This document shows positions 1 to 53,256 of a stretch of DNA of 53,256 bases, in pieces. Source of the DNA: Olsenella profusa F0195 (GTDB lineage: Bacteria; Actinomycetota; Coriobacteriia; Coriobacteriales; Atopobiaceae); contig NZ_AWEZ01000016.1 of NCBI RefSeq assembly GCF_000468755.1, forward strand, positions 1-53,256. Reading direction: 5' to 3'. The notes under the pieces were generated by a model. The model made no database searches. It worked only from the letters and a program-made list of their open reading frames with translations, and was not told where the DNA came from. How positions within the stretch are numbered: the first letter of the stretch is position 1; every line of letters begins with the position of its first letter. Position numbers and translations under genes: made by a program.

Positions 1-20
1 TCCGATAGGCGGCCTTCGCG

Positions 21-167
21 TTACTTGTCCTCGTATGCCCTGCGCACGTCGTCGTAGATTTCGAGGATCGGTATAAGCGGCAGCAGCACGATGAGCAGGA
101 CCAGGCAACCCACGATCCCGAGGAACCAGCCCACCTGCTCTCCGAGCCACCTCAGCCTCGTCATCAT
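21..167 (-). CDS. Small single-pass membrane protein at the end of the prophage lysis cassette
   Basis: This 48-residue reading frame starts at an ATG whose ATGA overlaps the stop codon of the endolysin, a typical sign of translational coupling. The N-terminus is basic (MMTRLRW). One hydrophobic segment follows at about residues 13-35 (GIVGCLVLLIVLLPLIPIL), and the tail is charged and ends in EDK. That predicts a single membrane helix with a short cytoplasmic C-terminus. Its place directly after holin and lysin suggests a lysis accessory or a phage membrane protein, but no family is recognised. The stop codon is TAA. The first 20 bases of the window beyond it show nothing. Confidence 0.55.
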   Translation of the reverse strand: MMTRLRWLGEQVGWFLGIVGCLVLLIVLLPLIPILEIYDDVRRAYEDK

Positions 168-1795
168 GACAGCATCTCGTTCACGCGCCGCTGCACGATG
201 GAGTAGTACGACCCCAGCCGCCGCTTCCGCTCCTCGCCGTTGCCGTAGTCTCCCCGAATCACCGCACGGGCCATCGCGTCGACGTCCATTGAGGTCGAGC
301 TCGCGCCCGTAGCGCCCAGGATCTCGTTCACCCGCTGCTGCACGGCCGAGTACTTGTCGCCCAGGCGCCGCTTCCGCTCGTCGCCGTTGCCGAACTCGCC
401 TGCGATCACGCGCCTTGCCAGGGCGTCAATGTCGTAGGAGCCACCAGAGGAGCCGCCAAGTAGGATCCGGTTGACCTCCGCCTGCACCTCGTCGTATCGG
501 TCGCCCAGCGCAGCCTTGCGCGCATCGCCATTTCCGAACTCTCCGGCGATGACCCTCGCCGCAAGCTCTGACACGTCGCCGGAGGGCGCACCAGAGCCGG
601 TAGGGGTTGAGGCCCCGCCAACGTCGGCCTTGCCGTTGTAGTGGAGCACGCCGTCCCAGCTGCCACGGTAGTAGTCCTGGATGCGCGACTCGCGCCCCGT
701 CTGGTCGCCTGGCGCACCGTCGATGCCGCCCGTCTCCGAGCCGGTGAAGTGGCCGATCTTGCCGCCTCCCAGCGCCATCGCCGTGTGGTTCTCCTCGTCG
801 AGGTAGATGTCGCCGCGTTGGGCGTTTGCGGTCACAGCCTGCCACGAGAAGAGGCCCGAGCCCACGAACATCTCGCGCATGCCGCCGGTCCAGTTGTACC
901 GCGTGATGAGCCCGTCGTACGTCGTGCCCGCGAGCGCGAGCTCCCATGCCTCGCACACGGCCGAGGAGCAGTCGCGGTCGCCCTTGGTGACCTTGACGAC
1001 GCCCGCGTCCGTTTTCACGCTGCAATGGCCGCTCGTGCCATGACGGCCAGGCTGGCTGTACCCGTGCTCGGCGCAGTTGCAGAGGTGCTCCATGATCTGC
1101 GCGGCCACGTTCGCCCTGCTGATAGACACTTCCTTCACCTCCCCGGTGCCAGCGGAGGCGCCGGCAATTGCGCAGAGCCTCCGCCAGTCGTCCTTGGTTC
1201 CGTAGAAGAGATCCAGATCAAGATGGCCGCCGTAGCCGGGGATGCGTCCGGTCCCCGTGTACTGGAAAATCAGCGGAGAAGACCACGCGCCGAAGTCCCA
1301 GCCGTCGGTCCACGGCTCGCTCAAGAAGCCGGTTTCCTCGTAGTTGGGGTACTGCGCCACCCACAAGGGATACGTCTTGGCCACAGCAGCCCAGTCGTAC
1401 GAGAAGAGCACGCTCTTGCTCGTGTAGATGCCCGGCGTCACGCCGGTCTTAGCCTTCACGCGGTCGAGCCACCTCTTCGCCCAGGACGGCCCCAGGCTCA
1501 GCGCGTCCGCCTCCCAGTCCAGGAACGGGATCGCCTTGCCGACGTAGGGCCTGAACGCGGCGATGAAGTGGTCAGCCTCGGCCTCGGCCGAGCCCTCGTA
1601 CCCACGGTCGCGCGCGTAGTGGTAGCAGCCCAGGAGCTTGCCGGCCGCCAGCGTCTCGTCGGCATGCCGGCGGAAGCACTCGTTCGAGTAGCCCGCGCCG
1701 CCGGTCGCCTTCACGATCACGAAGTCGCACGTGCCCATGGCCGAGACGACCAGGTCGTCCTGCCAGGAGCTGATGTCGATGCCGTTAAGCCCCAC
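164..1795 (-). CDS. Phage endolysin: GH25 muramidase, cysteine peptidase/amidase domain, three CW_7 repeats
   Basis: This is a modular peptidoglycan hydrolase for host lysis. The N-terminal part is a GH25 lysozyme: GIDISSWQ at the start, FVIVKATGG, and the acidic DWE motif of the active site. Next comes a domain with DCSSAV (Cys nucleophile) and a downstream His in NHTAMA, resembling phage Amidase_5 or NlpC/P60-like enzymes. The C-terminus has three near-identical repeats with the core I-x-G-[ED]-[FY]-GNG, which are CW_7 cell-wall-binding repeats as in Cpl-7. I chose the GTG at 1795, directly before GIDIS and behind a GAGGGGTGAG ribosome site. An ATG at 1828 is in frame but would overlap the holin gene by 44 bases. 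It overlaps the 48-residue gene downstream by 4 bases. Confidence 0.9.
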   Translation of the reverse strand: MGLNGIDISSWQDDLVVSAMGTCDFVIVKATGGAGYSNECFRRHADETLAAGKLLGCYHYARDRGYEGSAEAEADHFIAAFRPYVGKAIPFLDWEADALSLGPSWAKRWLDRVKAKTGVTPGIYTSKSVLFSYDWAAVAKTYPLWVAQYPNYEETGFLSEPWTDGWDFGAWSSPLIFQYTGTGRIPGYGGHLDLDLFYGTKDDWRRLCAIAGASAGTGEVKEVSISRANVAAQIMEHLCNCAEHGYSQPGRHGTSGHCSVKTDAGVVKVTKGDRDCSSAVCEAWELALAGTTYDGLITRYNWTGGMREMFVGSGLFSWQAVTANAQRGDIYLDEENHTAMALGGGKIGHFTGSETGGIDGAPGDQTGRESRIQDYYRGSWDGVLHYNGKADVGGASTPTGSGAPSGDVSELAARVIAGEFGNGDARKAALGDRYDEVQAEVNRILLGGSSGGSYDIDALARRVIAGEFGNGDERKRRLGDKYSAVQQRVNEILGATGASSTSMDVDAMARAVIRGDYGNGEERKRRLGSYYSIVQRRVNEMLS

Positions 1796-2024
1796 GCGCC
1801 TCACCCCTCGGGATCTCCGGCTTGTCACCGTCGCCGCCCAGGGCGGCCATGATGGGCGACAAAACCGCCATCACCAAGGCCACGACTAGACCCCTCACGC
1901 TCGGGTCCAGGACACACCAGCCCATGATCAAATCGAGGTTGGCGATCACCACGCCCAGGACCCCCTGCACGATCGTGCGCAGGAGCCTCCACTGCCACTC
2001 GTTGCTTGCCAGGAACTCGCTCAT
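1785..2024 (-). CDS. Putative phage holin
   Basis: This 79-residue protein lies directly upstream of the endolysin and overlaps its start by a few bases. It has two hydrophobic segments, at about residues 14-35 (TIVQGVLGVVIANL) and 43-62 (GLVVALVMAVLSPIMAAL), joined by a short turn. The tail is charged and runs DGDKPEIPRGEARG. Size, topology and position fit a class II-type holin that releases the endolysin by making holes in the membrane. Holins diverge fast, so the call rests on topology and synteny and not on a motif. Confidence 0.7.
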   Translation of the reverse strand: MSEFLASNEWQWRLLRTIVQGVLGVVIANLDLIMGWCVLDPSVRGLVVALVMAVLSPIMAALGGDGDKPEIPRGEARGA

Positions 2025-2025
2025 G

Positions 2026-2244
2026 TCAGCCCGCCTTTCCCTTGAGGGTCTCGATGTCGTTCCGCACGACCGAAAGCCCCTCTTCCAGGCGGTATGTCCG
2101 CTCGATGAGCTGGTTGTGCTTCTCGACCTTTGCCGTGAGGGCGTCCAGCTTGACCTCCATGACGGCCCTGCTCTTCGAGTTGGAGAGGATCACGCCAACC
2201 AGCGTGACCACCCCCGTGATGCACGCGACGATGATTGACTCCAT
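2026..2244 (-). CDS. XhlA-like phage membrane protein with coiled coil (holin accessory)
   Basis: The 72-residue product has an N-terminal membrane helix (about residues 3-20, IIVACITGVVTLVGVIL) followed by a heptad-rich charged segment with LDALTAKVEKHNQLIERTY. This is the layout of XhlA-type haemolysin or holin accessory proteins of Gram-positive phages. The start is set at the ATG at 2244 because GGAGG lies 8 bases upstream. A GTG five codons earlier would place the ribosome site inside the gene. The holin starts one base after its stop, so the two are coupled. Confidence 0.65.
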   Translation of the reverse strand: MESIIVACITGVVTLVGVILSNSKSRAVMEVKLDALTAKVEKHNQLIERTYRLEEGLSVVRNDIETLKGKAG

Positions 2245-2263
2245 GAAAAGGACCTCCACAACG

Positions 2264-2299
2264 AAAAAGCCGACACCCTCTGTCAGTGAGAGTGTCGGC
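2264..2299 (-). terminator. Rho-independent terminator upstream of the lysis genes
   Basis: Read on the minus strand, a 12-bp stem (GCCGACACTCTC paired with GAGGGTGTCGGC, one mismatch) with a 7-base loop is followed by TTTTTCG. It would stop transcripts coming from the tail genes just before the lysis cassette. It also lies in the insertion gap that holds the acetyltransferase gene. Confidence 0.7.
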
Positions 2300-2333
2300 C
2301 CGCGTCACAAGGTCGCTCCGGTGTGCCAGCGGG

Positions 2334-2339
2334 TATAAT
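2334..2339 (+). promoter_or_regulatory. -10 box (TATAAT) immediately upstream of the acetyltransferase ATG
   Basis: A perfect TATAAT hexamer ends 7 bases before the ATG at 2347. Transcription would then start at or within one or two bases of the start codon, giving a leaderless mRNA. No good -35 box is seen at the normal distance, and no ribosome site precedes the ATG. Confidence 0.55.
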
Positions 2340-2346
2340 GCGGCCC

Positions 2347-2832
2347 ATGGATTACGAGGTCAGACATATCAGGGAAGACGAGTGGCCCCTGCTCGAAGAC
2401 TTCCTCTACGAGGCGATCTTCGTGCCGGTGGGCTTCGAGGGCGAAATTCCGCGTTCGGTCATATACGACGACCCCAAGTGCCGAGCCGCCTTCGAGGGCT
2501 TCGGCACGCTGCCGGACGACCGCGCCGTTGTCGCCGAGGTCGACGGCAGAGTGGTCGGCGCCTGCTGGGTGCGCACGACTGACGAGTATGGTCACATCGA
2601 CGACGCGACGCCCTCGTTCTCCGTCTCGCTCTACAGGCCGTACCGGGGGCAAGGCATCGGAACAGCCATGATGAGCACATTGCTCACCGAGCTGCGTGAC
2701 GCCGGCTATGCCCGCGCTTCGCTTTCGGTCCAGAAGGATAACCCGGCGCTACGCCTGTACGAGCGCCTGGGCTTCATCATAGCAGGCAACGGCTTCGATG
2801 ACACCGAGTGGCTCATGGTTATCGATCTCTAA
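2347..2832 (+). CDS. GNAT family N-acetyltransferase (prophage moron)
   Basis: This 161-residue protein has the GNAT fold order. An N-terminal strand opens DYEVRHIREDEWPLL, a central strand reads VVAEVDGRVVGACWV, and motif A (acetyl-CoA pyrophosphate loop) reads YRGQGIGTAMM at about residues 102-112. The C-terminal ASLSVQKDNPALRLYERLGF is the classic motif B with N..A..LYE..GF. It transfers acetyl from acetyl-CoA to an unknown amine substrate. The gene has the opposite polarity to the surrounding phage late genes, with its own -10 box upstream and no obvious leader, which is how phage morons look. A GTG 24 bases upstream is possible but lies inside the promoter. Confidence 0.9.
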   Translation: MDYEVRHIREDEWPLLEDFLYEAIFVPVGFEGEIPRSVIYDDPKCRAAFEGFGTLPDDRAVVAEVDGRVVGACWVRTTDEYGHIDDATPSFSVSLYRPYRGQGIGTAMMSTLLTELRDAGYARASLSVQKDNPALRLYERLGFIIAGNGFDDTEWLMVIDL

Positions 2833-2834
2833 CG

Positions 2835-4223
2835 TCAGTTTACCGTGACGTACCCCGGCGTGCTCGCCGTGTCAACGCGGAAGTACGTGTAAGCCGTCTT
2901 GCTGCTGGCCCACGCGGTGCCGTTGCCTCCGACGAGGCTGCCGCAGCTGTAGAAGCACTGCGAGCCCGTGATGCCGCTCGTGGGCAGCGCCCAGGTGGAG
3001 TCCGCGTAGATCGTCGTCAGGTGCGAGCACCCCGAGAACGTGTAGAACAGGTCAGTGAGCGTGGACGGGTCGAAGCCGCGGAAGTCGATGGTCGTGAATG
3101 CGCAGGAGCTGAACGTGTAGCGCATCGACCGCACGCCCGACAGGTTGCCCAGTCCGTTCATGTTGGCAAGGTTCGTACAGCTGTAGAACAGGTAGTTCAG
3201 GTTCAGGTACGAGAACGTCGCCATGTCCGCCGCGAAGGTCGCGCTGGTCAGGTTCTGGCGGTGCGTCGCTCCGGTGACGCCGTCCCAAGGCGTGAATCCC
3301 AGGCCCACGTACTTGCCGATGGCGCAGATCCTGCCGGAGGCACGCAGCGTGCGCGAGGAGTCAGGCGTCGATGTCGCCGTGAGCACGCCCTCGCCGTCGG
3401 CGTAGTAGTGCGCGTAGAACCACGTGCGCTGGTCGTTGTTCGGGTCGGTCAGCACGCCGCCGGCGCCCAGCTTGCACACGCTCGCGCCGCTGGTCTGGGA
3501 CGGCACGAAGCCGTCCGTCCCGCCGACGAGCCTGGTGCAGCCGGTGAACATGAGCGAACCCGAGAGCCCCGAGTTGCTGAAGCTCGTTGCGTAGATCGTC
3601 TCAAGGCTCGTGCAGCTGGAGAACATCTGCGTGGCGCTGGTCATGCCGGAGAGGTTCTCGAACCCGCGCACCTCGGTGCAGTTCGAGAACGCGTTGAACC
3701 AGTAGTTGCAGTTCGTCAGGCCGAGCCCGGAAATTGTGCTGTCGATGTAGACCTTCTTCACCAGCAGCTTGATGGAGTCGTACGACCTCGCGCTGGCCGA
3801 CGAGTAGCCCGCCGGGTCGATCTCGAAGACCTGTACGATGCGCCCGCCGGTGACCGACGTTCGCCGCTCGTAGTAGTTGATTTCGAGCGTGCCGTCATCG
3901 AGCAGCAGCGCACGGATCTTGTAGCCCACGTCCCATTCGAGCGCCAGGATGGCGGCGGCCATGTCGCCCGGCGCGTACAGCGTCGAGAGTCCGTTCTGCC
4001 CCCGTATGACGTCGGCGATGTCCGAGAACACCGACTCCGGCAGCACGCCGGACTCGAGCGTCATGTAAGGCTGCGCCTGGTAGCTCCCGGCGTCCGTGCC
4101 GTCGAGGGCCGCCACTGCGGCGGCCATCTCGCGCGGCTTGTACAGCGTGGCCATGCCAGCCTGGTAGCGGATCGCGTTTGCGATGTCGGTGAGTATGCGC
4201 GTGGAGACGGTGCCAACGGCCAT
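2835..4223 (-). CDS. Phage tail-associated protein with BspA-like/DUF285 leucine-rich repeats
   Basis: This 462-residue protein opens with two similar short segments (LTDIANAIRYQAG..LYKPREMAAAVAAL and FSDIADVIRGQNG..LYAPGDMAAAILAL), which look like a duplicated N-terminal attachment motif. From about residue 165 it carries repeats of the kind F..C..L..I....F, for example FYTFSGCSHLTTIYAD and MFSSCTSLETIYA. These match BspA-like/DUF285 repeats found in surface proteins of gut bacteria. Lying just after the collagen-repeat fibre gene, it is best read as a distal tail or receptor-binding protein. The start is an ATG two bases after the stop of the fibre gene. A role in host recognition is inferred. 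Confidence 0.7.
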   Translation of the reverse strand: MAVGTVSTRILTDIANAIRYQAGMATLYKPREMAAAVAALDGTDAGSYQAQPYMTLESGVLPESVFSDIADVIRGQNGLSTLYAPGDMAAAILALEWDVGYKIRALLLDDGTLEINYYERRTSVTGGRIVQVFEIDPAGYSSASARSYDSIKLLVKKVYIDSTISGLGLTNCNYWFNAFSNCTEVRGFENLSGMTSATQMFSSCTSLETIYATSFSNSGLSGSLMFTGCTRLVGGTDGFVPSQTSGASVCKLGAGGVLTDPNNDQRTWFYAHYYADGEGVLTATSTPDSSRTLRASGRICAIGKYVGLGFTPWDGVTGATHRQNLTSATFAADMATFSYLNLNYLFYSCTNLANMNGLGNLSGVRSMRYTFSSCAFTTIDFRGFDPSTLTDLFYTFSGCSHLTTIYADSTWALPTSGITGSQCFYSCGSLVGGNGTAWASSKTAYTYFRVDTASTPGYVTVN

Positions 4224-4225
4224 GA

Positions 4226-5604
4226 TCAGAACTCCTCTTCCTCGAGGTTCGCGAGCGCCGCGATGGCGTCGTCCACGTACTGCTTCGTCGCGTAGGCAGA
4301 CAAGTCGGGCGTCGTTCCCGCCGGACCCTGCGGCCCGGTTGGCCCAGTCGCGCCGGTCTCGCCCTTGAGGTTGTGGAACGCGAAGGCGAACGTCCGGGCG
4401 GAAGCCGTGCCGCCCAGCGTGACGCTCACGGACGGCGTGCCGGTGGCAGAGTCGACAGTCGCGCTCGCTCCGGTGATGGTCGCGTTAACGCCGTCATCGC
4501 CAGTGTCGCCCTTCGGCTCTTGCGGTCCCGTGGCTCCGGTCGCGCCGGTCTCACCTTGCGGGCCCGTCTCGCCCTGGGGGCCGGTCTCGCCCTGGACTCC
4601 CTGGACTCCCTGCGGCCGCGCAGGTCGGCCGAGCTCGTGCCCGATGCGCTCGTCACCGTCAGCACCGAGCCATTCCAGCTGTGCGTGCAGGAGACGCCAT
4701 TAGCGCCGGCGGGACCAGTTTCACCTTGCGGGCCAGCATCGCCGGTATCACCTTTTGGCCCTTGAGGACCGGTCGCACCCGTGTCGCCCTTCTCGCCCTG
4801 GGGTCCCTGTGGGCCAGTGGCTCCGGTGGCTCCCGTCTCGCCCTGGATGCCCTGCGGTCCCTGCTCGCCGGTGTCGCCCTTGGGTCCCTGCGGGCCTATA
4901 TCGCCTGTGTCTCCCTTGTCGCCCTTCACGCCCTTGGAGACGTTGGCGGTCGTGGTGCCGTTCTTGTCGGTGATGGTGATGGTCGCGCCCTCGGCGGTCT
5001 GGGTGATCGTGGCCGTCGGGCTGTACCCGTCCGCGCCGTCGGCCCCGTCGTAGTCGCCGCGCGCGGCAGCGGCCTGTATCGCGTTCGCGACCGCCGTGGC
5101 GCTGTCCGCCGCGTCGTTGGCGGCCTCGGCGGCTTCCTCCGCAGCGTCCGCAGCCGCCGTGGTGATCTCGATCGCGCCCTCATAGCGCATGATCGTCTCC
5201 ACGAACAGGGTGAAGCCGTCCTCGCTCTCGGTGCCGCCGATGATCACCGGCTCCACGCGGATCGTGAACGCCCGCGTGGAGATGCTCTTCCCGTCGTGTG
5301 TCACCATGAACTGAGCGTCAACCGCGCCCTCGGCCTCCTGCATGGCGGCCGGGTAGTACACGACGAACTGGCCGAGAGACGCGTCGATCTCCGTCATCGG
5401 CTCGCATCCGCGCGTGCCGGCCATCTTGTGCCGCCAGAGGAAGTAGACCTCGGCGCCGGTGAGGTCGGCCGCCGCGCCGCCCTGCCGCACGTGCAGCTCC
5501 AGCCCGCGCCCCGAGGCGTCGGCCGGAGAGGCCACCAGGAAGTCTCCCAGCCGCTCGTCCGCCGAGTCCCATATCATCGTGTGAAGTCCGTAACCGTCGA
5601 GCAT
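4226..5604 (-). pseudogene. Tail fibre with BppU-like head and collagen Gly-X-Y repeats, broken by a single-base frameshift
   Basis: Translation from the ATG at 5604 (ribosome site GGAGGG) gives an N-terminal baseplate-type domain with LHVRQGGAAADLTGAEVYFLW. An alanine-rich helix follows, then many Gly-X-Y triplets of the G-P-Q-G / G-E-T-G type. Near 4610 the frame changes. The codons GGC CGC AGG should read GGC CCG CAG, and adding one base restores Gly-Pro-Gln-Gly repeats through to a clean C-terminus ending NLEEEEF at 4226. Nothing else is decayed, so this is either a very recent mutation, a variable site in a repeat, or a sequencing error. Without repair the protein is cut near residue 330 with a wrong tail of about 65 residues. 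Confidence 0.75.
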
Positions 5605-5657
5605 GCCGCCCTCCTCGCGTATGAGTTGCCGAGAAGAGCATCCGCCCGCGTCACAGA

Positions 5658-6878
5658 TTAGAAGTCCAAATCCGCCAGCTCGTCCAGGTCGTCGATCGCC
5701 GTTGTCACGGTGTTCTCCACCACGGTCACCGATGCGGCCGTGGTCAGGTTTCCGTCGATGCCCACCACGTCGTCGCGCAGCGTGGCCACGTCGGCTGCCA
5801 AAGCGCTCACCTGCGCGTAGTCCACGGGCTCCACGGTGCCGATCGTCACCCGCGCCACCACCTGCTCGCCGAAGGTCCGCACGCGCCGCACGACGCGGGC
5901 AGTAAGCCGCCACTCCGGGTCGCGCGACGTGTCTATCACGGCCACGGTGTCGCCCAGGTCCGCGTCGTCGCCGTCGAGCGCCGCCACGTCCACCTCGTAG
6001 CTCACCTTGGGCTGCGACGCCTCCACGAGCGTCCGCCTGGTCAGCGCCAGCAGCCGCTCGGGCTCTGTCACCTCGGAGAACGTCACCTGCCCGAACGAAT
6101 GCGCCTTCGCCGTGTGGTCAGCGTTCCAGCGTCCCCAGACCTGCTTGGCGCTCTCGTCTGCCACGTAGTTCAGCCCGCCGTTGATGTCCCCGAAGGTCAG
6201 CTTGCGCCTATAGCCCGCCTTGTAGTTGCCGTCCTCGTCGGTGAAGGGCAGACCCGCCCCGAAGCCGTAGAGGGCGGTGTACACGTCCTGCTCTAGCACC
6301 GTGCGCGTGCAGCCGGCCATGTTCTTGCCGTAGGTGAAGCGCAGGCCGCGCCAGTCGCCGCGCTGGGCGTCCAGGCGGACCGAGCGCGATGCCACGTGCC
6401 CGCCCGAAACGGTGATGATCGGCGTCACCTCGCCGCCCCACACCTCGGCCACGCGCCGCAGCGCCCAGAGCGCGTTCTGGTGGTAGATCAGCGCCCCGGC
6501 GGTGCCGAGACTCGCGCAATACGCAACGCTCCACCTGGTCGGCGCCAGCACGGCCGCCAGGGCCTGCGCCGCCGTCCTGCTCACCAGCTGGGCCTCCTCG
6601 ATGAAGTCGTCCAAGAGCTCGCAGAGCGACGACTCCGCGTACACGCTGCAGAGCCCGGCCACCGGCTCGTCGGTTCGCACCACCACGTGCTCGCGCCAGG
6701 TCGAGCCGTCCAGCCACAGCAGCCGGTCGCCCTTCGCGGGCACCTCGTAGCTGCAGAACTCGAGCGTGTCCTCGCCGTTCAGCTCCTCGGTGTGCACGAG
6801 CTCGCCGACCACGCGAAGGAGCCCGATCCGCTCGTCCCACCGGTCGAACCAGTAGAGCGTCGGCACCGAGCCCGCCAT
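5658..6878 (-). CDS. Phage tail-associated protein (Tal / minor structural protein N-terminal family)
   Basis: The 406-residue product has the N-terminal signature of siphovirus tail-tip proteins: LYWFDRWDERIGLL, then the EELNGEDTLEFCSYE stretch typical of minor structural proteins that follow Dit. The middle and C-terminus contain beta-rich baseplate segments and a DLGDTVAVID element, and the last 60 residues look like a coiled coil. The start at ATG 6878 is one base after the stop of the Dit gene. The protein should form the tail-tip hub that connects Dit to the fibres. No peptidase motif is obvious. Confidence 0.75.
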   Translation of the reverse strand: MAGSVPTLYWFDRWDERIGLLRVVGELVHTEELNGEDTLEFCSYEVPAKGDRLLWLDGSTWREHVVVRTDEPVAGLCSVYAESSLCELLDDFIEEAQLVSRTAAQALAAVLAPTRWSVAYCASLGTAGALIYHQNALWALRRVAEVWGGEVTPIITVSGGHVASRSVRLDAQRGDWRGLRFTYGKNMAGCTRTVLEQDVYTALYGFGAGLPFTDEDGNYKAGYRRKLTFGDINGGLNYVADESAKQVWGRWNADHTAKAHSFGQVTFSEVTEPERLLALTRRTLVEASQPKVSYEVDVAALDGDDADLGDTVAVIDTSRDPEWRLTARVVRRVRTFGEQVVARVTIGTVEPVDYAQVSALAADVATLRDDVVGIDGNLTTAASVTVVENTVTTAIDDLDELADLDF

Positions 6879-6879
6879 G

Positions 6880-7599
6880 CTAGGCCCACCTCTCGCAGAA
6901 GCGCGTCTCCACGTAGGTGCAGTTGGAGGTCGACACGACGCAGTCGCCGGGCTCCAGCGCGAAGAAGTCGCTCGCCAGGGCCACGCAGTCCCGAGCGTCA
7001 ACGTCGTTTATCAGCACCGTCTCGCCCTGGCAGTCGATCACCACGGCCTCGCCGCCCGCGAAGTCGTAGTCCACGCGGATGCCCTTGCCGACAGACGGCA
7101 GCGAAACCTGCAGGTATGACCCCGCAGAGGCCACCACGCGGAACTCCGGCAGCGTCGGCCAGTCGCCGCCCACCTCGAAGCGCGACGTGCGCTCCACGCG
7201 CTCCGCGCCCCAGCCGATGGGGTCGAACAGGGTGAAGGTCAGCGTGCACTCGCCGGCCTCGAAGAGGTTGGACCAGTCGGGCGCGCCCACGAGCATCGCG
7301 TCGCGGTACTCGACCTCGGGGTCGTCGGGCAGCACCAGGCTCCCGCCGCCGGGCCAGCTGAGCCACCGGCGCACCTTGCCGCGCATCCGCGCCATGCCGG
7401 TGAATCCGGGGTTGTAGCCCATGTCCATGAAGAGCCGCACCCGCACGTCCACGGGCGGTATGTAGCCGGAGACCAGCAAAGCACCGGCGCGTCCCGGCAC
7501 GGCCATGGCCTCCGCGACGATGGGGTTGGCCGCCCGCTCGATCACCTCGGCGCTGCAGATCTCGGAGAAGTCGTTCCCCGCGTAGACGATCGACCTCAT
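6880..7599 (-). CDS. Phage distal tail protein (Dit)
   Basis: The protein is 239 residues long and has the layout of the siphovirus tail component N-terminal family (Sipho_tail). It starts MRSIVYAGNDFSEICSAEVIERA. The central part has VRLFMDMG, RGKVRRWLSWPGG and LVLPDDPEVEYRDAMLVG, which in Dit proteins form the ring domain, and a galectin-like C-terminal half follows (LPSVGKGIRVDYDFAGGEAVVIDCQG). It links the tail tube to the tip. Its start codon overlaps the stop of the small gene upstream by 4 bases. Confidence 0.75.
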   Translation of the reverse strand: MRSIVYAGNDFSEICSAEVIERAANPIVAEAMAVPGRAGALLVSGYIPPVDVRVRLFMDMGYNPGFTGMARMRGKVRRWLSWPGGGSLVLPDDPEVEYRDAMLVGAPDWSNLFEAGECTLTFTLFDPIGWGAERVERTSRFEVGGDWPTLPEFRVVASAGSYLQVSLPSVGKGIRVDYDFAGGEAVVIDCQGETVLINDVDARDCVALASDFFALEPGDCVVSTSNCTYVETRFCERWA

Positions 7600-7745
7600 G
7601 CGTTGCCCCTGGCACGCCCGTAGGCCGATGCCCGGCGCTGCGACTCGCGCGCCGCCCTGTCGTCCTTGCCGAACGGCCGCGCACGCTTCAACGTGGCCTC
7701 GGCCACATGCCCGCTCGCGTTCACGCGCTTGCCCTTGTCGCTCAT
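7596..7745 (-). CDS. Small basic phage protein of unknown function
   Basis: This 49-residue, strongly basic protein (MSDKGKRVNASGH...RARGNA) is held by ATGA overlaps at both ends, with the minor capsid gene upstream and the Dit gene downstream. Such double coupling makes it a real gene despite its size. No motif is recognised. It occupies the position where the major tail protein, tail assembly chaperones and tape measure would be expected, so it may be a remnant or a junction product of a deletion. Confidence 0.6.
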   Translation of the reverse strand: MSDKGKRVNASGHVAEATLKRARPFGKDDRAARESQRRASAYGRARGNA

Positions 7746-8128
7746 AGGCTCCTCACCACCGTAAGCACAACGTCGAAGGTCCAGACGAAGCGCCCGGACC
7801 CGTCCCTCTCCTTGAACGCCGGCGCCGTGGTGTCCAGGCCCGCGATGCGCCAGCTGCCGTTCTCCGCCACTGGCTCCCAGCCGTAGCGTCGGATCCACCT
7901 CTCGCAAGCGATAGCGTCGGCCTCGGCCTTGGCCGCCACCTCGCGCACGACCATCACGGCGACGGTGACGGTCCCGCGCTCCTCGTGCTCCATGCGGCTC
8001 ACGCGCTCGAGCCTGCCCTCGCGGACCACGATGGGCTCGGGCTCCATGTCGGCCGACGGAAGACTTGCGAAGTAGCTTGCGAAGTCGCCCTCAAGCAGGG
8101 CCTTCGCCACCAAGAAGGAAAGCTGCAA
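7742..8128 (-). CDS. Minor capsid / tail terminator protein
   Basis: The 128-residue product begins MQLSFLVAKALLEGDFASYFASLP and ends in a beta-rich segment (RFVWTFDVVLTVVRSL). Length, position after two head-completion genes and the overall pattern resemble the third minor capsid protein or tail terminator of Gram-positive siphoviruses. It should cap the tail tube and join it to the head. The assignment comes mainly from order in the cluster. Confidence 0.55.
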   Translation of the reverse strand: MQLSFLVAKALLEGDFASYFASLPSADMEPEPIVVREGRLERVSRMEHEERGTVTVAVMVVREVAAKAEADAIACERWIRRYGWEPVAENGSWRIAGLDTTAPAFKERDGSGRFVWTFDVVLTVVRSL

Positions 8129-8135
8129 GACCAGC

Positions 8136-8462
8136 TCACCTCACCTTCAGTTCCCAGTGGTGCACGCGGCCAAAGAGGTCGCAGCACGCGTGCGACTCGG
8201 CCACCATCATCGAGTGCCCGCTCACGGCGACGCGCGATCCCGCCGGCACGTCGAACGCGCCGATGGAGTTCACGGCGTCCACGAACACCGTTCCCTGGCC
8301 CGCGTCGGCGCTTCGGTGGTCGTCCTCCGACACCTTCTGCGTCCGCTCGAACCGCACGTTGGCGATGATCTGCGGCTCCTCGAAGGTCCCGTCGGCAAGC
8401 GGCACCCTCACGGTCATAACGTCGGGCAGCGCCGAGCGAGGTATGGGCCGGATGGAGCGCAT
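8136..8462 (-). CDS. Minor capsid / head closure protein
   Basis: This is a 108-residue protein with VRVPLADGTFEEPQIIANVRFERTQ and a C-terminal FGRVHHWELKVR. In phages with this gene order the second protein after the capsid is a head-completion (stopper) or minor capsid protein. It starts one base after the stop of the upstream connector gene. No catalytic motif is visible. Confidence 0.55.
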   Translation of the reverse strand: MRSIRPIPRSALPDVMTVRVPLADGTFEEPQIIANVRFERTQKVSEDDHRSADAGQGTVFVDAVNSIGAFDVPAGSRVAVSGHSMMVAESHACCDLFGRVHHWELKVR

Positions 8463-8463
8463 G

Positions 8464-8802
8464 TCAGCACACCCCCGTGAACGCCATGCCGGAGAGCCCC
8501 AGCTCCCGCAGCGCGGCCGCCGTCGCCAGCTCCTCGCCGGTCGTCTGCTGGCTCGCGTAGTTCTTGACCGAGAACTCGCCGATCTGGAACCCCCCGACCT
8601 CGCCCGCGCCGTACTCGGCGAAGGCGTCCACGGCCGCGCACACCGCGCGCTTGAACACGTTGCAGGTGGTCGTCGCTCCCTTCACGGCGCAGAGCCACCT
8701 CACGTGCGCGTCGGCCATGGGCAGCGATGCCGCGAAGGCGGCCTCGGAAAGGCCGCCCCCGTAGGTTTGCGAATACCACTCGTATGTCACGGTGGAGGCC
8801 AC
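8464..8802 (-). CDS. Head-tail connector (gp6-like) protein
   Basis: The 112-residue alpha-helical protein starts MASTVTYEWYSQTYGG and contains FKRAVCAAVDAFAEYG. It lies directly after the major capsid gene with a two-base gap, the usual place of the gp6-like adaptor that sits under the portal. The C-terminus is ALRELGLSGMAFTGVC. The function is inferred from size, helical content and synteny. Confidence 0.55.
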   Translation of the reverse strand: MASTVTYEWYSQTYGGGLSEAAFAASLPMADAHVRWLCAVKGATTTCNVFKRAVCAAVDAFAEYGAGEVGGFQIGEFSVKNYASQQTTGEELATAAALRELGLSGMAFTGVC

Positions 8803-8804
8803 GG

Positions 8805-9833
8805 CTACTCCGTCGCCGCCGAGACGTACACGCCGTCGAGCTTGTTGTCGAAGAGCTCCACGATGCCGTACTTTCGGTACTTCATCATGTAAGAGTCCAG
8901 GGATTCCAGCTCGTCCGGGCTGAACACGCGCGACGCCACGTGCTTGTCGAACTTGATCACGGCGCTCTTCTCCACCACCATGAAGTTGATGGCGCGCCCC
9001 ACGCCGGTGAGCTCGTAGTAACCGGACAGGCCGCTCTTGGTGGGCGACGCCACGGCGGTGTAGGTGTAGCTGCCCTCGCTGCCGCTGCGCGTGTAGTAGG
9101 TCTTGGAGGCGTCCACCTCGGTGTCGGCCGTGGGCGCGTAGCTGCCCTCGGAGCGCTGGTAGCCGAACTGGTCCCCGTCGCCGGAGAGCAGGTCGATCGC
9201 CGTGTAGAAGCGCACCTGCGGCACCTCAACGATGCGCGAGAAGCGCTCGAGCACGCGGTTGGAGCGCGTCGGGTTCGCGTAGGAGAAGTCGTCGAGCACG
9301 CCCTTGAGCGTCGGCGTGATGAACAGGTAGCGGCTTCCCAGCGTCACCTGCTTCTCGTCCATGACGCTGGTGACCTCGCGGAGCTCGGCCAGCACGTCCA
9401 GTGCGGAGGCCTGCGAGAAGTCGTCGGTGGCGACCTCGACGCCGGCGTGCCCCGCGATCTGCGCGAAGGTGAAGGCGTCGGCCTCGGGCGCCACCTGCGT
9501 GCGCTGCAGCTCGGCGCCGGCCTCGACGAAGCAGTCGTTGACTCCGGCCTCCTCCACGTCCATCACGTCCGCGAACAGGCGGATGCCGCGGTCGTAGTTG
9601 AAGGTCTTGGTCTCGAACTCGTAGGTGATCGCGCCGGTCTTGTAGCCGACGTTTCTGGTGTAGTTCCCGAGGCCCGTCACGGAGATCTTCGGGATGAGGA
9701 TCTCCTTTGCGTTGTGGCCCGCGCGCACCATGCGGCGGCCGCTGTTCAGGCAGCCGGACACGGATGCGCGCTGGTAGACCTCGTCGATTACGGATGTGTA
9801 GTTGCGTGCGAACGCGATGTTGTTGCTAGGCAT
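8805..9833 (-). CDS. Phage major capsid protein with a surface insertion domain
   Basis: At 342 residues this has the size of an HK97-fold major capsid protein. The N-terminal part (MPSNNIAFARNYTSVIDEVYQ) is followed by EILIPKISVTGLGNYTRNVGY, and the C-terminal half has VRFYTAIDLLSGDG, NFMVVEKSAVIKFDKHVASRVFSP. Between about residues 220 and 275 there is an inserted low-complexity beta segment rich in Tyr/Thr/Ser (TYYTRSGSEGS, VASPTKSGLSGYYE) that would sit on the capsid outside. The gene follows the scaffold gene by 3 bases. No protease gene is next to it. Confidence 0.8.
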   Translation of the reverse strand: MPSNNIAFARNYTSVIDEVYQRASVSGCLNSGRRMVRAGHNAKEILIPKISVTGLGNYTRNVGYKTGAITYEFETKTFNYDRGIRLFADVMDVEEAGVNDCFVEAGAELQRTQVAPEADAFTFAQIAGHAGVEVATDDFSQASALDVLAELREVTSVMDEKQVTLGSRYLFITPTLKGVLDDFSYANPTRSNRVLERFSRIVEVPQVRFYTAIDLLSGDGDQFGYQRSEGSYAPTADTEVDASKTYYTRSGSEGSYTYTAVASPTKSGLSGYYELTGVGRAINFMVVEKSAVIKFDKHVASRVFSPDELESLDSYMMKYRKYGIVELFDNKLDGVYVSAATE

Positions 9834-9836
9834 CTC

Positions 9837-10379
9837 TTAGCCCTCCTTCTTGGTGTCGTCGTCATCGTCGGTGAGGCCCGCGATCTCGCGCCAGTGCTTG
9901 AGCGTCTTGCCTTCGTCGCTGGCCGCGCCCGCGTTGGGCAGCCCGGTCGTGCCGGAACCCGCAGAGCTGCCGCCCTTGGCGTGCTTGCCCGTGGCCTCGA
10001 AGAGCCAGGGCTCTGCCTCCTTGAGCTTGTCCACGTCGTTGCCGTGGTCGGAGAGCAGGGCGCGTGCCGCCTTCACGTTGCGCACGCCCGCGAGCTTCAG
10101 CCTGAAGTCGATCCGGTCGCTCTCGCCCTGGGCCTTGAGCTCGGCGATCTCGCCGCGCAGCTGCTCGGCGGTCTCGGCGTTCTTGGCCGCCTCGGCAACC
10201 TGGGCCTCCAGGGAGGCGATCTTCTCGTCGCGCTCGGCGATTTGCTTCTCGTAGTCGGTCTCGCTGCCGCTTACCTGCGACTGGCCCTGTTGCGTTTCCT
10301 GCTGCTCTTGGCCCTGCTGTTGCGCCTGGTCCTGCGCGCCCTGCGTGGCTTCCTGGCCGCCATTGGTCTCACCGTCCAT
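9837..10379 (-). CDS. Phage scaffolding protein
   Basis: The protein has 180 residues with a Gln-rich N-terminus (QDQAQQQGQEQQETQQ), a long coiled coil (EKQIAERDEKIASLEAQVAEA), and a basic-acidic C-terminus ending DDDDDTKKEG. This is the usual build of capsid scaffold proteins placed directly before the major capsid gene. I use the ATG at 10379. An in-frame start further upstream would run through the hairpin at 10421-10454. It is the most upstream phage structural gene visible here. Confidence 0.75.
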   Translation of the reverse strand: MDGETNGGQEATQGAQDQAQQQGQEQQETQQGQSQVSGSETDYEKQIAERDEKIASLEAQVAEAAKNAETAEQLRGEIAELKAQGESDRIDFRLKLAGVRNVKAARALLSDHGNDVDKLKEAEPWLFEATGKHAKGGSSAGSGTTGLPNAGAASDEGKTLKHWREIAGLTDDDDDTKKEG

Positions 10380-10420
10380 GTTCTGTCCTGCCTTTCGTCT
10401 CGTAAGGCGGGCAGAGACGA

Positions 10421-10454
10421 ACAATGCCCGCACCTTTACCGGTACGGGCATTGT
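10421..10454. repeat. Stem-loop upstream of the scaffold gene
   Basis: Two 14-base arms (ACAATGCCCGCACC and its near-perfect complement, one mismatch) flank a six-base loop. There is no T-run on either side, so it is not a standard terminator. It may mark the 3' boundary of the deleted prophage or act as a processing site. Confidence 0.6.
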
Positions 10455-10481
10455 CTTGGGGTGTCACAAGCTGGTGCGTAT

Positions 10482-10952
10482 TTACGTCAGCGCGGGTATC
10501 CTGTCCCTCTTATCAACCGCTTTGTTCAGGGCTTTGAGCTTCGAGAGCGACACTTGGTATTGGCCGTTCTTCGGCCTTGCTCGGTTCTCGAACAAGTTCC
10601 AGACGGGTTGACCGGGTCCGTTGTACACCTCGCTTATCTCGCCGTCCCCATCGATCTTGAGAACAATCAGGAAGTCCGGGTTCTCGTTCAAGGCCACGCT
10701 GCCGCGTTGAGTGGCCTTGACTTGCACGAGCCTCCCGTCCGGCGATGTTCCGTCATGTCTGGGCGTTGACGAGACGAAGAGGTCGATGCCGTACCTTTCG
10801 GCCGCGTAGACCTCGCCGATGCTTCCGATCAGATGCCCGTCCAGCGTAAAGTGGCGGTGCTGGTCATGGTAGTCATGTTCCAACTCACCGACGATGCCGT
10901 ACAAGCGTCGGATGATCTCGGCAAGCTTCTTGCTGCCTGCGGTTTCTCCCAT
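10482..10952 (-). CDS. DUF6998-like protein with PD-(D/E)XK-like motifs, next to the McrC remnant
   Basis: The 156-residue protein starts at ATG 10952 behind GGGAG. It contains an N-terminal helical part (LAEIIRRLYGIVGELEHDY). Then comes LIGSIGEVYAAERYGIDL, followed by DGTSPDGRLVQVKATQ. The spacing of E, D and the Q-V-K triad fits a PD-(D/E)XK nuclease-like core, as seen in small defence-associated proteins. It follows the McrC fragment by 5 bases and so was probably cotranscribed with that restriction system. Enzyme activity is not proven from the sequence. Confidence 0.5.
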   Translation of the reverse strand: MGETAGSKKLAEIIRRLYGIVGELEHDYHDQHRHFTLDGHLIGSIGEVYAAERYGIDLFVSSTPRHDGTSPDGRLVQVKATQRGSVALNENPDFLIVLKIDGDGEISEVYNGPGQPVWNLFENRARPKNGQYQVSLSKLKALNKAVDKRDRIPALT

Positions 10953-10957
10953 GGTGC

Positions 10958-11330
10958 CTACTCCCTGCATCCTGCAAGCGATTCGATCGTTTCGAGGAGT
11001 GACGTGATGTTATCTGCAGCGTTGGAAAGGTCGAAGAAGAAAATGTCCACCTGCACGCCGTCGCTGCTCACGTGCCTGCCCTCGGGCATCAGCCCAGGCT
11101 TCACGCCCTCATGCCATGGGTAGAGAAGGACGACGTGTTGCATACCCTCGTCCTCGGCGCGGTACCGCTGCCCGTAGGCGTACATCTGGTGCATGTCCGC
11201 CACCGACAAATCCCTTGGGCCGAAGACGTGCTTCCACTTGGTATCGAGCACGACGCGGCGCCCGTTGGCGCACCCACAGAGGATGTCGGGGCGCAGCGAG
11301 ACGCGCCTGCCCTCGAAGAGTGGGAGTAAA
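10958..11330 (-). pseudogene. mcrC: McrC C-terminal fragment (McrBC modification-dependent restriction)
   Basis: The open frame translates from about 11330 as LPLFEGRRVSLRPDI, then VVLDTKWK and MHQMYAYGQRY...VVLLYP. These are the C-terminal nuclease motifs of McrC: PD at SLRPDI and D-x-K at LDTKWK. The N-terminal half and the McrB GTPase are missing. The break coincides with the start of AT-rich DNA that leads into the ATPase gene at 11432, so the insertion of that cassette probably cut the restriction locus. Confidence 0.75.
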
Positions 11331-11361
11331 ATACATCATCATATTAGCCAATTTTTCCAGA

Positions 11362-11407
11362 AATACGTCCTTATTTTCGCCTTTTCGTGTGAAAATAAGG
11401 ACGTATT
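11362..11407. repeat. Perfect 17-bp inverted repeat upstream of the AAA ATPase
   Basis: The arm AATACGTCCTTATTTTC at 11362-11378 is repeated in perfect inverse at 11391-11407, with a 12-base loop. The DNA is very AT-rich compared with both sides. Its distance of about 25 bases from the ATPase start codon suggests an operator, an mRNA hairpin or a recombination end. Confidence 0.85.
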
Positions 11408-11431
11408 AATATCGAAATGATTGGAGGGACC

Positions 11432-12733
11432 ATGGAGCGACCCCTCATGGAAGACCTCGTCAGGTGGAAGGACGCCGCCCGCAGGAAGCCCCTCGTGCTC
11501 AACGGGGCTAGGCAGGTCGGAAAGACCTGGCTACTCAAGGAGTTCGGCGCGAGGTACTTCGAGAATGTCGCCTACGTCAACCTTGACAACAACCCAGGCC
11601 TTGCCACCCAGTTCAATGCAGGCTACGACCTGTCCCGCCTTTTGCTCGTGATTCAAGCGGAGAGCGGGCAGAGGGTGACCCCCGGCAAGACCCTCGTCGT
11701 GCTCGACGAGATCCAGGAGTGCCCCAAGGCGCTCACCTCGCTCAAGTACTTCTGCGAGAACGTCCCCGAGCTCGCCGTGGCGGCGGCGGGGTCGCTCCTC
11801 GGCATCACGTTCCATGAGGGCACCGGCTATCCCGTCGGCAAGGTCGACACACTCGACCTCCATCCTCTGAGCTTTCGCGAGTTTCTCGACGCGACAGGTA
11901 ACCCAATGTTGCGGGAGATCGTCGACTCGGGCGACGGAGAGCTCCTCGGATCCCTCGCGGTGAGGTTCGTGGAGCTGCTTAAGCAGTACTACTTCGTCGG
12001 GGGCATGCCTGAGGCGGTTGCCACGTTTACCGAGTCCGGCGACCTGGCCGCCGTTCGTGCCGTGCAGGAGGGCATCCTGTTTGGCTACGAGAGGGACGTC
12101 TCGAAGCACCTGGGGGCTGTCGAGGCGGAGCACGCCCTTGCCGCGTGGCGCTCGCTGCCGGCGCATCTTGGGCAGGAGAACAAGAAGTTCGTCTTCGGGC
12201 ACGTCAGGGAGGGCGCCCGGGCTCGGGACTACCGTTCGGCGATTACCTGGCTCACCCGGGCCGGCATCGCGACCAGGGTCTCTAGGGTGTCCAAGCCGGG
12301 CATCCCTCTCTCTGCCTACGCCGACGAGTCCGCGTTCAAGCTCTTCGCCCTCGACCTCGGCCTCCTCGGAGCGCTCTCCGGGCTTGACGCCTCGAGCATT
12401 GTCGACGGCAACGCGCTCTTCACCGAGTTCAAGGGAGCCCTTACTGAGCAGTACGTCTGCCAGCAGCTGATCTCGGACTGCGGCCTCAGCCCGTGCTACT
12501 GGTCCGCGCAGAACTCCCGAGGCGAGGTCGACTTCCTCGTGCAGCGCGGCGGCAGGGTCTACCCCATCGAGGTGAAAGCTGAAGAGAACCTGAAGTCCAA
12601 GAGCCTGGGGGCGTTTTCCGAGCGGTATCCCGGCACGATGCCGAGGCGCTTCAGCCTCTCGGGCTTCCGCGACCAGGGCTGGATGCGCAACGTGCCGCTC
12701 TATGCCATCGGAAACCCAGGGTGCTGGGATTAA
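11432..12733 (+). CDS. AAA ATPase with C-terminal DUF4143 domain
   Basis: The 433-residue protein has Walker A GARQVGKT at residues 25-32 and Walker B LVVLDE at about 88-93. The N-terminal region MERPLMEDLVRWKD is typical of the large AAA/DUF4143 family of gut bacteria. The C-terminus has the DUF4143 pattern with EVDFLVQ and YPIEVKAE, which resembles a PD-(D/E)XK nuclease core. The biological role of this family is not settled; defence or mobile-DNA roles are suspected. The ATG at 11432 has GGAGGG just upstream; another ATG 15 bases earlier is less likely. The gene stands alone with its own palindrome and replaced part of mcrC. Confidence 0.9.
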   Translation: MERPLMEDLVRWKDAARRKPLVLNGARQVGKTWLLKEFGARYFENVAYVNLDNNPGLATQFNAGYDLSRLLLVIQAESGQRVTPGKTLVVLDEIQECPKALTSLKYFCENVPELAVAAAGSLLGITFHEGTGYPVGKVDTLDLHPLSFREFLDATGNPMLREIVDSGDGELLGSLAVRFVELLKQYYFVGGMPEAVATFTESGDLAAVRAVQEGILFGYERDVSKHLGAVEAEHALAAWRSLPAHLGQENKKFVFGHVREGARARDYRSAITWLTRAGIATRVSRVSKPGIPLSAYADESAFKLFALDLGLLGALSGLDASSIVDGNALFTEFKGALTEQYVCQQLISDCGLSPCYWSAQNSRGEVDFLVQRGGRVYPIEVKAEENLKSKSLGAFSERYPGTMPRRFSLSGFRDQGWMRNVPLYAIGNPGCWD

Positions 12734-12801
12734 TGGGCGTCGTGGTAGGCGTTACGAGCTAAGGTTGCCTGGCAGATGAAATTTACTCCTTCTGGTCCAA
12801 A

Positions 12802-13094
12802 AGGGGCATGATTGCACGTGAAAGGGGCAGAGTCAGGTGGTCATTGCACCACGTTCTCATGATGCCTCGGATAGCACCTCGGCGATGGCCTCCGCGGGCG
12901 TCCTCCATCCCAGCGTCTCGCGGGCCCTGCCGGTGAGGAGGTCTTGGACGCAGACCACCTCTGCGTGGGCGGTTCCGCCCTTCTTGCGCAGCTCCACGGT
13001 CTTTTGCTCGGACCCCGTCGTGCGCCTGGGTGATCGGGGCATGCAGACTCCTGACCGGACCGCATCGGGCCCAACTTTTCGTCCGCATGCCCCT
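12802..13094 (-). mobile_element. Remnant of an IS30-family insertion sequence
   Basis: The minus-strand frame ending at 12857 reads LTGRARETLGWRTPAEAIAEVL, the usual C-terminus of IS30-type transposases. Only about 60 residues remain, without the DDE core. The fragment is bracketed by AGGGGCATG at 12802-12810 and its inverse CATGCCCCT at 13086-13094, which may be worn terminal repeats. The element is internally deleted and cannot move by itself. Confidence 0.6.
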
Positions 13095-13220
13095 ACCGCT
13101 CAAACCGAATAATGCCACTGCCTATGCAGGCAAATACTCACGCAGCAGCATGCCGTAGTCAGCCTTCACATTGATCTCATCCCTGGCCATGATTCTAGTC
13201 AGGATCGAAAGGAGACCATC

Positions 13221-13435
13221 ATGTCCGCTTTGACCATGGGGCTCGCGGATGCGAAGAGCAACTTCTCCCGCGTCACCGTCGAGGTGAACAGGACCAGCAG
13301 ATCCGTCACGATACTGAAGAACAACAACAAGCCCTGGGTCGTCATCCAGCCCGTCAAGAGCGCAGACAGCTCCTGGACGTCGCGGTCGGCTTCATGGACG
13401 AGTACACGGACGCCCTCGAAGAGCTCGCCAGGTGA
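13221..13435 (+). pseudogene. Phd/YefM-type antitoxin gene with a frameshift
   Basis: The frame begins MSALTMGLADAKSNFSRVTVEVN and continues with VTILKNNNKPWVVIQPVK, a clear Phd/YefM N-terminal DNA-binding domain, after the ribosome site AGGAGA. After about residue 50 the natural C-terminus (LDVAVGFMDEYTDALEELAR) is found in another frame, ending in TGA at 13435. One base near 13370 is therefore gained or lost. The original protein would have been about 71 residues. Confidence 0.65.
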
Positions 13436-13623
13436 GCGCGCCCAAGATGTCCGGACACGAGTTCAAGCCCAGCCATGGCGAGCTTCTGGAGACGATTCTC
13501 GGCGTGACTGACGGCACCTTGAGCTACGGAAGGTCTCGTAAGCTAGGTGCAGAGCGCTATGGGCTAGGGGGAATGCGGGTTGCGGCTGCTCCGGCATCGT
13601 CGGCCTCACAAGGGCTCCTTTGA
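13432..13623 (+). CDS. Hypothetical protein, possible truncated toxin partner
   Basis: A frame starting at GTG 13432 overlaps the antitoxin stop (GTGA), the coupling expected in a toxin-antitoxin pair. It reads VSAPKMSGHEFKPSHGELLETILG and then loses any familiar pattern. No known toxin domain is recognised, and the C-terminal part overlaps the convergent small membrane gene. It is probably a remnant. Confidence 0.3.
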   Translation: MSAPKMSGHEFKPSHGELLETILGVTDGTLSYGRSRKLGAERYGLGGMRVAAAPASSASQGLL

Positions 13624-13769
13624 CAACAACTGCATGGCCCCCTTTTATTCGCCGTGTCAAGGGGTCTAGGGGTAAAAGCGTTATCCTTGATAATTTGCGA
13701 CCGAGATGATACATAAAAAGCAATGGCGCCACCCGCAAGAACAAGACCGATGATAATCAAGACATTCAT
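13557..13769 (-). CDS. Small membrane protein coupled to the XRE regulator, altered C-terminus
   Basis: The N-terminus NVLIIIGLVLAGGAIAFYVS is one membrane helix. The following 50 residues change composition at about 13660, where the DNA becomes GC-rich, and read like out-of-frame sequence with Cys/Arg/Pro. The start codon overlaps the stop of the regulator gene (ATGA). The original protein was probably cut at the recombination junction and now has a random tail. Confidence 0.45.
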   Translation of the reverse strand: MNVLIIIGLVLAGGAIAFYVSSRSQIIKDNAFTPRPLDTANKRGPCSCCQRSPCEADDAGAAATRIPPSP

Positions 13770-14287
13770 CTGTTGTCCTCCGTTTTCTTACCCAGCAGTC
13801 TCAGCTTGAATTCCCTGATCCGGGCCGCAGATCTGCTTGTGAAGATCACGCCGAGAATAATCATTCCAAATGCAATGCCAAGGCCAAAACCGCCGATGCC
13901 GTCATATGGCGTAGTCTTATCCAGCCCTAGCAATGTAATCACCAGAAAAGCGGCAAAGCCGATCAGGCCGGCGATAAACAGCCAGTGCATCCTGCGAAGC
14001 AGTCTTGCTTTTTCCTCGTTGCTGTAATCTGCAACCTGCAATACCGTATCTTTCAGTTCCCGACTCATATGCTCACTTTTCCTTTCTCCGTTCAGGATCT
14101 CACGGAGGTCAACTGTGTAGAAATCAGATAATTCGATCAGGATGTCCAGATCCGGCATATTGCTGCCGGTCTCCCCCCGGGATACCGTTCTGCGCGCGAC
14201 GCCAGTCCGCTCCGCGAGCTGCTCCTGCGTGAGTCCCTTTTCCTTACGAAGCTCCTGAAGGATTTTCCCAATCTTTACAAGATCCAT
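13766..14287 (-). CDS. XRE-family membrane-bound regulator
   Basis: The N-terminal 60 residues form a Cro/C1-type helix-turn-helix (LTQEQLAERTGVARRTVSRGETGSNMP). Residues after 100 contain two membrane segments (WLFIAGLIGFAAFLVITLLG and GLGIAFGMIILGVIF), so the DNA-binding domain is anchored to the membrane. This layout is common in Clostridia, and the gene is more AT-rich than its surroundings, which suggests transfer. It is cotranscribed with a small membrane protein that it may sense or control. Confidence 0.85.
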   Translation of the reverse strand: MDLVKIGKILQELRKEKGLTQEQLAERTGVARRTVSRGETGSNMPDLDILIELSDFYTVDLREILNGERKSEHMSRELKDTVLQVADYSNEEKARLLRRMHWLFIAGLIGFAAFLVITLLGLDKTTPYDGIGGFGLGIAFGMIILGVIFTSRSAARIREFKLRLLGKKTEDNR

Positions 14288-15257
14288 GGTTTTATGGCCT
14301 CCTCTCTGGGTTCAGCATGCTGCAGATTTCTTTTGCATAACAGGACACAAAGTGAGCAATTACCCTATTCCAAGGATGAGACATGGCATGACTCGTTGAC
14401 ATTAAAGATCATTGCTTTTTGCTTTTGCTCTTGAACGCCTTGACCATAGCATCACTAAGCCCCTGAGACGGCACTTCCGTACCCATCGGTCTGGGCGGCC
14501 AGTCCGTGAACCTCCCGATTTCCCGTTTGCCGCTTCCGAGGTCACCGTAAAGACTTCCATCGACGGCACCGTCGAGAACCTCAGGGATGTCCCCCAGCTC
14601 ATCAAGGATGGAGAGTTCTCAATCAGTGCTAAACCCATCACCTCCGACAAAATTCCCGAAGGCCTCGAACTCCCCGAGCAGGGCAAGGTCCCCGCTCGCC
14701 TTGTTGCCATGGCGGAGCAGCTCACGTTGAGCCTCTCAAAAGGTCGCGCATATCCCCCGTCGTCACCCTTGGGCGGCAGGGGGCTTCTGATGGTGCGGCA
14801 CTATCATTTGCTCCACCACCGAGGCCTTCTTACTTGACGGAATACAGCCTCGACGTCCCCGTCGATCTTGAGGTTGTCTGGGGACAGCTTACGCTTTCGC
14901 TCAAGCACACTCCAGAGTCCCTCGATCATCAGTCTCCCCTTTAGGCAGAGAACCGTCTTGGCCGAGGTCGGTATGTCCTAGTCGCCTCGGCCTCGCTCAT
15001 GCGCAGGTCGACGTACTCGCTGACGTCCACCGCGAGCAGCTTCCCGTGCTTCTCCGACGTCAGCTCGACTCTATATTTCTCCGCAGGTATGGCACCACCC
15101 TTCCCTCGTGTGGCGCCATCCCATCGAATATAAGGAGATTAATCACCAGTTTAGTGCCCTTTTCCTGGACTCTTTCAATACGTCACGTAGCCTTGGGTTG
15201 CATGGCTTCCGACCCGTGCTGCGACAGTTAATTCTAATCAGCTTTCTGATCAGCTGA
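14288..15257. other. Degenerate stretch without an intact gene
   Basis: Several short open frames are seen but none is a convincing whole gene. On the minus strand 15090-14944 reads KYRVELTSEKHGKLLAVDVSE and is followed by a 41-codon frame at 14929-14804 (MIEGLWSVLERKRKLSPDN) with an AGGGGAG ribosome site. On the plus strand 14412-14837 has a protein-like middle part (ASEVTVKTSIDGTVENLRDV). They look like fragments of lost mobile or chromosomal genes that I cannot name. Confidence 0.4.
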
Positions 15258-15515
15258 CTACAGGGCGGTGATTGCGGCGATTGCACCAAACAAAACGCCA
15301 GGAGCATTTGCCACCATGATAGGCCAATCCTTTTTCTTTTGAAAGAAGCCATAGCAGACCCATAGAGTGCAGTTTATTGCAGCAACCATAGGCTGCAAGA
15401 AACCACTTTTATCTCCGTGAAGGTTATTTATGATCTGAGGGAAGTAAGCTATATACATGAGCATGGCGGTGCATGTTGCTATCCACCCAACAGTTTTGAA
15501 TGTTTTTTGGTTCAT
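15258..15515 (-). CDS. SemiSWEET (MtN3/PQ-loop) sugar transporter
   Basis: The 85-residue protein has three membrane helices and the PQ-loop motif (YFPQIINNL) of the SemiSWEET family. The third helix carries the conserved Asn and Gly (VANAPGVLFGAIAA), and the W-x-x-Y-G pattern is present in LWVCYGF. It should act as a homodimer that moves sugars down their gradient. The gene stands alone in AT-rich DNA among pseudogenes, so it was probably acquired. Confidence 0.85.
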   Translation of the reverse strand: MNQKTFKTVGWIATCTAMLMYIAYFPQIINNLHGDKSGFLQPMVAAINCTLWVCYGFFQKKKDWPIMVANAPGVLFGAIAAITAL

Positions 15516-15797
15516 AGTCTATCCCAACTTTCAGCGACGACAAGATGCACAAGATGGAAACGAAACAGCAGTAAGTAGAATAAAAACCAACTCTTCTATA
15601 TATTATTACGAAAGCTATAGCGAAGTTTCATAAAAGTAACACGGTATATGCTAATCCATTTGAAAATACCCTTTCAGCACTTGGTAGCAAATGGTAGCTT
15701 CCGGTCTCATCTATCGTGCCGCCCCAACCACTTCCTGGGAGTGCTCGAGGCGTCTCCTTTACGCTTGCCATCGGCACTACAAGCCGAGAGGACGTCT

Positions 15798-16185
15798 CTA
15801 GAATGCGAGATCCTCATTCGAGGACACATCGAACGTCGCCATCATCTCCGAGCCTGTGTCGTCAGGCCATTTGCGAACTGTCCTGACAGCGATTTTCGCT
15901 CCTCCTTCTGCGGGAAGCCGAATACGCCCGTGCCGATGCAGCAGAGGACAATCGAAGACAGGCTGTAATTCTTCGCCAGGACCAGGCAACTGCTGTGGCA
16001 GCTGGCGAGCTGTACGTGGGTGAAGGTCCGTGAGACTCCCGTGCGCGATGGTACCGGCCGTATGGATGACGTGCTTCGAGGGGAGGTTGTACGCGGTGGT
16101 GATCTTTACCGATTAACCCCTCGAGCAGCTCGTCCTGCGTTTTGAGCCAGTTTTCATCCGCAGGTGTCGGTGACCTGGTGTTCAC
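15798..16185 (-). pseudogene. Macrodomain ADP-ribosyl hydrolase, multiply frameshifted
   Basis: Pieces of a zinc-type macrodomain can be read in different frames. They are YNLPSKHVIHTAGTIAHG, then LSSIVLCCIGTGVFGFPQKE, which is the diagnostic loop (normally CCISTGVFGFP). Last comes AKIAVRTVRKWPDDT with GSEMMATFDVSSNEDLAF. At least two frame changes separate them. In intact loci this enzyme removes ADP-ribose placed by the neighbouring SirTM sirtuin. The gene lies directly downstream of the SirTM remnant. Confidence 0.8.
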
Positions 16186-16292
16186 TAAGGTGCGGGACGC
16201 GTTCCCCTAGCTCATTTGCGTCGTTCGCCGGAGGGGCGTGGAGCCCGCGCTCGGCACACAGCTCTGCCGCTAGATGCTCAGGCAATCCCTTC

Positions 16293-17110
16293 TTACGACC
16301 GGACTCCATGCTGCGCCTCCTCGTGGCCGATCAACGCCAACGCCTCGGAGAGTGCCGTGTCGATATCGGCATCGAGTAGAATCAAACGGCTGCGGATCTC
16401 AGCCGGCGTATACGCCTCCCCATAGTTGGCGCATGCGTACTTGGCCTGCGGATTGGTGCTCGTGTGCTGCCAGAAGGGATATTTGATGATGACGGGTGTG
16501 CTCATGCCCACCCCCAGCTCGAGATGGGACACCCTTCCCCACCCGTGTGCGTCCATGAAGTCACGGTAGCGCCCCGCTGCCTCGTGCCAGCCGTTATCTT
16601 CCACAAAGGTGTCGTCTGCTCGCAGGTTCATGCTCATAGGCGCCCCGCATTTGGGGCAATGGGGCACCAACCTTTACGGTACCCGCATGCCATGCTCCTC
16701 CTCTACCATGCGCTTCACCGCCCCGTAGCTATCATAGGTGGCGTCGTAGCACGGTACGCTGCGCTGCCACAGGCCGTAGTCACCCTGTGTGTAGAACAAG
16801 CGCTCCTTGGGGAATCCTGCCAGCTGGAACCGATGGTTCACGTTAGTGGTCAGGATGAAGAGATCCTCACCGTCAAGCAGGCGCAGGAGTTTCTCGTAGG
16901 TACCCTTTGGCGCGTCTACGTAGCGGCTGTACCAGATGTGGCGACTCCAGCATGCCCATTGCTCCTTAAATGTGGGGAAGGGGAGGAAGCCGGCCGAGTA
17001 CATGTCGGTGAATCCGCGCGACTTGATAAAATCGGCGAAGCGGTGACGGAAGCGCTCGTCGCCGTAGGCGAAGCCCGTGGCTATTGAGAGGCCCGAGTCG
17101 GCGCCACTCT
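16293..17110 (-). pseudogene. SirTM-class sirtuin (protein ADP-ribosyltransferase), nonsense mutation
   Basis: Two adjoining parts in one frame give a class M sirtuin. The first has SIATGFAYGDERF, MYSAGFLPFPTFKEQWACWSRHIWYSRY, LFILTTNVNHRFQLAGF and LFYTQGDYGLWQ. The second has the zinc-site start LVPHCPKCGAPM and LELGVGMSTPVIIKYPFW. A TAA codon at 16674-16676 splits them, and the N-terminal nucleotide-binding loop is degraded. SirTM normally ADP-ribosylates a lipoylated GcvH-like carrier. Carrier and lipoate ligase genes are not seen in the window. Confidence 0.85.
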
Positions 17111-17115
17111 TGCAC

Positions 17116-17382
17116 TCGTCTGCAGTGATTTCCTGCAGAAAGCAGGGACTGAAAGCCTGTCTGTGTGAAGGGCAAGCCCGCTTTGGACGGCTTGACGTCG
17201 TAGTCGTAGTGCGAACGAATAAATATATGACCGAAAATTATGCAGAGAACCTCAAGCGCAGGCGCAACTCCCGCAAGCACAGTAGCGACGAAAAAACTCC
17301 CTCCTCTGGGCCCTCCCGCCATTGATGCCAGAGTAGTCAGGACAGCAAATTGTGCGATGCCAGTTCCGCATAGCATAACCAT
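17116..17382 (-). other. Hydrophobic coding remnant
   Basis: The minus-strand frame starting at 17382 has two hydrophobic segments (IAQFAVLTTLASMAGG and FFVATVLAGVAPALEVLCIIFGHIF) and then runs out of frame into the SirTM remnant. It may be the end of a lost membrane transporter. No family is recognised. Confidence 0.3.
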
Positions 17383-17458
17383 CCAATGACAGGGCGGTTA
17401 CGTCGTCATCGGCGGAAAGAGATAGGTGCTGGCTTCCACATGTACGGGGTATCGGGAC

Positions 17459-18343
17459 CTACGCCCAGATGGCCATCGCGAGCGTCGCCACCGTGACCAG
17501 CGCGAGGCCCGCGAGCGCCCGCCTGGTGTAGCGCTCGCGGAGTACGGTGGCCGCGAAGCCCATGGATACGAGCGTCGAGAGCCTGTCGATGGGCACGACG
17601 ACGCTCACGATGCCCTGCTGGATGGCGAGGTAGTAGCAGAGCCAGCTGGCGCCCGTGGTCACGCCCGAAAGGGCGAGGAAGGCGAGCTCGCGCCGGTCGA
17701 GCGCGGAGGGCCGCGCCTGCGGCAGCTTGTGGCGCAGGGCCACGACGAGCCAGGCCATCACGAGCACGAAGCAGGTGCGCACGGCCGTAGCGAGGTTGGA
17801 GGGCACGCCCACGATGCCGACCTTGGCGAGGATCGAGGTGAGTGCCGCGAAGACGGCCGAGCCGACCGCATAGACGAGATAGGCGCTGCCGTGTGCCGCG
17901 GCCGTCTCGGCATCCGCCGCCTGCCTGCGTTCGACCATCATGAGGGTGCCCAGCAGTATGGCCGCGGAGCAAGCGAGCTTGAGCGGCAGCGCATCCGTCT
18001 CGCCAAAGAGCGCCATGGCCAGGAGGATCGTGAGGACGGAGCTCGTCTTGTCGATGGGGACGACCTTGTTGACGTCACCCATCGAGAGCGCCTTGAAGTA
18101 GCAGATCCAGCTCGCACCGGTGGCTACGCCCGAGAGCGCGAGGAAGGCCCACGACGTGGCGCCGATGGAGCCGAGCGCCCCCGCCTGCCCCGTCAGTGCC
18201 GCCATGAGCCAGGCGAAGGCGAGCACTACGACGGTACGGATCGCCGTCGCCACGTCCGGGTCGGTCCTCCTGATGCCGAGCTTGGCGAGAACCGCCGTCA
18301 CGCCCGCGAAGAGCGCCGAGCCAGCGGCAGCCAACAGCCACAT
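17459..18343 (-). CDS. EamA-family (DMT) transporter
   Basis: The 294-residue protein has ten predicted membrane helices in two homologous halves. Each half carries the same ATxIRTxxVLxxAWL and LSGVxTGASWLCYYxAI signature, the EamA repeat of drug/metabolite exporters. It likely exports or imports a small metabolite; the substrate cannot be read from the sequence. It stands alone, with its ATG at 18343. Confidence 0.9.
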   Translation of the reverse strand: MWLLAAAGSALFAGVTAVLAKLGIRRTDPDVATAIRTVVVLAFAWLMAALTGQAGALGSIGATSWAFLALSGVATGASWICYFKALSMGDVNKVVPIDKTSSVLTILLAMALFGETDALPLKLACSAAILLGTLMMVERRQAADAETAAAHGSAYLVYAVGSAVFAALTSILAKVGIVGVPSNLATAVRTCFVLVMAWLVVALRHKLPQARPSALDRRELAFLALSGVTTGASWLCYYLAIQQGIVSVVVPIDRLSTLVSMGFAATVLRERYTRRALAGLALVTVATLAMAIWA

Positions 18344-18436
18344 GTCTGGTCATCCCCCAGGGGCCGCGATCCTGCAATCGCATCAGACTGTAGCGCCTTG
18401 GCGAGCCAAAATCCATGGCATCCCGCGGCCGCGTCG

Positions 18437-19696
18437 CTATGCCACCTGGTGCCTTCTGAATGACACTGCGGACAGGGGCACGCAGACGACCAGCGCCAAG
18501 CCGTAGAGCGCCGTCACGACGGCCTCCAGGTCGAGCACCACCGGTCCCGGGGCATACGAGACACCTTGGGTGAACAGCGGGCTGGGGGCCAGCGCATTCG
18601 TGGGGAACAGGTAGGACAGGCGTTCCAGCAGATCCACGTCCCCGGTCGGGATCAGCGCGGTCATCAGCACGAGGACGACATCCACCATGAACACGGAGAG
18701 CGTCGACCTGGTCCGTGACGAGAGGGCCAGCGTGAGCGCCGCGAAACCCATCGCCATGAGGTAGGCGAGCGCGACGCCGACCGCCACCGCCTGGCCCATC
18801 GTGAGGGCATACGGTGCGGTGACCGATACCAGCTGCACGGGGAGGTCTCCTCCCTCCACGCCGAACGCCCCGAGCGCGATGCCGCAGAGGATGGCCGCGC
18901 AGAGGGCGAAGTACGCCGTCGAGAAGAGGAGCGATGCCGCGACCTTCGCCGTGACGAGCCGGCCTCGGCCGTGCCGCGTGGCCAGGATGACGGCGTCGGT
19001 GCCATCCTGGTACTCGGAGGAGAACACGGGGGCGAGCACGACACAGATGGCGATCATGGGGAACGCCAAGAAGCCGAGGCAGTCGAGGACGTCCACCCAG
19101 CCGCCCGCGTACCCGTACGAGAGGGGCCTGCTGACCGCGGCTTGGCGGGAGGTCCAGTACGCCACCTCCGCGTCGGTGTAGTCCCAGCCGTTCCCTCCGT
19201 GGATGAGCTCTTGGTACCTTGCGTCCACCGCACCGTAGAAGTCGCCCTCCTCGTCGGACGAGAGGCCCGCCACCGTCTGGCAGGGCTCCTGCCCACGGAC
19301 ATGCCAGGGGGAGAGGAGGTAGGCGTAGTACTTGTTTGACATCGTCTCGAACGTGGCGGCATCGTGGCTCTCGAGCATCAGCGAGTACGCCGCCTCGTCG
19401 CTCACGTCGAGGACGTCGTCGGGCGAGACGGTTCCGAAGGCCATGGAGCGATATCCCTCAAGGTCTTCCCGGACCCTCTGTGGGGTGAGGATCCCCGCGT
19501 GCGCGGCCGCCTCGGACCGCTCGTAGGCGATCGCCTCGGTTCCCGCAAGCACCCTTCCGGCACCGGCCTGCACCCGTGTCTCCGCTACGTTGAGGGCCAT
19601 GATGCCGCACATGAGGAGGGCCACACCGATGCAGGTGAGCAGCGAGACCCGGCGGGAGAGCGTCTTCTTGAGCTCGAACGCGATGAGGCTAGGCAT
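18437..19696 (-). CDS. ABC-2 type transporter permease
   Basis: The 419-residue protein has an N-terminal helix (SLLTCIGVALLMCGIMALNVA), a large extracytoplasmic loop of about 150 residues, and a C-terminal bundle of five helices (for example AFPMIAICVVLAPVFSSEYQDGTDAVIL, a hallmark of ABC-2 permeases). It overlaps the ATPase gene by 8 bases and is the last gene of a four-gene operon that starts with an ECF sigma factor. Such modules often export or give resistance to membrane-active compounds. Confidence 0.85.
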   Translation of the reverse strand: MPSLIAFELKKTLSRRVSLLTCIGVALLMCGIMALNVAETRVQAGAGRVLAGTEAIAYERSEAAAHAGILTPQRVREDLEGYRSMAFGTVSPDDVLDVSDEAAYSLMLESHDAATFETMSNKYYAYLLSPWHVRGQEPCQTVAGLSSDEEGDFYGAVDARYQELIHGGNGWDYTDAEVAYWTSRQAAVSRPLSYGYAGGWVDVLDCLGFLAFPMIAICVVLAPVFSSEYQDGTDAVILATRHGRGRLVTAKVAASLLFSTAYFALCAAILCGIALGAFGVEGGDLPVQLVSVTAPYALTMGQAVAVGVALAYLMAMGFAALTLALSSRTRSTLSVFMVDVVLVLMTALIPTGDVDLLERLSYLFPTNALAPSPLFTQGVSYAPGPVVLDLEAVVTALYGLALVVCVPLSAVSFRRHQVA

Positions 19697-20600
19697 CCTC
19701 GTCCCCCTTCCTGGCGGCGGTGGGGCCGTCTGTGTTCACATCGCTGAAGACATGCATGTAGAGGTCCTCGAGCGTCCCGGGGACCGTCCGTGCGCCCGGG
19801 AGGGGGCAGGAGTCGCTCACGATGCGCACGATGGCTCGCCCGCTGTCGTCGTACCTCACGTTGCAGACGCAGAGCCGCTCCGTGAGGGCATCCGCCTCGG
19901 CGGCGGAGGTCGCACATTCCCAGACCTTGCCGTCGACGTGCGAGACCACCTCCCGCGTGGCGCCCTGCAGGACGAAGGAGCCGTCCCTCATGACGAGCAC
20001 ATCGTCGGCTATGTGCTCCACGTCGGAGACGATATGGGTCGAGAGTAGGACGATCTTCCCTTGGGCGAAGCCAGCTATCAGGTTTCGGAACCGGACGCGC
20101 TCCTTGGGGTCGAGGCCCGCCGTCGGTTCGTCGAGGACGAGGATGGACGGGTCGTTGAGGACCGCCTGCGCGATACCGAGCCGCTGCCTCATTCCCCCAG
20201 AGAACGTGCGGATCCTCGCGTCGCGCACCGTACCGAGCCCGACCAGGTCGAGGAGGGACGCGCTCCTGTCCCGTGCCGCCCTCTTGTCGACGCCCTTGAG
20301 CGCCGCGAGGTAGCGCATGAAGTCCATCGCGGTGAACTCGGGGTAGTACCCGAAGTCCTGGGGCAGGTATCCCAGCATCGAGCGGTACGTTGCCCCGAGC
20401 TCCCGGACGTCCTTCCCGTCGAGCAGCAGCATTCCCGAGGTGGGGCGCAGGATGTCGCACACCATCCGCATGAGCGTCGTCTTGCCCGCCCCGTTCGCCC
20501 CGAGCAGCCCATACACCCCCGGCATCAGGCGCGCGCACACGCCGTCCACTGCCACCTTGTCCCCGAAGGACTTGGTGAGCCTGTCAATCGTCAGCTCCAT
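19689..20600 (-). CDS. ABC transporter ATP-binding protein
   Basis: The 303-residue protein has all ATPase motifs: Walker A GANGAGKT (residues 34-41), Q-loop YLPQDFG, signature SGGMRQ (134-139), Walker B LVLDEP (154-159) and H-loop STHIVSD. The C-terminal 80 residues after the nucleotide domain are typical of the DrrA/CcmA-like group. It pairs with the overlapping permease and is preceded by a 37-base gap from the membrane protein gene of the same operon. Confidence 0.95.
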   Translation of the reverse strand: MELTIDRLTKSFGDKVAVDGVCARLMPGVYGLLGANGAGKTTLMRMVCDILRPTSGMLLLDGKDVRELGATYRSMLGYLPQDFGYYPEFTAMDFMRYLAALKGVDKRAARDRSASLLDLVGLGTVRDARIRTFSGGMRQRLGIAQAVLNDPSILVLDEPTAGLDPKERVRFRNLIAGFAQGKIVLLSTHIVSDVEHIADDVLVMRDGSFVLQGATREVVSHVDGKVWECATSAAEADALTERLCVCNVRYDDSGRAIVRIVSDSCPLPGARTVPGTLEDLYMHVFSDVNTDGPTAARKGDEDA

Positions 20601-20637
20601 CGTCTGCTCCTTGTCATCGAGCCTGGGGGATCGTCCG

Positions 20638-21429
20638 TCAGAGGGCGGGGGTGCCGGTCCGGTTGGGCAGGGGTGCCATGCCGTACGCGCATGCCCGCAC
20701 CCAGGAGATGGCCTCCGCGAGGGACCACGCCGCGCCGATCCCGGACGCGACGCCCCAGACCCACATGGACGCCGCGTCGTAGGCCGCCGGAACGGCGGCG
20801 TACACGGCGCACGATGCCGCAGCCACGAGGGTGACCCAGGCGACGCCCGCCAGCGCCGCGTCGGTCCGACTGGATCTCATGCCGAGGGCGAGGGCGCCCG
20901 CGCACGAGAGGAGGTAGGGTGCCGCCGCCCGCACGGCAGTGATGACCAGGTCGGTCCCCGCCAGGGCGGGCGCGACCACCAGGATGCCCGTCAGGGAGAG
21001 GGCGCTTGCCATGCCGAGGACGAGCAGGCGGGCCAGCGCGACGCTCCCCGCGCCGAAGGGGCAGGAGCGTTCGAGTTCCGCCATGCCCTGCGCCCTGCTG
21101 GCGAGGAGCCAGGGCAGGCCGATGGCGGCGCTCGTGGCAGCGAGCAGGCTCGTGGCCGCGGCCACGGTTCTGCCTCCCGCCCCGGAGGTGCAGACGGCGG
21201 CCATGAGGACCACCACCACGGTTTGGGCCGCCCAGGCCCGCCACCCTACGAACCGTACCTGCGCCCCCACGAAGGAGGCGAGCGCGTCGAGGCGGTCAGC
21301 CCTCCTGCAGCTGCGAGCCTCGCGCATCATCGCGCCCACGACCGCCTCGCGCCCCTCGTTGCCCGCTGGCAGACGCTCGGAGTGGTACGCCCGTCTGACC
21401 AGGCTCTCCAGGTCCCTCGTGTGCCTCAT
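20638..21429 (-). CDS. Membrane protein of the sigma factor/ABC operon
   Basis: The 263-residue product starts at ATG 21429, whose ATGA overlaps the sigma factor stop. The N-terminal 70 residues are soluble and Arg-rich (LVRRAYHSERLPAGNEGREAV), and six hydrophobic segments follow. In similar operons the second gene is a membrane protein that may act as an anti-sigma factor or as a second permease part. No zinc-finger CHCC motif is seen, so the anti-sigma role is only a guess. Confidence 0.7.
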   Translation of the reverse strand: MRHTRDLESLVRRAYHSERLPAGNEGREAVVGAMMREARSCRRADRLDALASFVGAQVRFVGWRAWAAQTVVVVLMAAVCTSGAGGRTVAAATSLLAATSAAIGLPWLLASRAQGMAELERSCPFGAGSVALARLLVLGMASALSLTGILVVAPALAGTDLVITAVRAAAPYLLSCAGALALGMRSSRTDAALAGVAWVTLVAAASCAVYAAVPAAYDAASMWVWGVASGIGAAWSLAEAISWVRACAYGMAPLPNRTGTPAL

Positions 21430-21983
21430 GTCCGCATCGTCTCCTCGTTCGTGGGAACGGTGGCTGCCGCGTCGTCCCCGTAGCCAGGTCCCAGGGCCTC
21501 CCCGAGTTGGGCGAGCGCCGCGTTGATCCTCCTGCGCGCGGCGAATCGCGAGATCCCGAGGACCCGTGCGACGTTCTTCACCATCAGGTCCTGCCCGTAG
21601 CGCAGCTCGACGGCTTCGCGGAGGTCCTCGGGCAGCTTCCCGAGTGCGGTGCGCACATCGAGGTGCACATCCGCCGCGGCGAAGCGCCCCTCGGCGCCCC
21701 CATCCTCGATGATGGCGCCATCCAGCTCGCCGGGCTGGAACCTCCCGGACCTCGCTCGATCGGCGCAGAGGTTCCGCGCGACGGTCAGGAGGAAGGCCAT
21801 CGGCTTTCCCTCGTCCGCGTACCTCGAGCGGCTGCGCACGAGCCGGAGGAACGTCTCCTGGGCGACGTCCTGCGCATCCTGCGGCGAGTCCGTGTGGCGG
21901 CGGCAGTATGCGAGCACGCCGTCGTAGCACTCGTCGATGATGCGGCGGATGCCCGCCTCGTCGAGGGTATGGTCCTTGGCCAA
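21426..21983 (-). CDS. ECF-type RNA polymerase sigma factor
   Basis: Region 2 is visible as DAQDVAQETFLRLVRSRSRYAD, and region 4 as ELRYGQDLMVKNVARVLGISRFAARRRINAAL with its helix-turn-helix. The start is set at the TTG at 21983 because AGGAGG ends 8 bases before it. The GTG at 21992 sits directly on the ribosome site. The 185-residue protein leads an operon with a membrane protein and an ABC exporter and probably controls it in response to envelope stress or an antimicrobial. Confidence 0.85.
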   Translation of the reverse strand: MAKDHTLDEAGIRRIIDECYDGVLAYCRRHTDSPQDAQDVAQETFLRLVRSRSRYADEGKPMAFLLTVARNLCADRARSGRFQPGELDGAIIEDGGAEGRFAAADVHLDVRTALGKLPEDLREAVELRYGQDLMVKNVARVLGISRFAARRRINAALAQLGEALGPGYGDDAAATVPTNEETMRT

Positions 21984-22127
21984 GATTCGCACCTCCTACC
22001 TACTACAACGTATGGGGGCCTGGGTATGCCCGGCCACCATTTTCTTCCTGTTCTTGCCGGGCGGGAGGTTACGGTAGGGGCGTGTGGGTCATGTGAGTCA
22101 GTTGCCGAGCACCTTTTTGGGCCGATA

Positions 22128-22236
22128 CTCGGGGGGTGCCGCCCAAAGTGCACACGCAATGCCTTTCGTGCCGCGTTTGCTCAGTTGACGGTTTTGAAAA
22201 TGCGTTGCGTGCGCACTTTGAAGGGCACCCTCCGAG
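22128..22236. repeat. Long imperfect inverted repeat (35-bp arms)
   Basis: Arms 22128-22162 and 22202-22236 match at 29 of 35 positions when one is inverted, with a 39-base loop. Core identities include GGGTGCC, CAAAGTGC and CACGCAA. There is no T-run. It lies upstream of the sigma factor gene and could be a mobile element footprint or a structured RNA. Confidence 0.75.
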
Positions 22237-22385
22237 CACAAGGATGCCAACGCCGCACATGGCAGCACGATGGGACAGAGCCCCCTCGAGGCATATAGGA
22301 ACGTCACCCCTGGCAGAGCCCCCCTGATGGCCTCCAGGTTACGAATCCCGATGCCCTTTCTGTCATAGGTGACGAGCTCATCGGC

Positions 22386-22493
22386 TCACATCCTGCCCAG
22401 CTTGCGCGAGAGTGATGGCCTGTGGATGCCCAGCCGCTCCGTCAACTCCTTCTTCGTGACATCGAGCCGCATCGCCAAGATGGCCCGGAAGTA
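22386..22493 (-). pseudogene. C-terminal helix-turn-helix remnant of a Crp/Fnr-family regulator
   Basis: Only the last 35 codons remain: RLDVTKKELTERLGIHRPSLSRKLGRM. This is the recognition helix region of Crp/Fnr regulators. The sensor domain is gone, and no start or ribosome site is linked to it. The rest of 21993-22713 holds the long inverted repeat and no other gene. Confidence 0.5.
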
Positions 22494-22713
22494 TAGGTTG
22501 GGTGACGACGTGCTCATGGCTGGTGGTGGCATCAAGAATGGTGCGCTGTGGGAGGTCCTGGAGGACGAGCTGATGTGCGACATCCATGAGGCCAATCTCT
22601 CCCCAGTTCAACGGGGCCATGGGAGCGGCGCTCACCGAGAGGTCACGCACGGAGAGGGAGCAGCGGAAGGAGCGCCGGCGGTCGGGCGGAGGGCGACCGG
22701 AAGCCCAGACCCC

Positions 22714-23136
22714 TCAGTGTCCGCGATGCCTTCGCTTGCGCTTCTCGGCGCGCTTCTCGAAGCGCTCCTGCCTCTCGGCCTCGCGCCTTTCCCTGGCGGA
22801 CGCCCTGCGCGCGGCCTTCGAGGTCTCCATCTGCTCCGAGAGCGCCTGCTGGGCCTTCGTGGATGGCCCCCTGCCCTTAAGGGCACGGGATGCCTCGCGC
22901 TGGCGGCGCTTGGGACTGCCAGGCTTCCTGGGCGCCTCGGCTTCGATGCCGTCGGTGAAGGCGAGGCGGCCCCAGCCGTCCGTGACGAGCCGGAGCACCT
23001 CCTCGTTGGACAGCTCCGCCCCGAACACCACGCGGCATGCGGATAGCCTCCCGCCCTCCACGCGCTCGAACATTCCCACCCAGAACTGGCCATCGTGGAA
23101 GACGGTCAGGGTCATGGACGCACCGACCTGTGCCAT
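22714..23136 (-). CDS. yjdF: YjdF family protein
   Basis: The 140-residue protein begins with a MTLTVFHDGQFWVGMFE segment, followed by CRVVFGAELSNEEVLRLV, both typical of YjdF (DUF2992). The C-terminal half is a very basic Arg/Lys/Glu helix (ARERREAERQERFEKRAEKR), as in family members. The function is unknown; in Firmicutes such genes are often controlled by a riboswitch that binds azaaromatic compounds. The start at ATG 23136 follows AAGGAGG. Confidence 0.8.
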   Translation of the reverse strand: MAQVGASMTLTVFHDGQFWVGMFERVEGGRLSACRVVFGAELSNEEVLRLVTDGWGRLAFTDGIEAEAPRKPGSPKRRQREASRALKGRGPSTKAQQALSEQMETSKAARRASARERREAERQERFEKRAEKRKRRHRGH

Positions 23137-23540
23137 ACGCTCCTCCTTTTTCCATGTGCGGGCCAAAAGGAGAAGGGACGACCTAGGAGGAAGGCTACTG
23201 GGTCCGCATGGCGGCGGATCGCTCCACGAGTACCCGACGGGAGCTCTGTTTTCATCTCCTGCCCCGTCCGACAGCGGGCTGGCTATCGGGCGGACATGCT
23301 GCGGCCCAGTCTATCCCATGCGGAGGGCGGTGTCATCCCTGAGGGATATGGCCTGTTCCTCCCCAGACGACGGCCGGTCGGGCCATTCGCGCCTGCGTGT
23401 GCCTCGAGATGAAGGCCATGCGCATGATGGACGAGACGTAGGGCGTATGTTTGAATCCATTGCACCCTTCGCGCAGGAGGTGCCACCGAGCGCCCGACTA
23501 ACGTGGTTCGGCATTGCGATGCCGCGGGAGTGGGGCGCCC
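23137..23540. other. Intergenic region without a gene
   Basis: About 400 bases upstream of yjdF carry no convincing coding frame. The minus strand here would be the yjdF leader, where a riboswitch could lie, but I could not match a consensus by eye. Confidence 0.4.
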
Positions 23541-24110
23541 TCACTCAAAGGTGGCGGCACGCCTTCCCATGACCCTCTCGGCGAGGCGCATTCCCAGGAT
23601 GGCTACCGGAATGGCCAGGAGCACCATGACGCACAGCATCGGAACGTTCCGGATGACCTGTTCCACCAAGACCGCGTAGTCAGCGGACATCTCCTCGGTC
23701 GCGTCCTGCAGCGTGGCCGCCGTCGCCGTCCACCAATGCGCCGCATAGCCGTAGTAGGACAGCGCCAGCGGGATGAAGCTCAGCCTGACGCCCCGAAGCG
23801 AGCCGTAGCCCCTGACACCTCGTATGATCTCTGACAGGATGGTCAGCACGATCAGGATGATGATGAATGCCGCGTTACCCTCGTCCATGACAAGGGCGCA
23901 GACAAGCGTGAGACCATTCAGGATCGTGGCCGCACCAAACGTGCGGATCTCCGATGCCACGACAAGGTAGGGAAAGGCGAACAGAATCGGCGCTATAGTG
24001 CCAAAGTACGCATAGCATGCGGGATGAAGCAAGCTGCTCGTGGCTCCGATCACAAAGACCATGATGTAGGCAACGACTGCCACTCCGATGTGTAGTATCC
24101 GCTTTCCCAT
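23541..24110 (-). CDS. MptD-like ECF transporter S component
   Basis: The 189-residue membrane protein has five or six hydrophobic segments (VVAYIMVFVIGATSSLL, FGTIAPILFAFPYLVVAS, NGLTLVCALVM, AAFIIILIVLTILSEII, PMLCVMVLLAIPVAILGM). It resembles the MptD/Trep_Strep family of S components, which bind a small substrate and use a shared energising module. Its own A and T subunits are not next to it, so it would share ECF ATPases encoded elsewhere. The gene lies downstream of a TetR regulator on the same strand. Confidence 0.75.
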   Translation of the reverse strand: MGKRILHIGVAVVAYIMVFVIGATSSLLHPACYAYFGTIAPILFAFPYLVVASEIRTFGAATILNGLTLVCALVMDEGNAAFIIILIVLTILSEIIRGVRGYGSLRGVRLSFIPLALSYYGYAAHWWTATAATLQDATEEMSADYAVLVEQVIRNVPMLCVMVLLAIPVAILGMRLAERVMGRRAATFE

Positions 24111-24182
24111 GGTTGACCTCCCGTCTCTTGCGTCCCAAGGACACTTGACGATATGCCGTGATGGCCCGCGGTTGGGCGTGCG

Positions 24183-24656
24183 TCAGATTCCCAGCACCCT
24201 TTGCCTTCCTAGGAACGGCTTGCACCGTTCCATGAAGGCCATCATGCCCTTCGTCTCAGCCTGTGCCACATCGTCGGCGAAGTGCTCGTACCGGGTTCCG
24301 CCACTATCCTGCAGGATCAGGCGGAATGCCGCGGCATGCTCGAAGACGAAGTGGATGAGCTCCCCGACCGAGTCGAGCGATTGCTGTAGGGAACGAATGA
24401 TGTCCCCGCGGGACGCGATGTCCATGTACCGCTCGGCCATGCTGCCATAGAGCTCGTCAAAGCCGCTCACGCATGGCTTGACAAGTTGGTCGAACAGCTC
24501 CTCCTTGCTCCTGAAGTGCGCGTGGAACGCTCCGTTGGTCACGCCGGCCTCTCTGCAGATCCCGCGGATGGAGGTGCCTCGGAAGCCCATCCTCCCAAAC
24601 TGGTCGAGCGCGGACTCCACGATGCGCTTGTGTGTCTTGTCAAAGTCGCGGGCCAT
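24183..24656 (-). CDS. TetR/AcrR-family regulator, short C-terminus
   Basis: The N-terminus has the TetR helix-turn-helix (FGRMGFRGTSIRGICREAGVTNGAFHAHFRSKEELFDQLV). The ligand domain ends after 157 residues with MERCKPFLGRQRVLGI, about 35-40 residues short of the usual size, so the C-terminus may be truncated or frameshifted. It probably controls the neighbouring S component gene. The start is the ATG at 24656. An earlier ATG at 24713 is in frame but gives a non-conserved extension. Confidence 0.8.
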   Translation of the reverse strand: MARDFDKTHKRIVESALDQFGRMGFRGTSIRGICREAGVTNGAFHAHFRSKEELFDQLVKPCVSGFDELYGSMAERYMDIASRGDIIRSLQQSLDSVGELIHFVFEHAAAFRLILQDSGGTRYEHFADDVAQAETKGMMAFMERCKPFLGRQRVLGI

Positions 24657-24831
24657 GTGCGTGACTGCGCCTCCCCATGAAGCGGAACACCGTAATATTA
24701 CTAAATAGTTCACTTAAGTCAACTTTTTGATGGGCATAATCGCCTCGTGGAATCTGTGGGACAGAGCCGTGGAGAGGCATCGCATGATGCTTTCCTAGGG
24801 GACGAGCGCAAGATGCACGATGGGGATGGGG

Positions 24832-25698
24832 CTACAGGATCTTCCGCCCTGCCCAGTCGAGGCAGGAGTTCCAGGCCGCCATTCCTTCGGGACGCGCCAG
24901 GTCGCGATCGAAGTCGTGCCCTCCCTCGTCGACGAAGAAGGTCTCGGCCGTGGGGGCCTGCGCCGCCAGCGCCGTGGCATTCTGGAAGGGCACATCCTCG
25001 TCGTCCCTGCTTGCGGCGATGAAGAGGGGAGGGAGATCCTGCTGGGCCTCGGCATCGAGAGAGAAGGCGTCGAGGTTGGATGGGGTGACCGCAAGGAGCG
25101 ATCCCCAGTTGCCGGTCTGACGCGCGTAGACGTAGAGGCCAAGGCGACGTTCGAGCGGAGCGGAGCTGAGCGGTTCCGTGCCCGCGAGCCTTCGGGCGGT
25201 TCGTGGTGCTACGAGGGCATAGGTGCGGCGGTAGTGGAGGGAGGGCTGGAAGAGGGCGGCGCGCATCTTTGCCAGGTTGCAGTAGCCGTAGAAGTCGGCC
25301 ACGCCTGCGGGGGCCTCGCCCGACTGGCCCAACCGGTGAGCGAGCATGAGGGCAAGGTAGGCGCCGGCAGAGCGGCCGCAGAGAAAGGTTCGCCCTTCCG
25401 GGAGGAGGTCGCTTGAGCTGCGAAAGACCTCCTCGATGGCATTGAGTATCGCTCCGATCTGAACTTGGGGAGCCAGGGGATAGTCTGCCGTCACCAGGGT
25501 GAGGCCTCGCCCCAGGATGATATCGACGTAGCGGCGGGGCAGGTCGTCTCGGACGCCATAGAGAAGTCCCCCTCCGTGGAGGTAGAAGAGGGCGGCATGT
25601 CGGTCGCAGCCCGGCTGCGGCCGCTCGATCGTGATGCCGACGGGGAGTGTGGCGCCTTTCGGAAGGGTGACGTGGGTCGTCCTCGCGCTTGCACTCAT
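24832..25698 (-). CDS. Alpha/beta hydrolase (HSL-like esterase)
   Basis: The 288-residue protein has the oxyanion motif HGGG at residues 41-44, the nucleophile elbow GRSAG with Ser110, an Asp in SRDDEDVP and the His in EGGHDF. This is the catalytic triad of the hormone-sensitive lipase group. Its ATG overlaps the stop of the PucR regulator by 4 bases, so it is in the same transcript. It may hydrolyse an ester or amide linked to ureide use; the substrate is unknown. Confidence 0.85.
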   Translation of the reverse strand: MSASARTTHVTLPKGATLPVGITIERPQPGCDRHAALFYLHGGGLLYGVRDDLPRRYVDIILGRGLTLVTADYPLAPQVQIGAILNAIEEVFRSSSDLLPEGRTFLCGRSAGAYLALMLAHRLGQSGEAPAGVADFYGYCNLAKMRAALFQPSLHYRRTYALVAPRTARRLAGTEPLSSAPLERRLGLYVYARQTGNWGSLLAVTPSNLDAFSLDAEAQQDLPPLFIAASRDDEDVPFQNATALAAQAPTAETFFVDEGGHDFDRDLARPEGMAAWNSCLDWAGRKIL

Positions 25699-27338
25699 TG
25701 CGGGATGTCCTCTCCCATAAGGGTCAGGAGTCGTCGGGCAATCACGAGCTGTGCCAGGGTATCCGAGTCATGGATGTCGATCCCATAGGATTCGCGGGCG
25801 CGGTTCACACGATAGCTCACGGTCTTGTGGTGCACATAGAGCTGGTCTGCCGTCTGCTGGAAGTTGAGGTTGTTGTCCGTCAGGGCCATGAGGGTGCCGA
25901 AGACGAGCGGGTTCTCGCTGCGGAGCCTCCGCAGATGGGGGTCCATGAACTGCACGAGCTTGTCATGGTCCTCGATGTTCAGGAAGATGCGGTAGATGCC
26001 CAGATCCTCGTAGCACAGGAGATGGTTGTGCCCGCGGTCGGGATCGAAGAGGCGATAGACGCCCATGACCTGGTCGTTGGCACGCTGGATGTCGTAGCGG
26101 CCGACGATGCCGGAAAGCGTTGCCAGGTAGGTGAAGTCGGGCAGGTCGGGGTTCGCGCACATGTCCTTGAGGATGCCCCTCACGGTCGACATCTTGAGTC
26201 CCTGCGCCTCGGAGGTGAGATTGCGCAGGAAGATGATGCGGTTGTTGCTCTCGTAGTAGACGACGCTGTAGTGCTGATGCTTGAGGCGCTGCCGGAGGGC
26301 ATGGGGGAGCTCCGTCACCCGGGCGCCCTCCTTCGCATCGAGAATCTGGAAGCGCACAAGCAGCACCTGGTAGTAGGGCTTGCTCTCGATCGAGAGTTCC
26401 TTCAGGGACTCGTCGGTGGCGGCCTTCGTCGTGCAGCGACCCAGGAGCAGGTCATGCACGAGCGTGTTGTTGCGGCGGAAGAGCCGCTCCTCGATGGCGG
26501 ACTCCTTGAGGAGCTCCATCTGCAGGAGGCTCGTGAAGCTCTCGATGGTCATCACGTCGAGCTGCGAGAGGGTCCTGCCACCCGTATGGATCAGGAAATA
26601 GGCAGGCATGCCCTCGGTCGTCGGAATCATGACGGCCAGAGCCTCCCGTCCCTGTTCCGTTGCCGTGTCAAAGGAGGCATGGTAGTAATGAAAGGTCTGG
26701 TAGTGGCCGCGGTGGAGCTCCTTGAGGCTCAGGTTCTCGAGGCTGACCGCCCGGGGCGAGGTCGAGATGCAGGTGCCTGAGGAACGTCCGTAGTAGGAGC
26801 AGTCCATGCCGATCGACTTCTTGGCCTGGTCCAGGATCACATGGATGCTCGGCTGCTCAAGCGCCAGCTTCATGGTCCGCTGGTGGATGCTGAAGAAGCG
26901 GTTCAGGAGCATCAGGTTGGTGTCGAGGGCAGAGCCCATCACATCGGCAAGGATGCTCTCGTATTTCGTCTCCGTGGCAAGCTGGATGAGGGGGATGTCT
27001 GCCCGGTCGCAGCAGGCCACCACGTCCCCAGGTGCCTCGGCGTAGAGGCGTCCTGGCTTGAAGGCGATGCCTGCGGGCTCCACGGCCACAAGCCTCTGGA
27101 GAAAGCGCGTGCGCTCCTCGAGGGAGAGTGGCTCCAGGGCGAAGAAGCTGGTCACGAGAAAGATGCCCCTGCGGCCCCAGCGCTCGATGTCGGCCGCCTC
27201 CATTACCATCGCATTGCTGATGGTGCGGCCAAGCCCCCCTTCACCGGCAATGACCTCAGCACCTTCGAAGCTCGCCAGGTCGAGCACAGAGCGAGCGGTG
27301 AGCGTCTCTTCCTTGATCTGTATGCGGGGCCTTGTCAT
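25695..27338 (-). CDS. PucR-family transcriptional regulator
   Basis: The 547-residue protein has the N-terminal PucR ligand domain (LTARSVLDLASFEGAEVIAG, MVMEAADIERWGRRGIFLVT). The C-terminal PucR helix-turn-helix reads LTDNNLNFQQTADQLYVHHKTVSYRVNRA. PucR-type proteins control purine and ureide catabolism. It is divergent from the dehydrogenase gene and heads an operon with the hydrolase. A palindrome lies 49 bases upstream of the ATG (ribosome site AAGGAG), so autoregulation is likely. Confidence 0.9.
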   Translation of the reverse strand: MTRPRIQIKEETLTARSVLDLASFEGAEVIAGEGGLGRTISNAMVMEAADIERWGRRGIFLVTSFFALEPLSLEERTRFLQRLVAVEPAGIAFKPGRLYAEAPGDVVACCDRADIPLIQLATETKYESILADVMGSALDTNLMLLNRFFSIHQRTMKLALEQPSIHVILDQAKKSIGMDCSYYGRSSGTCISTSPRAVSLENLSLKELHRGHYQTFHYYHASFDTATEQGREALAVMIPTTEGMPAYFLIHTGGRTLSQLDVMTIESFTSLLQMELLKESAIEERLFRRNNTLVHDLLLGRCTTKAATDESLKELSIESKPYYQVLLVRFQILDAKEGARVTELPHALRQRLKHQHYSVVYYESNNRIIFLRNLTSEAQGLKMSTVRGILKDMCANPDLPDFTYLATLSGIVGRYDIQRANDQVMGVYRLFDPDRGHNHLLCYEDLGIYRIFLNIEDHDKLVQFMDPHLRRLRSENPLVFGTLMALTDNNLNFQQTADQLYVHHKTVSYRVNRARESYGIDIHDSDTLAQLVIARRLLTLMGEDIPQ

Positions 27339-27386
27339 CGTTATCTCCTTGGAAGACAAAGATATCGCATGCAGAGCCGGAGATGT

Positions 27387-27403
27387 TTATCTCTGATAGA
27401 TAA
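27387..27403. promoter_or_regulatory. Putative PucR operator (TTATCT-n5-AGATAA)
   Basis: A perfect palindrome with 6-bp half sites and a 5-bp spacer lies in the divergent promoter region of the regulator and the dehydrogenase. It matches three other sites at 29879, 30092 and 32871 in the same gene cluster. Confidence 0.6.
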
Positions 27404-27516
27404 GTCTGGTAAGAGGTGCTATCTATCCAGCGGTATAGATCATCGCCAGGGGGGGGAGCCACGCTAGATTGGCAGCCTATAATGGGTTCGTAGTCTCGGA
27501 CCTTGGGAGGGTTGGC

Positions 27517-28476
27517 ATGCGTGTCGCACTGCTGGAGCCGCTTGGCGTATCTGAGGAGACGGTCTCAAAGCTCAGTGCCCCCATCCGTGGGCGGGGCCAT
27601 GAGTTTGTGTATTTCGACCAGAGGACGACCGATGTGGGGGAACTCGCGAAGAGGAGCGCAGGCGCCGATGTCGTGATGATTGCGAACAACCCCTACCCCG
27701 CTTCCGTCGTAGGGGGTGCCGACGCCCTCAAGATGATTGCCGTGGCCTTCACGGGCATCGACCACGTCGGTCTCGACGCCTGCAGGCAGCGGGGTGTGGT
27801 GGTTTGCAACTGCGCGGGCTACTCCGATGTGAGCGTGGCCGAGTTGACCTTGGGTCTCACGATCGACGTCCTGCGTCTCGTGGCTGGGGGAGACGCGGCC
27901 GTACGCTCTGGGAAGACCTCGTCGGGACTCACGGGTCGCGAGATTGCCGGCAAGGTCGTCGGCATCGTCGGCACCGGCCATATCGGCACCCAGGCGGGCC
28001 GACTCTTTGCCGCCTTCGGTGCCCATGTCCTAGGCTATGCGCGCCACGAGAATCCGGAAGCGACGAGGGCGGGCATCGAGTATGTGAGCGATCTTGACGA
28101 GCTGCTCGCGGCAAGTGACATCGTGAGCCTGCATCTGCCGAGCAATGCCTCGACGCACAGGATGTTTACGACAGGGAAGTTCGCCCTGATGCCGGAAGGC
28201 TCGGTCTTCATAAACTGTGCCCGTGGCGCCATCGCGGACAACGACGCCCTGGCCGCTGCCCTGAACAGGGGGCATCTGGCTGGTGCAGGCGTGGACGTCT
28301 TCGATATGGAGCCGCCCCTGCCGGAGGACTATGCGCTCCTCCATGCCAAGCATGCGGTGCTGACCCCGCATGTGGCCTTCCTCACCGAGGAGGCGATGGA
28401 GCGCCGCGCTCGGATCGAGTTCGACAACGTGATCGCCTGGCTCGATGGAAGCCCTAGGAACGTGTGCGAGCTCTAG
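27517..28476 (+). CDS. D-isomer specific 2-hydroxyacid dehydrogenase
   Basis: The 319-residue protein has the NAD-binding GxGxxG motif as GTGHIG. The catalytic Arg lies in INCARGA, the Glu follows in VDVFDMEPP, and the His is in LTPHVAF. It reduces a 2-oxoacid or oxidises a D-2-hydroxyacid with NAD(H). Divergent from the PucR gene and sharing a palindrome with it, it is probably part of the ureide regulon. Glyoxylate or hydroxypyruvate are possible substrates but this is inference. The start at ATG 27517 follows GGGAGGG. Confidence 0.85.
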   Translation: MRVALLEPLGVSEETVSKLSAPIRGRGHEFVYFDQRTTDVGELAKRSAGADVVMIANNPYPASVVGGADALKMIAVAFTGIDHVGLDACRQRGVVVCNCAGYSDVSVAELTLGLTIDVLRLVAGGDAAVRSGKTSSGLTGREIAGKVVGIVGTGHIGTQAGRLFAAFGAHVLGYARHENPEATRAGIEYVSDLDELLAASDIVSLHLPSNASTHRMFTTGKFALMPEGSVFINCARGAIADNDALAAALNRGHLAGAGVDVFDMEPPLPEDYALLHAKHAVLTPHVAFLTEEAMERRARIEFDNVIAWLDGSPRNVCEL

Positions 28477-28503
28477 CGAGCTATAAGGAGTGCTTCTGCG
28501 TCC

Positions 28504-29733
28504 TCAGGAGTTCATCTTCTCGCGGTTGAGCTTTCTCTCCTGTTTTGCGACGAGCAGCGCGCAGAACACGTCTGAGTTAACATTGAGCACGGTTCGGAAG
28601 ACCCCCATTACCCAATCGATGCCGGCGAAGATGGCCACGGACTCCAGTGGGAGGCCAAATTGAGGTGCCATCATGGTCAGCGACACGATTCCCGCTCCGG
28701 GGACGACGGCATTGGCTAGGGATAGCAGCATCGATACGATGGTGATGTAGGTGAGGTAGGGGAAGTCAAAGTGAATGCCGTATATCTGGGCAATCATGAT
28801 TGCCGTGAACGAGATGTACATAGAGGCGCCGTTGCTGTTGAGCGGCATACCAAGAGGTAGGACGAGATTTGCGATCTCCTCGTCAAGTCCGAGCTTCTCC
28901 TTTGCATCGTGCATTTCGACAGGGAGCGTGACGGCCGAGGAGGTTGTCGCCATGGCCATGATGGACATGGGGAACATCTTTCTTAGCAGTTTGAAGATGC
29001 TGACGTGGCAGGATATGCTTATGATGACAAACCAAAGCGCCATGAAGGCGAAAATCGCCAGACCAAAAACCACTATGTATCTGAACAGAGAGTCGAGGGC
29101 CCGAACTCCTAGGGAGCTTGCGGTCGAGGCGACGTAGGCGAAGATCCCGATGGGGGCTGCCCTCATCACCGTCCTGATGATGCTCATGAGGAGGTCGTTC
29201 GCCTCATGGACTAGCGAGAGGACCTGCGAGGAGCCGTGTCTGAGCGCGTACCCGCTGATTGCAAACCCAAAGAAGAGGGAGAACACGATGACCTGTATTA
29301 TCGACCCTTCCGACATCGATGAAAAAATATTTGAAGGCACGAAGCCAGTGATCATCTCGGTGACATCAGTCGTTACCGTGACTATGGAAGATGAGCTGCC
29401 CCCGATCTCGCCAAAGTTCGCGCCAGGTTGGAACAGGTAGCAAACGACGATGCCAAACGCCGAGGCGATGACAGATGAGATAAAGAAAAGGGCAATAGCT
29501 GTGACGCCGCTTCGACTGAGTTGGCCCTTCGTAAGCGAACCAACCGCCTCTATGATCTGGCCCATGACAAACGGGATGATGCTCATCTGTATGAGCTGGA
29601 AGAAGAGGCCGCCAATGAACTTTATATCCTTTCCGACGTCCTTGAAGGCTAGCCCGAAGACCACCCCGGCGATCATTGCGATGATTATCAGCACGGTGCT
29701 CATGTTCCGCTTCGCTCTGCCTAGGATGTCCAT
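28504..29733 (-). CDS. Dicarboxylate/amino acid:cation symporter (DAACS family)
   Basis: The 409-residue membrane protein has the family signatures: a serine-rich loop GGSSSSI, the re-entrant hairpin MATTSSAVTLPVEMH, and GMPLNSNGASMY. In relatives the last two segments bind the carboxylate and cation. The C-terminal half has VPGAGIVSLTMM, the second hairpin. It imports or exports a dicarboxylate. Because a regulon palindrome lies about 147 bases upstream of its start, it may handle a pathway acid such as oxamate or oxalurate, which is inferred. Confidence 0.9.
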   Translation of the reverse strand: MDILGRAKRNMSTVLIIIAMIAGVVFGLAFKDVGKDIKFIGGLFFQLIQMSIIPFVMGQIIEAVGSLTKGQLSRSGVTAIALFFISSVIASAFGIVVCYLFQPGANFGEIGGSSSSIVTVTTDVTEMITGFVPSNIFSSMSEGSIIQVIVFSLFFGFAISGYALRHGSSQVLSLVHEANDLLMSIIRTVMRAAPIGIFAYVASTASSLGVRALDSLFRYIVVFGLAIFAFMALWFVIISISCHVSIFKLLRKMFPMSIMAMATTSSAVTLPVEMHDAKEKLGLDEEIANLVLPLGMPLNSNGASMYISFTAIMIAQIYGIHFDFPYLTYITIVSMLLSLANAVVPGAGIVSLTMMAPQFGLPLESVAIFAGIDWVMGVFRTVLNVNSDVFCALLVAKQERKLNREKMNS

Positions 29734-29878
29734 GTCTTGCCCCCTCACACTCAAAGCTGGCCATGGGCACAGGCCATTGATGGCCATGCAAGCCGATGTG
29801 CGACAGTTCCTTGGAGACATTCTCTTTCGCGGAAGCGAGTCAGGACTCGGTCATCGTGGACAAGCATGTGTCCTATAG

Positions 29879-29894
29879 CTATCCATTTGGATAA
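29879..29894. promoter_or_regulatory. Putative PucR operator (TATCC-n4-GGATA)
   Basis: The sequence CTATCC ATTT GGATAA lies upstream of the symporter gene in the 490-base divergent region. The 5-bp half sites are perfect and the spacer is 4 bases. Confidence 0.5.
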
Positions 29895-30091
29895 AAAATA
29901 CAATTCGCCGATTGATATGTTACGTTTGCCGAAAAAGAAACCGAGACGACCGCAGTTGTGTCCTACGAGCACAATGACCAGTCACGAAACGATACCTGCG
30001 GTGCATGCTTACGAGGCGACCTCGGCCACCTTTAGCCTTGGCGACATTCGTCGTTCCGCATTGTTCAAAGCTGTCCATAGGTTGGTACCGA

Positions 30092-30108
30092 TTATCCCGT
30101 TCGGATAA
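30092..30108. promoter_or_regulatory. Putative PucR operator (TTATCC-n5-GGATAA)
   Basis: A perfect 6+6 palindrome with a 5-base spacer lies 117 bases upstream of allC. It has the same half-site pattern and spacing as the site in front of the PucR gene. Apart from this and the symporter site, the 29734-30224 region shows no gene. Confidence 0.6.
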
Positions 30109-30224
30109 GTCTTTTGAATTCTCTTGACTGCTTTGATAGCCGATTGCGAACGCTTTCGCCCGTAGAGTTCTGACTGAGCCTGGCACAACCCGAAAAAGGC
30201 CTTGGGGCGGGAAAAGGAGCATGC

Positions 30225-31454
30225 ATGAGCGTCTCAGAGCAGCAAATCACCGAGATCATCGACTGGCTTGCGCGGTACGGCTGCCAAGGGGAGGGCGAGG
30301 GGATGATCCGCCTCCTCTACACGCCCGAGTGGCTTGCGGCACAGAACGCCCTCAAGGAGAGGTTTGAGCAGGTGGGCATGGAGGCGGAGTTCGACTCCGT
30401 GGGAAACCTCAAGGCCACCTTCGTGGGATCCGATCCCACATCGGGCACCGTCGCGTCCGGCTCCCATGTCGACACCGTCGTCAACGGCGGGAAGCTTGAC
30501 GGGGCGCTGGGCATCGAGGCTGCCTTCCTGGCCATGAGCGACCTTGTCAAGACCTACGGCCAGCCTAGGAGGAGCATGTCCGTGGTGAGCATGGCCGAGG
30601 AGGAGGGGAGCCGCTTCCCCTACGTGTTTTGGGGCAGCAAGAACCTCTTCGACCTCGAGGAGAACTCTCGGATGTCCGACATCAAGGACAAGGATGGCGT
30701 GAGCTTCGTCGACGCCATGCGCTCCTGCGGCTTTGACTTCAACACTGGTCACGACCCACTCATGGATGGTGTTACCAACTGGCTCGAGCTCCACATCGAG
30801 CAGGGCAATACCCTCGAGATGGAGGGCGAGCAGGTGGGTATCGTTCACGGCATCGTCGGGCAGCGCCGCTACGACATCCACCTCGTGGGCGAGGCCAACC
30901 ACGCGGGGACCACGATGATGCGCTATCGGCACGACGTGGTTCAGGCCTACGCCAGAATCGTCTCGCAGTCCATCGAGAAGGCAAGGGCCGCGGGCGACCC
31001 CCTCGTGCTCACCTTCGGCAAGGTCGAGGTCAAGCCCAACGTAGTCAACGTCGTTCCCGGCGAAATGACCTTCACGATGGACTGCCGTCACACCGATAGG
31101 GACTTCCTCGTCTCCTTCTCGGCCGGGGTCGCCGCCGACATGCGCTCCATCTGTGACGAGATGGGGATACAGATTGACATCGACAACTGGATGGACGAGG
31201 ACCCCGTTCCCATGGACGATGGGATGATTTCTGTCATCCAGAGGGCCTGCAGGGACCGTGGCCTCAACTATCGCGACATGCACTCTGGCGCCGGTCACGA
31301 TTCGCAGATCATCGCCAAGCACATCCCCTCCGGCATGATCTTCGTCCCCTCCATCAGCGGCATAAGCTATAACCCCTCCGAGGCGACCAAGGTGGAGGAC
31401 ATCAAGGAGGGCATCGATGCTCTCGAAGCGGCCATCTACGCCTTGGCGTACTAG
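30225..31454 (+). CDS. allC: Allantoate amidohydrolase (M20 family)
   Basis: The 409-residue protein is a Zn/Mn-dependent amidohydrolase of the allantoate deiminase/hydantoinase group. Metal ligands are seen in GSHVDTVVNGGKLDGALG, EEEGSRFPYVFWGS and HIEQG, and the C-terminal SGAGHDSQ is a substrate and metal site. It converts allantoate to (S)-ureidoglycine, ammonia and carbon dioxide. The start at ATG 30225 has AAGGAG 5 bases upstream. The MFS permease follows by 58 bases. Confidence 0.85.
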   Translation: MSVSEQQITEIIDWLARYGCQGEGEGMIRLLYTPEWLAAQNALKERFEQVGMEAEFDSVGNLKATFVGSDPTSGTVASGSHVDTVVNGGKLDGALGIEAAFLAMSDLVKTYGQPRRSMSVVSMAEEEGSRFPYVFWGSKNLFDLEENSRMSDIKDKDGVSFVDAMRSCGFDFNTGHDPLMDGVTNWLELHIEQGNTLEMEGEQVGIVHGIVGQRRYDIHLVGEANHAGTTMMRYRHDVVQAYARIVSQSIEKARAAGDPLVLTFGKVEVKPNVVNVVPGEMTFTMDCRHTDRDFLVSFSAGVAADMRSICDEMGIQIDIDNWMDEDPVPMDDGMISVIQRACRDRGLNYRDMHSGAGHDSQIIAKHIPSGMIFVPSISGISYNPSEATKVEDIKEGIDALEAAIYALAY

Positions 31455-31512
31455 TCGTACACGTGAGAAAAACCGCGAAAGTACCAGCGTGGAGTCTAGG
31501 GAGAGGAAAGCG

Positions 31513-32787
31513 ATGTCGCATTCGATTGGTAAGAACTACTGGAAGACCATAGTCTTCACCTTCTGTCTGGGGTGGACCGTTATCTGGATCTACCGGTCCA
31601 TGCTCAGCCCGGTGTACCCTGCCATCCAGGGAAGCATCGGCGAGCAGACCAAGGCAGCCATGGGTCTTATCTCCAGCTGCTATTTCTTCGGGTACACCGC
31701 CATGCAGATACCTTCGGGTGCATTGGTTGACCGTTTTGGTCAGAAACGCGTCCTCATTCCAGGCTTCCTTATCTTTGCCCTTGGTGCATTCCTCATCTCT
31801 CGGGCGACGACGCTGACGGCAATCTACGTCGGCTCCGTGATGGCAGGCGTTGGGTGCGGATGCTACTACGGATCCGCCTTTTCGCTTACGGCCGAGCATG
31901 TTCCCCCTGAGAAGAAGGGCCTTTCGACTGCAATCGTCAACTCGGGCTCTGCCCTCGGCATGATCATCGGCATGACACTCTCCTCCTACCTCGTCAACTC
32001 GCTCGGTTTTCCTTGGCAGCTTATGGTCACAATCTCAACAGCCCTGATTCTCCTGCTGGTTGTGTGGTATGCGGTTGCGCTGCATGACAACATGGCAGAC
32101 AAGAGGAAGCTCCGTTCCTCTGACGCTGCGCCGGATGTGGAAGCAGGGCAGGATGACATAGTCACCGAGGTCAGCTCTGCGAGGAAGGAGGGCCTCTGGA
32201 GCATTCGCAGCGTTGCATGCTACGCACTCTACTTCGCGACTTGCTATTCGTACTACATGATTGTGACGTGGCTCCCTAACTTCCTTCAGACTGAGCGCGG
32301 GATCGAGGGTGGCCTCGTAGGTCTCGTCGTCTCGATGATCTCCGTCACTGCCATCCCCGGGGCCTTGTGGTTTTCCCACCTGTCCGACAAGCGGCGCAAC
32401 AGGAAGGCCAACATCATCCTGCTCCTTGAGATTGCCGCTTTTTTCCTGGTTGCCGTCTCGATGCTTGCCCCTAATGCGCTTGTGCTTGCGGCCATCCTCC
32501 TGCTCTATGGTTTGCTCGGCAAGATGGCCGTCGATCCCGTGCTCATTTCCTACATCACGGATCATGCAGAGGCCAAGAACACTGCTACCACACTCGGAAC
32601 CTTCAACTTCTTTGGCATGGCTTCCTCGGTAGTCGCTCCCTGGTTCACCGGCGTGATCATGGATATGACGGGCTCGGGCGAACTGGGCTTCTACCTGGGT
32701 GCGGTTCTTTTGCTTGCGGGTACGGCGCTCTTCTTCTTCACCAATGTCGTTGTGGGGGAACGAGCGCATAGGCCTCCCAGCCACTAG
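31513..32787 (+). CDS. MFS transporter, probable allantoate/ureide permease
   Basis: The 424-residue protein has 12 membrane helices and the MFS loop motif VDRFGQKR between helices 2 and 3, plus HLSDKRRNRK in the second half. The central loop is acidic. It lies between allC and allE in the same direction, so it likely brings in allantoate or a related ureide. The ATG at 31513 follows AGGAAAG; the open frame further upstream overlaps the allC end and is not used. Confidence 0.85.
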   Translation: MSHSIGKNYWKTIVFTFCLGWTVIWIYRSMLSPVYPAIQGSIGEQTKAAMGLISSCYFFGYTAMQIPSGALVDRFGQKRVLIPGFLIFALGAFLISRATTLTAIYVGSVMAGVGCGCYYGSAFSLTAEHVPPEKKGLSTAIVNSGSALGMIIGMTLSSYLVNSLGFPWQLMVTISTALILLLVVWYAVALHDNMADKRKLRSSDAAPDVEAGQDDIVTEVSSARKEGLWSIRSVACYALYFATCYSYYMIVTWLPNFLQTERGIEGGLVGLVVSMISVTAIPGALWFSHLSDKRRNRKANIILLLEIAAFFLVAVSMLAPNALVLAAILLLYGLLGKMAVDPVLISYITDHAEAKNTATTLGTFNFFGMASSVVAPWFTGVIMDMTGSGELGFYLGAVLLLAGTALFFFTNVVVGERAHRPPSH

Positions 32788-32870
32788 AACACATCCGACC
32801 AGCGACACACCGCATTTTCGTGGTGTGCCCGTCTGACTCCCCGCATGTGGCAAAGCAACGCGAAGAGATT

Positions 32871-32886
32871 TTATCCCCCTAGATAA
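32871..32886. promoter_or_regulatory. Putative PucR operator overlapping a -10-like box upstream of allE
   Basis: TTATCC CCCT AGATAA lies 70 bases upstream of the allE ATG. The right half overlaps GATAAT, a possible -10 box. A weak hairpin with CACACC/GGTGTG at 32806-32827 just upstream may end the MFS transcript. Confidence 0.5.
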
Positions 32887-32955
32887 TGGCGTGGCCATTT
32901 GGCTCGTCTAGGCTATCCATGAGGTCAAGAGAGGCTCAACGGAAGGAGAGACCCC

Positions 32956-33747
32956 ATGAGCTACATCAATAACGTCACTGGCTACCGCAAGGATATTCTC
33001 GAGACCCGTTCCGAGGTGCACAAGGGCGCCTGGGCCCTCATCGAGCCTGACGGCATCGTCAAGAACGTGATCCCGGGCTTTGTGGACTGTGACACCACCA
33101 TCCTCGGGTCCCCCCGTCTCGGGGCGTCGTTCGTCGACTACGTCGTGACCGTCCACGCCGGCGGTGGCTGTGAGGCCGGCTTTGGCACCGAGGGCGTCGA
33201 GGTGTTCCTCTATGTCTTCAACGGACATATGGAGATTGGCAACGAAGAGAGGCGAGAGACCGTCACCGATGGCGGTTACATCTTCTGCCCCGCCGGCACC
33301 AGGCTCACCTTCAAGAACGTTGGCGACGAGGACGCCTTCTGCTTTCTCTACAAGCGCGTCTATGAGCCGCTTGAGGGCCATGAGGCCCACACGGTCCTCG
33401 CGAACATCAACGATGTGGACTGGGCCGATTACGAGGGCATGACGGACGTCCGCTGCAAGGACTTCCTGCCCTCCGCAAATGACCTCGGCTTCGACATGAA
33501 CATGCACATCCTCTCCTTCAAGCCGGGTGCCTGCCATGGCTACATCGAGACTCACTACCAGGAGCACGGCGCCTACGTCTACTCCGGCGAGGGCATGTAC
33601 GTCCTAGGCGACAAGTGGGTGCCCATCAAGAAGGGCGACTACCTCTACATGGATTCCTATGTGCCCCAGGCCTGCTACGCCGTGGGCCGTGGAGAGGAGT
33701 TCGCCTACATCTACTCCAAGGACTGCAACCGCGACCCTGAGCTCTGA
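32956..33747 (+). CDS. allE: (S)-ureidoglycine aminohydrolase
   Basis: The 263-residue bicupin fits AllE. The first cupin has AGGGCEAGFGTEGVEVFLYVFNG. The second has the metal site: HYQEHGAYVYSGEGMYVLGDKW, followed by GDYLYMDSYVPQACYAVG. The enzyme turns (S)-ureidoglycine into (S)-ureidoglycolate with release of ammonia. AAGGAG lies upstream of the ATG, and the AllFG gene follows by 28 bases. Confidence 0.9.
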   Translation: MSYINNVTGYRKDILETRSEVHKGAWALIEPDGIVKNVIPGFVDCDTTILGSPRLGASFVDYVVTVHAGGGCEAGFGTEGVEVFLYVFNGHMEIGNEERRETVTDGGYIFCPAGTRLTFKNVGDEDAFCFLYKRVYEPLEGHEAHTVLANINDVDWADYEGMTDVRCKDFLPSANDLGFDMNMHILSFKPGACHGYIETHYQEHGAYVYSGEGMYVLGDKWVPIKKGDYLYMDSYVPQACYAVGRGEEFAYIYSKDCNRDPEL

Positions 33748-33775
33748 GGTCGCTCCGATTGAGTGGGGATTGCCC

Positions 33776-36775
33776 ATGCTGAGTACCGTCATCAAGAGGA
33801 ACAGCTACCAGGACTCCATCAACCTGATGCTGCTCACCAATGCGATCAATGCGCTGCCCGGTGTCACGAAGAGTCAGATCATGATGGGCACCGATGCCAA
33901 TAAGGACATCCTCGAGGGTGCGGGCCTCCTGACCGACGAGGCGGCGGCAGCCTCACCCTCCGACATGGTCATCGTCGTCGACTCCGAGCGCGAGGAGACG
34001 GTGGGTGAGGTCCTGGCCGAGACCGAGCGCTTCCTCTCTGACCTTTCCGTGAGGGGGGATGCCTCCCAGCTCGCCGAGGTGGAGAGCTGGGACGAGGCCC
34101 TTGGGGCCATGCCCGACGCAAACCTCGCCCTCTTCTCCACGCCGGGCGAGTACACCGCGCCCGAGATCGGGCATGCCCTCGACCTCGGTCTCAACGTCTT
34201 CTCGTTCACGGACAACATCAGCCTCGCCGACGAGGCGAGCCTGAAGCGGAAGGCACATGAGAAGGGCCTCATGCTCATGGGTCCCGATTGCGGCACCGGC
34301 ATCATCAGCTCGACTCCCATCGCCTTCACGAACGTGGTCAGGCCCGGCCGCATCGGCATCGTGGGCGCCTCCGGCACGGGCATCCAGGAGGTCACCTGCA
34401 TCATCGACCGCCTGGGCGAAGGCGTGACCCATGCCATCGGCACGGGCGGGCGCGACCTTTCCGGCGCCGTGGGCGCCATCACCGTCATGGATGGCATCTC
34501 TGCCCTCGAGCATGATAGGGAGGTCAAGGTCATCTGCGTCATCTCCAAGCCACCCGCGCGGGAGGTCCGTGACAGGGTGGTTGACCTCCTTGAGCGCTGC
34601 ACCAAGCCAGTCGTGGCCATATTTCTGGGTGAGAGGCCGGAGCACCATCTCGGCAGGGTCTATCTGGCCCACACCCTCGAGGAGACAGCCAGGATCGCGG
34701 TCGACCTCGCAGAGGGAAGGCCGGTCAAGAGGAACTACCTCGAGCCGCTCGGCTTTACGTGCAAGGACCCACTCCCCGAGGGCAGGACCGTGGTCGGCCT
34801 CTATTCGGGCGGCACCCTGGCGAATGAGGCAGGCATGCTCGTCTCCGAGGCGCTGGACCTCGGTGGCGTCGTGAAGGAGGACGGCTACATCCTCCACGCC
34901 GATGGCTATGACGTGATTGACCTCGGCGACGACGTCTACACCCAGGGTCGTCCGCACCCCATGATCGACCCCGATGTCCGCATCGACCACATCCGGAAGT
35001 ACGCCCGCAGTCCGCGTGCCGGCGTCATCCTCTTCGACGTGATGCTTGGCTATGGCTGCCATCCTGACATGGCGGGGGCCCTGGCTCCCGTGATTCGCGA
35101 AGAGCTCTCCGTCGCCCGCAAGGAAGGCCGCGAACTTCACTTCGTGGGCTCGGTCACCGGTACCGAGGCAGATCCGCAGGACTACCAGAAATCCTTTGCG
35201 GAACTCCGTGCCGTGGGTGTCCATATGGAGACCTCCAACGCCCGTGCCGTCCGCTATGCCCTGGAGCTCAAGGGCGTCCACCTCATCGAGGCGGACCGCA
35301 CTTTCGTTCCCTATGAGCCGAGCTGCAAGGATCCAGTTCCCGAGCCCTCCGAGTCCGTGCGCGAGCTTCTCGATGCCAAGCCTCGCATCATCAATGTGGG
35401 TGTCGAGTCCTTCAATGACTCCCTGCGTGCCTGCGGTGCGAGGTCCGTCCAGTACAGCTGGAAGCCTATGGCTGGCGGCGACAGGCACCTGATCCATCTC
35501 CTTCAGGGGCTCAGCGAACACGAGGAGGAGATCGACGAGGCAAACGACGTCGTGATTGGCCGCTTGCGTGACTCGCAGCCCTTCCTCGTGGATGTGGTGC
35601 CTGCCAAGGGCGAGATTCCCGAGCTTGCGGGCAGGGTCATCCTTCATGCGGGCCCCCCGATCGAGTACACCCACATGTCCGACCCCATGCAGGGTTCCTG
35701 CGTTGGCGCCGTCCTCTTCGAGGGCTGGGCAGACAGCGAGGAAGATGCCCGAAGGCTCCTCGAATCCGGGGAGGTTGCCTTCAAGCCCTGCCACTCCGCG
35801 CACGCCGTCGGTCCCATGGGTGGCATCACGACGGGTGGCATGGCGGTGCTCAAGGTCGTGAACAAGGTCGACGGCACCGTGGGCTTCTGCACCATGAACG
35901 AGGGAATCGGCAAGGTCCTGCGCTTTGGTGCCTATGACCAGGAGGTCATCGACCGTCTGCACTGGATGGCGGACGTCCTCGCCCCCGTGCTCTCGGCGGC
36001 GATCCGCTCGGTTCCAGGCGGCCTCAACATCAATCCTATGATCGCCAAGGCCATCACGATGGGAGACGAGTTTCACCAGCGCAACATCGCCGCGTCCCTT
36101 GTCTTCCTCAAGACTGTCGCACCGCTCATCACCGTGCTTGATTGGGACCAGGGAGAGAAGCAGGACGTCATCCAGTTCCTTGCCGACACCGACCAGTTCT
36201 TCCTGAACATCATGATGGCGGCGGGCAAGTCGATGGTGGACTACGCCCGCAAGTACGAGCATGGCTGCGTCGTCACGACGATGGCGAGAAACGGCGAGAG
36301 CTTTGGCATCAGGATTGCCGGCATGGGGGACGAGTGGTTCTGTGCGCCCGTCAACACGCCCCAGGGCCTCTACTTCACCGGCTACTCTGCCGAAGATGCG
36401 AATCCCGACATCGGCGACTCCGCCATCACTGAGACCGTCGGTGTGGGTGCGATGGCGATGATCGCCGCCCCGGGCGTCACCCGCTTCGTCGGTGCCGGTG
36501 GCTTCGAGGACGCCATCCGCTATTCCAAGGAGGGCGAGAGGATCTGCATCGCCCACAATCCCAACTGGACGATTCCTACCTGGGACTTCAAGGGCACGAA
36601 CCTCGGCATCGACATCCGCAAGGTCGTGGCGACCGGCATCACGCCGACCATCAATACCGGCATTGCGAACAAGAGGGCCGGCCTTGGCCAGATCGGTGCC
36701 GGTACAGTCCTTGCCCCCATGGGCTGCTTCACCAAGGCGCTCGAGGCCTATGCGGCAAAGCATGGCATCGAGTAG
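33776..36775 (+). CDS. Fused AllF-AllG subunits of oxamic transcarbamylase (FdrA-YlbE)
   Basis: One frame of 999 residues joins two proteins that are separate in E. coli. Residues 1 to about 560 are FdrA/AllF: a CoA-binding-like part (LMGPDCGTGIISSTPIAF, GIVGASGTGIQEVTC, IGTGGRDLSGAVG) and a ligase-like part (LYSGGTLANEA, GRPHPMIDP). Residues from about 590 to the end are YlbE/AllG (DUF1116): ILHAGPPIEYTHMSDPMQG, HAVGPMGGITTGGM, ITMGDEFHQRN, APGVTRFVGAGG. The enzyme, with AllH, splits oxalurate into oxamate and carbamoyl phosphate. The linker region has no stop or frameshift, so the fusion is real. Confidence 0.85.
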   Translation: MLSTVIKRNSYQDSINLMLLTNAINALPGVTKSQIMMGTDANKDILEGAGLLTDEAAAASPSDMVIVVDSEREETVGEVLAETERFLSDLSVRGDASQLAEVESWDEALGAMPDANLALFSTPGEYTAPEIGHALDLGLNVFSFTDNISLADEASLKRKAHEKGLMLMGPDCGTGIISSTPIAFTNVVRPGRIGIVGASGTGIQEVTCIIDRLGEGVTHAIGTGGRDLSGAVGAITVMDGISALEHDREVKVICVISKPPAREVRDRVVDLLERCTKPVVAIFLGERPEHHLGRVYLAHTLEETARIAVDLAEGRPVKRNYLEPLGFTCKDPLPEGRTVVGLYSGGTLANEAGMLVSEALDLGGVVKEDGYILHADGYDVIDLGDDVYTQGRPHPMIDPDVRIDHIRKYARSPRAGVILFDVMLGYGCHPDMAGALAPVIREELSVARKEGRELHFVGSVTGTEADPQDYQKSFAELRAVGVHMETSNARAVRYALELKGVHLIEADRTFVPYEPSCKDPVPEPSESVRELLDAKPRIINVGVESFNDSLRACGARSVQYSWKPMAGGDRHLIHLLQGLSEHEEEIDEANDVVIGRLRDSQPFLVDVVPAKGEIPELAGRVILHAGPPIEYTHMSDPMQGSCVGAVLFEGWADSEEDARRLLESGEVAFKPCHSAHAVGPMGGITTGGMAVLKVVNKVDGTVGFCTMNEGIGKVLRFGAYDQEVIDRLHWMADVLAPVLSAAIRSVPGGLNINPMIAKAITMGDEFHQRNIAASLVFLKTVAPLITVLDWDQGEKQDVIQFLADTDQFFLNIMMAAGKSMVDYARKYEHGCVVTTMARNGESFGIRIAGMGDEWFCAPVNTPQGLYFTGYSAEDANPDIGDSAITETVGVGAMAMIAAPGVTRFVGAGGFEDAIRYSKEGERICIAHNPNWTIPTWDFKGTNLGIDIRKVVATGITPTINTGIANKRAGLGQIGAGTVLAPMGCFTKALEAYAAKHGIE

Positions 36776-36788
36776 GCAGGGGACAGCC

Positions 36789-37736
36789 ATGGGGACACAG
36801 GCGCGGATCTCCTCCTCCCTTGTCCCCCTAGGGGGGGATTCGCTTGCCGGCGTGGTCGTGCAGGCCTTTGCCCATGGAATGGACGTCCAGCCCGATCAGG
36901 GTCGGCTCTTCTACGTCGGCGGGCATGACAGGCCCCTCTCCTGCATTGGCCTCCAGCTCCCCCAAGGACAGACCGGCCTGCTTCTTGACCGGGCCCGCAT
37001 CGGTGATGAGGTGCGCATAACCTCGCGGGGACTCTTCCTGACACGTGGCAGCCGTCCGCTCCTGCGCCTTGTCTGGACGGAGCTGGAGACGGTCCGCCTC
37101 TCCCTCACGTCCCAACTCTCCCCGGAGGGGCGCAGGCGCGTGGCTTCGGCCGTCGCGCACGCTGATCCCCCACTTTCCCCAGGGCTCGCCATCGACACAA
37201 GCCTGCTCGCTGCCCTGCGGGGTCTGGCAGTGGGGGAGGCCGCCAGGGAGGATGCCATCTTCTGGCTTCTTGGTCGGGGGCTGGGCCTCACCCCCTCGGG
37301 AGATGACATCCTCTCCGGTTTTGGCCTGGGTCTTCGTGCCCGGGGGGACGAAGGGGACCTTGCCGCCTTTGCAGGTGCGCTTCAGCGCACGCTCCTCATC
37401 CGGCACACCACGCCCGTAAGCGAGGCCTACCTGGCGGCGATGCTCGAAGGTACCTGCAACGAGGGATTTCTCGAGCTTCTTGAGGCGGCACAGGAAGGGA
37501 GGCCGCTCGAGGGTGCCCTTGCGGGGGCCAGGTCCTACGGCCATACCTCGGGGGACGATATGCTTCTTGGCCTCTATGCCGCATTCGCACGTCGGGCCCC
37601 CTCCCCCTCCTTGTGGGGATGGGGCAACAGCCTCTGGCGTCACACCGTCATCGGCAAGAACGGAGGAGCCCATGCCTACGACGCACCCCGAGCGCATCGT
37701 GATCGCCCTCGGCGGCAATGCCATCCTGACGGATGA
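36789..37736 (+). CDS. allH: AllH subunit of oxamic transcarbamylase (DUF2877)
   Basis: The 315-residue protein has the DUF2877 signature GLGLTPSGDDILSGFGLGL, and near the end SYGHTSGDDMLLGLYAAF, a second copy of the S-G-D-D pattern. It starts at ATG 36789, 13 bases after allFG, behind AGGGGA. Its 3' end overlaps the carbamate kinase gene by 65 bases, so the last 20 residues may be less conserved. It matches ylbF of E. coli, a subunit of the oxamic transcarbamylase. Confidence 0.8.
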   Translation: MGTQARISSSLVPLGGDSLAGVVVQAFAHGMDVQPDQGRLFYVGGHDRPLSCIGLQLPQGQTGLLLDRARIGDEVRITSRGLFLTRGSRPLLRLVWTELETVRLSLTSQLSPEGRRRVASAVAHADPPLSPGLAIDTSLLAALRGLAVGEAAREDAIFWLLGRGLGLTPSGDDILSGFGLGLRARGDEGDLAAFAGALQRTLLIRHTTPVSEAYLAAMLEGTCNEGFLELLEAAQEGRPLEGALAGARSYGHTSGDDMLLGLYAAFARRAPSPSLWGWGNSLWRHTVIGKNGGAHAYDAPRAHRDRPRRQCHPDG

Positions 37737-38619
37737 CCCCTCGGCAGAGGCGCAGATCAGGGCGCTTCAGAGGACCTGCGCCCACATCGTCCCCCTGGTT
37801 CGGGAGGGCAAGGAGATAGTCATCACACACGGCAATGGCCCCCAGGTGGGAAACCTGCTCCTGCAGCAGGAGACGGGCTCCTCTGCCAGGAGCCCCGCCA
37901 TGCCGCTCGACACCTGTGTCGCAATGACGCAGGGATCGATCGGCTACTGGACCGTGCTGGCACTCAAGACCGAGCTCAAGCGGGCGGGCCTCGACCACAG
38001 GGTCGACGTGCTCATGACAACGACGTCGGTTGCGGCGGACGATCCGGCCTTCAGGCACCCGACCAAGCCGATAGGTCCCTTCCTCACCGAGGAGGACGCA
38101 AAGGCACAGGCGGCGATTGATGGCTGCACCTACATAGAGGACGCAGGCCGTGGCTGGCGTAAGGTCGTGCCCTCGCCCCAACCGCTCGACGTGCCCGGCT
38201 CCGCCTGCGTCCCGGCGCTTGTCGAGCGTGGCGACATCGTGGTCTGCGTCGGAGGCGGCGGCATCCCGGTCGTCGAGACCGAAGACGGCTTTCGCGGCGT
38301 CGAGGGTGTCATCGACAAGGATCTCATGGCAGAGAAGCTCGCTGAGATCGTGGATGCAGACAATCTCGTGATCTGCACGGGCGTGGACAATGTCTGCATC
38401 GACTTCAACAGGCCGACCCAGCGTGCCTTGGGCGAGGTCTCCGTTCCGGAGCTTGAGCGCTACATCGATGAGGGCCAGTTCCCACAGGGGAGCATGCTTC
38501 CCAAGGTCGAGGCCTGCATCCGCTTCGTCGAGTCCGGTGCGGGTCGCGCGGCCACGATCACCTCGCTCGGTCGCCTGCGTGACCTGAGTCAGGGCGCCGG
38601 CACCCGTATCGTACGATAG
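37672..38619 (+). CDS. arcC: Carbamate kinase
   Basis: The 315-residue protein has the amino acid kinase fold with IVIALGGNAI at the N-terminus, VITHGNGPQVGNLLLQQE, GRGWRKVVPSPQP and VCVGGGGIPV, all of carbamate kinase. It converts carbamoyl phosphate and ADP to ATP, ammonia and carbon dioxide. Here it would harvest ATP from the oxamic transcarbamylase product. The ATG at 37672 follows GGAGGAG. In E. coli a dedicated kinase (allK, formerly ybcF) has the same place. Confidence 0.92.
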   Translation: MPTTHPERIVIALGGNAILTDDPSAEAQIRALQRTCAHIVPLVREGKEIVITHGNGPQVGNLLLQQETGSSARSPAMPLDTCVAMTQGSIGYWTVLALKTELKRAGLDHRVDVLMTTTSVAADDPAFRHPTKPIGPFLTEEDAKAQAAIDGCTYIEDAGRGWRKVVPSPQPLDVPGSACVPALVERGDIVVCVGGGGIPVVETEDGFRGVEGVIDKDLMAEKLAEIVDADNLVICTGVDNVCIDFNRPTQRALGEVSVPELERYIDEGQFPQGSMLPKVEACIRFVESGAGRAATITSLGRLRDLSQGAGTRIVR

Positions 38620-38646
38620 TCACCATCTTGAGAGAAAGGACCTGAC

Positions 38647-39699
38647 ATGCTCGTTGCACGTGAGGAGCTCAAGCGGCTCATGAAGGGGAAGTTCATGGCG
38701 GCAGGTCTCCATGAGGGGCATGCTGACGAGATGGCAGAGGTGCTCACCTGGTCGAGCGAACGGGGTCTTCACAGCCACGGAGAGGTGCGTGTCGAGTACT
38801 ACGCCGAGCGCATCTCCAAGGGTGGCATCACGATAGACCCAAGATGGGACTGGGAGCAGACGGGTCCCTGCTCGGGCATCCTCGATGCGGACAATGGCTG
38901 CGGCTATCCCTTTGCGATCCTAGGCCTCAAGAAGGCCATGGAGCTCGCACGGGAGCATGGCCTCGGCGTCGTGGGCATGAAGAACATCTCCCACTCGGGA
39001 GCCTTGGGATACTACACCGAGATGGCAGCGAAGAGCGACCTCTGCTGTCTCACGATGTGTCAGTCCGACCCGATGGTCATTCCGTATGGCGGCGCGGAAC
39101 CCTTCTATGGCACGAATCCGATCGCCTTCGGTGCTCCGACGGCAGACGAGCGCTTCGTGAACTTCGACATGGCGACGACGGTGCAGGCATGGGGGAAGAT
39201 CCTCGATGCCAAGAGCGCCGGCCGCCCCATCCCCGATGACTGGGCCGTCGATGCGGATGGCAAGCCGACGACCGACCCCCACAAGGTCAATGCCCTGCGT
39301 GCCATTGCGGGTCCCAAGGGCTACGGCCTGATGATGGTCGTCGACATCCTCTCCGGCATCCTTCTGGGCGTGCCCTCCGGCAAGAACGTCTCCTCGATGT
39401 ACCACGACCTGTCTGAGGGCAGGAACCTGGGCCATCTCCACATCGTGATCGACCCGTCCCGCTTCTGCGGCCTGGACGAGTTCAAGCGCCACATGTCCCA
39501 GACTCTGGATGAGCTGGCTGCCGTGAGGCCGGGCCCGGGCTTCGACAAGGTCTACTATCCTGGCGAGCGGGCGCTCATCCGCAAGGCCAAGTGCGATGCA
39601 GTGGGTGGCATCGAGGTCGTGGATGACATCTACGACTACCTCATCTCCGACAAGCTCTACATCCACAGCTGGGACCACAGAAACCGTTTCGCCGAGTAG
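38647..39699 (+). CDS. allD: Ureidoglycolate dehydrogenase (NAD(P)+)
   Basis: The 350-residue protein belongs to the malate/lactate dehydrogenase type 2 family. The N-terminal LHSHGEVRVEYYAERISKGG and VGMKNISHSGALGYYTEMA include the catalytic His and substrate loops. AFGAPTADERFVNFDMATT is the dinucleotide site. It oxidises (S)-ureidoglycolate to oxalurate, the substrate of the AllFGH complex. It is the last gene of the ureide operon, with a ribosome site GAGAAAGGA. Confidence 0.9.
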   Translation: MLVAREELKRLMKGKFMAAGLHEGHADEMAEVLTWSSERGLHSHGEVRVEYYAERISKGGITIDPRWDWEQTGPCSGILDADNGCGYPFAILGLKKAMELAREHGLGVVGMKNISHSGALGYYTEMAAKSDLCCLTMCQSDPMVIPYGGAEPFYGTNPIAFGAPTADERFVNFDMATTVQAWGKILDAKSAGRPIPDDWAVDADGKPTTDPHKVNALRAIAGPKGYGLMMVVDILSGILLGVPSGKNVSSMYHDLSEGRNLGHLHIVIDPSRFCGLDEFKRHMSQTLDELAAVRPGPGFDKVYYPGERALIRKAKCDAVGGIEVVDDIYDYLISDKLYIHSWDHRNRFAE

Positions 39700-39756
39700 G
39701 GCACAGGCAGGCAGGAGGACTCCGAAACGTGTGCCACGGACACCGGCACTCACGGG

Positions 39757-40712
39757 AATGCCTGTTTTCAGGTGGTCATGGGTGCCAAGGTGTCCAGGGT
39801 GTTCGAGGCGCTGATGCTCCTGCTCGACCCCTCCTGACGCACGGCACGGAGAAGGACGGCTCCGGTGCCCCCACGGTACGGGACGACCGCGGCTGGGGCG
39901 ATGGGATCCTCTCGACCGTCGCCAGGATGTTCACGCCCCTCATGCCCGCCATCGCGGCGGCTGGCCTCGTCAAGGGCGTCCTCACGGCCGTCTCGCTGAT
40001 CTTCAAGCAGCGGGGCATCGACATCACCACCAACGACACCTATGTGCTGCTGTATGCCGCCGGCCAGGTCATCTTCTACTTCCTGCCCATCTTCCTGGGC
40101 TATACGGCGGCCAAGGCGCTCAGGTGCAACGAGATCATCGCCATGGTCCTCGGGGCCTTCCTCTGCTATCCGCAGGTCGACAAGCCCATCCAGGATGTGG
40201 GAACGGCGACGACGATCTATGGCATCCCCGGCGTCAAGGCGACGTGGACGATCGGCGAGTCCACCAAGGTCTTCAGCTACACCGAATCCGTCATTCCCAT
40301 CCTGCTCGCCTTTGCGGGCGCCGCCAACTTCGCGCAGGGCGGTGCAGTCCCCGGTGTGTGGCTCAAGACCAAGAGCGAGGAGATGAGGGGCGTCTCCCTG
40401 TCCGTCATGATCTCCGCCGTGCTCGTGGGCATCACCGAGCCTGCCATCTACGGCTGCAACCTGCGCTTCAAGTGGCCCATGGCCTGCGCCATCATCGCTG
40501 GTGCCGTGGGTGGGGCCATCATGGGCTTCGGCAACGTCTTTGGCGACGCCTTCGCCACCAACGGTGTGCTGACCATCTTCACGTACGCCTCCTTTGGTAT
40601 CGCGCAGTTCGTGTTCTACCTGGTCGGATGCGCCGTTGCGTTCTTCGGTGCCGCAGCCCCCACGGCCGTCGTGGGCTTTGAGGAGCTCACCGACGAGGGG
40701 ATGGAGGTCTAG
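39757..40712 (+). pseudogene. Beta-glucoside PTS EIIBC remnant with internal deletion
   Basis: Only the end of an EIIB domain is left (CFQVVMGAKVSRVFEAL, out of frame and stopped at 39837). The EIIC part is open from about 39891 (STVARMFTPLMPAIAAAGLVKG) to 40712. Within EIIC, VIPILLA is joined directly to FAGAANFAQGGAV; about 80-100 residues normally between these helices are missing, in frame. No EIIA domain is attached. The protein cannot be a working permease. Confidence 0.75.
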
Positions 40713-40714
40713 GC

Positions 40715-42143
<1,429 letters not shown>

Positions 42144-42168
42144 CGCCCCGGTGGTTCCCGTGGCAGGG

Positions 42169-42330
42169 GGGAGTCGTATGCAATCTTGAGCCAGTGTTTG
42201 GGGAGTCGTTCGCAAACTCGGATGACCCCTCTTCGTAAAGTTGCAGGTAAAGGAGCTGCAGCTACTTTTTGGAGCGGAAAAGTCAGCCCAAAATCGCGAA
42301 CGACTCCCGAGAGGATTGCGAACGACTCCC
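42169..42330. repeat. Inverted-repeat element, copy 1 (about 162 bp)
   Basis: The ends GGGAGTCGTATGCAATC and GATTGCGAACGACTCCC form a 17-bp terminal inverted repeat (15 matches). A second, inner pair (GGGAGTCGTTCGCAA at 42201 and its inverse at 42294-42308) is nested inside. A related copy is at 46982. It contains no gene and lies between two convergent genes. Confidence 0.8.
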
Positions 42331-42359
42331 GGGAGGGTTGCCTACCTCAGGCGGCGCTC

Positions 42360-43364
42360 CTATCTCGTTGACTCGAGCCAGTTGACCGCACAGGGCAGGA
42401 TGCGCTGTTGCGGAGCCTGCTCTCCGGCGATCAACTGCGCGAGCATCGTGCAGGCCAGCTTCCCTTCCTCCTCGACGGGCTCGACCAATGTGGATATGGA
42501 GGGGGATGCGAGGCGGGTCCACTCGGCATTGTTGAGCCCCAGGAGGCCGACCCGCTCCGGAATGAGCTGGCGCATGGAGAGGAGTGCCTCATAGGTACGG
42601 GCGAGGGCCCATTGGTGCATGCAGAAGACGAGGGTTCTTCTGGACGGGTTGAGGGTGTATTCGAACTGATGCCGCAGCTCGGTGAGGGATGGCGCCTGAT
42701 GGGAGATGGCGATATGCTGGAAGGGGCGTCCGTGTTCCTCCAGCGCGTCAGACAGCCCCCGCAGGCGCTCGGAACGGGTGCGCATCTCCTCGACATTCGC
42801 TGCTAGCACCACGAACTCCTCGTATCCCTTGGCGATGCATGAGCTGGTGGCGTCATAGACGCCACCGTAGAGGTCCGTCTTCACCCAGGTGCTCGTCAGG
42901 TCGATGAGGTTGAAGTCATAGAAGACCACGGGCTTTCGCGCCCGTTTGATGCGCTCGTTGATGGCGCGGTAGCGTTTCGTCGGCTGTATGGCAAACCCGT
43001 CAACCCCGAGCGAGAGCATCTTCTCGACATAGTCATGCTCCACCTGAGGATCAAAGTGCGTGTCACAGACGACGGTCTGAAAGCCGCGTCCATATGCCTC
43101 GGTCTCAAAGCCCGAGACGAATCGTCCGGCCCATGCATTGGTGTTGTCCTCGAGGAGCACGGCGATGACCCCCGACTTGACGTTCCCGAGCATGCGCGCC
43201 TGTGCATTCGGCACATAGCCGAGCTCTTGGATGGCCTGCTCGACGGTCCTGCGCGTGCCTTGGCTCATGCGTTCGAACTTCCCATTGAGGTAATGGGAGA
43301 CGGTTGCGGTGGAGGTATGCGCCGCGCGCGCCACGTCTCGTATGGTCACGCGCTGGCCATCCAT
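42360..43364 (-). CDS. LacI-family transcriptional regulator
   Basis: The 334-residue protein has the LacI helix-turn-helix at its N-terminus (TIRDVARAAHTSTATVSHYLNG) and a hinge (LGYVPNAQARMLG). A periplasmic-binding-like sugar domain follows (VIAVLLEDNTNAWAGRFVSGFE). It is divergent from the fructose-family PTS operon and probably represses it until the sugar or sugar phosphate binds. The ATG at 43364 is preceded by GGAGGG. Confidence 0.92.
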   Translation of the reverse strand: MDGQRVTIRDVARAAHTSTATVSHYLNGKFERMSQGTRRTVEQAIQELGYVPNAQARMLGNVKSGVIAVLLEDNTNAWAGRFVSGFETEAYGRGFQTVVCDTHFDPQVEHDYVEKMLSLGVDGFAIQPTKRYRAINERIKRARKPVVFYDFNLIDLTSTWVKTDLYGGVYDATSSCIAKGYEEFVVLAANVEEMRTRSERLRGLSDALEEHGRPFQHIAISHQAPSLTELRHQFEYTLNPSRRTLVFCMHQWALARTYEALLSMRQLIPERVGLLGLNNAEWTRLASPSISTLVEPVEEEGKLACTMLAQLIAGEQAPQQRILPCAVNWLESTR

Positions 43365-43474
43365 GGCAATCCCTCCAATGTGCTGGCATGGGAGCAATGA
43401 TAGCGGCAGGAACGTAGGGCTCCCCTGTGGTTATGCCCAGTCACCGATGCTCCCATCTTTCTGTTGACATTCAT

Positions 43475-43487
43475 ATCACTTTGTGAT
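43475..43487. promoter_or_regulatory. Possible LacI operator (ATCAC-n3-GTGAT) near a -35 box
   Basis: A 5+5 palindrome follows the TTGACA hexamer at 43464-43469 in the 320-base AT-rich divergent region. The -10 box is not clear. The region has no gene. Confidence 0.4.
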
Positions 43488-43685
43488 TCACGAGCGTGCA
43501 GAATATGTCAATCGTTTAACTAAAATACAAAATTCTGGATAACAAAGACATATACCGAATAAATATTGATAGACATCTCCATCCAATTCAAGATAGGCAT
43601 CGAACGACCAAGCGTTTGGCAATGGCTGCCGCTCGATCCGGACGCGCGTCAGTGTGTGATCGCACTGCTCGTAGGGGAGGGGAAC

Positions 43686-45089
43686 ATGAGACTTGTTGCC
43701 GTATGCGCGTGCACCGTTGGCATCGCACATACCTATCTGGCAAAGAAGGCCATCGAGAAGGAGTGCGCACGGCGCGGGATAGACTGCAAGGTGGAGGCCC
43801 AGGGCGGCCTGGGCATCGAGAACGAGCTCACGCAGGACGAGGTCGATGGGGCGGACGTCGTCCTGCATGCCATTGACGTTGGCATAGAGGGAGACGACCG
43901 CTTCGAGGGCATGCGGGGGAGGGGCCGCTTCCTCAAGGTGGGCACCGCGGAGGTCATCTCTGACGCCTCGGTCGCCGTCGACCAGGCGGTTGCCTTGGCC
44001 GAGGCGGCCGCCGAGGTCGAGACGTCCGGTGGGGTACGGCAGGGCATCTTCGCCAACATGGGGCGCGACCTCCTGAACGCGTTCAACACCGGTGTGTCGT
44101 ACTTCATCCCGGTCGTCGTCATCGGTGGCGTGTTCCTGGCGTTCTCGCTGGCATCGGGCCAGGCGGGCAGCTCTGGCATGGAGGTCACCAACCCCTTCAT
44201 GCAGAACCTCAACCTCATCGGCATGGCGGGCATCAGCATGATGATCCCCGTGCTGGCCGCCTACATCGCCTACTCGATTGCCGGCAAGCCTGCCCTCGCC
44301 CCGGGCTTCGTCCTGGGCTACCTGGTCAACAACCCCGTGCCCGTGGGTGAGACCAACGTCTCCACGGGCTTTCTGGGCGCCATGATCATGGCCGTCGTGA
44401 CGGGCTACTTCGTCCGCTGGATGAAGACGTGGAGGACGAACGACACCGTCCGCACCATCATGCCCATCCTGATCATCCCCATCCTCACCTCGCTGGTCCT
44501 TGGCCTGCTGTACATCTACGTGCTTGCGGGTCCTCTGAGCGTCGTCATGGTGTGGCTCACGGACGTGCTCGGCAGCCTGCAGGGCGGTTCGGCGGTGGCG
44601 CTCGGCCTGGTCATTGGCCTCATGACCGCGTTCGACATGGGCGGTCCCGTCAACAAGACCGCCTCCACCTTCACGATGGCACTCATGACGACGGGCGTGT
44701 ACGCTCCTAACGGCATGTTCCGTGTCGCCGTCGCGGTGCCTCCCATCGCCTGTGGCATCGCCTCGCTCGTCGCGCGCACCAAGTTTGATGACGCGGATCG
44801 TCAGATGGGCGTCTCCGCCATCTTCATGGGCTGCATCGGCATCACCGAGGGCGCCATTCCCTTTGCCGTCAAGGATCTCGGGCGCACGCTTCCCGGCATC
44901 ATGATTGGCTCCGCCGTCGGTGCAGGGCTGGCGGCGCTGCAGGGCATCGAATGCTACGTGCCCCACGGTGGCTTCATCGTCGCCCTCGCCACCAGCAACA
45001 TCCCTCTGTTCTGCCTGGACATCGTGATTGGCGCGCTGATCGGTGCGGCAGTTCTGGTTGCCATGAAGCCAAGGCTGCAGGAACGGTGA
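43686..45089 (+). CDS. PTS fructose-family EIIBC
   Basis: The 467-residue protein joins EIIB (active Cys in CACTVGIAHTYLAKKAIEKE, residues 1 to about 100) with a fructose-type EIIC (from about 120: NAFNTGVSYFIPVVVIGGVFLAFSL, and TAFDMGGPVNKTA, a conserved substrate loop). It takes up and phosphorylates a ketose. EIIA is encoded two genes downstream. The ATG at 43686 follows GGGGAGGGG. Confidence 0.92.
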   Translation: MRLVAVCACTVGIAHTYLAKKAIEKECARRGIDCKVEAQGGLGIENELTQDEVDGADVVLHAIDVGIEGDDRFEGMRGRGRFLKVGTAEVISDASVAVDQAVALAEAAAEVETSGGVRQGIFANMGRDLLNAFNTGVSYFIPVVVIGGVFLAFSLASGQAGSSGMEVTNPFMQNLNLIGMAGISMMIPVLAAYIAYSIAGKPALAPGFVLGYLVNNPVPVGETNVSTGFLGAMIMAVVTGYFVRWMKTWRTNDTVRTIMPILIIPILTSLVLGLLYIYVLAGPLSVVMVWLTDVLGSLQGGSAVALGLVIGLMTAFDMGGPVNKTASTFTMALMTTGVYAPNGMFRVAVAVPPIACGIASLVARTKFDDADRQMGVSAIFMGCIGITEGAIPFAVKDLGRTLPGIMIGSAVGAGLAALQGIECYVPHGGFIVALATSNIPLFCLDIVIGALIGAAVLVAMKPRLQER

Positions 45090-45178
45090 GGGCGAGTGAT
45101 TCCAGCCTGACGGTTCCGTTCATCCCATGTTCGTCCAACAGCAATCCATCGCCCAAGGCGATGGGGAAGGGGGCTGCC

Positions 45179-46450
45179 ATGCCTGGCAGGCTTTCAATCA
45201 AGCAAGCGGTGCGGGGAATGCTCAAGCTTCAGGATTCGGGTGACCATGCCACGATGATCGGCATCGGCCCCATGTCGCCCAACCTGCTGCAGGCGGCGTT
45301 CGAGCTCGCCCGCGACGAGGACTTCCCCCTGATGTTCATTGCCTCGCGCAACCAGGTGGACATGGACGAGCTGGGTGCGGGCTACGTCAACCACTGGGAC
45401 CAGAGGCGCTTTGCGGCAGACATCAGGAAGGCCGCTGACGAGGTGGGCTACGATGGCCCGTACTACCTGTGTCGTGACCACGGCGGTCCGTGGCAGCGTG
45501 ACGAGGAGCGCAACGCGCACCTGTCCGAGGACGCGGCCATGGAGATCGCCCGCAGGTCCTTCGTTGCCGACATGGAGGCGGGCTTCGACCTCCTGATGGT
45601 GGACCCCACCAAGGATCCCTACCAGACCGGCAAGGTCATCCCCCTAAAGGTCGTGCTGCGGCGCACCGTCGACCTCATCGACTACCTCGAGAGGTACCGT
45701 CGCGAGCACAACCTGCCCGAGGTTGCCTATGAGGTGGGCACCGAGGAGACCAACGGTGGCCTGACCACGACGGACACGTACGAGGAGTTCATCTCCCAGC
45801 TCAAGCCCGAGCTCGAGAGGCGTGGCTGCCCCATGCCCACCTTCATCGTGGGACAGACGGGCACCCTCACGCGCCTGACCGAGCAGGTGGGCCACTACAA
45901 CTACCGGAACGCCCGCGAGCTGGCCGACATGGCCAAGCGCTATGGCGTGGGCCTCAAGGAGCACAACGCCGACTATCTGGACGACGTGACCCTGCTCGAG
46001 CACATCCCCGCCCACGTGACCGCCTCCAACGTGGCTCCCCAGTACGGCACCGAGGAGACGCGCGCCTACCTCAAGCTCTGTGACGTGGAACAGCTGCTTG
46101 TTGACAACGACCTCTGCGGCGATCCCTCCGACCTGCGCCATGTGCTGCTGGTCAAGGCGATCAAGACGGAGCGCTGGCGCAAGTGGATGTGCGGCGGCGA
46201 CGTCAACCTGCAGGTGGACGACATTCTCAGGGACGAGGAGCTGTCCCTCCAGATCCTGGACATCTCCGGCCACTATGCCTTCGATGACCCGGAGGTCAAG
46301 GAGGAGCTTGCCACGCTCTATCGGAACCTCGCGGCGCAGGGCATCGATGGCCAGCGCTTCGTGGTCGAGCACATCAAGCGCCCCCTCAGGCAACATGTCG
46401 TGGGCCTCAACCTCACGGGTGTGACCACGCGCATCAAGGACGTGCTGTAG
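45179..46450 (+). CDS. GatZ/KbaZ-like protein (class II tagatose-bisphosphate aldolase non-catalytic subunit family)
   Basis: The 423-residue protein has the GatZ/KbaZ patterns: IGIGPMSPNLLQAAFELARDEDFPLMFIASRNQVD, YLCRDHGGPW, MVDPTKDP, YEVGTEETNGG and LKEHNADYL. In E. coli it stabilises the catalytic GatY or KbaY. No such aldolase partner lies in this operon. Relatives are reported to have hexulose 6-phosphate 4-epimerase activity, so it may itself act on the PTS product, for example tagatose 6-phosphate. The ATG at 45179 has AAGGGGG upstream. Confidence 0.8.
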   Translation: MPGRLSIKQAVRGMLKLQDSGDHATMIGIGPMSPNLLQAAFELARDEDFPLMFIASRNQVDMDELGAGYVNHWDQRRFAADIRKAADEVGYDGPYYLCRDHGGPWQRDEERNAHLSEDAAMEIARRSFVADMEAGFDLLMVDPTKDPYQTGKVIPLKVVLRRTVDLIDYLERYRREHNLPEVAYEVGTEETNGGLTTTDTYEEFISQLKPELERRGCPMPTFIVGQTGTLTRLTEQVGHYNYRNARELADMAKRYGVGLKEHNADYLDDVTLLEHIPAHVTASNVAPQYGTEETRAYLKLCDVEQLLVDNDLCGDPSDLRHVLLVKAIKTERWRKWMCGGDVNLQVDDILRDEELSLQILDISGHYAFDDPEVKEELATLYRNLAAQGIDGQRFVVEHIKRPLRQHVVGLNLTGVTTRIKDVL

Positions 46451-46508
46451 GTCCCGTCGGTGCCGGTGGGTGGATACCCATGCGAGGCGTAGCACAGGGG
46501 AAGACGTC

Positions 46509-46964
46509 ATGGAACGATCCGTCACGGAACGAAACGTGCTGCTGCACCAGCAGACGGCAACCGGGGAGGAGACCCTGCGCATCATCTCGGACTACCCCAT
46601 CGCCTTGGCTGCCGCCGACGACGCCTACGAGGTGTACGCCGGCTTCCTCGCGCGAGAGGAGGTCGACCAGACGGGCATGGTCGAGGGGTTTGCCATTCCC
46701 CACCGCAAGACCGATGCCGTGAAGCGGGCGACGGTCATCGTCTTCAAGAACGACCGGAAGCTCGCGTGGCCCTCCCTCGACGGCGAGCCCGTCGACATCG
46801 CCATGGCGCTCCTGGTCCCTGGCCAGGAGGCAGGCACGAAGCACCTGCGCCTGCTCTCGAAGACGGCGGTGCTGCTGATGGACGATGGGTTCAAGAAGCT
46901 GTTGTGCGAGGGGGATGACGCCACGTTTGTCGCTGATGCCATCAACGCCGAGTTGGAGCGGTAG
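46509..46964 (+). CDS. PTS EIIA component (fructose/mannitol type)
   Basis: The 151-residue protein is an EIIA-Fru/Mtl domain. The phosphorylated His lies in EGFAIPHRKTDAV, and the C-terminal part has HLRLLSKTAVLLMDDGF. It takes phosphate from HPr and passes it to the EIIB of the same operon. The start at ATG 46509 follows AGGGGAAG. It is the last gene of the operon. Confidence 0.9.
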   Translation: MERSVTERNVLLHQQTATGEETLRIISDYPIALAAADDAYEVYAGFLAREEVDQTGMVEGFAIPHRKTDAVKRATVIVFKNDRKLAWPSLDGEPVDIAMALLVPGQEAGTKHLRLLSKTAVLLMDDGFKKLLCEGDDATFVADAINAELER

Positions 46965-46981
46965 CCTCGTCCGTCCATCGC

Positions 46982-47144
46982 GGGAGTCGTATGCAATCTT
47001 GATTCAACGCTTCGGGGGTCGTTCGCAAAAGCGGACGGCTCCTCTCTTATAACGCTACAGGTAGAGGAGGTGCGGGTACTTGTGGAGCAGCGACATCGGC
47101 CCGAAAAATGTGAACGACTCCCCTGAGGATTGCGAACGACTCGT
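46982..47144. repeat. Inverted-repeat element, copy 2 (about 163 bp)
   Basis: It starts with GGGAGTCGTATGCAATC, identical to the left end of copy 1, and ends with GATTGCGAACGACTC. Inner repeats (GGTCGTTCGCAA and GAACGACTCCC) are in the same places as in copy 1. It also lies between two convergent genes, the EIIA gene and the OPT transporter. Confidence 0.8.
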
Positions 47145-47159
47145 CAGACAGATGCGATG

Positions 47160-48848
47160 CTACCCCATGCCGCCGAGGATCGTGGCGAGCGCGATGACGA
47201 CACCCACGATGGACTCGCCGCCGAGCACGCCGGATGCCACAACGATGCCATCCCCCTGCGGCACATCGTCGGCCCGCTCGTCACCTGCCTGCGACCTGTG
47301 CCGTGCATGCCCATCAAGGACGAGCTTGACCAGGCCTCCCAGGAACGCGGGCACGCTCATGTAGAAGGGCAGATAGACACCGAGGCCCATCATGATGGCG
47401 GGAAGCCCCATGCAGTAGAGCACGACGCCGCTCGCCAGTCCCATGGCAAACGCTGGCACGCTGGGCACGCCCGTCACCATTGTCGCCACCACGCTTGCTT
47501 GGGTCGAGACAAACTCCTTGCCCAGGCCAAACGCATCGGCTCCATAGGCGGCCCGTATGGCGACCATGGTGGCCACAGAGACGAACACACCAACGGTGGC
47601 GCCGAGGGCCTGCGCCTTCCATAGCACGCGTGGGTTGTTGCCCAGCAGCGCCCCGGTCTTGAAGTCGGCCATCACGTCACCGGCAAGTCCGCAGGTCACC
47701 GTGATGATGCCTGCCACAAGGAAGAGGCCGACCTGGGACAGGCTGGAGACCGCCGCCACGCAGAGCAGCACGATGAGGCCGAAGACCTCCATGGGGTCCA
47801 CGCCCGTCTGTCCCACGGACTGTGCGCTCATGGTGGTGGTCACGAACGAGAGCAGCACGATGAGTACGGTCGGCACGGGGCCGAGTCCCAGTCCCACCCC
47901 CACGACGAGGGTGGCTGCGGCCACAAGAAGCGCAAGCATCCCGATGTCTCGGTGTCCCTTGATGTCGCCCGTCCAATCGTTCCTACCTTCGGGGTCCGAG
48001 CCGCCCATCCTGCGCGATCCGAGTAGTCGTGTGATGACCAGGCGGTACAGCACATCCTTCACGACGACTCCCAGGCCCGCTCCCATCATGAGACCCATGC
48101 CCAGGCTGCGTACGATGCCGCCGGCGGCCTCCACGCTCCACAGGCCCAGGCTGCTCGCACCCACGACAAGCCCAAAATTTGCGAACAGTGCCGAGGCAAG
48201 CCAGAACGATACGGGCACAAAGCCCACGAGAAAGCCCATGGAGAGCCACATGGGCGAGTTGTTGAGGCCAAACGCCACCCCCGGGATGTCGAGGGCGAAG
48301 AGGCGTGCCGGCAGGAGGTGCATCCCGTCACGGAGCACCGCCCAGGCACCGGCGATCCCCATGGACGCGAAGAGCCTCCGCCCCGTGGAGCCACCCTCGC
48401 GGGCTGCCTTGAGAGTCTCGGCAGCGGCGGTGCCTATGGGATACTCAAGGTCCGAGTTGTCCACGAAGCGCCTGCGGATCAGCATGGTGCATACCAGGCC
48501 CAACAGGGTGCCTGCGACTGCCACCATGAGCATCTGCATCCAGCCTATGCCATCCGAGAGCCCCAGCATCCATGCCCCCGGTATGGTGAAGGCGAGGCCG
48601 CCCGCCACCATGGAGCCGGCAGACATCACGATTTGGGTGACGTTGGCCTCGGTCACGCTGTGGCGCCCGCAGGCGCGCAGCACCAGCAGCGCCGTGATGG
48701 AGGTGAAGATGGTGGGCCAGGGGAGAGACCCCAGCTTGAGGGCCGTGTAGGCCGATGCGGCCGTGAGGATGACACACCCCACGATGCCGATGACGAATCC
48801 AGGCATGCTGAGCTCGTCGCGCAGACGCGCGCCACGCGGTTCGTCCAT
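47160..48848 (-). CDS. OPT-family oligopeptide transporter
   Basis: The 562-residue protein has about 14 hydrophobic helices. Family motifs include YTALKLGSLPWPTIF near the N-terminus, the middle AGSMVAGGLAFTIPGAWMLG, and LVFGLNNSP-like repeats. It imports oligopeptides or metal-chelate peptides by a proton gradient. It is somewhat shorter than many OPT proteins but has a normal end (GGESIVGVVIALATILGGMG). It is convergent with the PTS operon. Confidence 0.88.
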   Translation of the reverse strand: MDEPRGARLRDELSMPGFVIGIVGCVILTAASAYTALKLGSLPWPTIFTSITALLVLRACGRHSVTEANVTQIVMSAGSMVAGGLAFTIPGAWMLGLSDGIGWMQMLMVAVAGTLLGLVCTMLIRRRFVDNSDLEYPIGTAAAETLKAAREGGSTGRRLFASMGIAGAWAVLRDGMHLLPARLFALDIPGVAFGLNNSPMWLSMGFLVGFVPVSFWLASALFANFGLVVGASSLGLWSVEAAGGIVRSLGMGLMMGAGLGVVVKDVLYRLVITRLLGSRRMGGSDPEGRNDWTGDIKGHRDIGMLALLVAAATLVVGVGLGLGPVPTVLIVLLSFVTTTMSAQSVGQTGVDPMEVFGLIVLLCVAAVSSLSQVGLFLVAGIITVTCGLAGDVMADFKTGALLGNNPRVLWKAQALGATVGVFVSVATMVAIRAAYGADAFGLGKEFVSTQASVVATMVTGVPSVPAFAMGLASGVVLYCMGLPAIMMGLGVYLPFYMSVPAFLGGLVKLVLDGHARHRSQAGDERADDVPQGDGIVVASGVLGGESIVGVVIALATILGGMG

Positions 48849-48999
48849 AGCTGCTCCTTCGTATATCCGCTCCCCCTGATGCCAGCGCCCGTGCGTGGCG
48901 AGGAGTCGGGTTACCGGACGTCCGCAGGACGGGACGAGTCCAGCGAACGGCTACAGTGTAGAGGATGCGAGCGCCATCCACCAGGCGAGGGGGACGAAC

Positions 49000-49809
49000 A
49001 TGGCAGGGGCACAGAACGTGACCACAGGTGTCGTGCTGGCGGTTGACGTGGGCAACACCACGACGTCGCTGGGGCTGTTCGAGGGCGGCGGACATGCCTC
49101 CGACGAGCCCACGTGCACCTGGGAGCTCTCGACTCCCCAGCGCCTGACGGTGGACGAGGTGGCGCTTCGCATGAGGCAGGTCATGGGGGAACCACCCACC
49201 GGAGAGGTCATGGGCGCGATTCTCTCCTGCGTGGTGCCAGCACTGTCCGATGTGTGGGAGCGTGCCCTGGGGCGTCTCGGGCGATGTCGCCCGTATGTGG
49301 TGGGTCCAGGTCTCAGGACCGGGCTTCCGATGCGCTATCGCGATCCCTCGGAGATCGGCCCCGATCGCATTGCCGACGCCGTGGCGGCGCGTGAGCGCCA
49401 TGGGACGCCCGTGATCGCCGTCGACCTGGGGACCACGCTCAACCTGGAGGTGGTGGGACGGGACGGCTCCTTCCTGGGTGGCCTCATCGCGCCGGGGCTG
49501 GCAGCGGGGGCGCAGTCTCTCAGCCAGCACGCGGCACGGCTGCCCATGATCGAGCTAGCGGTGCCCGAGGCGGCCATCGGCCGCTCCACGCGCGAGGCCA
49601 TGCTCGCGGGCGTGGTGCTTGGAGAGGTCGCGCGCATCGATGGCCTGCTCGACCGCGTGTTTGCCGAGTTGGGGGAGGATGCGCCCATCGTGCTGACGGG
49701 GGAGGGGGCCACGCGCGTGGCCAAGCTCGTCTCGCATGACGTGATCGTGGACGCAACGCTCGCCCTCCGGGGGCTGCACCAGCTCTATCTGCTCAACGCG
49801 CGTAGGTAG
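49000..49809 (+). CDS. coaX: Type III pantothenate kinase
   Basis: The 269-residue protein has the CoaX/ASKHA motifs: VDVGNTTTSLGLFEG (phosphate 1), IGPDRIADAVAARE, and VDLGTTLNLEVV (phosphate 2), followed by GGLIAPGLAAGAQSL. It phosphorylates pantothenate in the first step of coenzyme A synthesis and needs a monovalent cation. I chose the ATG at 49000, directly before the conserved domain. Confidence 0.92.
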   Translation: MAGAQNVTTGVVLAVDVGNTTTSLGLFEGGGHASDEPTCTWELSTPQRLTVDEVALRMRQVMGEPPTGEVMGAILSCVVPALSDVWERALGRLGRCRPYVVGPGLRTGLPMRYRDPSEIGPDRIADAVAARERHGTPVIAVDLGTTLNLEVVGRDGSFLGGLIAPGLAAGAQSLSQHAARLPMIELAVPEAAIGRSTREAMLAGVVLGEVARIDGLLDRVFAELGEDAPIVLTGEGATRVAKLVSHDVIVDATLALRGLHQLYLLNARR

Positions 49810-49815
49810 GGGCGG

Positions 49816-49959
49816 CTAACGAGCATCGTCATCCACTTCACCCTGCCGCGATGCCTGTATGCGGCGCATGGGGTAGGTCCCGGTCCAGATGATGGCGAAG
49901 AGCGGCGCGGCCAGCGCGAGGGTGCTCTTGTCTACGGTTGCCGCCCTAGCTTGGCTCAC
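49816..49959 (-). CDS. Small membrane protein coupled to nrdG
   Basis: A 47-residue frame begins at GTG 49959, overlapping the nrdG stop (GTGA). It has one hydrophobic segment (STLALAAPLFAIIWTG) and a basic then acidic tail. No family is recognised. The coupling makes it plausible, but it could be chance. Confidence 0.35.
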   Translation of the reverse strand: MSQARAATVDKSTLALAAPLFAIIWTGTYPMRRIQASRQGEVDDDAR

Positions 49960-50501
49960 ATCTCGTGCGTCTCGAACAGCGGGTCGTCACTCCAGAGCAC
50001 CACCTCACTCGCCGCGAGGCTGGCGGGCACGTCGATGATGCGCTGGTTGGAGGAGCCCTTGAAGCGCAGCGCGATGTCATGCAGCTCCTGCACGAAGGGG
50101 CCATCCACCAGCACGTCGAGCGTCCGCAGGATGCGCCGCATGTCCTCGCTGGCATGGCTTCCGGAACCCGTGAGCTCCTCCCAGGTGCGGCCGGAGTAGA
50201 GCCAGATGCCCTTCTGGGGATGGGCCGCGCGCACGCGCTCGAGGAAGGGGGCCAGCGCCTGGGCGTTCTCGGGCTCGGTCGGCTCGCCGCCCAGCACGGT
50301 GAGGCCGTCCACGTAGGCCGGAGCGAGCGACTCGACGACGCGATCCTCCACCTCGGTCGTGAAGGGCTCCCCCGCGAGGAACGACCAGGCGCCGTTGTTG
50401 AAGCACCCCTTGCAGTGCAGGCGACAGCCCGAGACAAAGAGCGACGTGCGCACACCCGCGCCGTTCGCGATGTCGCAGTACTTGATGTTGGCGTAGTTCA
50501 T
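49956..50501 (-). CDS. nrdG: Anaerobic ribonucleotide reductase activating protein (radical SAM)
   Basis: The 181-residue protein has the NrdG radical SAM motif CRLHCKGC (C-x3-C-x2-C) and the typical GLTVLGGEPTEPENAQ and GIWLYSGRTWEEL. It makes the glycyl radical in NrdD with S-adenosylmethionine under anaerobic conditions. I use the ATG at 50501 (MNYANIKYCDI), which fits the family start. The nrdD gene itself is not next to it. Confidence 0.92.
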   Translation of the reverse strand: MNYANIKYCDIANGAGVRTSLFVSGCRLHCKGCFNNGAWSFLAGEPFTTEVEDRVVESLAPAYVDGLTVLGGEPTEPENAQALAPFLERVRAAHPQKGIWLYSGRTWEELTGSGSHASEDMRRILRTLDVLVDGPFVQELHDIALRFKGSSNQRIIDVPASLAASEVVLWSDDPLFETHEM

Positions 50502-50614
50502 GCCGGGACCCCAAACAATCCTGTCTTCTGCCCAACCAGCGACGCTCTGACCCAACGAGTGCCCTTATCTTGGTCGAGCAGGGCTGCATCTTTGGATTGT
50601 ACCGTATCCCCTCT

Positions 50615-50631
50615 CGACCGGTCGTTTGACC
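50615..50631 (+). promoter_or_regulatory. Palindrome next to a -35-like box upstream of the RiPP precursor
   Basis: CGACCGGTCG (50615-50624) is a perfect 10-bp palindrome, followed by TTGACC (50626-50631), which resembles a -35 box. The -10 box is poor. This lies in the divergent region between nrdG and the precursor gene. Confidence 0.3.
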
Positions 50632-50723
50632 GGCTAGGTTATGAATTGTGGTAAGGAGACGTGGAAGGACATGGGACATGTGCCAACTGTTTCGCCTTCT
50701 ACGCAATGTGAGAGGAGGGGATT

Positions 50724-50804
50724 ATGAAGACCATCGTTGCGGCAAAGAGTGGCATGAGGGTTCGCTCGTTTAGCTGTGGGTTCGGTGCCGTTGTCCTCGT
50801 GTAG
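50724..50804 (+). CDS. Putative RiPP precursor peptide (26 aa)
   Basis: A 26-codon gene begins at an ATG with the strong ribosome site GAGGAGGGG upstream. It has a basic N-terminal leader-like half (MKTIVAAKSGMRVR) and a short hydrophobic C-terminal half with one Cys (SFSCGFGAVVLV). It lies 69 bases before a radical SAM/SPASM gene and an ABC transporter, the usual layout of peptides modified by radical SAM enzymes. The shape recalls small Cys-containing precursors of Clostridia, but only one Cys is present. Its product, crosslink and activity are unknown. It was too short for ordinary gene finders. Confidence 0.6.
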   Translation: MKTIVAAKSGMRVRSFSCGFGAVVLV

Positions 50805-50812
50805 CGGTAAGA

Positions 50813-50837
50813 GGGCGGAGCTTGTGGGGCTCCGCCC
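50813..50837 (+). other. Stem-loop between precursor and maturase
   Basis: GGGCGGAGC and GCTCCGCCC form a perfect 9-bp stem with a 7-base loop, directly after the precursor stop. No T-run follows. Such hairpins often partly stop or protect RNA so that the precursor is made in excess of the enzyme. Confidence 0.65.
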
Positions 50838-50873
50838 GTATGTTCTCGAGAGGGTCATATCGAGAGGACAGAT

Positions 50874-52103
50874 ATGTCGCCAATGCTTGCGCCGCATACA
50901 AAGCAATCCCTGTTCAATGTCTGGTTTTCAGCAGATGATGAGGACTATGTCTTTAACACGAAGACCAGTGCCATGTTCCAGATGGATCCAGCCTACCTGT
51001 CTCATGTGTCTGAAGATGAGGCCTGTACGCTTATGAGTAGCGGCATACTTGTGTATGAGAAGAAGGATGAAGTAAGTATTCTTGAACATGAGGTGATGGA
51101 AGGGCTGAACGTGCCCATAGGTGAGGTCTATCTGACAATTGTCCTAACTGAAAGATGCAACTTCCGTTGTGTGTACTGCTATCAAGAACATGGTGGGGAA
51201 TCCCTTACCCCAAGAGACTCTCATGAGCTACTGAAACATGCTGAGAGGATCGTTCAGCGTGGTGCTACAGCTCTGCGCATTGTCTATTTTGGAGGAGAGC
51301 CTCTTCTGAATCGCGAAGCGATTTTGCAGATTGATGCGGGGATGAAGGCTATTTCGAGAGAGTATGGGGTTGAATACTCCGCCCTCATATCAACGAATGG
51401 GTCGCTCCTCGATGATGAGCTTCTTGAACGCGTGAGCTTTGAGAGAATTCGCCTGACATTTGACGGAGATGAGACCTGGCATAATAGTTTGAAGAGGGCG
51501 CACAGCTTTCCCTATCGTGAGCAGGTCAGTCTTCTGGATCGGATTGTGAGAACGACGTCCTCTAACCTTGAGATACGACTCAACCTCTGTCGGGAGAATG
51601 CCGATTCCTTTGTAGAGACGTTAAACGATATTTCCACAATGATTTCCGCCAATATTCGACGCATACGGCTTGTATATGCTGCGTTGCATAACGAGGTGCA
51701 TAGTCCCACCTTCCATGAGCTTACTTCCGAACACTTTGCTCATAAGGTCTTACTGCTTCGTCTGCATGCCAGGAATCTCGGATTCACTCAATGTCTGCCG
51801 GGCATGAGCCGGCCATGCCCCTTTAGGACGGGTCGGGCCCTATGCATCGGTCCGGGTCTGAGGCGGAGAATTTGCTCTGAGAGAATTGAGTTCTTCGATG
51901 AGGCGAACGGTGTCACGTCTTATCAGGACATTGCCTTTCATGGAACTTGTCGCTCGTGTTCCGTGCTTCCGCTGTGTATGGGCCCATGCCCTATGAGCCC
52001 GGAGAAGCATGTTTGCATTCCTGAGAGATACATCCTAAGGGACCTCCTCCGGGATTTCGTCTGCCATCGGGAGGGTTGGGTTATCGAGCAAGAGCATGAG
52101 TAA
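50874..52103 (+). CDS. Radical SAM/SPASM peptide maturase
   Basis: The 409-residue protein has the radical SAM triad CNFRCVYC with Cys95, Cys99 and Cys102, followed by FGGEPLL near 139-145. The C-terminal SPASM domain has C-x2-C-x5-C-x3-C at Cys359, 362, 368 and 372, and a further Cys381. Residues 10-75 look like the short N-terminal domain (DDEDYVFNTKTSAMFQMD) that such enzymes use to bind a peptide. It would make a thioether or carbon-carbon link in the precursor. The gene is clearly AT-richer than its neighbours, which suggests transfer. The ATG at 50874 has AGAGGA 5 bases upstream. Confidence 0.85.
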   Translation: MSPMLAPHTKQSLFNVWFSADDEDYVFNTKTSAMFQMDPAYLSHVSEDEACTLMSSGILVYEKKDEVSILEHEVMEGLNVPIGEVYLTIVLTERCNFRCVYCYQEHGGESLTPRDSHELLKHAERIVQRGATALRIVYFGGEPLLNREAILQIDAGMKAISREYGVEYSALISTNGSLLDDELLERVSFERIRLTFDGDETWHNSLKRAHSFPYREQVSLLDRIVRTTSSNLEIRLNLCRENADSFVETLNDISTMISANIRRIRLVYAALHNEVHSPTFHELTSEHFAHKVLLLRLHARNLGFTQCLPGMSRPCPFRTGRALCIGPGLRRRICSERIEFFDEANGVTSYQDIAFHGTCRSCSVLPLCMGPCPMSPEKHVCIPERYILRDLLRDFVCHREGWVIEQEHE

Positions 52104-52155
52104 GCGCAGTCATATTGCATGCGGCTCTTTGAGACTGTGATGGGGGGCAGAGGTT

Positions 52156-53256
52156 TTGCGCAGAGATGCGGGGGTGTCCTTTCCAGTATTCGAGCTCACG
52201 GGAAAAAACGCGCTCATGGCGCTGGGCTGTGCCCTATCGACGACATGTATGGCGGTGGCAAGTCTGCTCATTGCGGATGTCATCAGCCGCATCTCGCTCG
52301 GGCAGGATATCCACAGCGTGGCAGGCTGGCTCGTTCTTGCGCTTATCATGACGCTCGTTTCTGCTGCATCGAGCGTGCTCCTCTCCTCATGGATGCCGAA
52401 GCGTCTGGAGATAGGACGACAGCGATCGGCTTCTGTGAGGCTGATTCGTGACCTCCTCTCTTCCCCATGGCGTGTTTATAGGCATCATGACAAGAGCTTC
52501 TACCTCAATGTACAATCGAGTTCGATAGGTGTGTATGCCAGTACGTATGCTGACTTGAGCGTGAGGCTCATGGGGTCCCTGCTGTGCCTCTTGGTGCTTC
52601 TGGCCCTCATGGGTTGGTTACATCCAGCCTTCCTCCTAGGCTGCGTGGTATATATCCTTCTCTTCTATGGGACCTTGCGCCTGCCGGCGGGCCGCCTTGC
52701 TCGCCTGCAGCAGGAGGGGATAGCAACCCAAGATGACTTTCTTGGAGAGTCCAAGCGCATCGTGGAGAACAAGCGCCCCATCAACGCCATCCGTGCGGAG
52801 GATTACTTCTCCCACCGCTATCATCATGCGGCGCGCGAGTATCTCTCCTTCATATGGCGCTATCGCTTCAATGAGATGATGGTAAGCGATGCTCCTATCC
52901 TGCTGACAGTCCTCCTGCAGGTCGTTCTGCTCGCGGAGTCGGCGTGGTTGTGCATACAGGGCTCCATTGGGGTGGGAGCGATCTACGCGAGCTACAGGCT
53001 CGCGTCTCTCATGCAGGACCCCTTGTCGATAGTATTACAGATCTTTGTGAGGTATCGGGCCAATGCGGTGCACCTCGACCGCCTCAGGGGCCTCGCCTCC
53101 GAGGCCCGCGAGTCCTCGGGCTTCGAGGGGCTCTACCGCGACACCGGCGACCTCGCCCGCATCTCGGGGAGCCTGTGGGCGACGGCCGCGCGCGAGGGGG
53201 AGCCGCTGTTCCGGGCGGCGGGCGTGAGGGTGCCCCGCGGGGCCCTTACGGTGGTC
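52156..53256 (+). CDS. ABC transporter with fused membrane and ATPase domains, partial (runs off the window)
   Basis: The frame is open from 52156 (TTG; a GTG at 52174 is another choice) to the window end, 367 codons without a stop. The start region reads VSFPVFELTGKNALMALGCAL, followed by six hydrophobic segments typical of the ABC exporter membrane domain (for example LLCLLVLLALMGWLHPAFLLGCVVY). The last residues RAAGVRVPRGALTVV lead into the nucleotide-binding domain, just before Walker A. It probably exports the modified peptide and follows the maturase by 52 bases. GC content rises sharply near 53060. Confidence 0.75.
   Translation, partial: MRRDAGVSFPVFELTGKNALMALGCALSTTCMAVASLLIADVISRISLGQDIHSVAGWLVLALIMTLVSAASSVLLSSWMPKRLEIGRQRSASVRLIRDLLSSPWRVYRHHDKSFYLNVQSSSIGVYASTYADLSVRLMGSLLCLLVLLALMGWLHPAFLLGCVVYILLFYGTLRLPAGRLARLQQEGIATQDDFLGESKRIVENKRPINAIRAEDYFSHRYHHAAREYLSFIWRYRFNEMMVSDAPILLTVLLQVVLLAESAWLCIQGSIGVGAIYASYRLASLMQDPLSIVLQIFVRYRANAVHLDRLRGLASEARESSGFEGLYRDTGDLARISGSLWATAAREGEPLFRAAGVRVPRGALTVV

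Follow-up and report, generated by a model that had tools for sequence, protein, structure and literature searches.

The window, i.e., the whole stretch of 53,256 nucleotides analysed here, ends in a group of genes that all read on the forward strand, namely a 26-aa ORF followed by a hairpin, a gene for a radical SAM/SPASM enzyme and a gene for an ABC exporter, the last of which is incomplete as the contig ends at 53256 (Table 1). In agreement with the small gene and strong ribosome site described in the first-pass annotation, a Shine-Dalgarno site lies just 5' of the ORF. The encoded peptide, the putative precursor, contains a single cysteine (Cys18), no asparagine, the residues Phe16, Phe20, Val23, Val24 and Val26, and the C-terminal end CGFGAVVLV. 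Among 1297 ORFs of 15–40 aa in the window, counted from every ATG, GTG or TTG start, it is the only one to start with M[KR]x[ILV], to have C..G at most 12 residues from the end and to finish in a hydrophobic tail, features that were picked after the peptide was known.

Table 1 Features of the locus in window coordinates
Feature	Position	Strand	Basis
nrdG (anaerobic ribonucleotide reductase activase)	49956..50501	-	NCBIfam NrdG, 170 bits (cut-off 126)
Shine-Dalgarno site of the precursor, AGGAGGGG	50713..50720	+	read directly
Putative precursor peptide gene, 26 aa, MKTIVAAKSGMRVRSFSCGFGAVVLV	50724..50804	+	same ORF type beside clade maturases
Proposed modified core, residues 18–26 (CGFGAVVLV)	50775..50801	+	inferred by by-eye alignment with relatives' cores
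GC-rich stem-loop, 11-bp stem, between precursor and enzyme	50813..50837	+	spacer folds at -32.4 kcal/mol, z -4.57
Radical SAM/SPASM peptide maturase, 409 aa	50874..52103	+	Pfam Radical_SAM (E 4.6e-13), cysteine sets, tree
N-terminal RRE-like domain (putative), residues 9–77, strands then helices	50898..51104	+	AlphaFold2 secondary structure
CNFRCVYC, residues 95–102, expected SAM [4Fe-4S] ligands	51156..51179	+	read directly
SPASM-type cysteines C315, C334, C359, C362, C368, C372, C381	51816..52016	+	read directly
ABC exporter (membrane domain, then the first part of the ATPase domain); start codon uncertain	52156..53256	+	Pfam ABC_membrane (E 6.3e-9)
Start of exporter ATPase domain	53071..53256	+	GC increase near this point, 0.57 to 0.77

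The enzyme had been annotated as a radical SAM/SPASM protein with a complete set of cysteines, and the cysteines are indeed in place: the CNFRCVYC motif is present, residues 359–381 read CX2CX5CX3C...C, and Cys315, Cys334, Cys359, Cys362, Cys368 and Cys372 are invariant in a seven-row alignment. The Pfam SPASM model, however, is not matched, and the SPASM assignment therefore rests on the cysteine pattern. The N-terminal domain may be RRE-like, judging from an AlphaFold2 model with block means of pLDDT of 77–89 over residues 11–70; the model as a whole is moderate, with a mean pLDDT of 70 and values below 50 for residues 91–107 and most of the SPASM part. The nearest solved structures are those of peptide maturases, i.e., 5why/5wgg, which we take to be CteB, followed by TigE and SuiB, with loose matches (TM 0.44–0.49 for the top four). 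PADLOC viperin models matched the enzyme through the radical SAM core alone (E 6.5e-15); a viperin-like defence function was rejected, since the SPASM cysteines and the neighbouring genes favour a peptide maturase. The exporter, also recognised in the first pass, is confirmed by its membrane domain, but the ATPase domain is cut by the contig end, which leaves only the membrane domain and ~62 ATPase residues; no C39 peptidase was matched in Pfam.

The left edge of the island that carries these genes is the start codon of nrdG. In a genome of the same species, G002, which is colinear with the window up to nrdG, the identity stops at 50500 and is followed by a 186-bp spacer and then nrdD, i.e., the island lies between nrdG and nrdD and is absent from G002. 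With the island missing from G002 and no match better than E 1e-7 in the other four genomes of the genus that were searched, horizontal arrival of the cluster, as proposed earlier from its AT-rich genes in GC-rich DNA, is supported. As to composition, the maturase gene has a GC content of 0.50 (GC3 0.53), and 1-kb steps along the window are mostly at 0.53–0.71, but the step 15001–16000 is just as low (0.49), so that low GC by itself is not unique to the cluster.

Nor does the cluster fit within 2.5 kb, as first thought. A second exporter probably belongs to it, as does an AraC regulator, which forms the far end of the cluster and is located on another contig. The matching order in O. profusa is enzyme, exporter, exporter and convergent AraC regulator; the far-end regulators here and in O. 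profusa are homologous (38.7% over 279 aa, E 4e-65), and the window exporter shows 38.8% identity to the second O. profusa exporter and 30.2% to the first. A sigma-70 promoter scan gave numbers at chance level, and a candidate regulator motif, TCGAGAGG, was rejected with six matches in the window versus 3.7 expected.

In a tree of 35 rows, the window maturase falls into a clade of eight (support 99/93), and the same eight rows group with a support of 85 in a quick tree of 44 rows. Enzymes from Tissierella, Lachnospiraceae, Clostridium and gut metagenomes belong to the same clade. A peptide of 26–37 aa adjoins the maturase at all five tree members with flanking DNA and at a sixth locus that stands in for another tree member; the kinship of L106 and L107 is 97.9% over 241 aa. 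Each of these peptides has a ribosome site, begins with M[KR]x[IL] and carries a C[CG]xG core close to its C-terminus, and its gene is followed by a hairpin. Besides the peptide of the window, they are those of Tissierella (L105, MKVLVRSKKTLKSNFYTAGHCCSGVVIC), Lachnospiraceae (L106, MKIIFDPIREKKNNRSGDSLCCNGIVM), L108 (MKIIAKKQTIAVVSVIGNCCSGIAAF), L110 (MKEILQIQNETVSGSMDQCCNGGVGL) and L039 (MRIIKNGSDVLDQADCLTINCCSGAVGAFPDEVEDEL). The relatives' cores read CCSGVVIC, CCNGIVM, CCSGIAAF, CCNGGVGL and CCSGAVGAF; in the CCSGAVGAF peptide, PDEVEDEL comes after the core. The window is unique among the six in having a one-cysteine core, C-G-F-G versus C-C-[SN]-G; the single cysteine that had been regarded as unusual is thus a variant of the C[CG]xG core and no isolated oddity. 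An exporter gene is present at all six loci, assigned by Pfam to the ABC type in the window, L039, L105, L106 and L108, and to the MFS type in L110.

A search for the precursor shape in 246 sequences (1.88 Mb, both strands) returned six distinct peptides, all of which adjoin clade enzymes and have a ribosome site, versus six matches, none with a ribosome site, in 5.6 Mb of Markov controls; the core pattern was composed after the peptides were known, and was widened to [CG] to admit the window. Peptides near other radical SAM genes of Clostridiaceae and Lachnospiraceae were rejected, their core being of another type. The kinship of the six precursors is suggested by layout and a short motif, without significant similarity among the precursors themselves.

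The reading of precursor, maturase and exporter as a RiPP layout, put forward in the first-pass annotation, stands, because a matching tiny precursor frame is kept beside homologous maturases at five other loci. It appears improbable that the 26-aa ORF is an attenuator leader or a chance frame and that the substrate of the enzyme is another peptide or protein. The ORF is tiny, the putative precursors are low in mutual identity, and when ORFs were scored with a profile of the other five precursors, the window peptide came 18th of 1416, with a non-significant E of 16; at L105, moreover, the peptide is found 3' of the clade enzyme and is immediately followed by another, divergent radical SAM gene, whose product it may serve for this reason. 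On the other hand, all six loci repeat the same features, from the position, length and start of the peptide to its ribosome site, C[CG]xG core and hairpin; this arrangement is tied to one maturase clade and has no further occurrence in the 1.88 Mb searched.

The closest relative is in O. profusa (45%), where the enzyme gene is truncated at its 5' end, any precursor has been lost, and a glycosyl hydrolase gene lies alongside. The Lachnospiraceae enzyme is broken into two ORFs in two metagenome-assembled genomes, and the L110 enzyme lacks the first radical SAM cysteine. The truncated and broken enzymes, and the absence of the island from G002, would be in line with a decaying, inactive remnant like that of O. 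profusa; for the window this is very improbable, as its precursor, ribosome site, enzyme frame and expected iron-sulphur cysteines are all intact.

Searching related Coriobacteriia for the precursor, as had been suggested, gave no homologue below E 0.02 in 396 genomes of the class besides the window itself. Chance-level matches arose in 37 class genomes, and no peptide maturase was seen at the 11 such loci inspected (~1.5 kb on each side). One of these, L076, has a radical SAM frame of another kind, and another, L083, a short frame that fits a loose cysteine pattern by chance. No homologue was found in phages, plasmids gave a single chance-level match each for the window and L105 peptides, and none of the six precursors attains an NCBIfam or Pfam cut-off. 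Single-protein scans of genome contigs and viral contigs with the maturase gave no match, as did viral scans with the L108, L196 and L039 enzymes; a scan with the O. profusa pair yielded relatives (best 80 of 104), and another gave distant enzymes alone.

The stable hairpin between precursor and enzyme, a feature absent from the first-pass annotation, is probably a leaky terminator. It is listed in a terminator-like scan of the window, which found two sites versus 2.0 expected in shuffles, and a hairpin follows the precursor at 6/6 loci with z of -3.3 to -8.4 (scored at radical SAM loci such as these).

With a small precursor gene, an enzyme with full Fe-S cysteine sets and an exporter, the locus has the general composition of radical SAM/SPASM RiPP clusters. 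We consider it likely, on the strength of these comparisons, that it is such a cluster of an undescribed family, in which a cysteine-centred cross-link is made in a very short core. The locus fits the proposed C[CG]xG family by its clade maturase and by the layout and motif of its precursor, the precursor pattern being post hoc and the profile of the other five giving the window peptide no significant score; no family name for these peptides was found in the collections and papers searched. The ORF would be translated, with the 26-residue product serving as substrate, probably in excess over its maturase because the hairpin separates the two genes. The maturase would probably bind the short N-terminal segment (MKxI...) via the RRE-like domain, and the radical and auxiliary iron-sulphur clusters would join Cys18 to a nearby residue, in the simplest case by one thioether to a partner within the last nine residues. 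One cysteine can be enough, as in the NxxC RaS-RiPP of Streptococcus (NxxcA/NxxcB), where one radical SAM enzyme makes one thioether from Cys23 to Asn20, as described in PMC8326336 and PMC13361665. The product would be trimmed by an unlinked protease or left untrimmed, and exported by the ABC exporter, probably one of a pair; the convergent AraC-type regulator probably controls the cluster, and the released product may be a signal or an antibacterial peptide.

A carbon–carbon or carbon-only change by the same RiPP system, with another role for the cysteine, is rather unlikely. Such a change could be a link that involves an aromatic residue, the formation of cyclopropylglycine from valine, or epimerisation, and the window peptide offers both phenylalanines and its valines; the superfamily is chemically diverse, with TigE and SuiB among the nearest folds, and TvgB is reported to form cyclopropylglycine at valine (PMC9062424). 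However, the cysteine is the sole chemically distinctive residue common to all six precursors. The aromatic carbon–carbon link envisaged in the first pass is disfavoured, because aromatic residues are not conserved across the six and are absent from L110.

For the cysteine-centred cross-link, a bolder and rather doubtful extension is that the clade forms an undescribed class of minimal RiPPs, with precursors of ~26 residues whose end, C-[C/G]-x-G and small hydrophobic residues, is closed into a very small ring by a radical SAM enzyme. If so, the conserved Gly at +3 would be the natural α-carbon acceptor of a four-residue Cys-to-Gly sactionine ring; the one-cysteine Coriobacteriia form would be the simplest, and the double-cysteine relatives might bear two linked rings. 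Clusters this small are easily overlooked, because the precursor is shorter than usual gene-calling lengths, and the present case suggests a way to find precursors of this size, namely to look beside the members of a maturase clade for the arrangement of ribosome site, cysteine core and hairpin. The comparison extends a single odd ORF to a family that is open to testing, whose members are defined by sequence and occur in cultured species, including Tissierella praeacuta DSM 18095, and it poses a one-residue question, i.e., the fate of Cys18 where glycine replaces the second cysteine of the usual CC pair. The reaction can be studied directly, as a natural substrate of 26 residues is small enough to synthesise.

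Among known systems, Clo7bot (TIGR04334) is the best NCBIfam match of the window enzyme, yet at 94.8 bits versus a cut-off of 600. Its short, MKFI-starting precursors 5' of the maturase and a nearby ABC transporter resemble the window, but its peptides (seven annotated) are tandem, 41–53 aa long and rich in cysteines, as opposed to one precursor with one cysteine, and its maturase falls outside the clade of eight. The ranthipeptide enzymes SCIFF/CteB and PapB share the order of N-terminal RRE-like domain, radical SAM and SPASM, and 5wgg/5why is the nearest solved structure by both sequence and fold; the window enzyme nevertheless scores 43.6 bits versus a cut-off of 425 for SCIFF (TIGR03974) and 81.9 versus 340 for PapB (NF047865), and SCIFF precursors have six cysteines in forty-five residues. 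Methanobactins depend on another type of enzyme for their synthesis; the L108 precursor is weakly similar to methanobactin (E 0.012, below the Pfam cut-off), whereas the window peptide has no such match. The NxxC RaS-RiPP offers the precedent of a single-cysteine thioether, but the window precursor lacks the asparagine of the motif. A Cys-Gly core like that of the window names the CGx and CGG RaS-RiPP subfamilies of Streptococcus, compared here by description alone and functionally uncharacterised according to PMC13361665. Finally, plasmid p8 of Sarcina sp. JB2 (L196) carries a 20-aa ORF with one cysteine (MKLIGKSGLEVDSICGVQIG), a ribosome site, a hairpin and a radical SAM enzyme, but differs from the window family in that the enzyme lies outside the clade of eight, the exporter is of the MFS type and the core is not CxxG.

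In the window, the small gene with a ribosome site, the radical SAM enzyme and the ABC exporter that the first-pass annotation had placed together could all three be read at 50724–53256, and the locus is, with high probability, a genuine RiPP cluster of known general kind. The window corresponds to an entire contig (C16) of a draft genome of 2.72 Mb, which places the cluster at a contig end. The motif AGGAGGGG lies immediately 5′ of the precursor ATG, and by Pfam no peptidase domain was found in the available part of the exporter. GC content of the maturase gene is 0.50, in a window that mostly runs at 0.53–0.71 in 1-kb steps and falls equally low in one further step, 15001–16000.

Features of the cluster at the end of the contig
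Feature	Position	Basis or remark
Precursor ORF, 26 aa, MKTIVAAKSGMRVRSFSCGFGAVVLV	50724–50804	read from sequence
Stem, 11 bp, directly 3′ of precursor stop	50813–50837	folding
Radical SAM enzyme (maturase), 409 aa	50874–52103	CNFRCVYC and CX2CX5CX3C...C present
ABC exporter, 3′ of maturase		incomplete, ends with contig

In the stretch compared, a second genome of the same species, G002, matches the window at ~99% over 32,944–50,500, and carries at the cluster position a 186-bp spacer followed by nrdD (NrdD by Pfam and NCBIfam); the cluster is absent. In G000, the genome of the window, nrdD is located on another contig, C59, where an AraC-type regulator and then the contig end lie 3′ of its stop. 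From this colinearity and the C59 gene order, the cluster is therefore assigned to an island between nrdG and nrdD, the middle of which is absent from the assembly. The two genes, adjacent in G002, are parted by the island in G000 (window 49956–50501; C59:29949–33178), and divergence of nrdG from G002 begins at the start codon, going upstream. No match better than E 1e-7 was obtained in four other genomes of the genus, and only two of 140 family genomes, G000 itself counted, match at E 1e-22 or better. Horizontal arrival, suggested earlier, is thus strengthened by an island that is missing from G002 and by the lack of a match better than E 1e-7 in the four genus genomes.

In the closest relative, Olsenella profusa An794, of the same family, the enzyme is 45% identical to the window maturase, the match being confined to residues 135–398; 5′ of the matched part the frame ends at a stop, beyond which lies a glycosyl hydrolase family 2 gene. 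3′ of the enzyme come two complete ABC exporters, then an AraC regulator in convergent orientation that shares 38.7% identity with the one on C59. This layout and the homologous regulator on C59 give two genera with the order enzyme, exporter, exporter, convergent AraC, its middle being predicted for G000. The tandem exporters of An794 (L040:3056–6298) have identical ATPase domains (228/228 aligned residues) and unlike membrane domains (88/310 identical), and GC in the window exporter (53056–53256) climbs steeply at the residue where the An794 identity switches, going from 0.57 to 0.77. The pattern points to gene conversion between the paired exporters at the level of single domains, and a repeated ATPase segment would explain the contig break at the window end; elsewhere in G000, only unlike transporters turned up when the missing exporter parts were sought.

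Maturases were drawn from a class search, a genome scan, plasmids, phages and two Bacillota families. In a careful tree of 35 rows the window falls into a clade of eight (support 99/93) with An794, two Lachnospiraceae (L107, L109), Tissierella praeacuta DSM 18095 (L105), Clostridium sp. CF012 (L110), a gut-metagenome contig (L039) and L108; the identical eight group at 85 in a quick tree of 44 hand-chosen rows, L224 left out, from which nine long-branched or odd-composition rows were removed for the careful one. A further Lachnospiraceae enzyme, L106, is 97.9% identical to that of L107 over 241 aa. In these two MAGs (L106:1414–2591, L107:3–1143) the reading frame of the enzyme is interrupted at nearly the same point to give two ORFs, either through decay or because the enzyme is truly split.

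The precursor region is absent for three clade members: An794 is missing the 5′ region, and in L107 and L109 a contig edge falls within the gene. A tiny peptide gene stands beside the enzyme in the other five, and also in L106. All six precursors share an M[KR]x[IL] start, a ribosome site and a C[CG]xG core that leads into small hydrophobic residues; L039 has an additional acidic end. G replaces the second C of the core in the window alone, which is the sole one-Cys member among the six. Conservation of the frame next to homologous maturases, on which the first-pass annotation had staked its reading, is thus seen as matching tiny ORFs in five further loci. Two of these are less straightforward. 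The L105 peptide was missed in the initial upstream-only scan and found by inspection 3′ of the clade enzyme and 5′ of a second, divergent radical SAM gene and of the exporter; because it sits between two radical SAM genes, its partner enzyme is not certain. The locus as a whole (L105:7989–12118) comprises a single peptide gene, an ABC exporter and a pair of divergent radical SAM genes, of which the second is a long branch outside the clade. In the L110 maturase (2788–4062) Arg replaces the first Cys of CxxxCxxC, so that activity may be lost and the L110 peptide carries less weight as evidence; no damage is apparent in the L110 precursor or hairpin.

For all six precursors, Pfam and NCBIfam yielded no match at cut-off, in agreement with the earlier remark that the precursor was not recognised from described families. 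L108 comes closest to a known model (methanobactin, E 0.012, under the Pfam cut-off), and PHROGs gave no match for the window or L105 peptide. The window maturase scores highest against the NCBIfam model of the Clo7bot maturase (94.8 bits, cut-off 600), and the best 25 of 69 models, PapB and SCIFF included, are all far under cut-off. The nearest solved chain by sequence is 5wgg (2.2e-23), next 8vpo, titled in the fold search as a thioether-forming sactipeptide enzyme and TigE, respectively; we take 5wgg and 5why to be CteB. The predicted maturase structure is of moderate quality and its fold matches are loose (TM 0.44–0.49). Precursor and maturase together look like an undescribed family. No paper describing it was found by title or abstract among the matches listed, the search lying largely outside subscription literature, which is weak evidence of novelty.

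A shape comprising ATG, M[KR]x[ILV], 18–40 aa and C[CG]xG followed by 2–16 residues was searched on both strands of 246 sequences (1,878,633 bases, some overlapping). It returned six distinct peptides, exactly the six precursors; three Markov resamplings (5.6 Mb) gave six matches, none with a ribosome site. The shape was drawn up from peptides already known, and the result therefore gauges how rare such peptides are and cannot count as a blind prediction. A profile of the other five precursors ranks the window peptide only 18th of 1416 (E 16), which counts against the family reading. Hairpin z 3′ of the precursor is −4.57 in the window (spacer to the maturase, −32.4 kcal/mol), −3.31 in L110, −8.44 in L106, −5.85 in L039, −4.77 in L105 and −3.75 in L108 (first 150 nt of spacer), and it is −4.36 in L196, a locus outside the clade.

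Cys is the sole distinctive residue common to all six precursors, and that of L110 lacks aromatic residues altogether. Both points speak for Cys chemistry as the reaction of the family and against an aromatic link in that role. Of the two products considered in the first-pass annotation, the single thioether is thereby favored over the carbon–carbon link at an aromatic residue. A one-Cys thioether has a precedent in NxxcA, for which two papers describe a single thioether from Cys23 to Asn20 (PMC8326336, PMC13361665); the window precursor contains no Asn, and its acceptor must therefore differ. By analogy with TvgB, which forms cyclopropylglycine according to PMC9062424, Val chemistry of this kind is a possible alternative.

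Other small radical SAM loci were encountered. L196:2352–3809, on the 10-kb plasmid p8 of Sarcina sp. JB2, carries a 20-aa one-Cys ORF, MKLIGKSGLEVDSICGVQIG, with ribosome site and hairpin, an MFS exporter and a radical SAM enzyme placed in another clade. At L221, an ORF of 16 to 18 aa with one Cys (MIKIRKEDEVKICVIH), preceded by GGGGGTGG, lies ~140 nt 5′ of a radical SAM gene and is perhaps another minimal precursor. Loci with radical SAM and, by eye, MFS-like genes in genomes of the Clostridium CF012 family (L229, L230, L239) contain 54–62-aa ORFs with the leader ELANAIQNE- in common and very short Cys ends (SFCCW, SWCGIGC, NFCVVISTK). In another Coriobacteriia family (genomes G136 and G156; L012/L013, and L041 5′ of 8361), Cys-rich ORFs of 54 and 56 aa sit 5′ of a TIGR04463/Clo7bot-like maturase.
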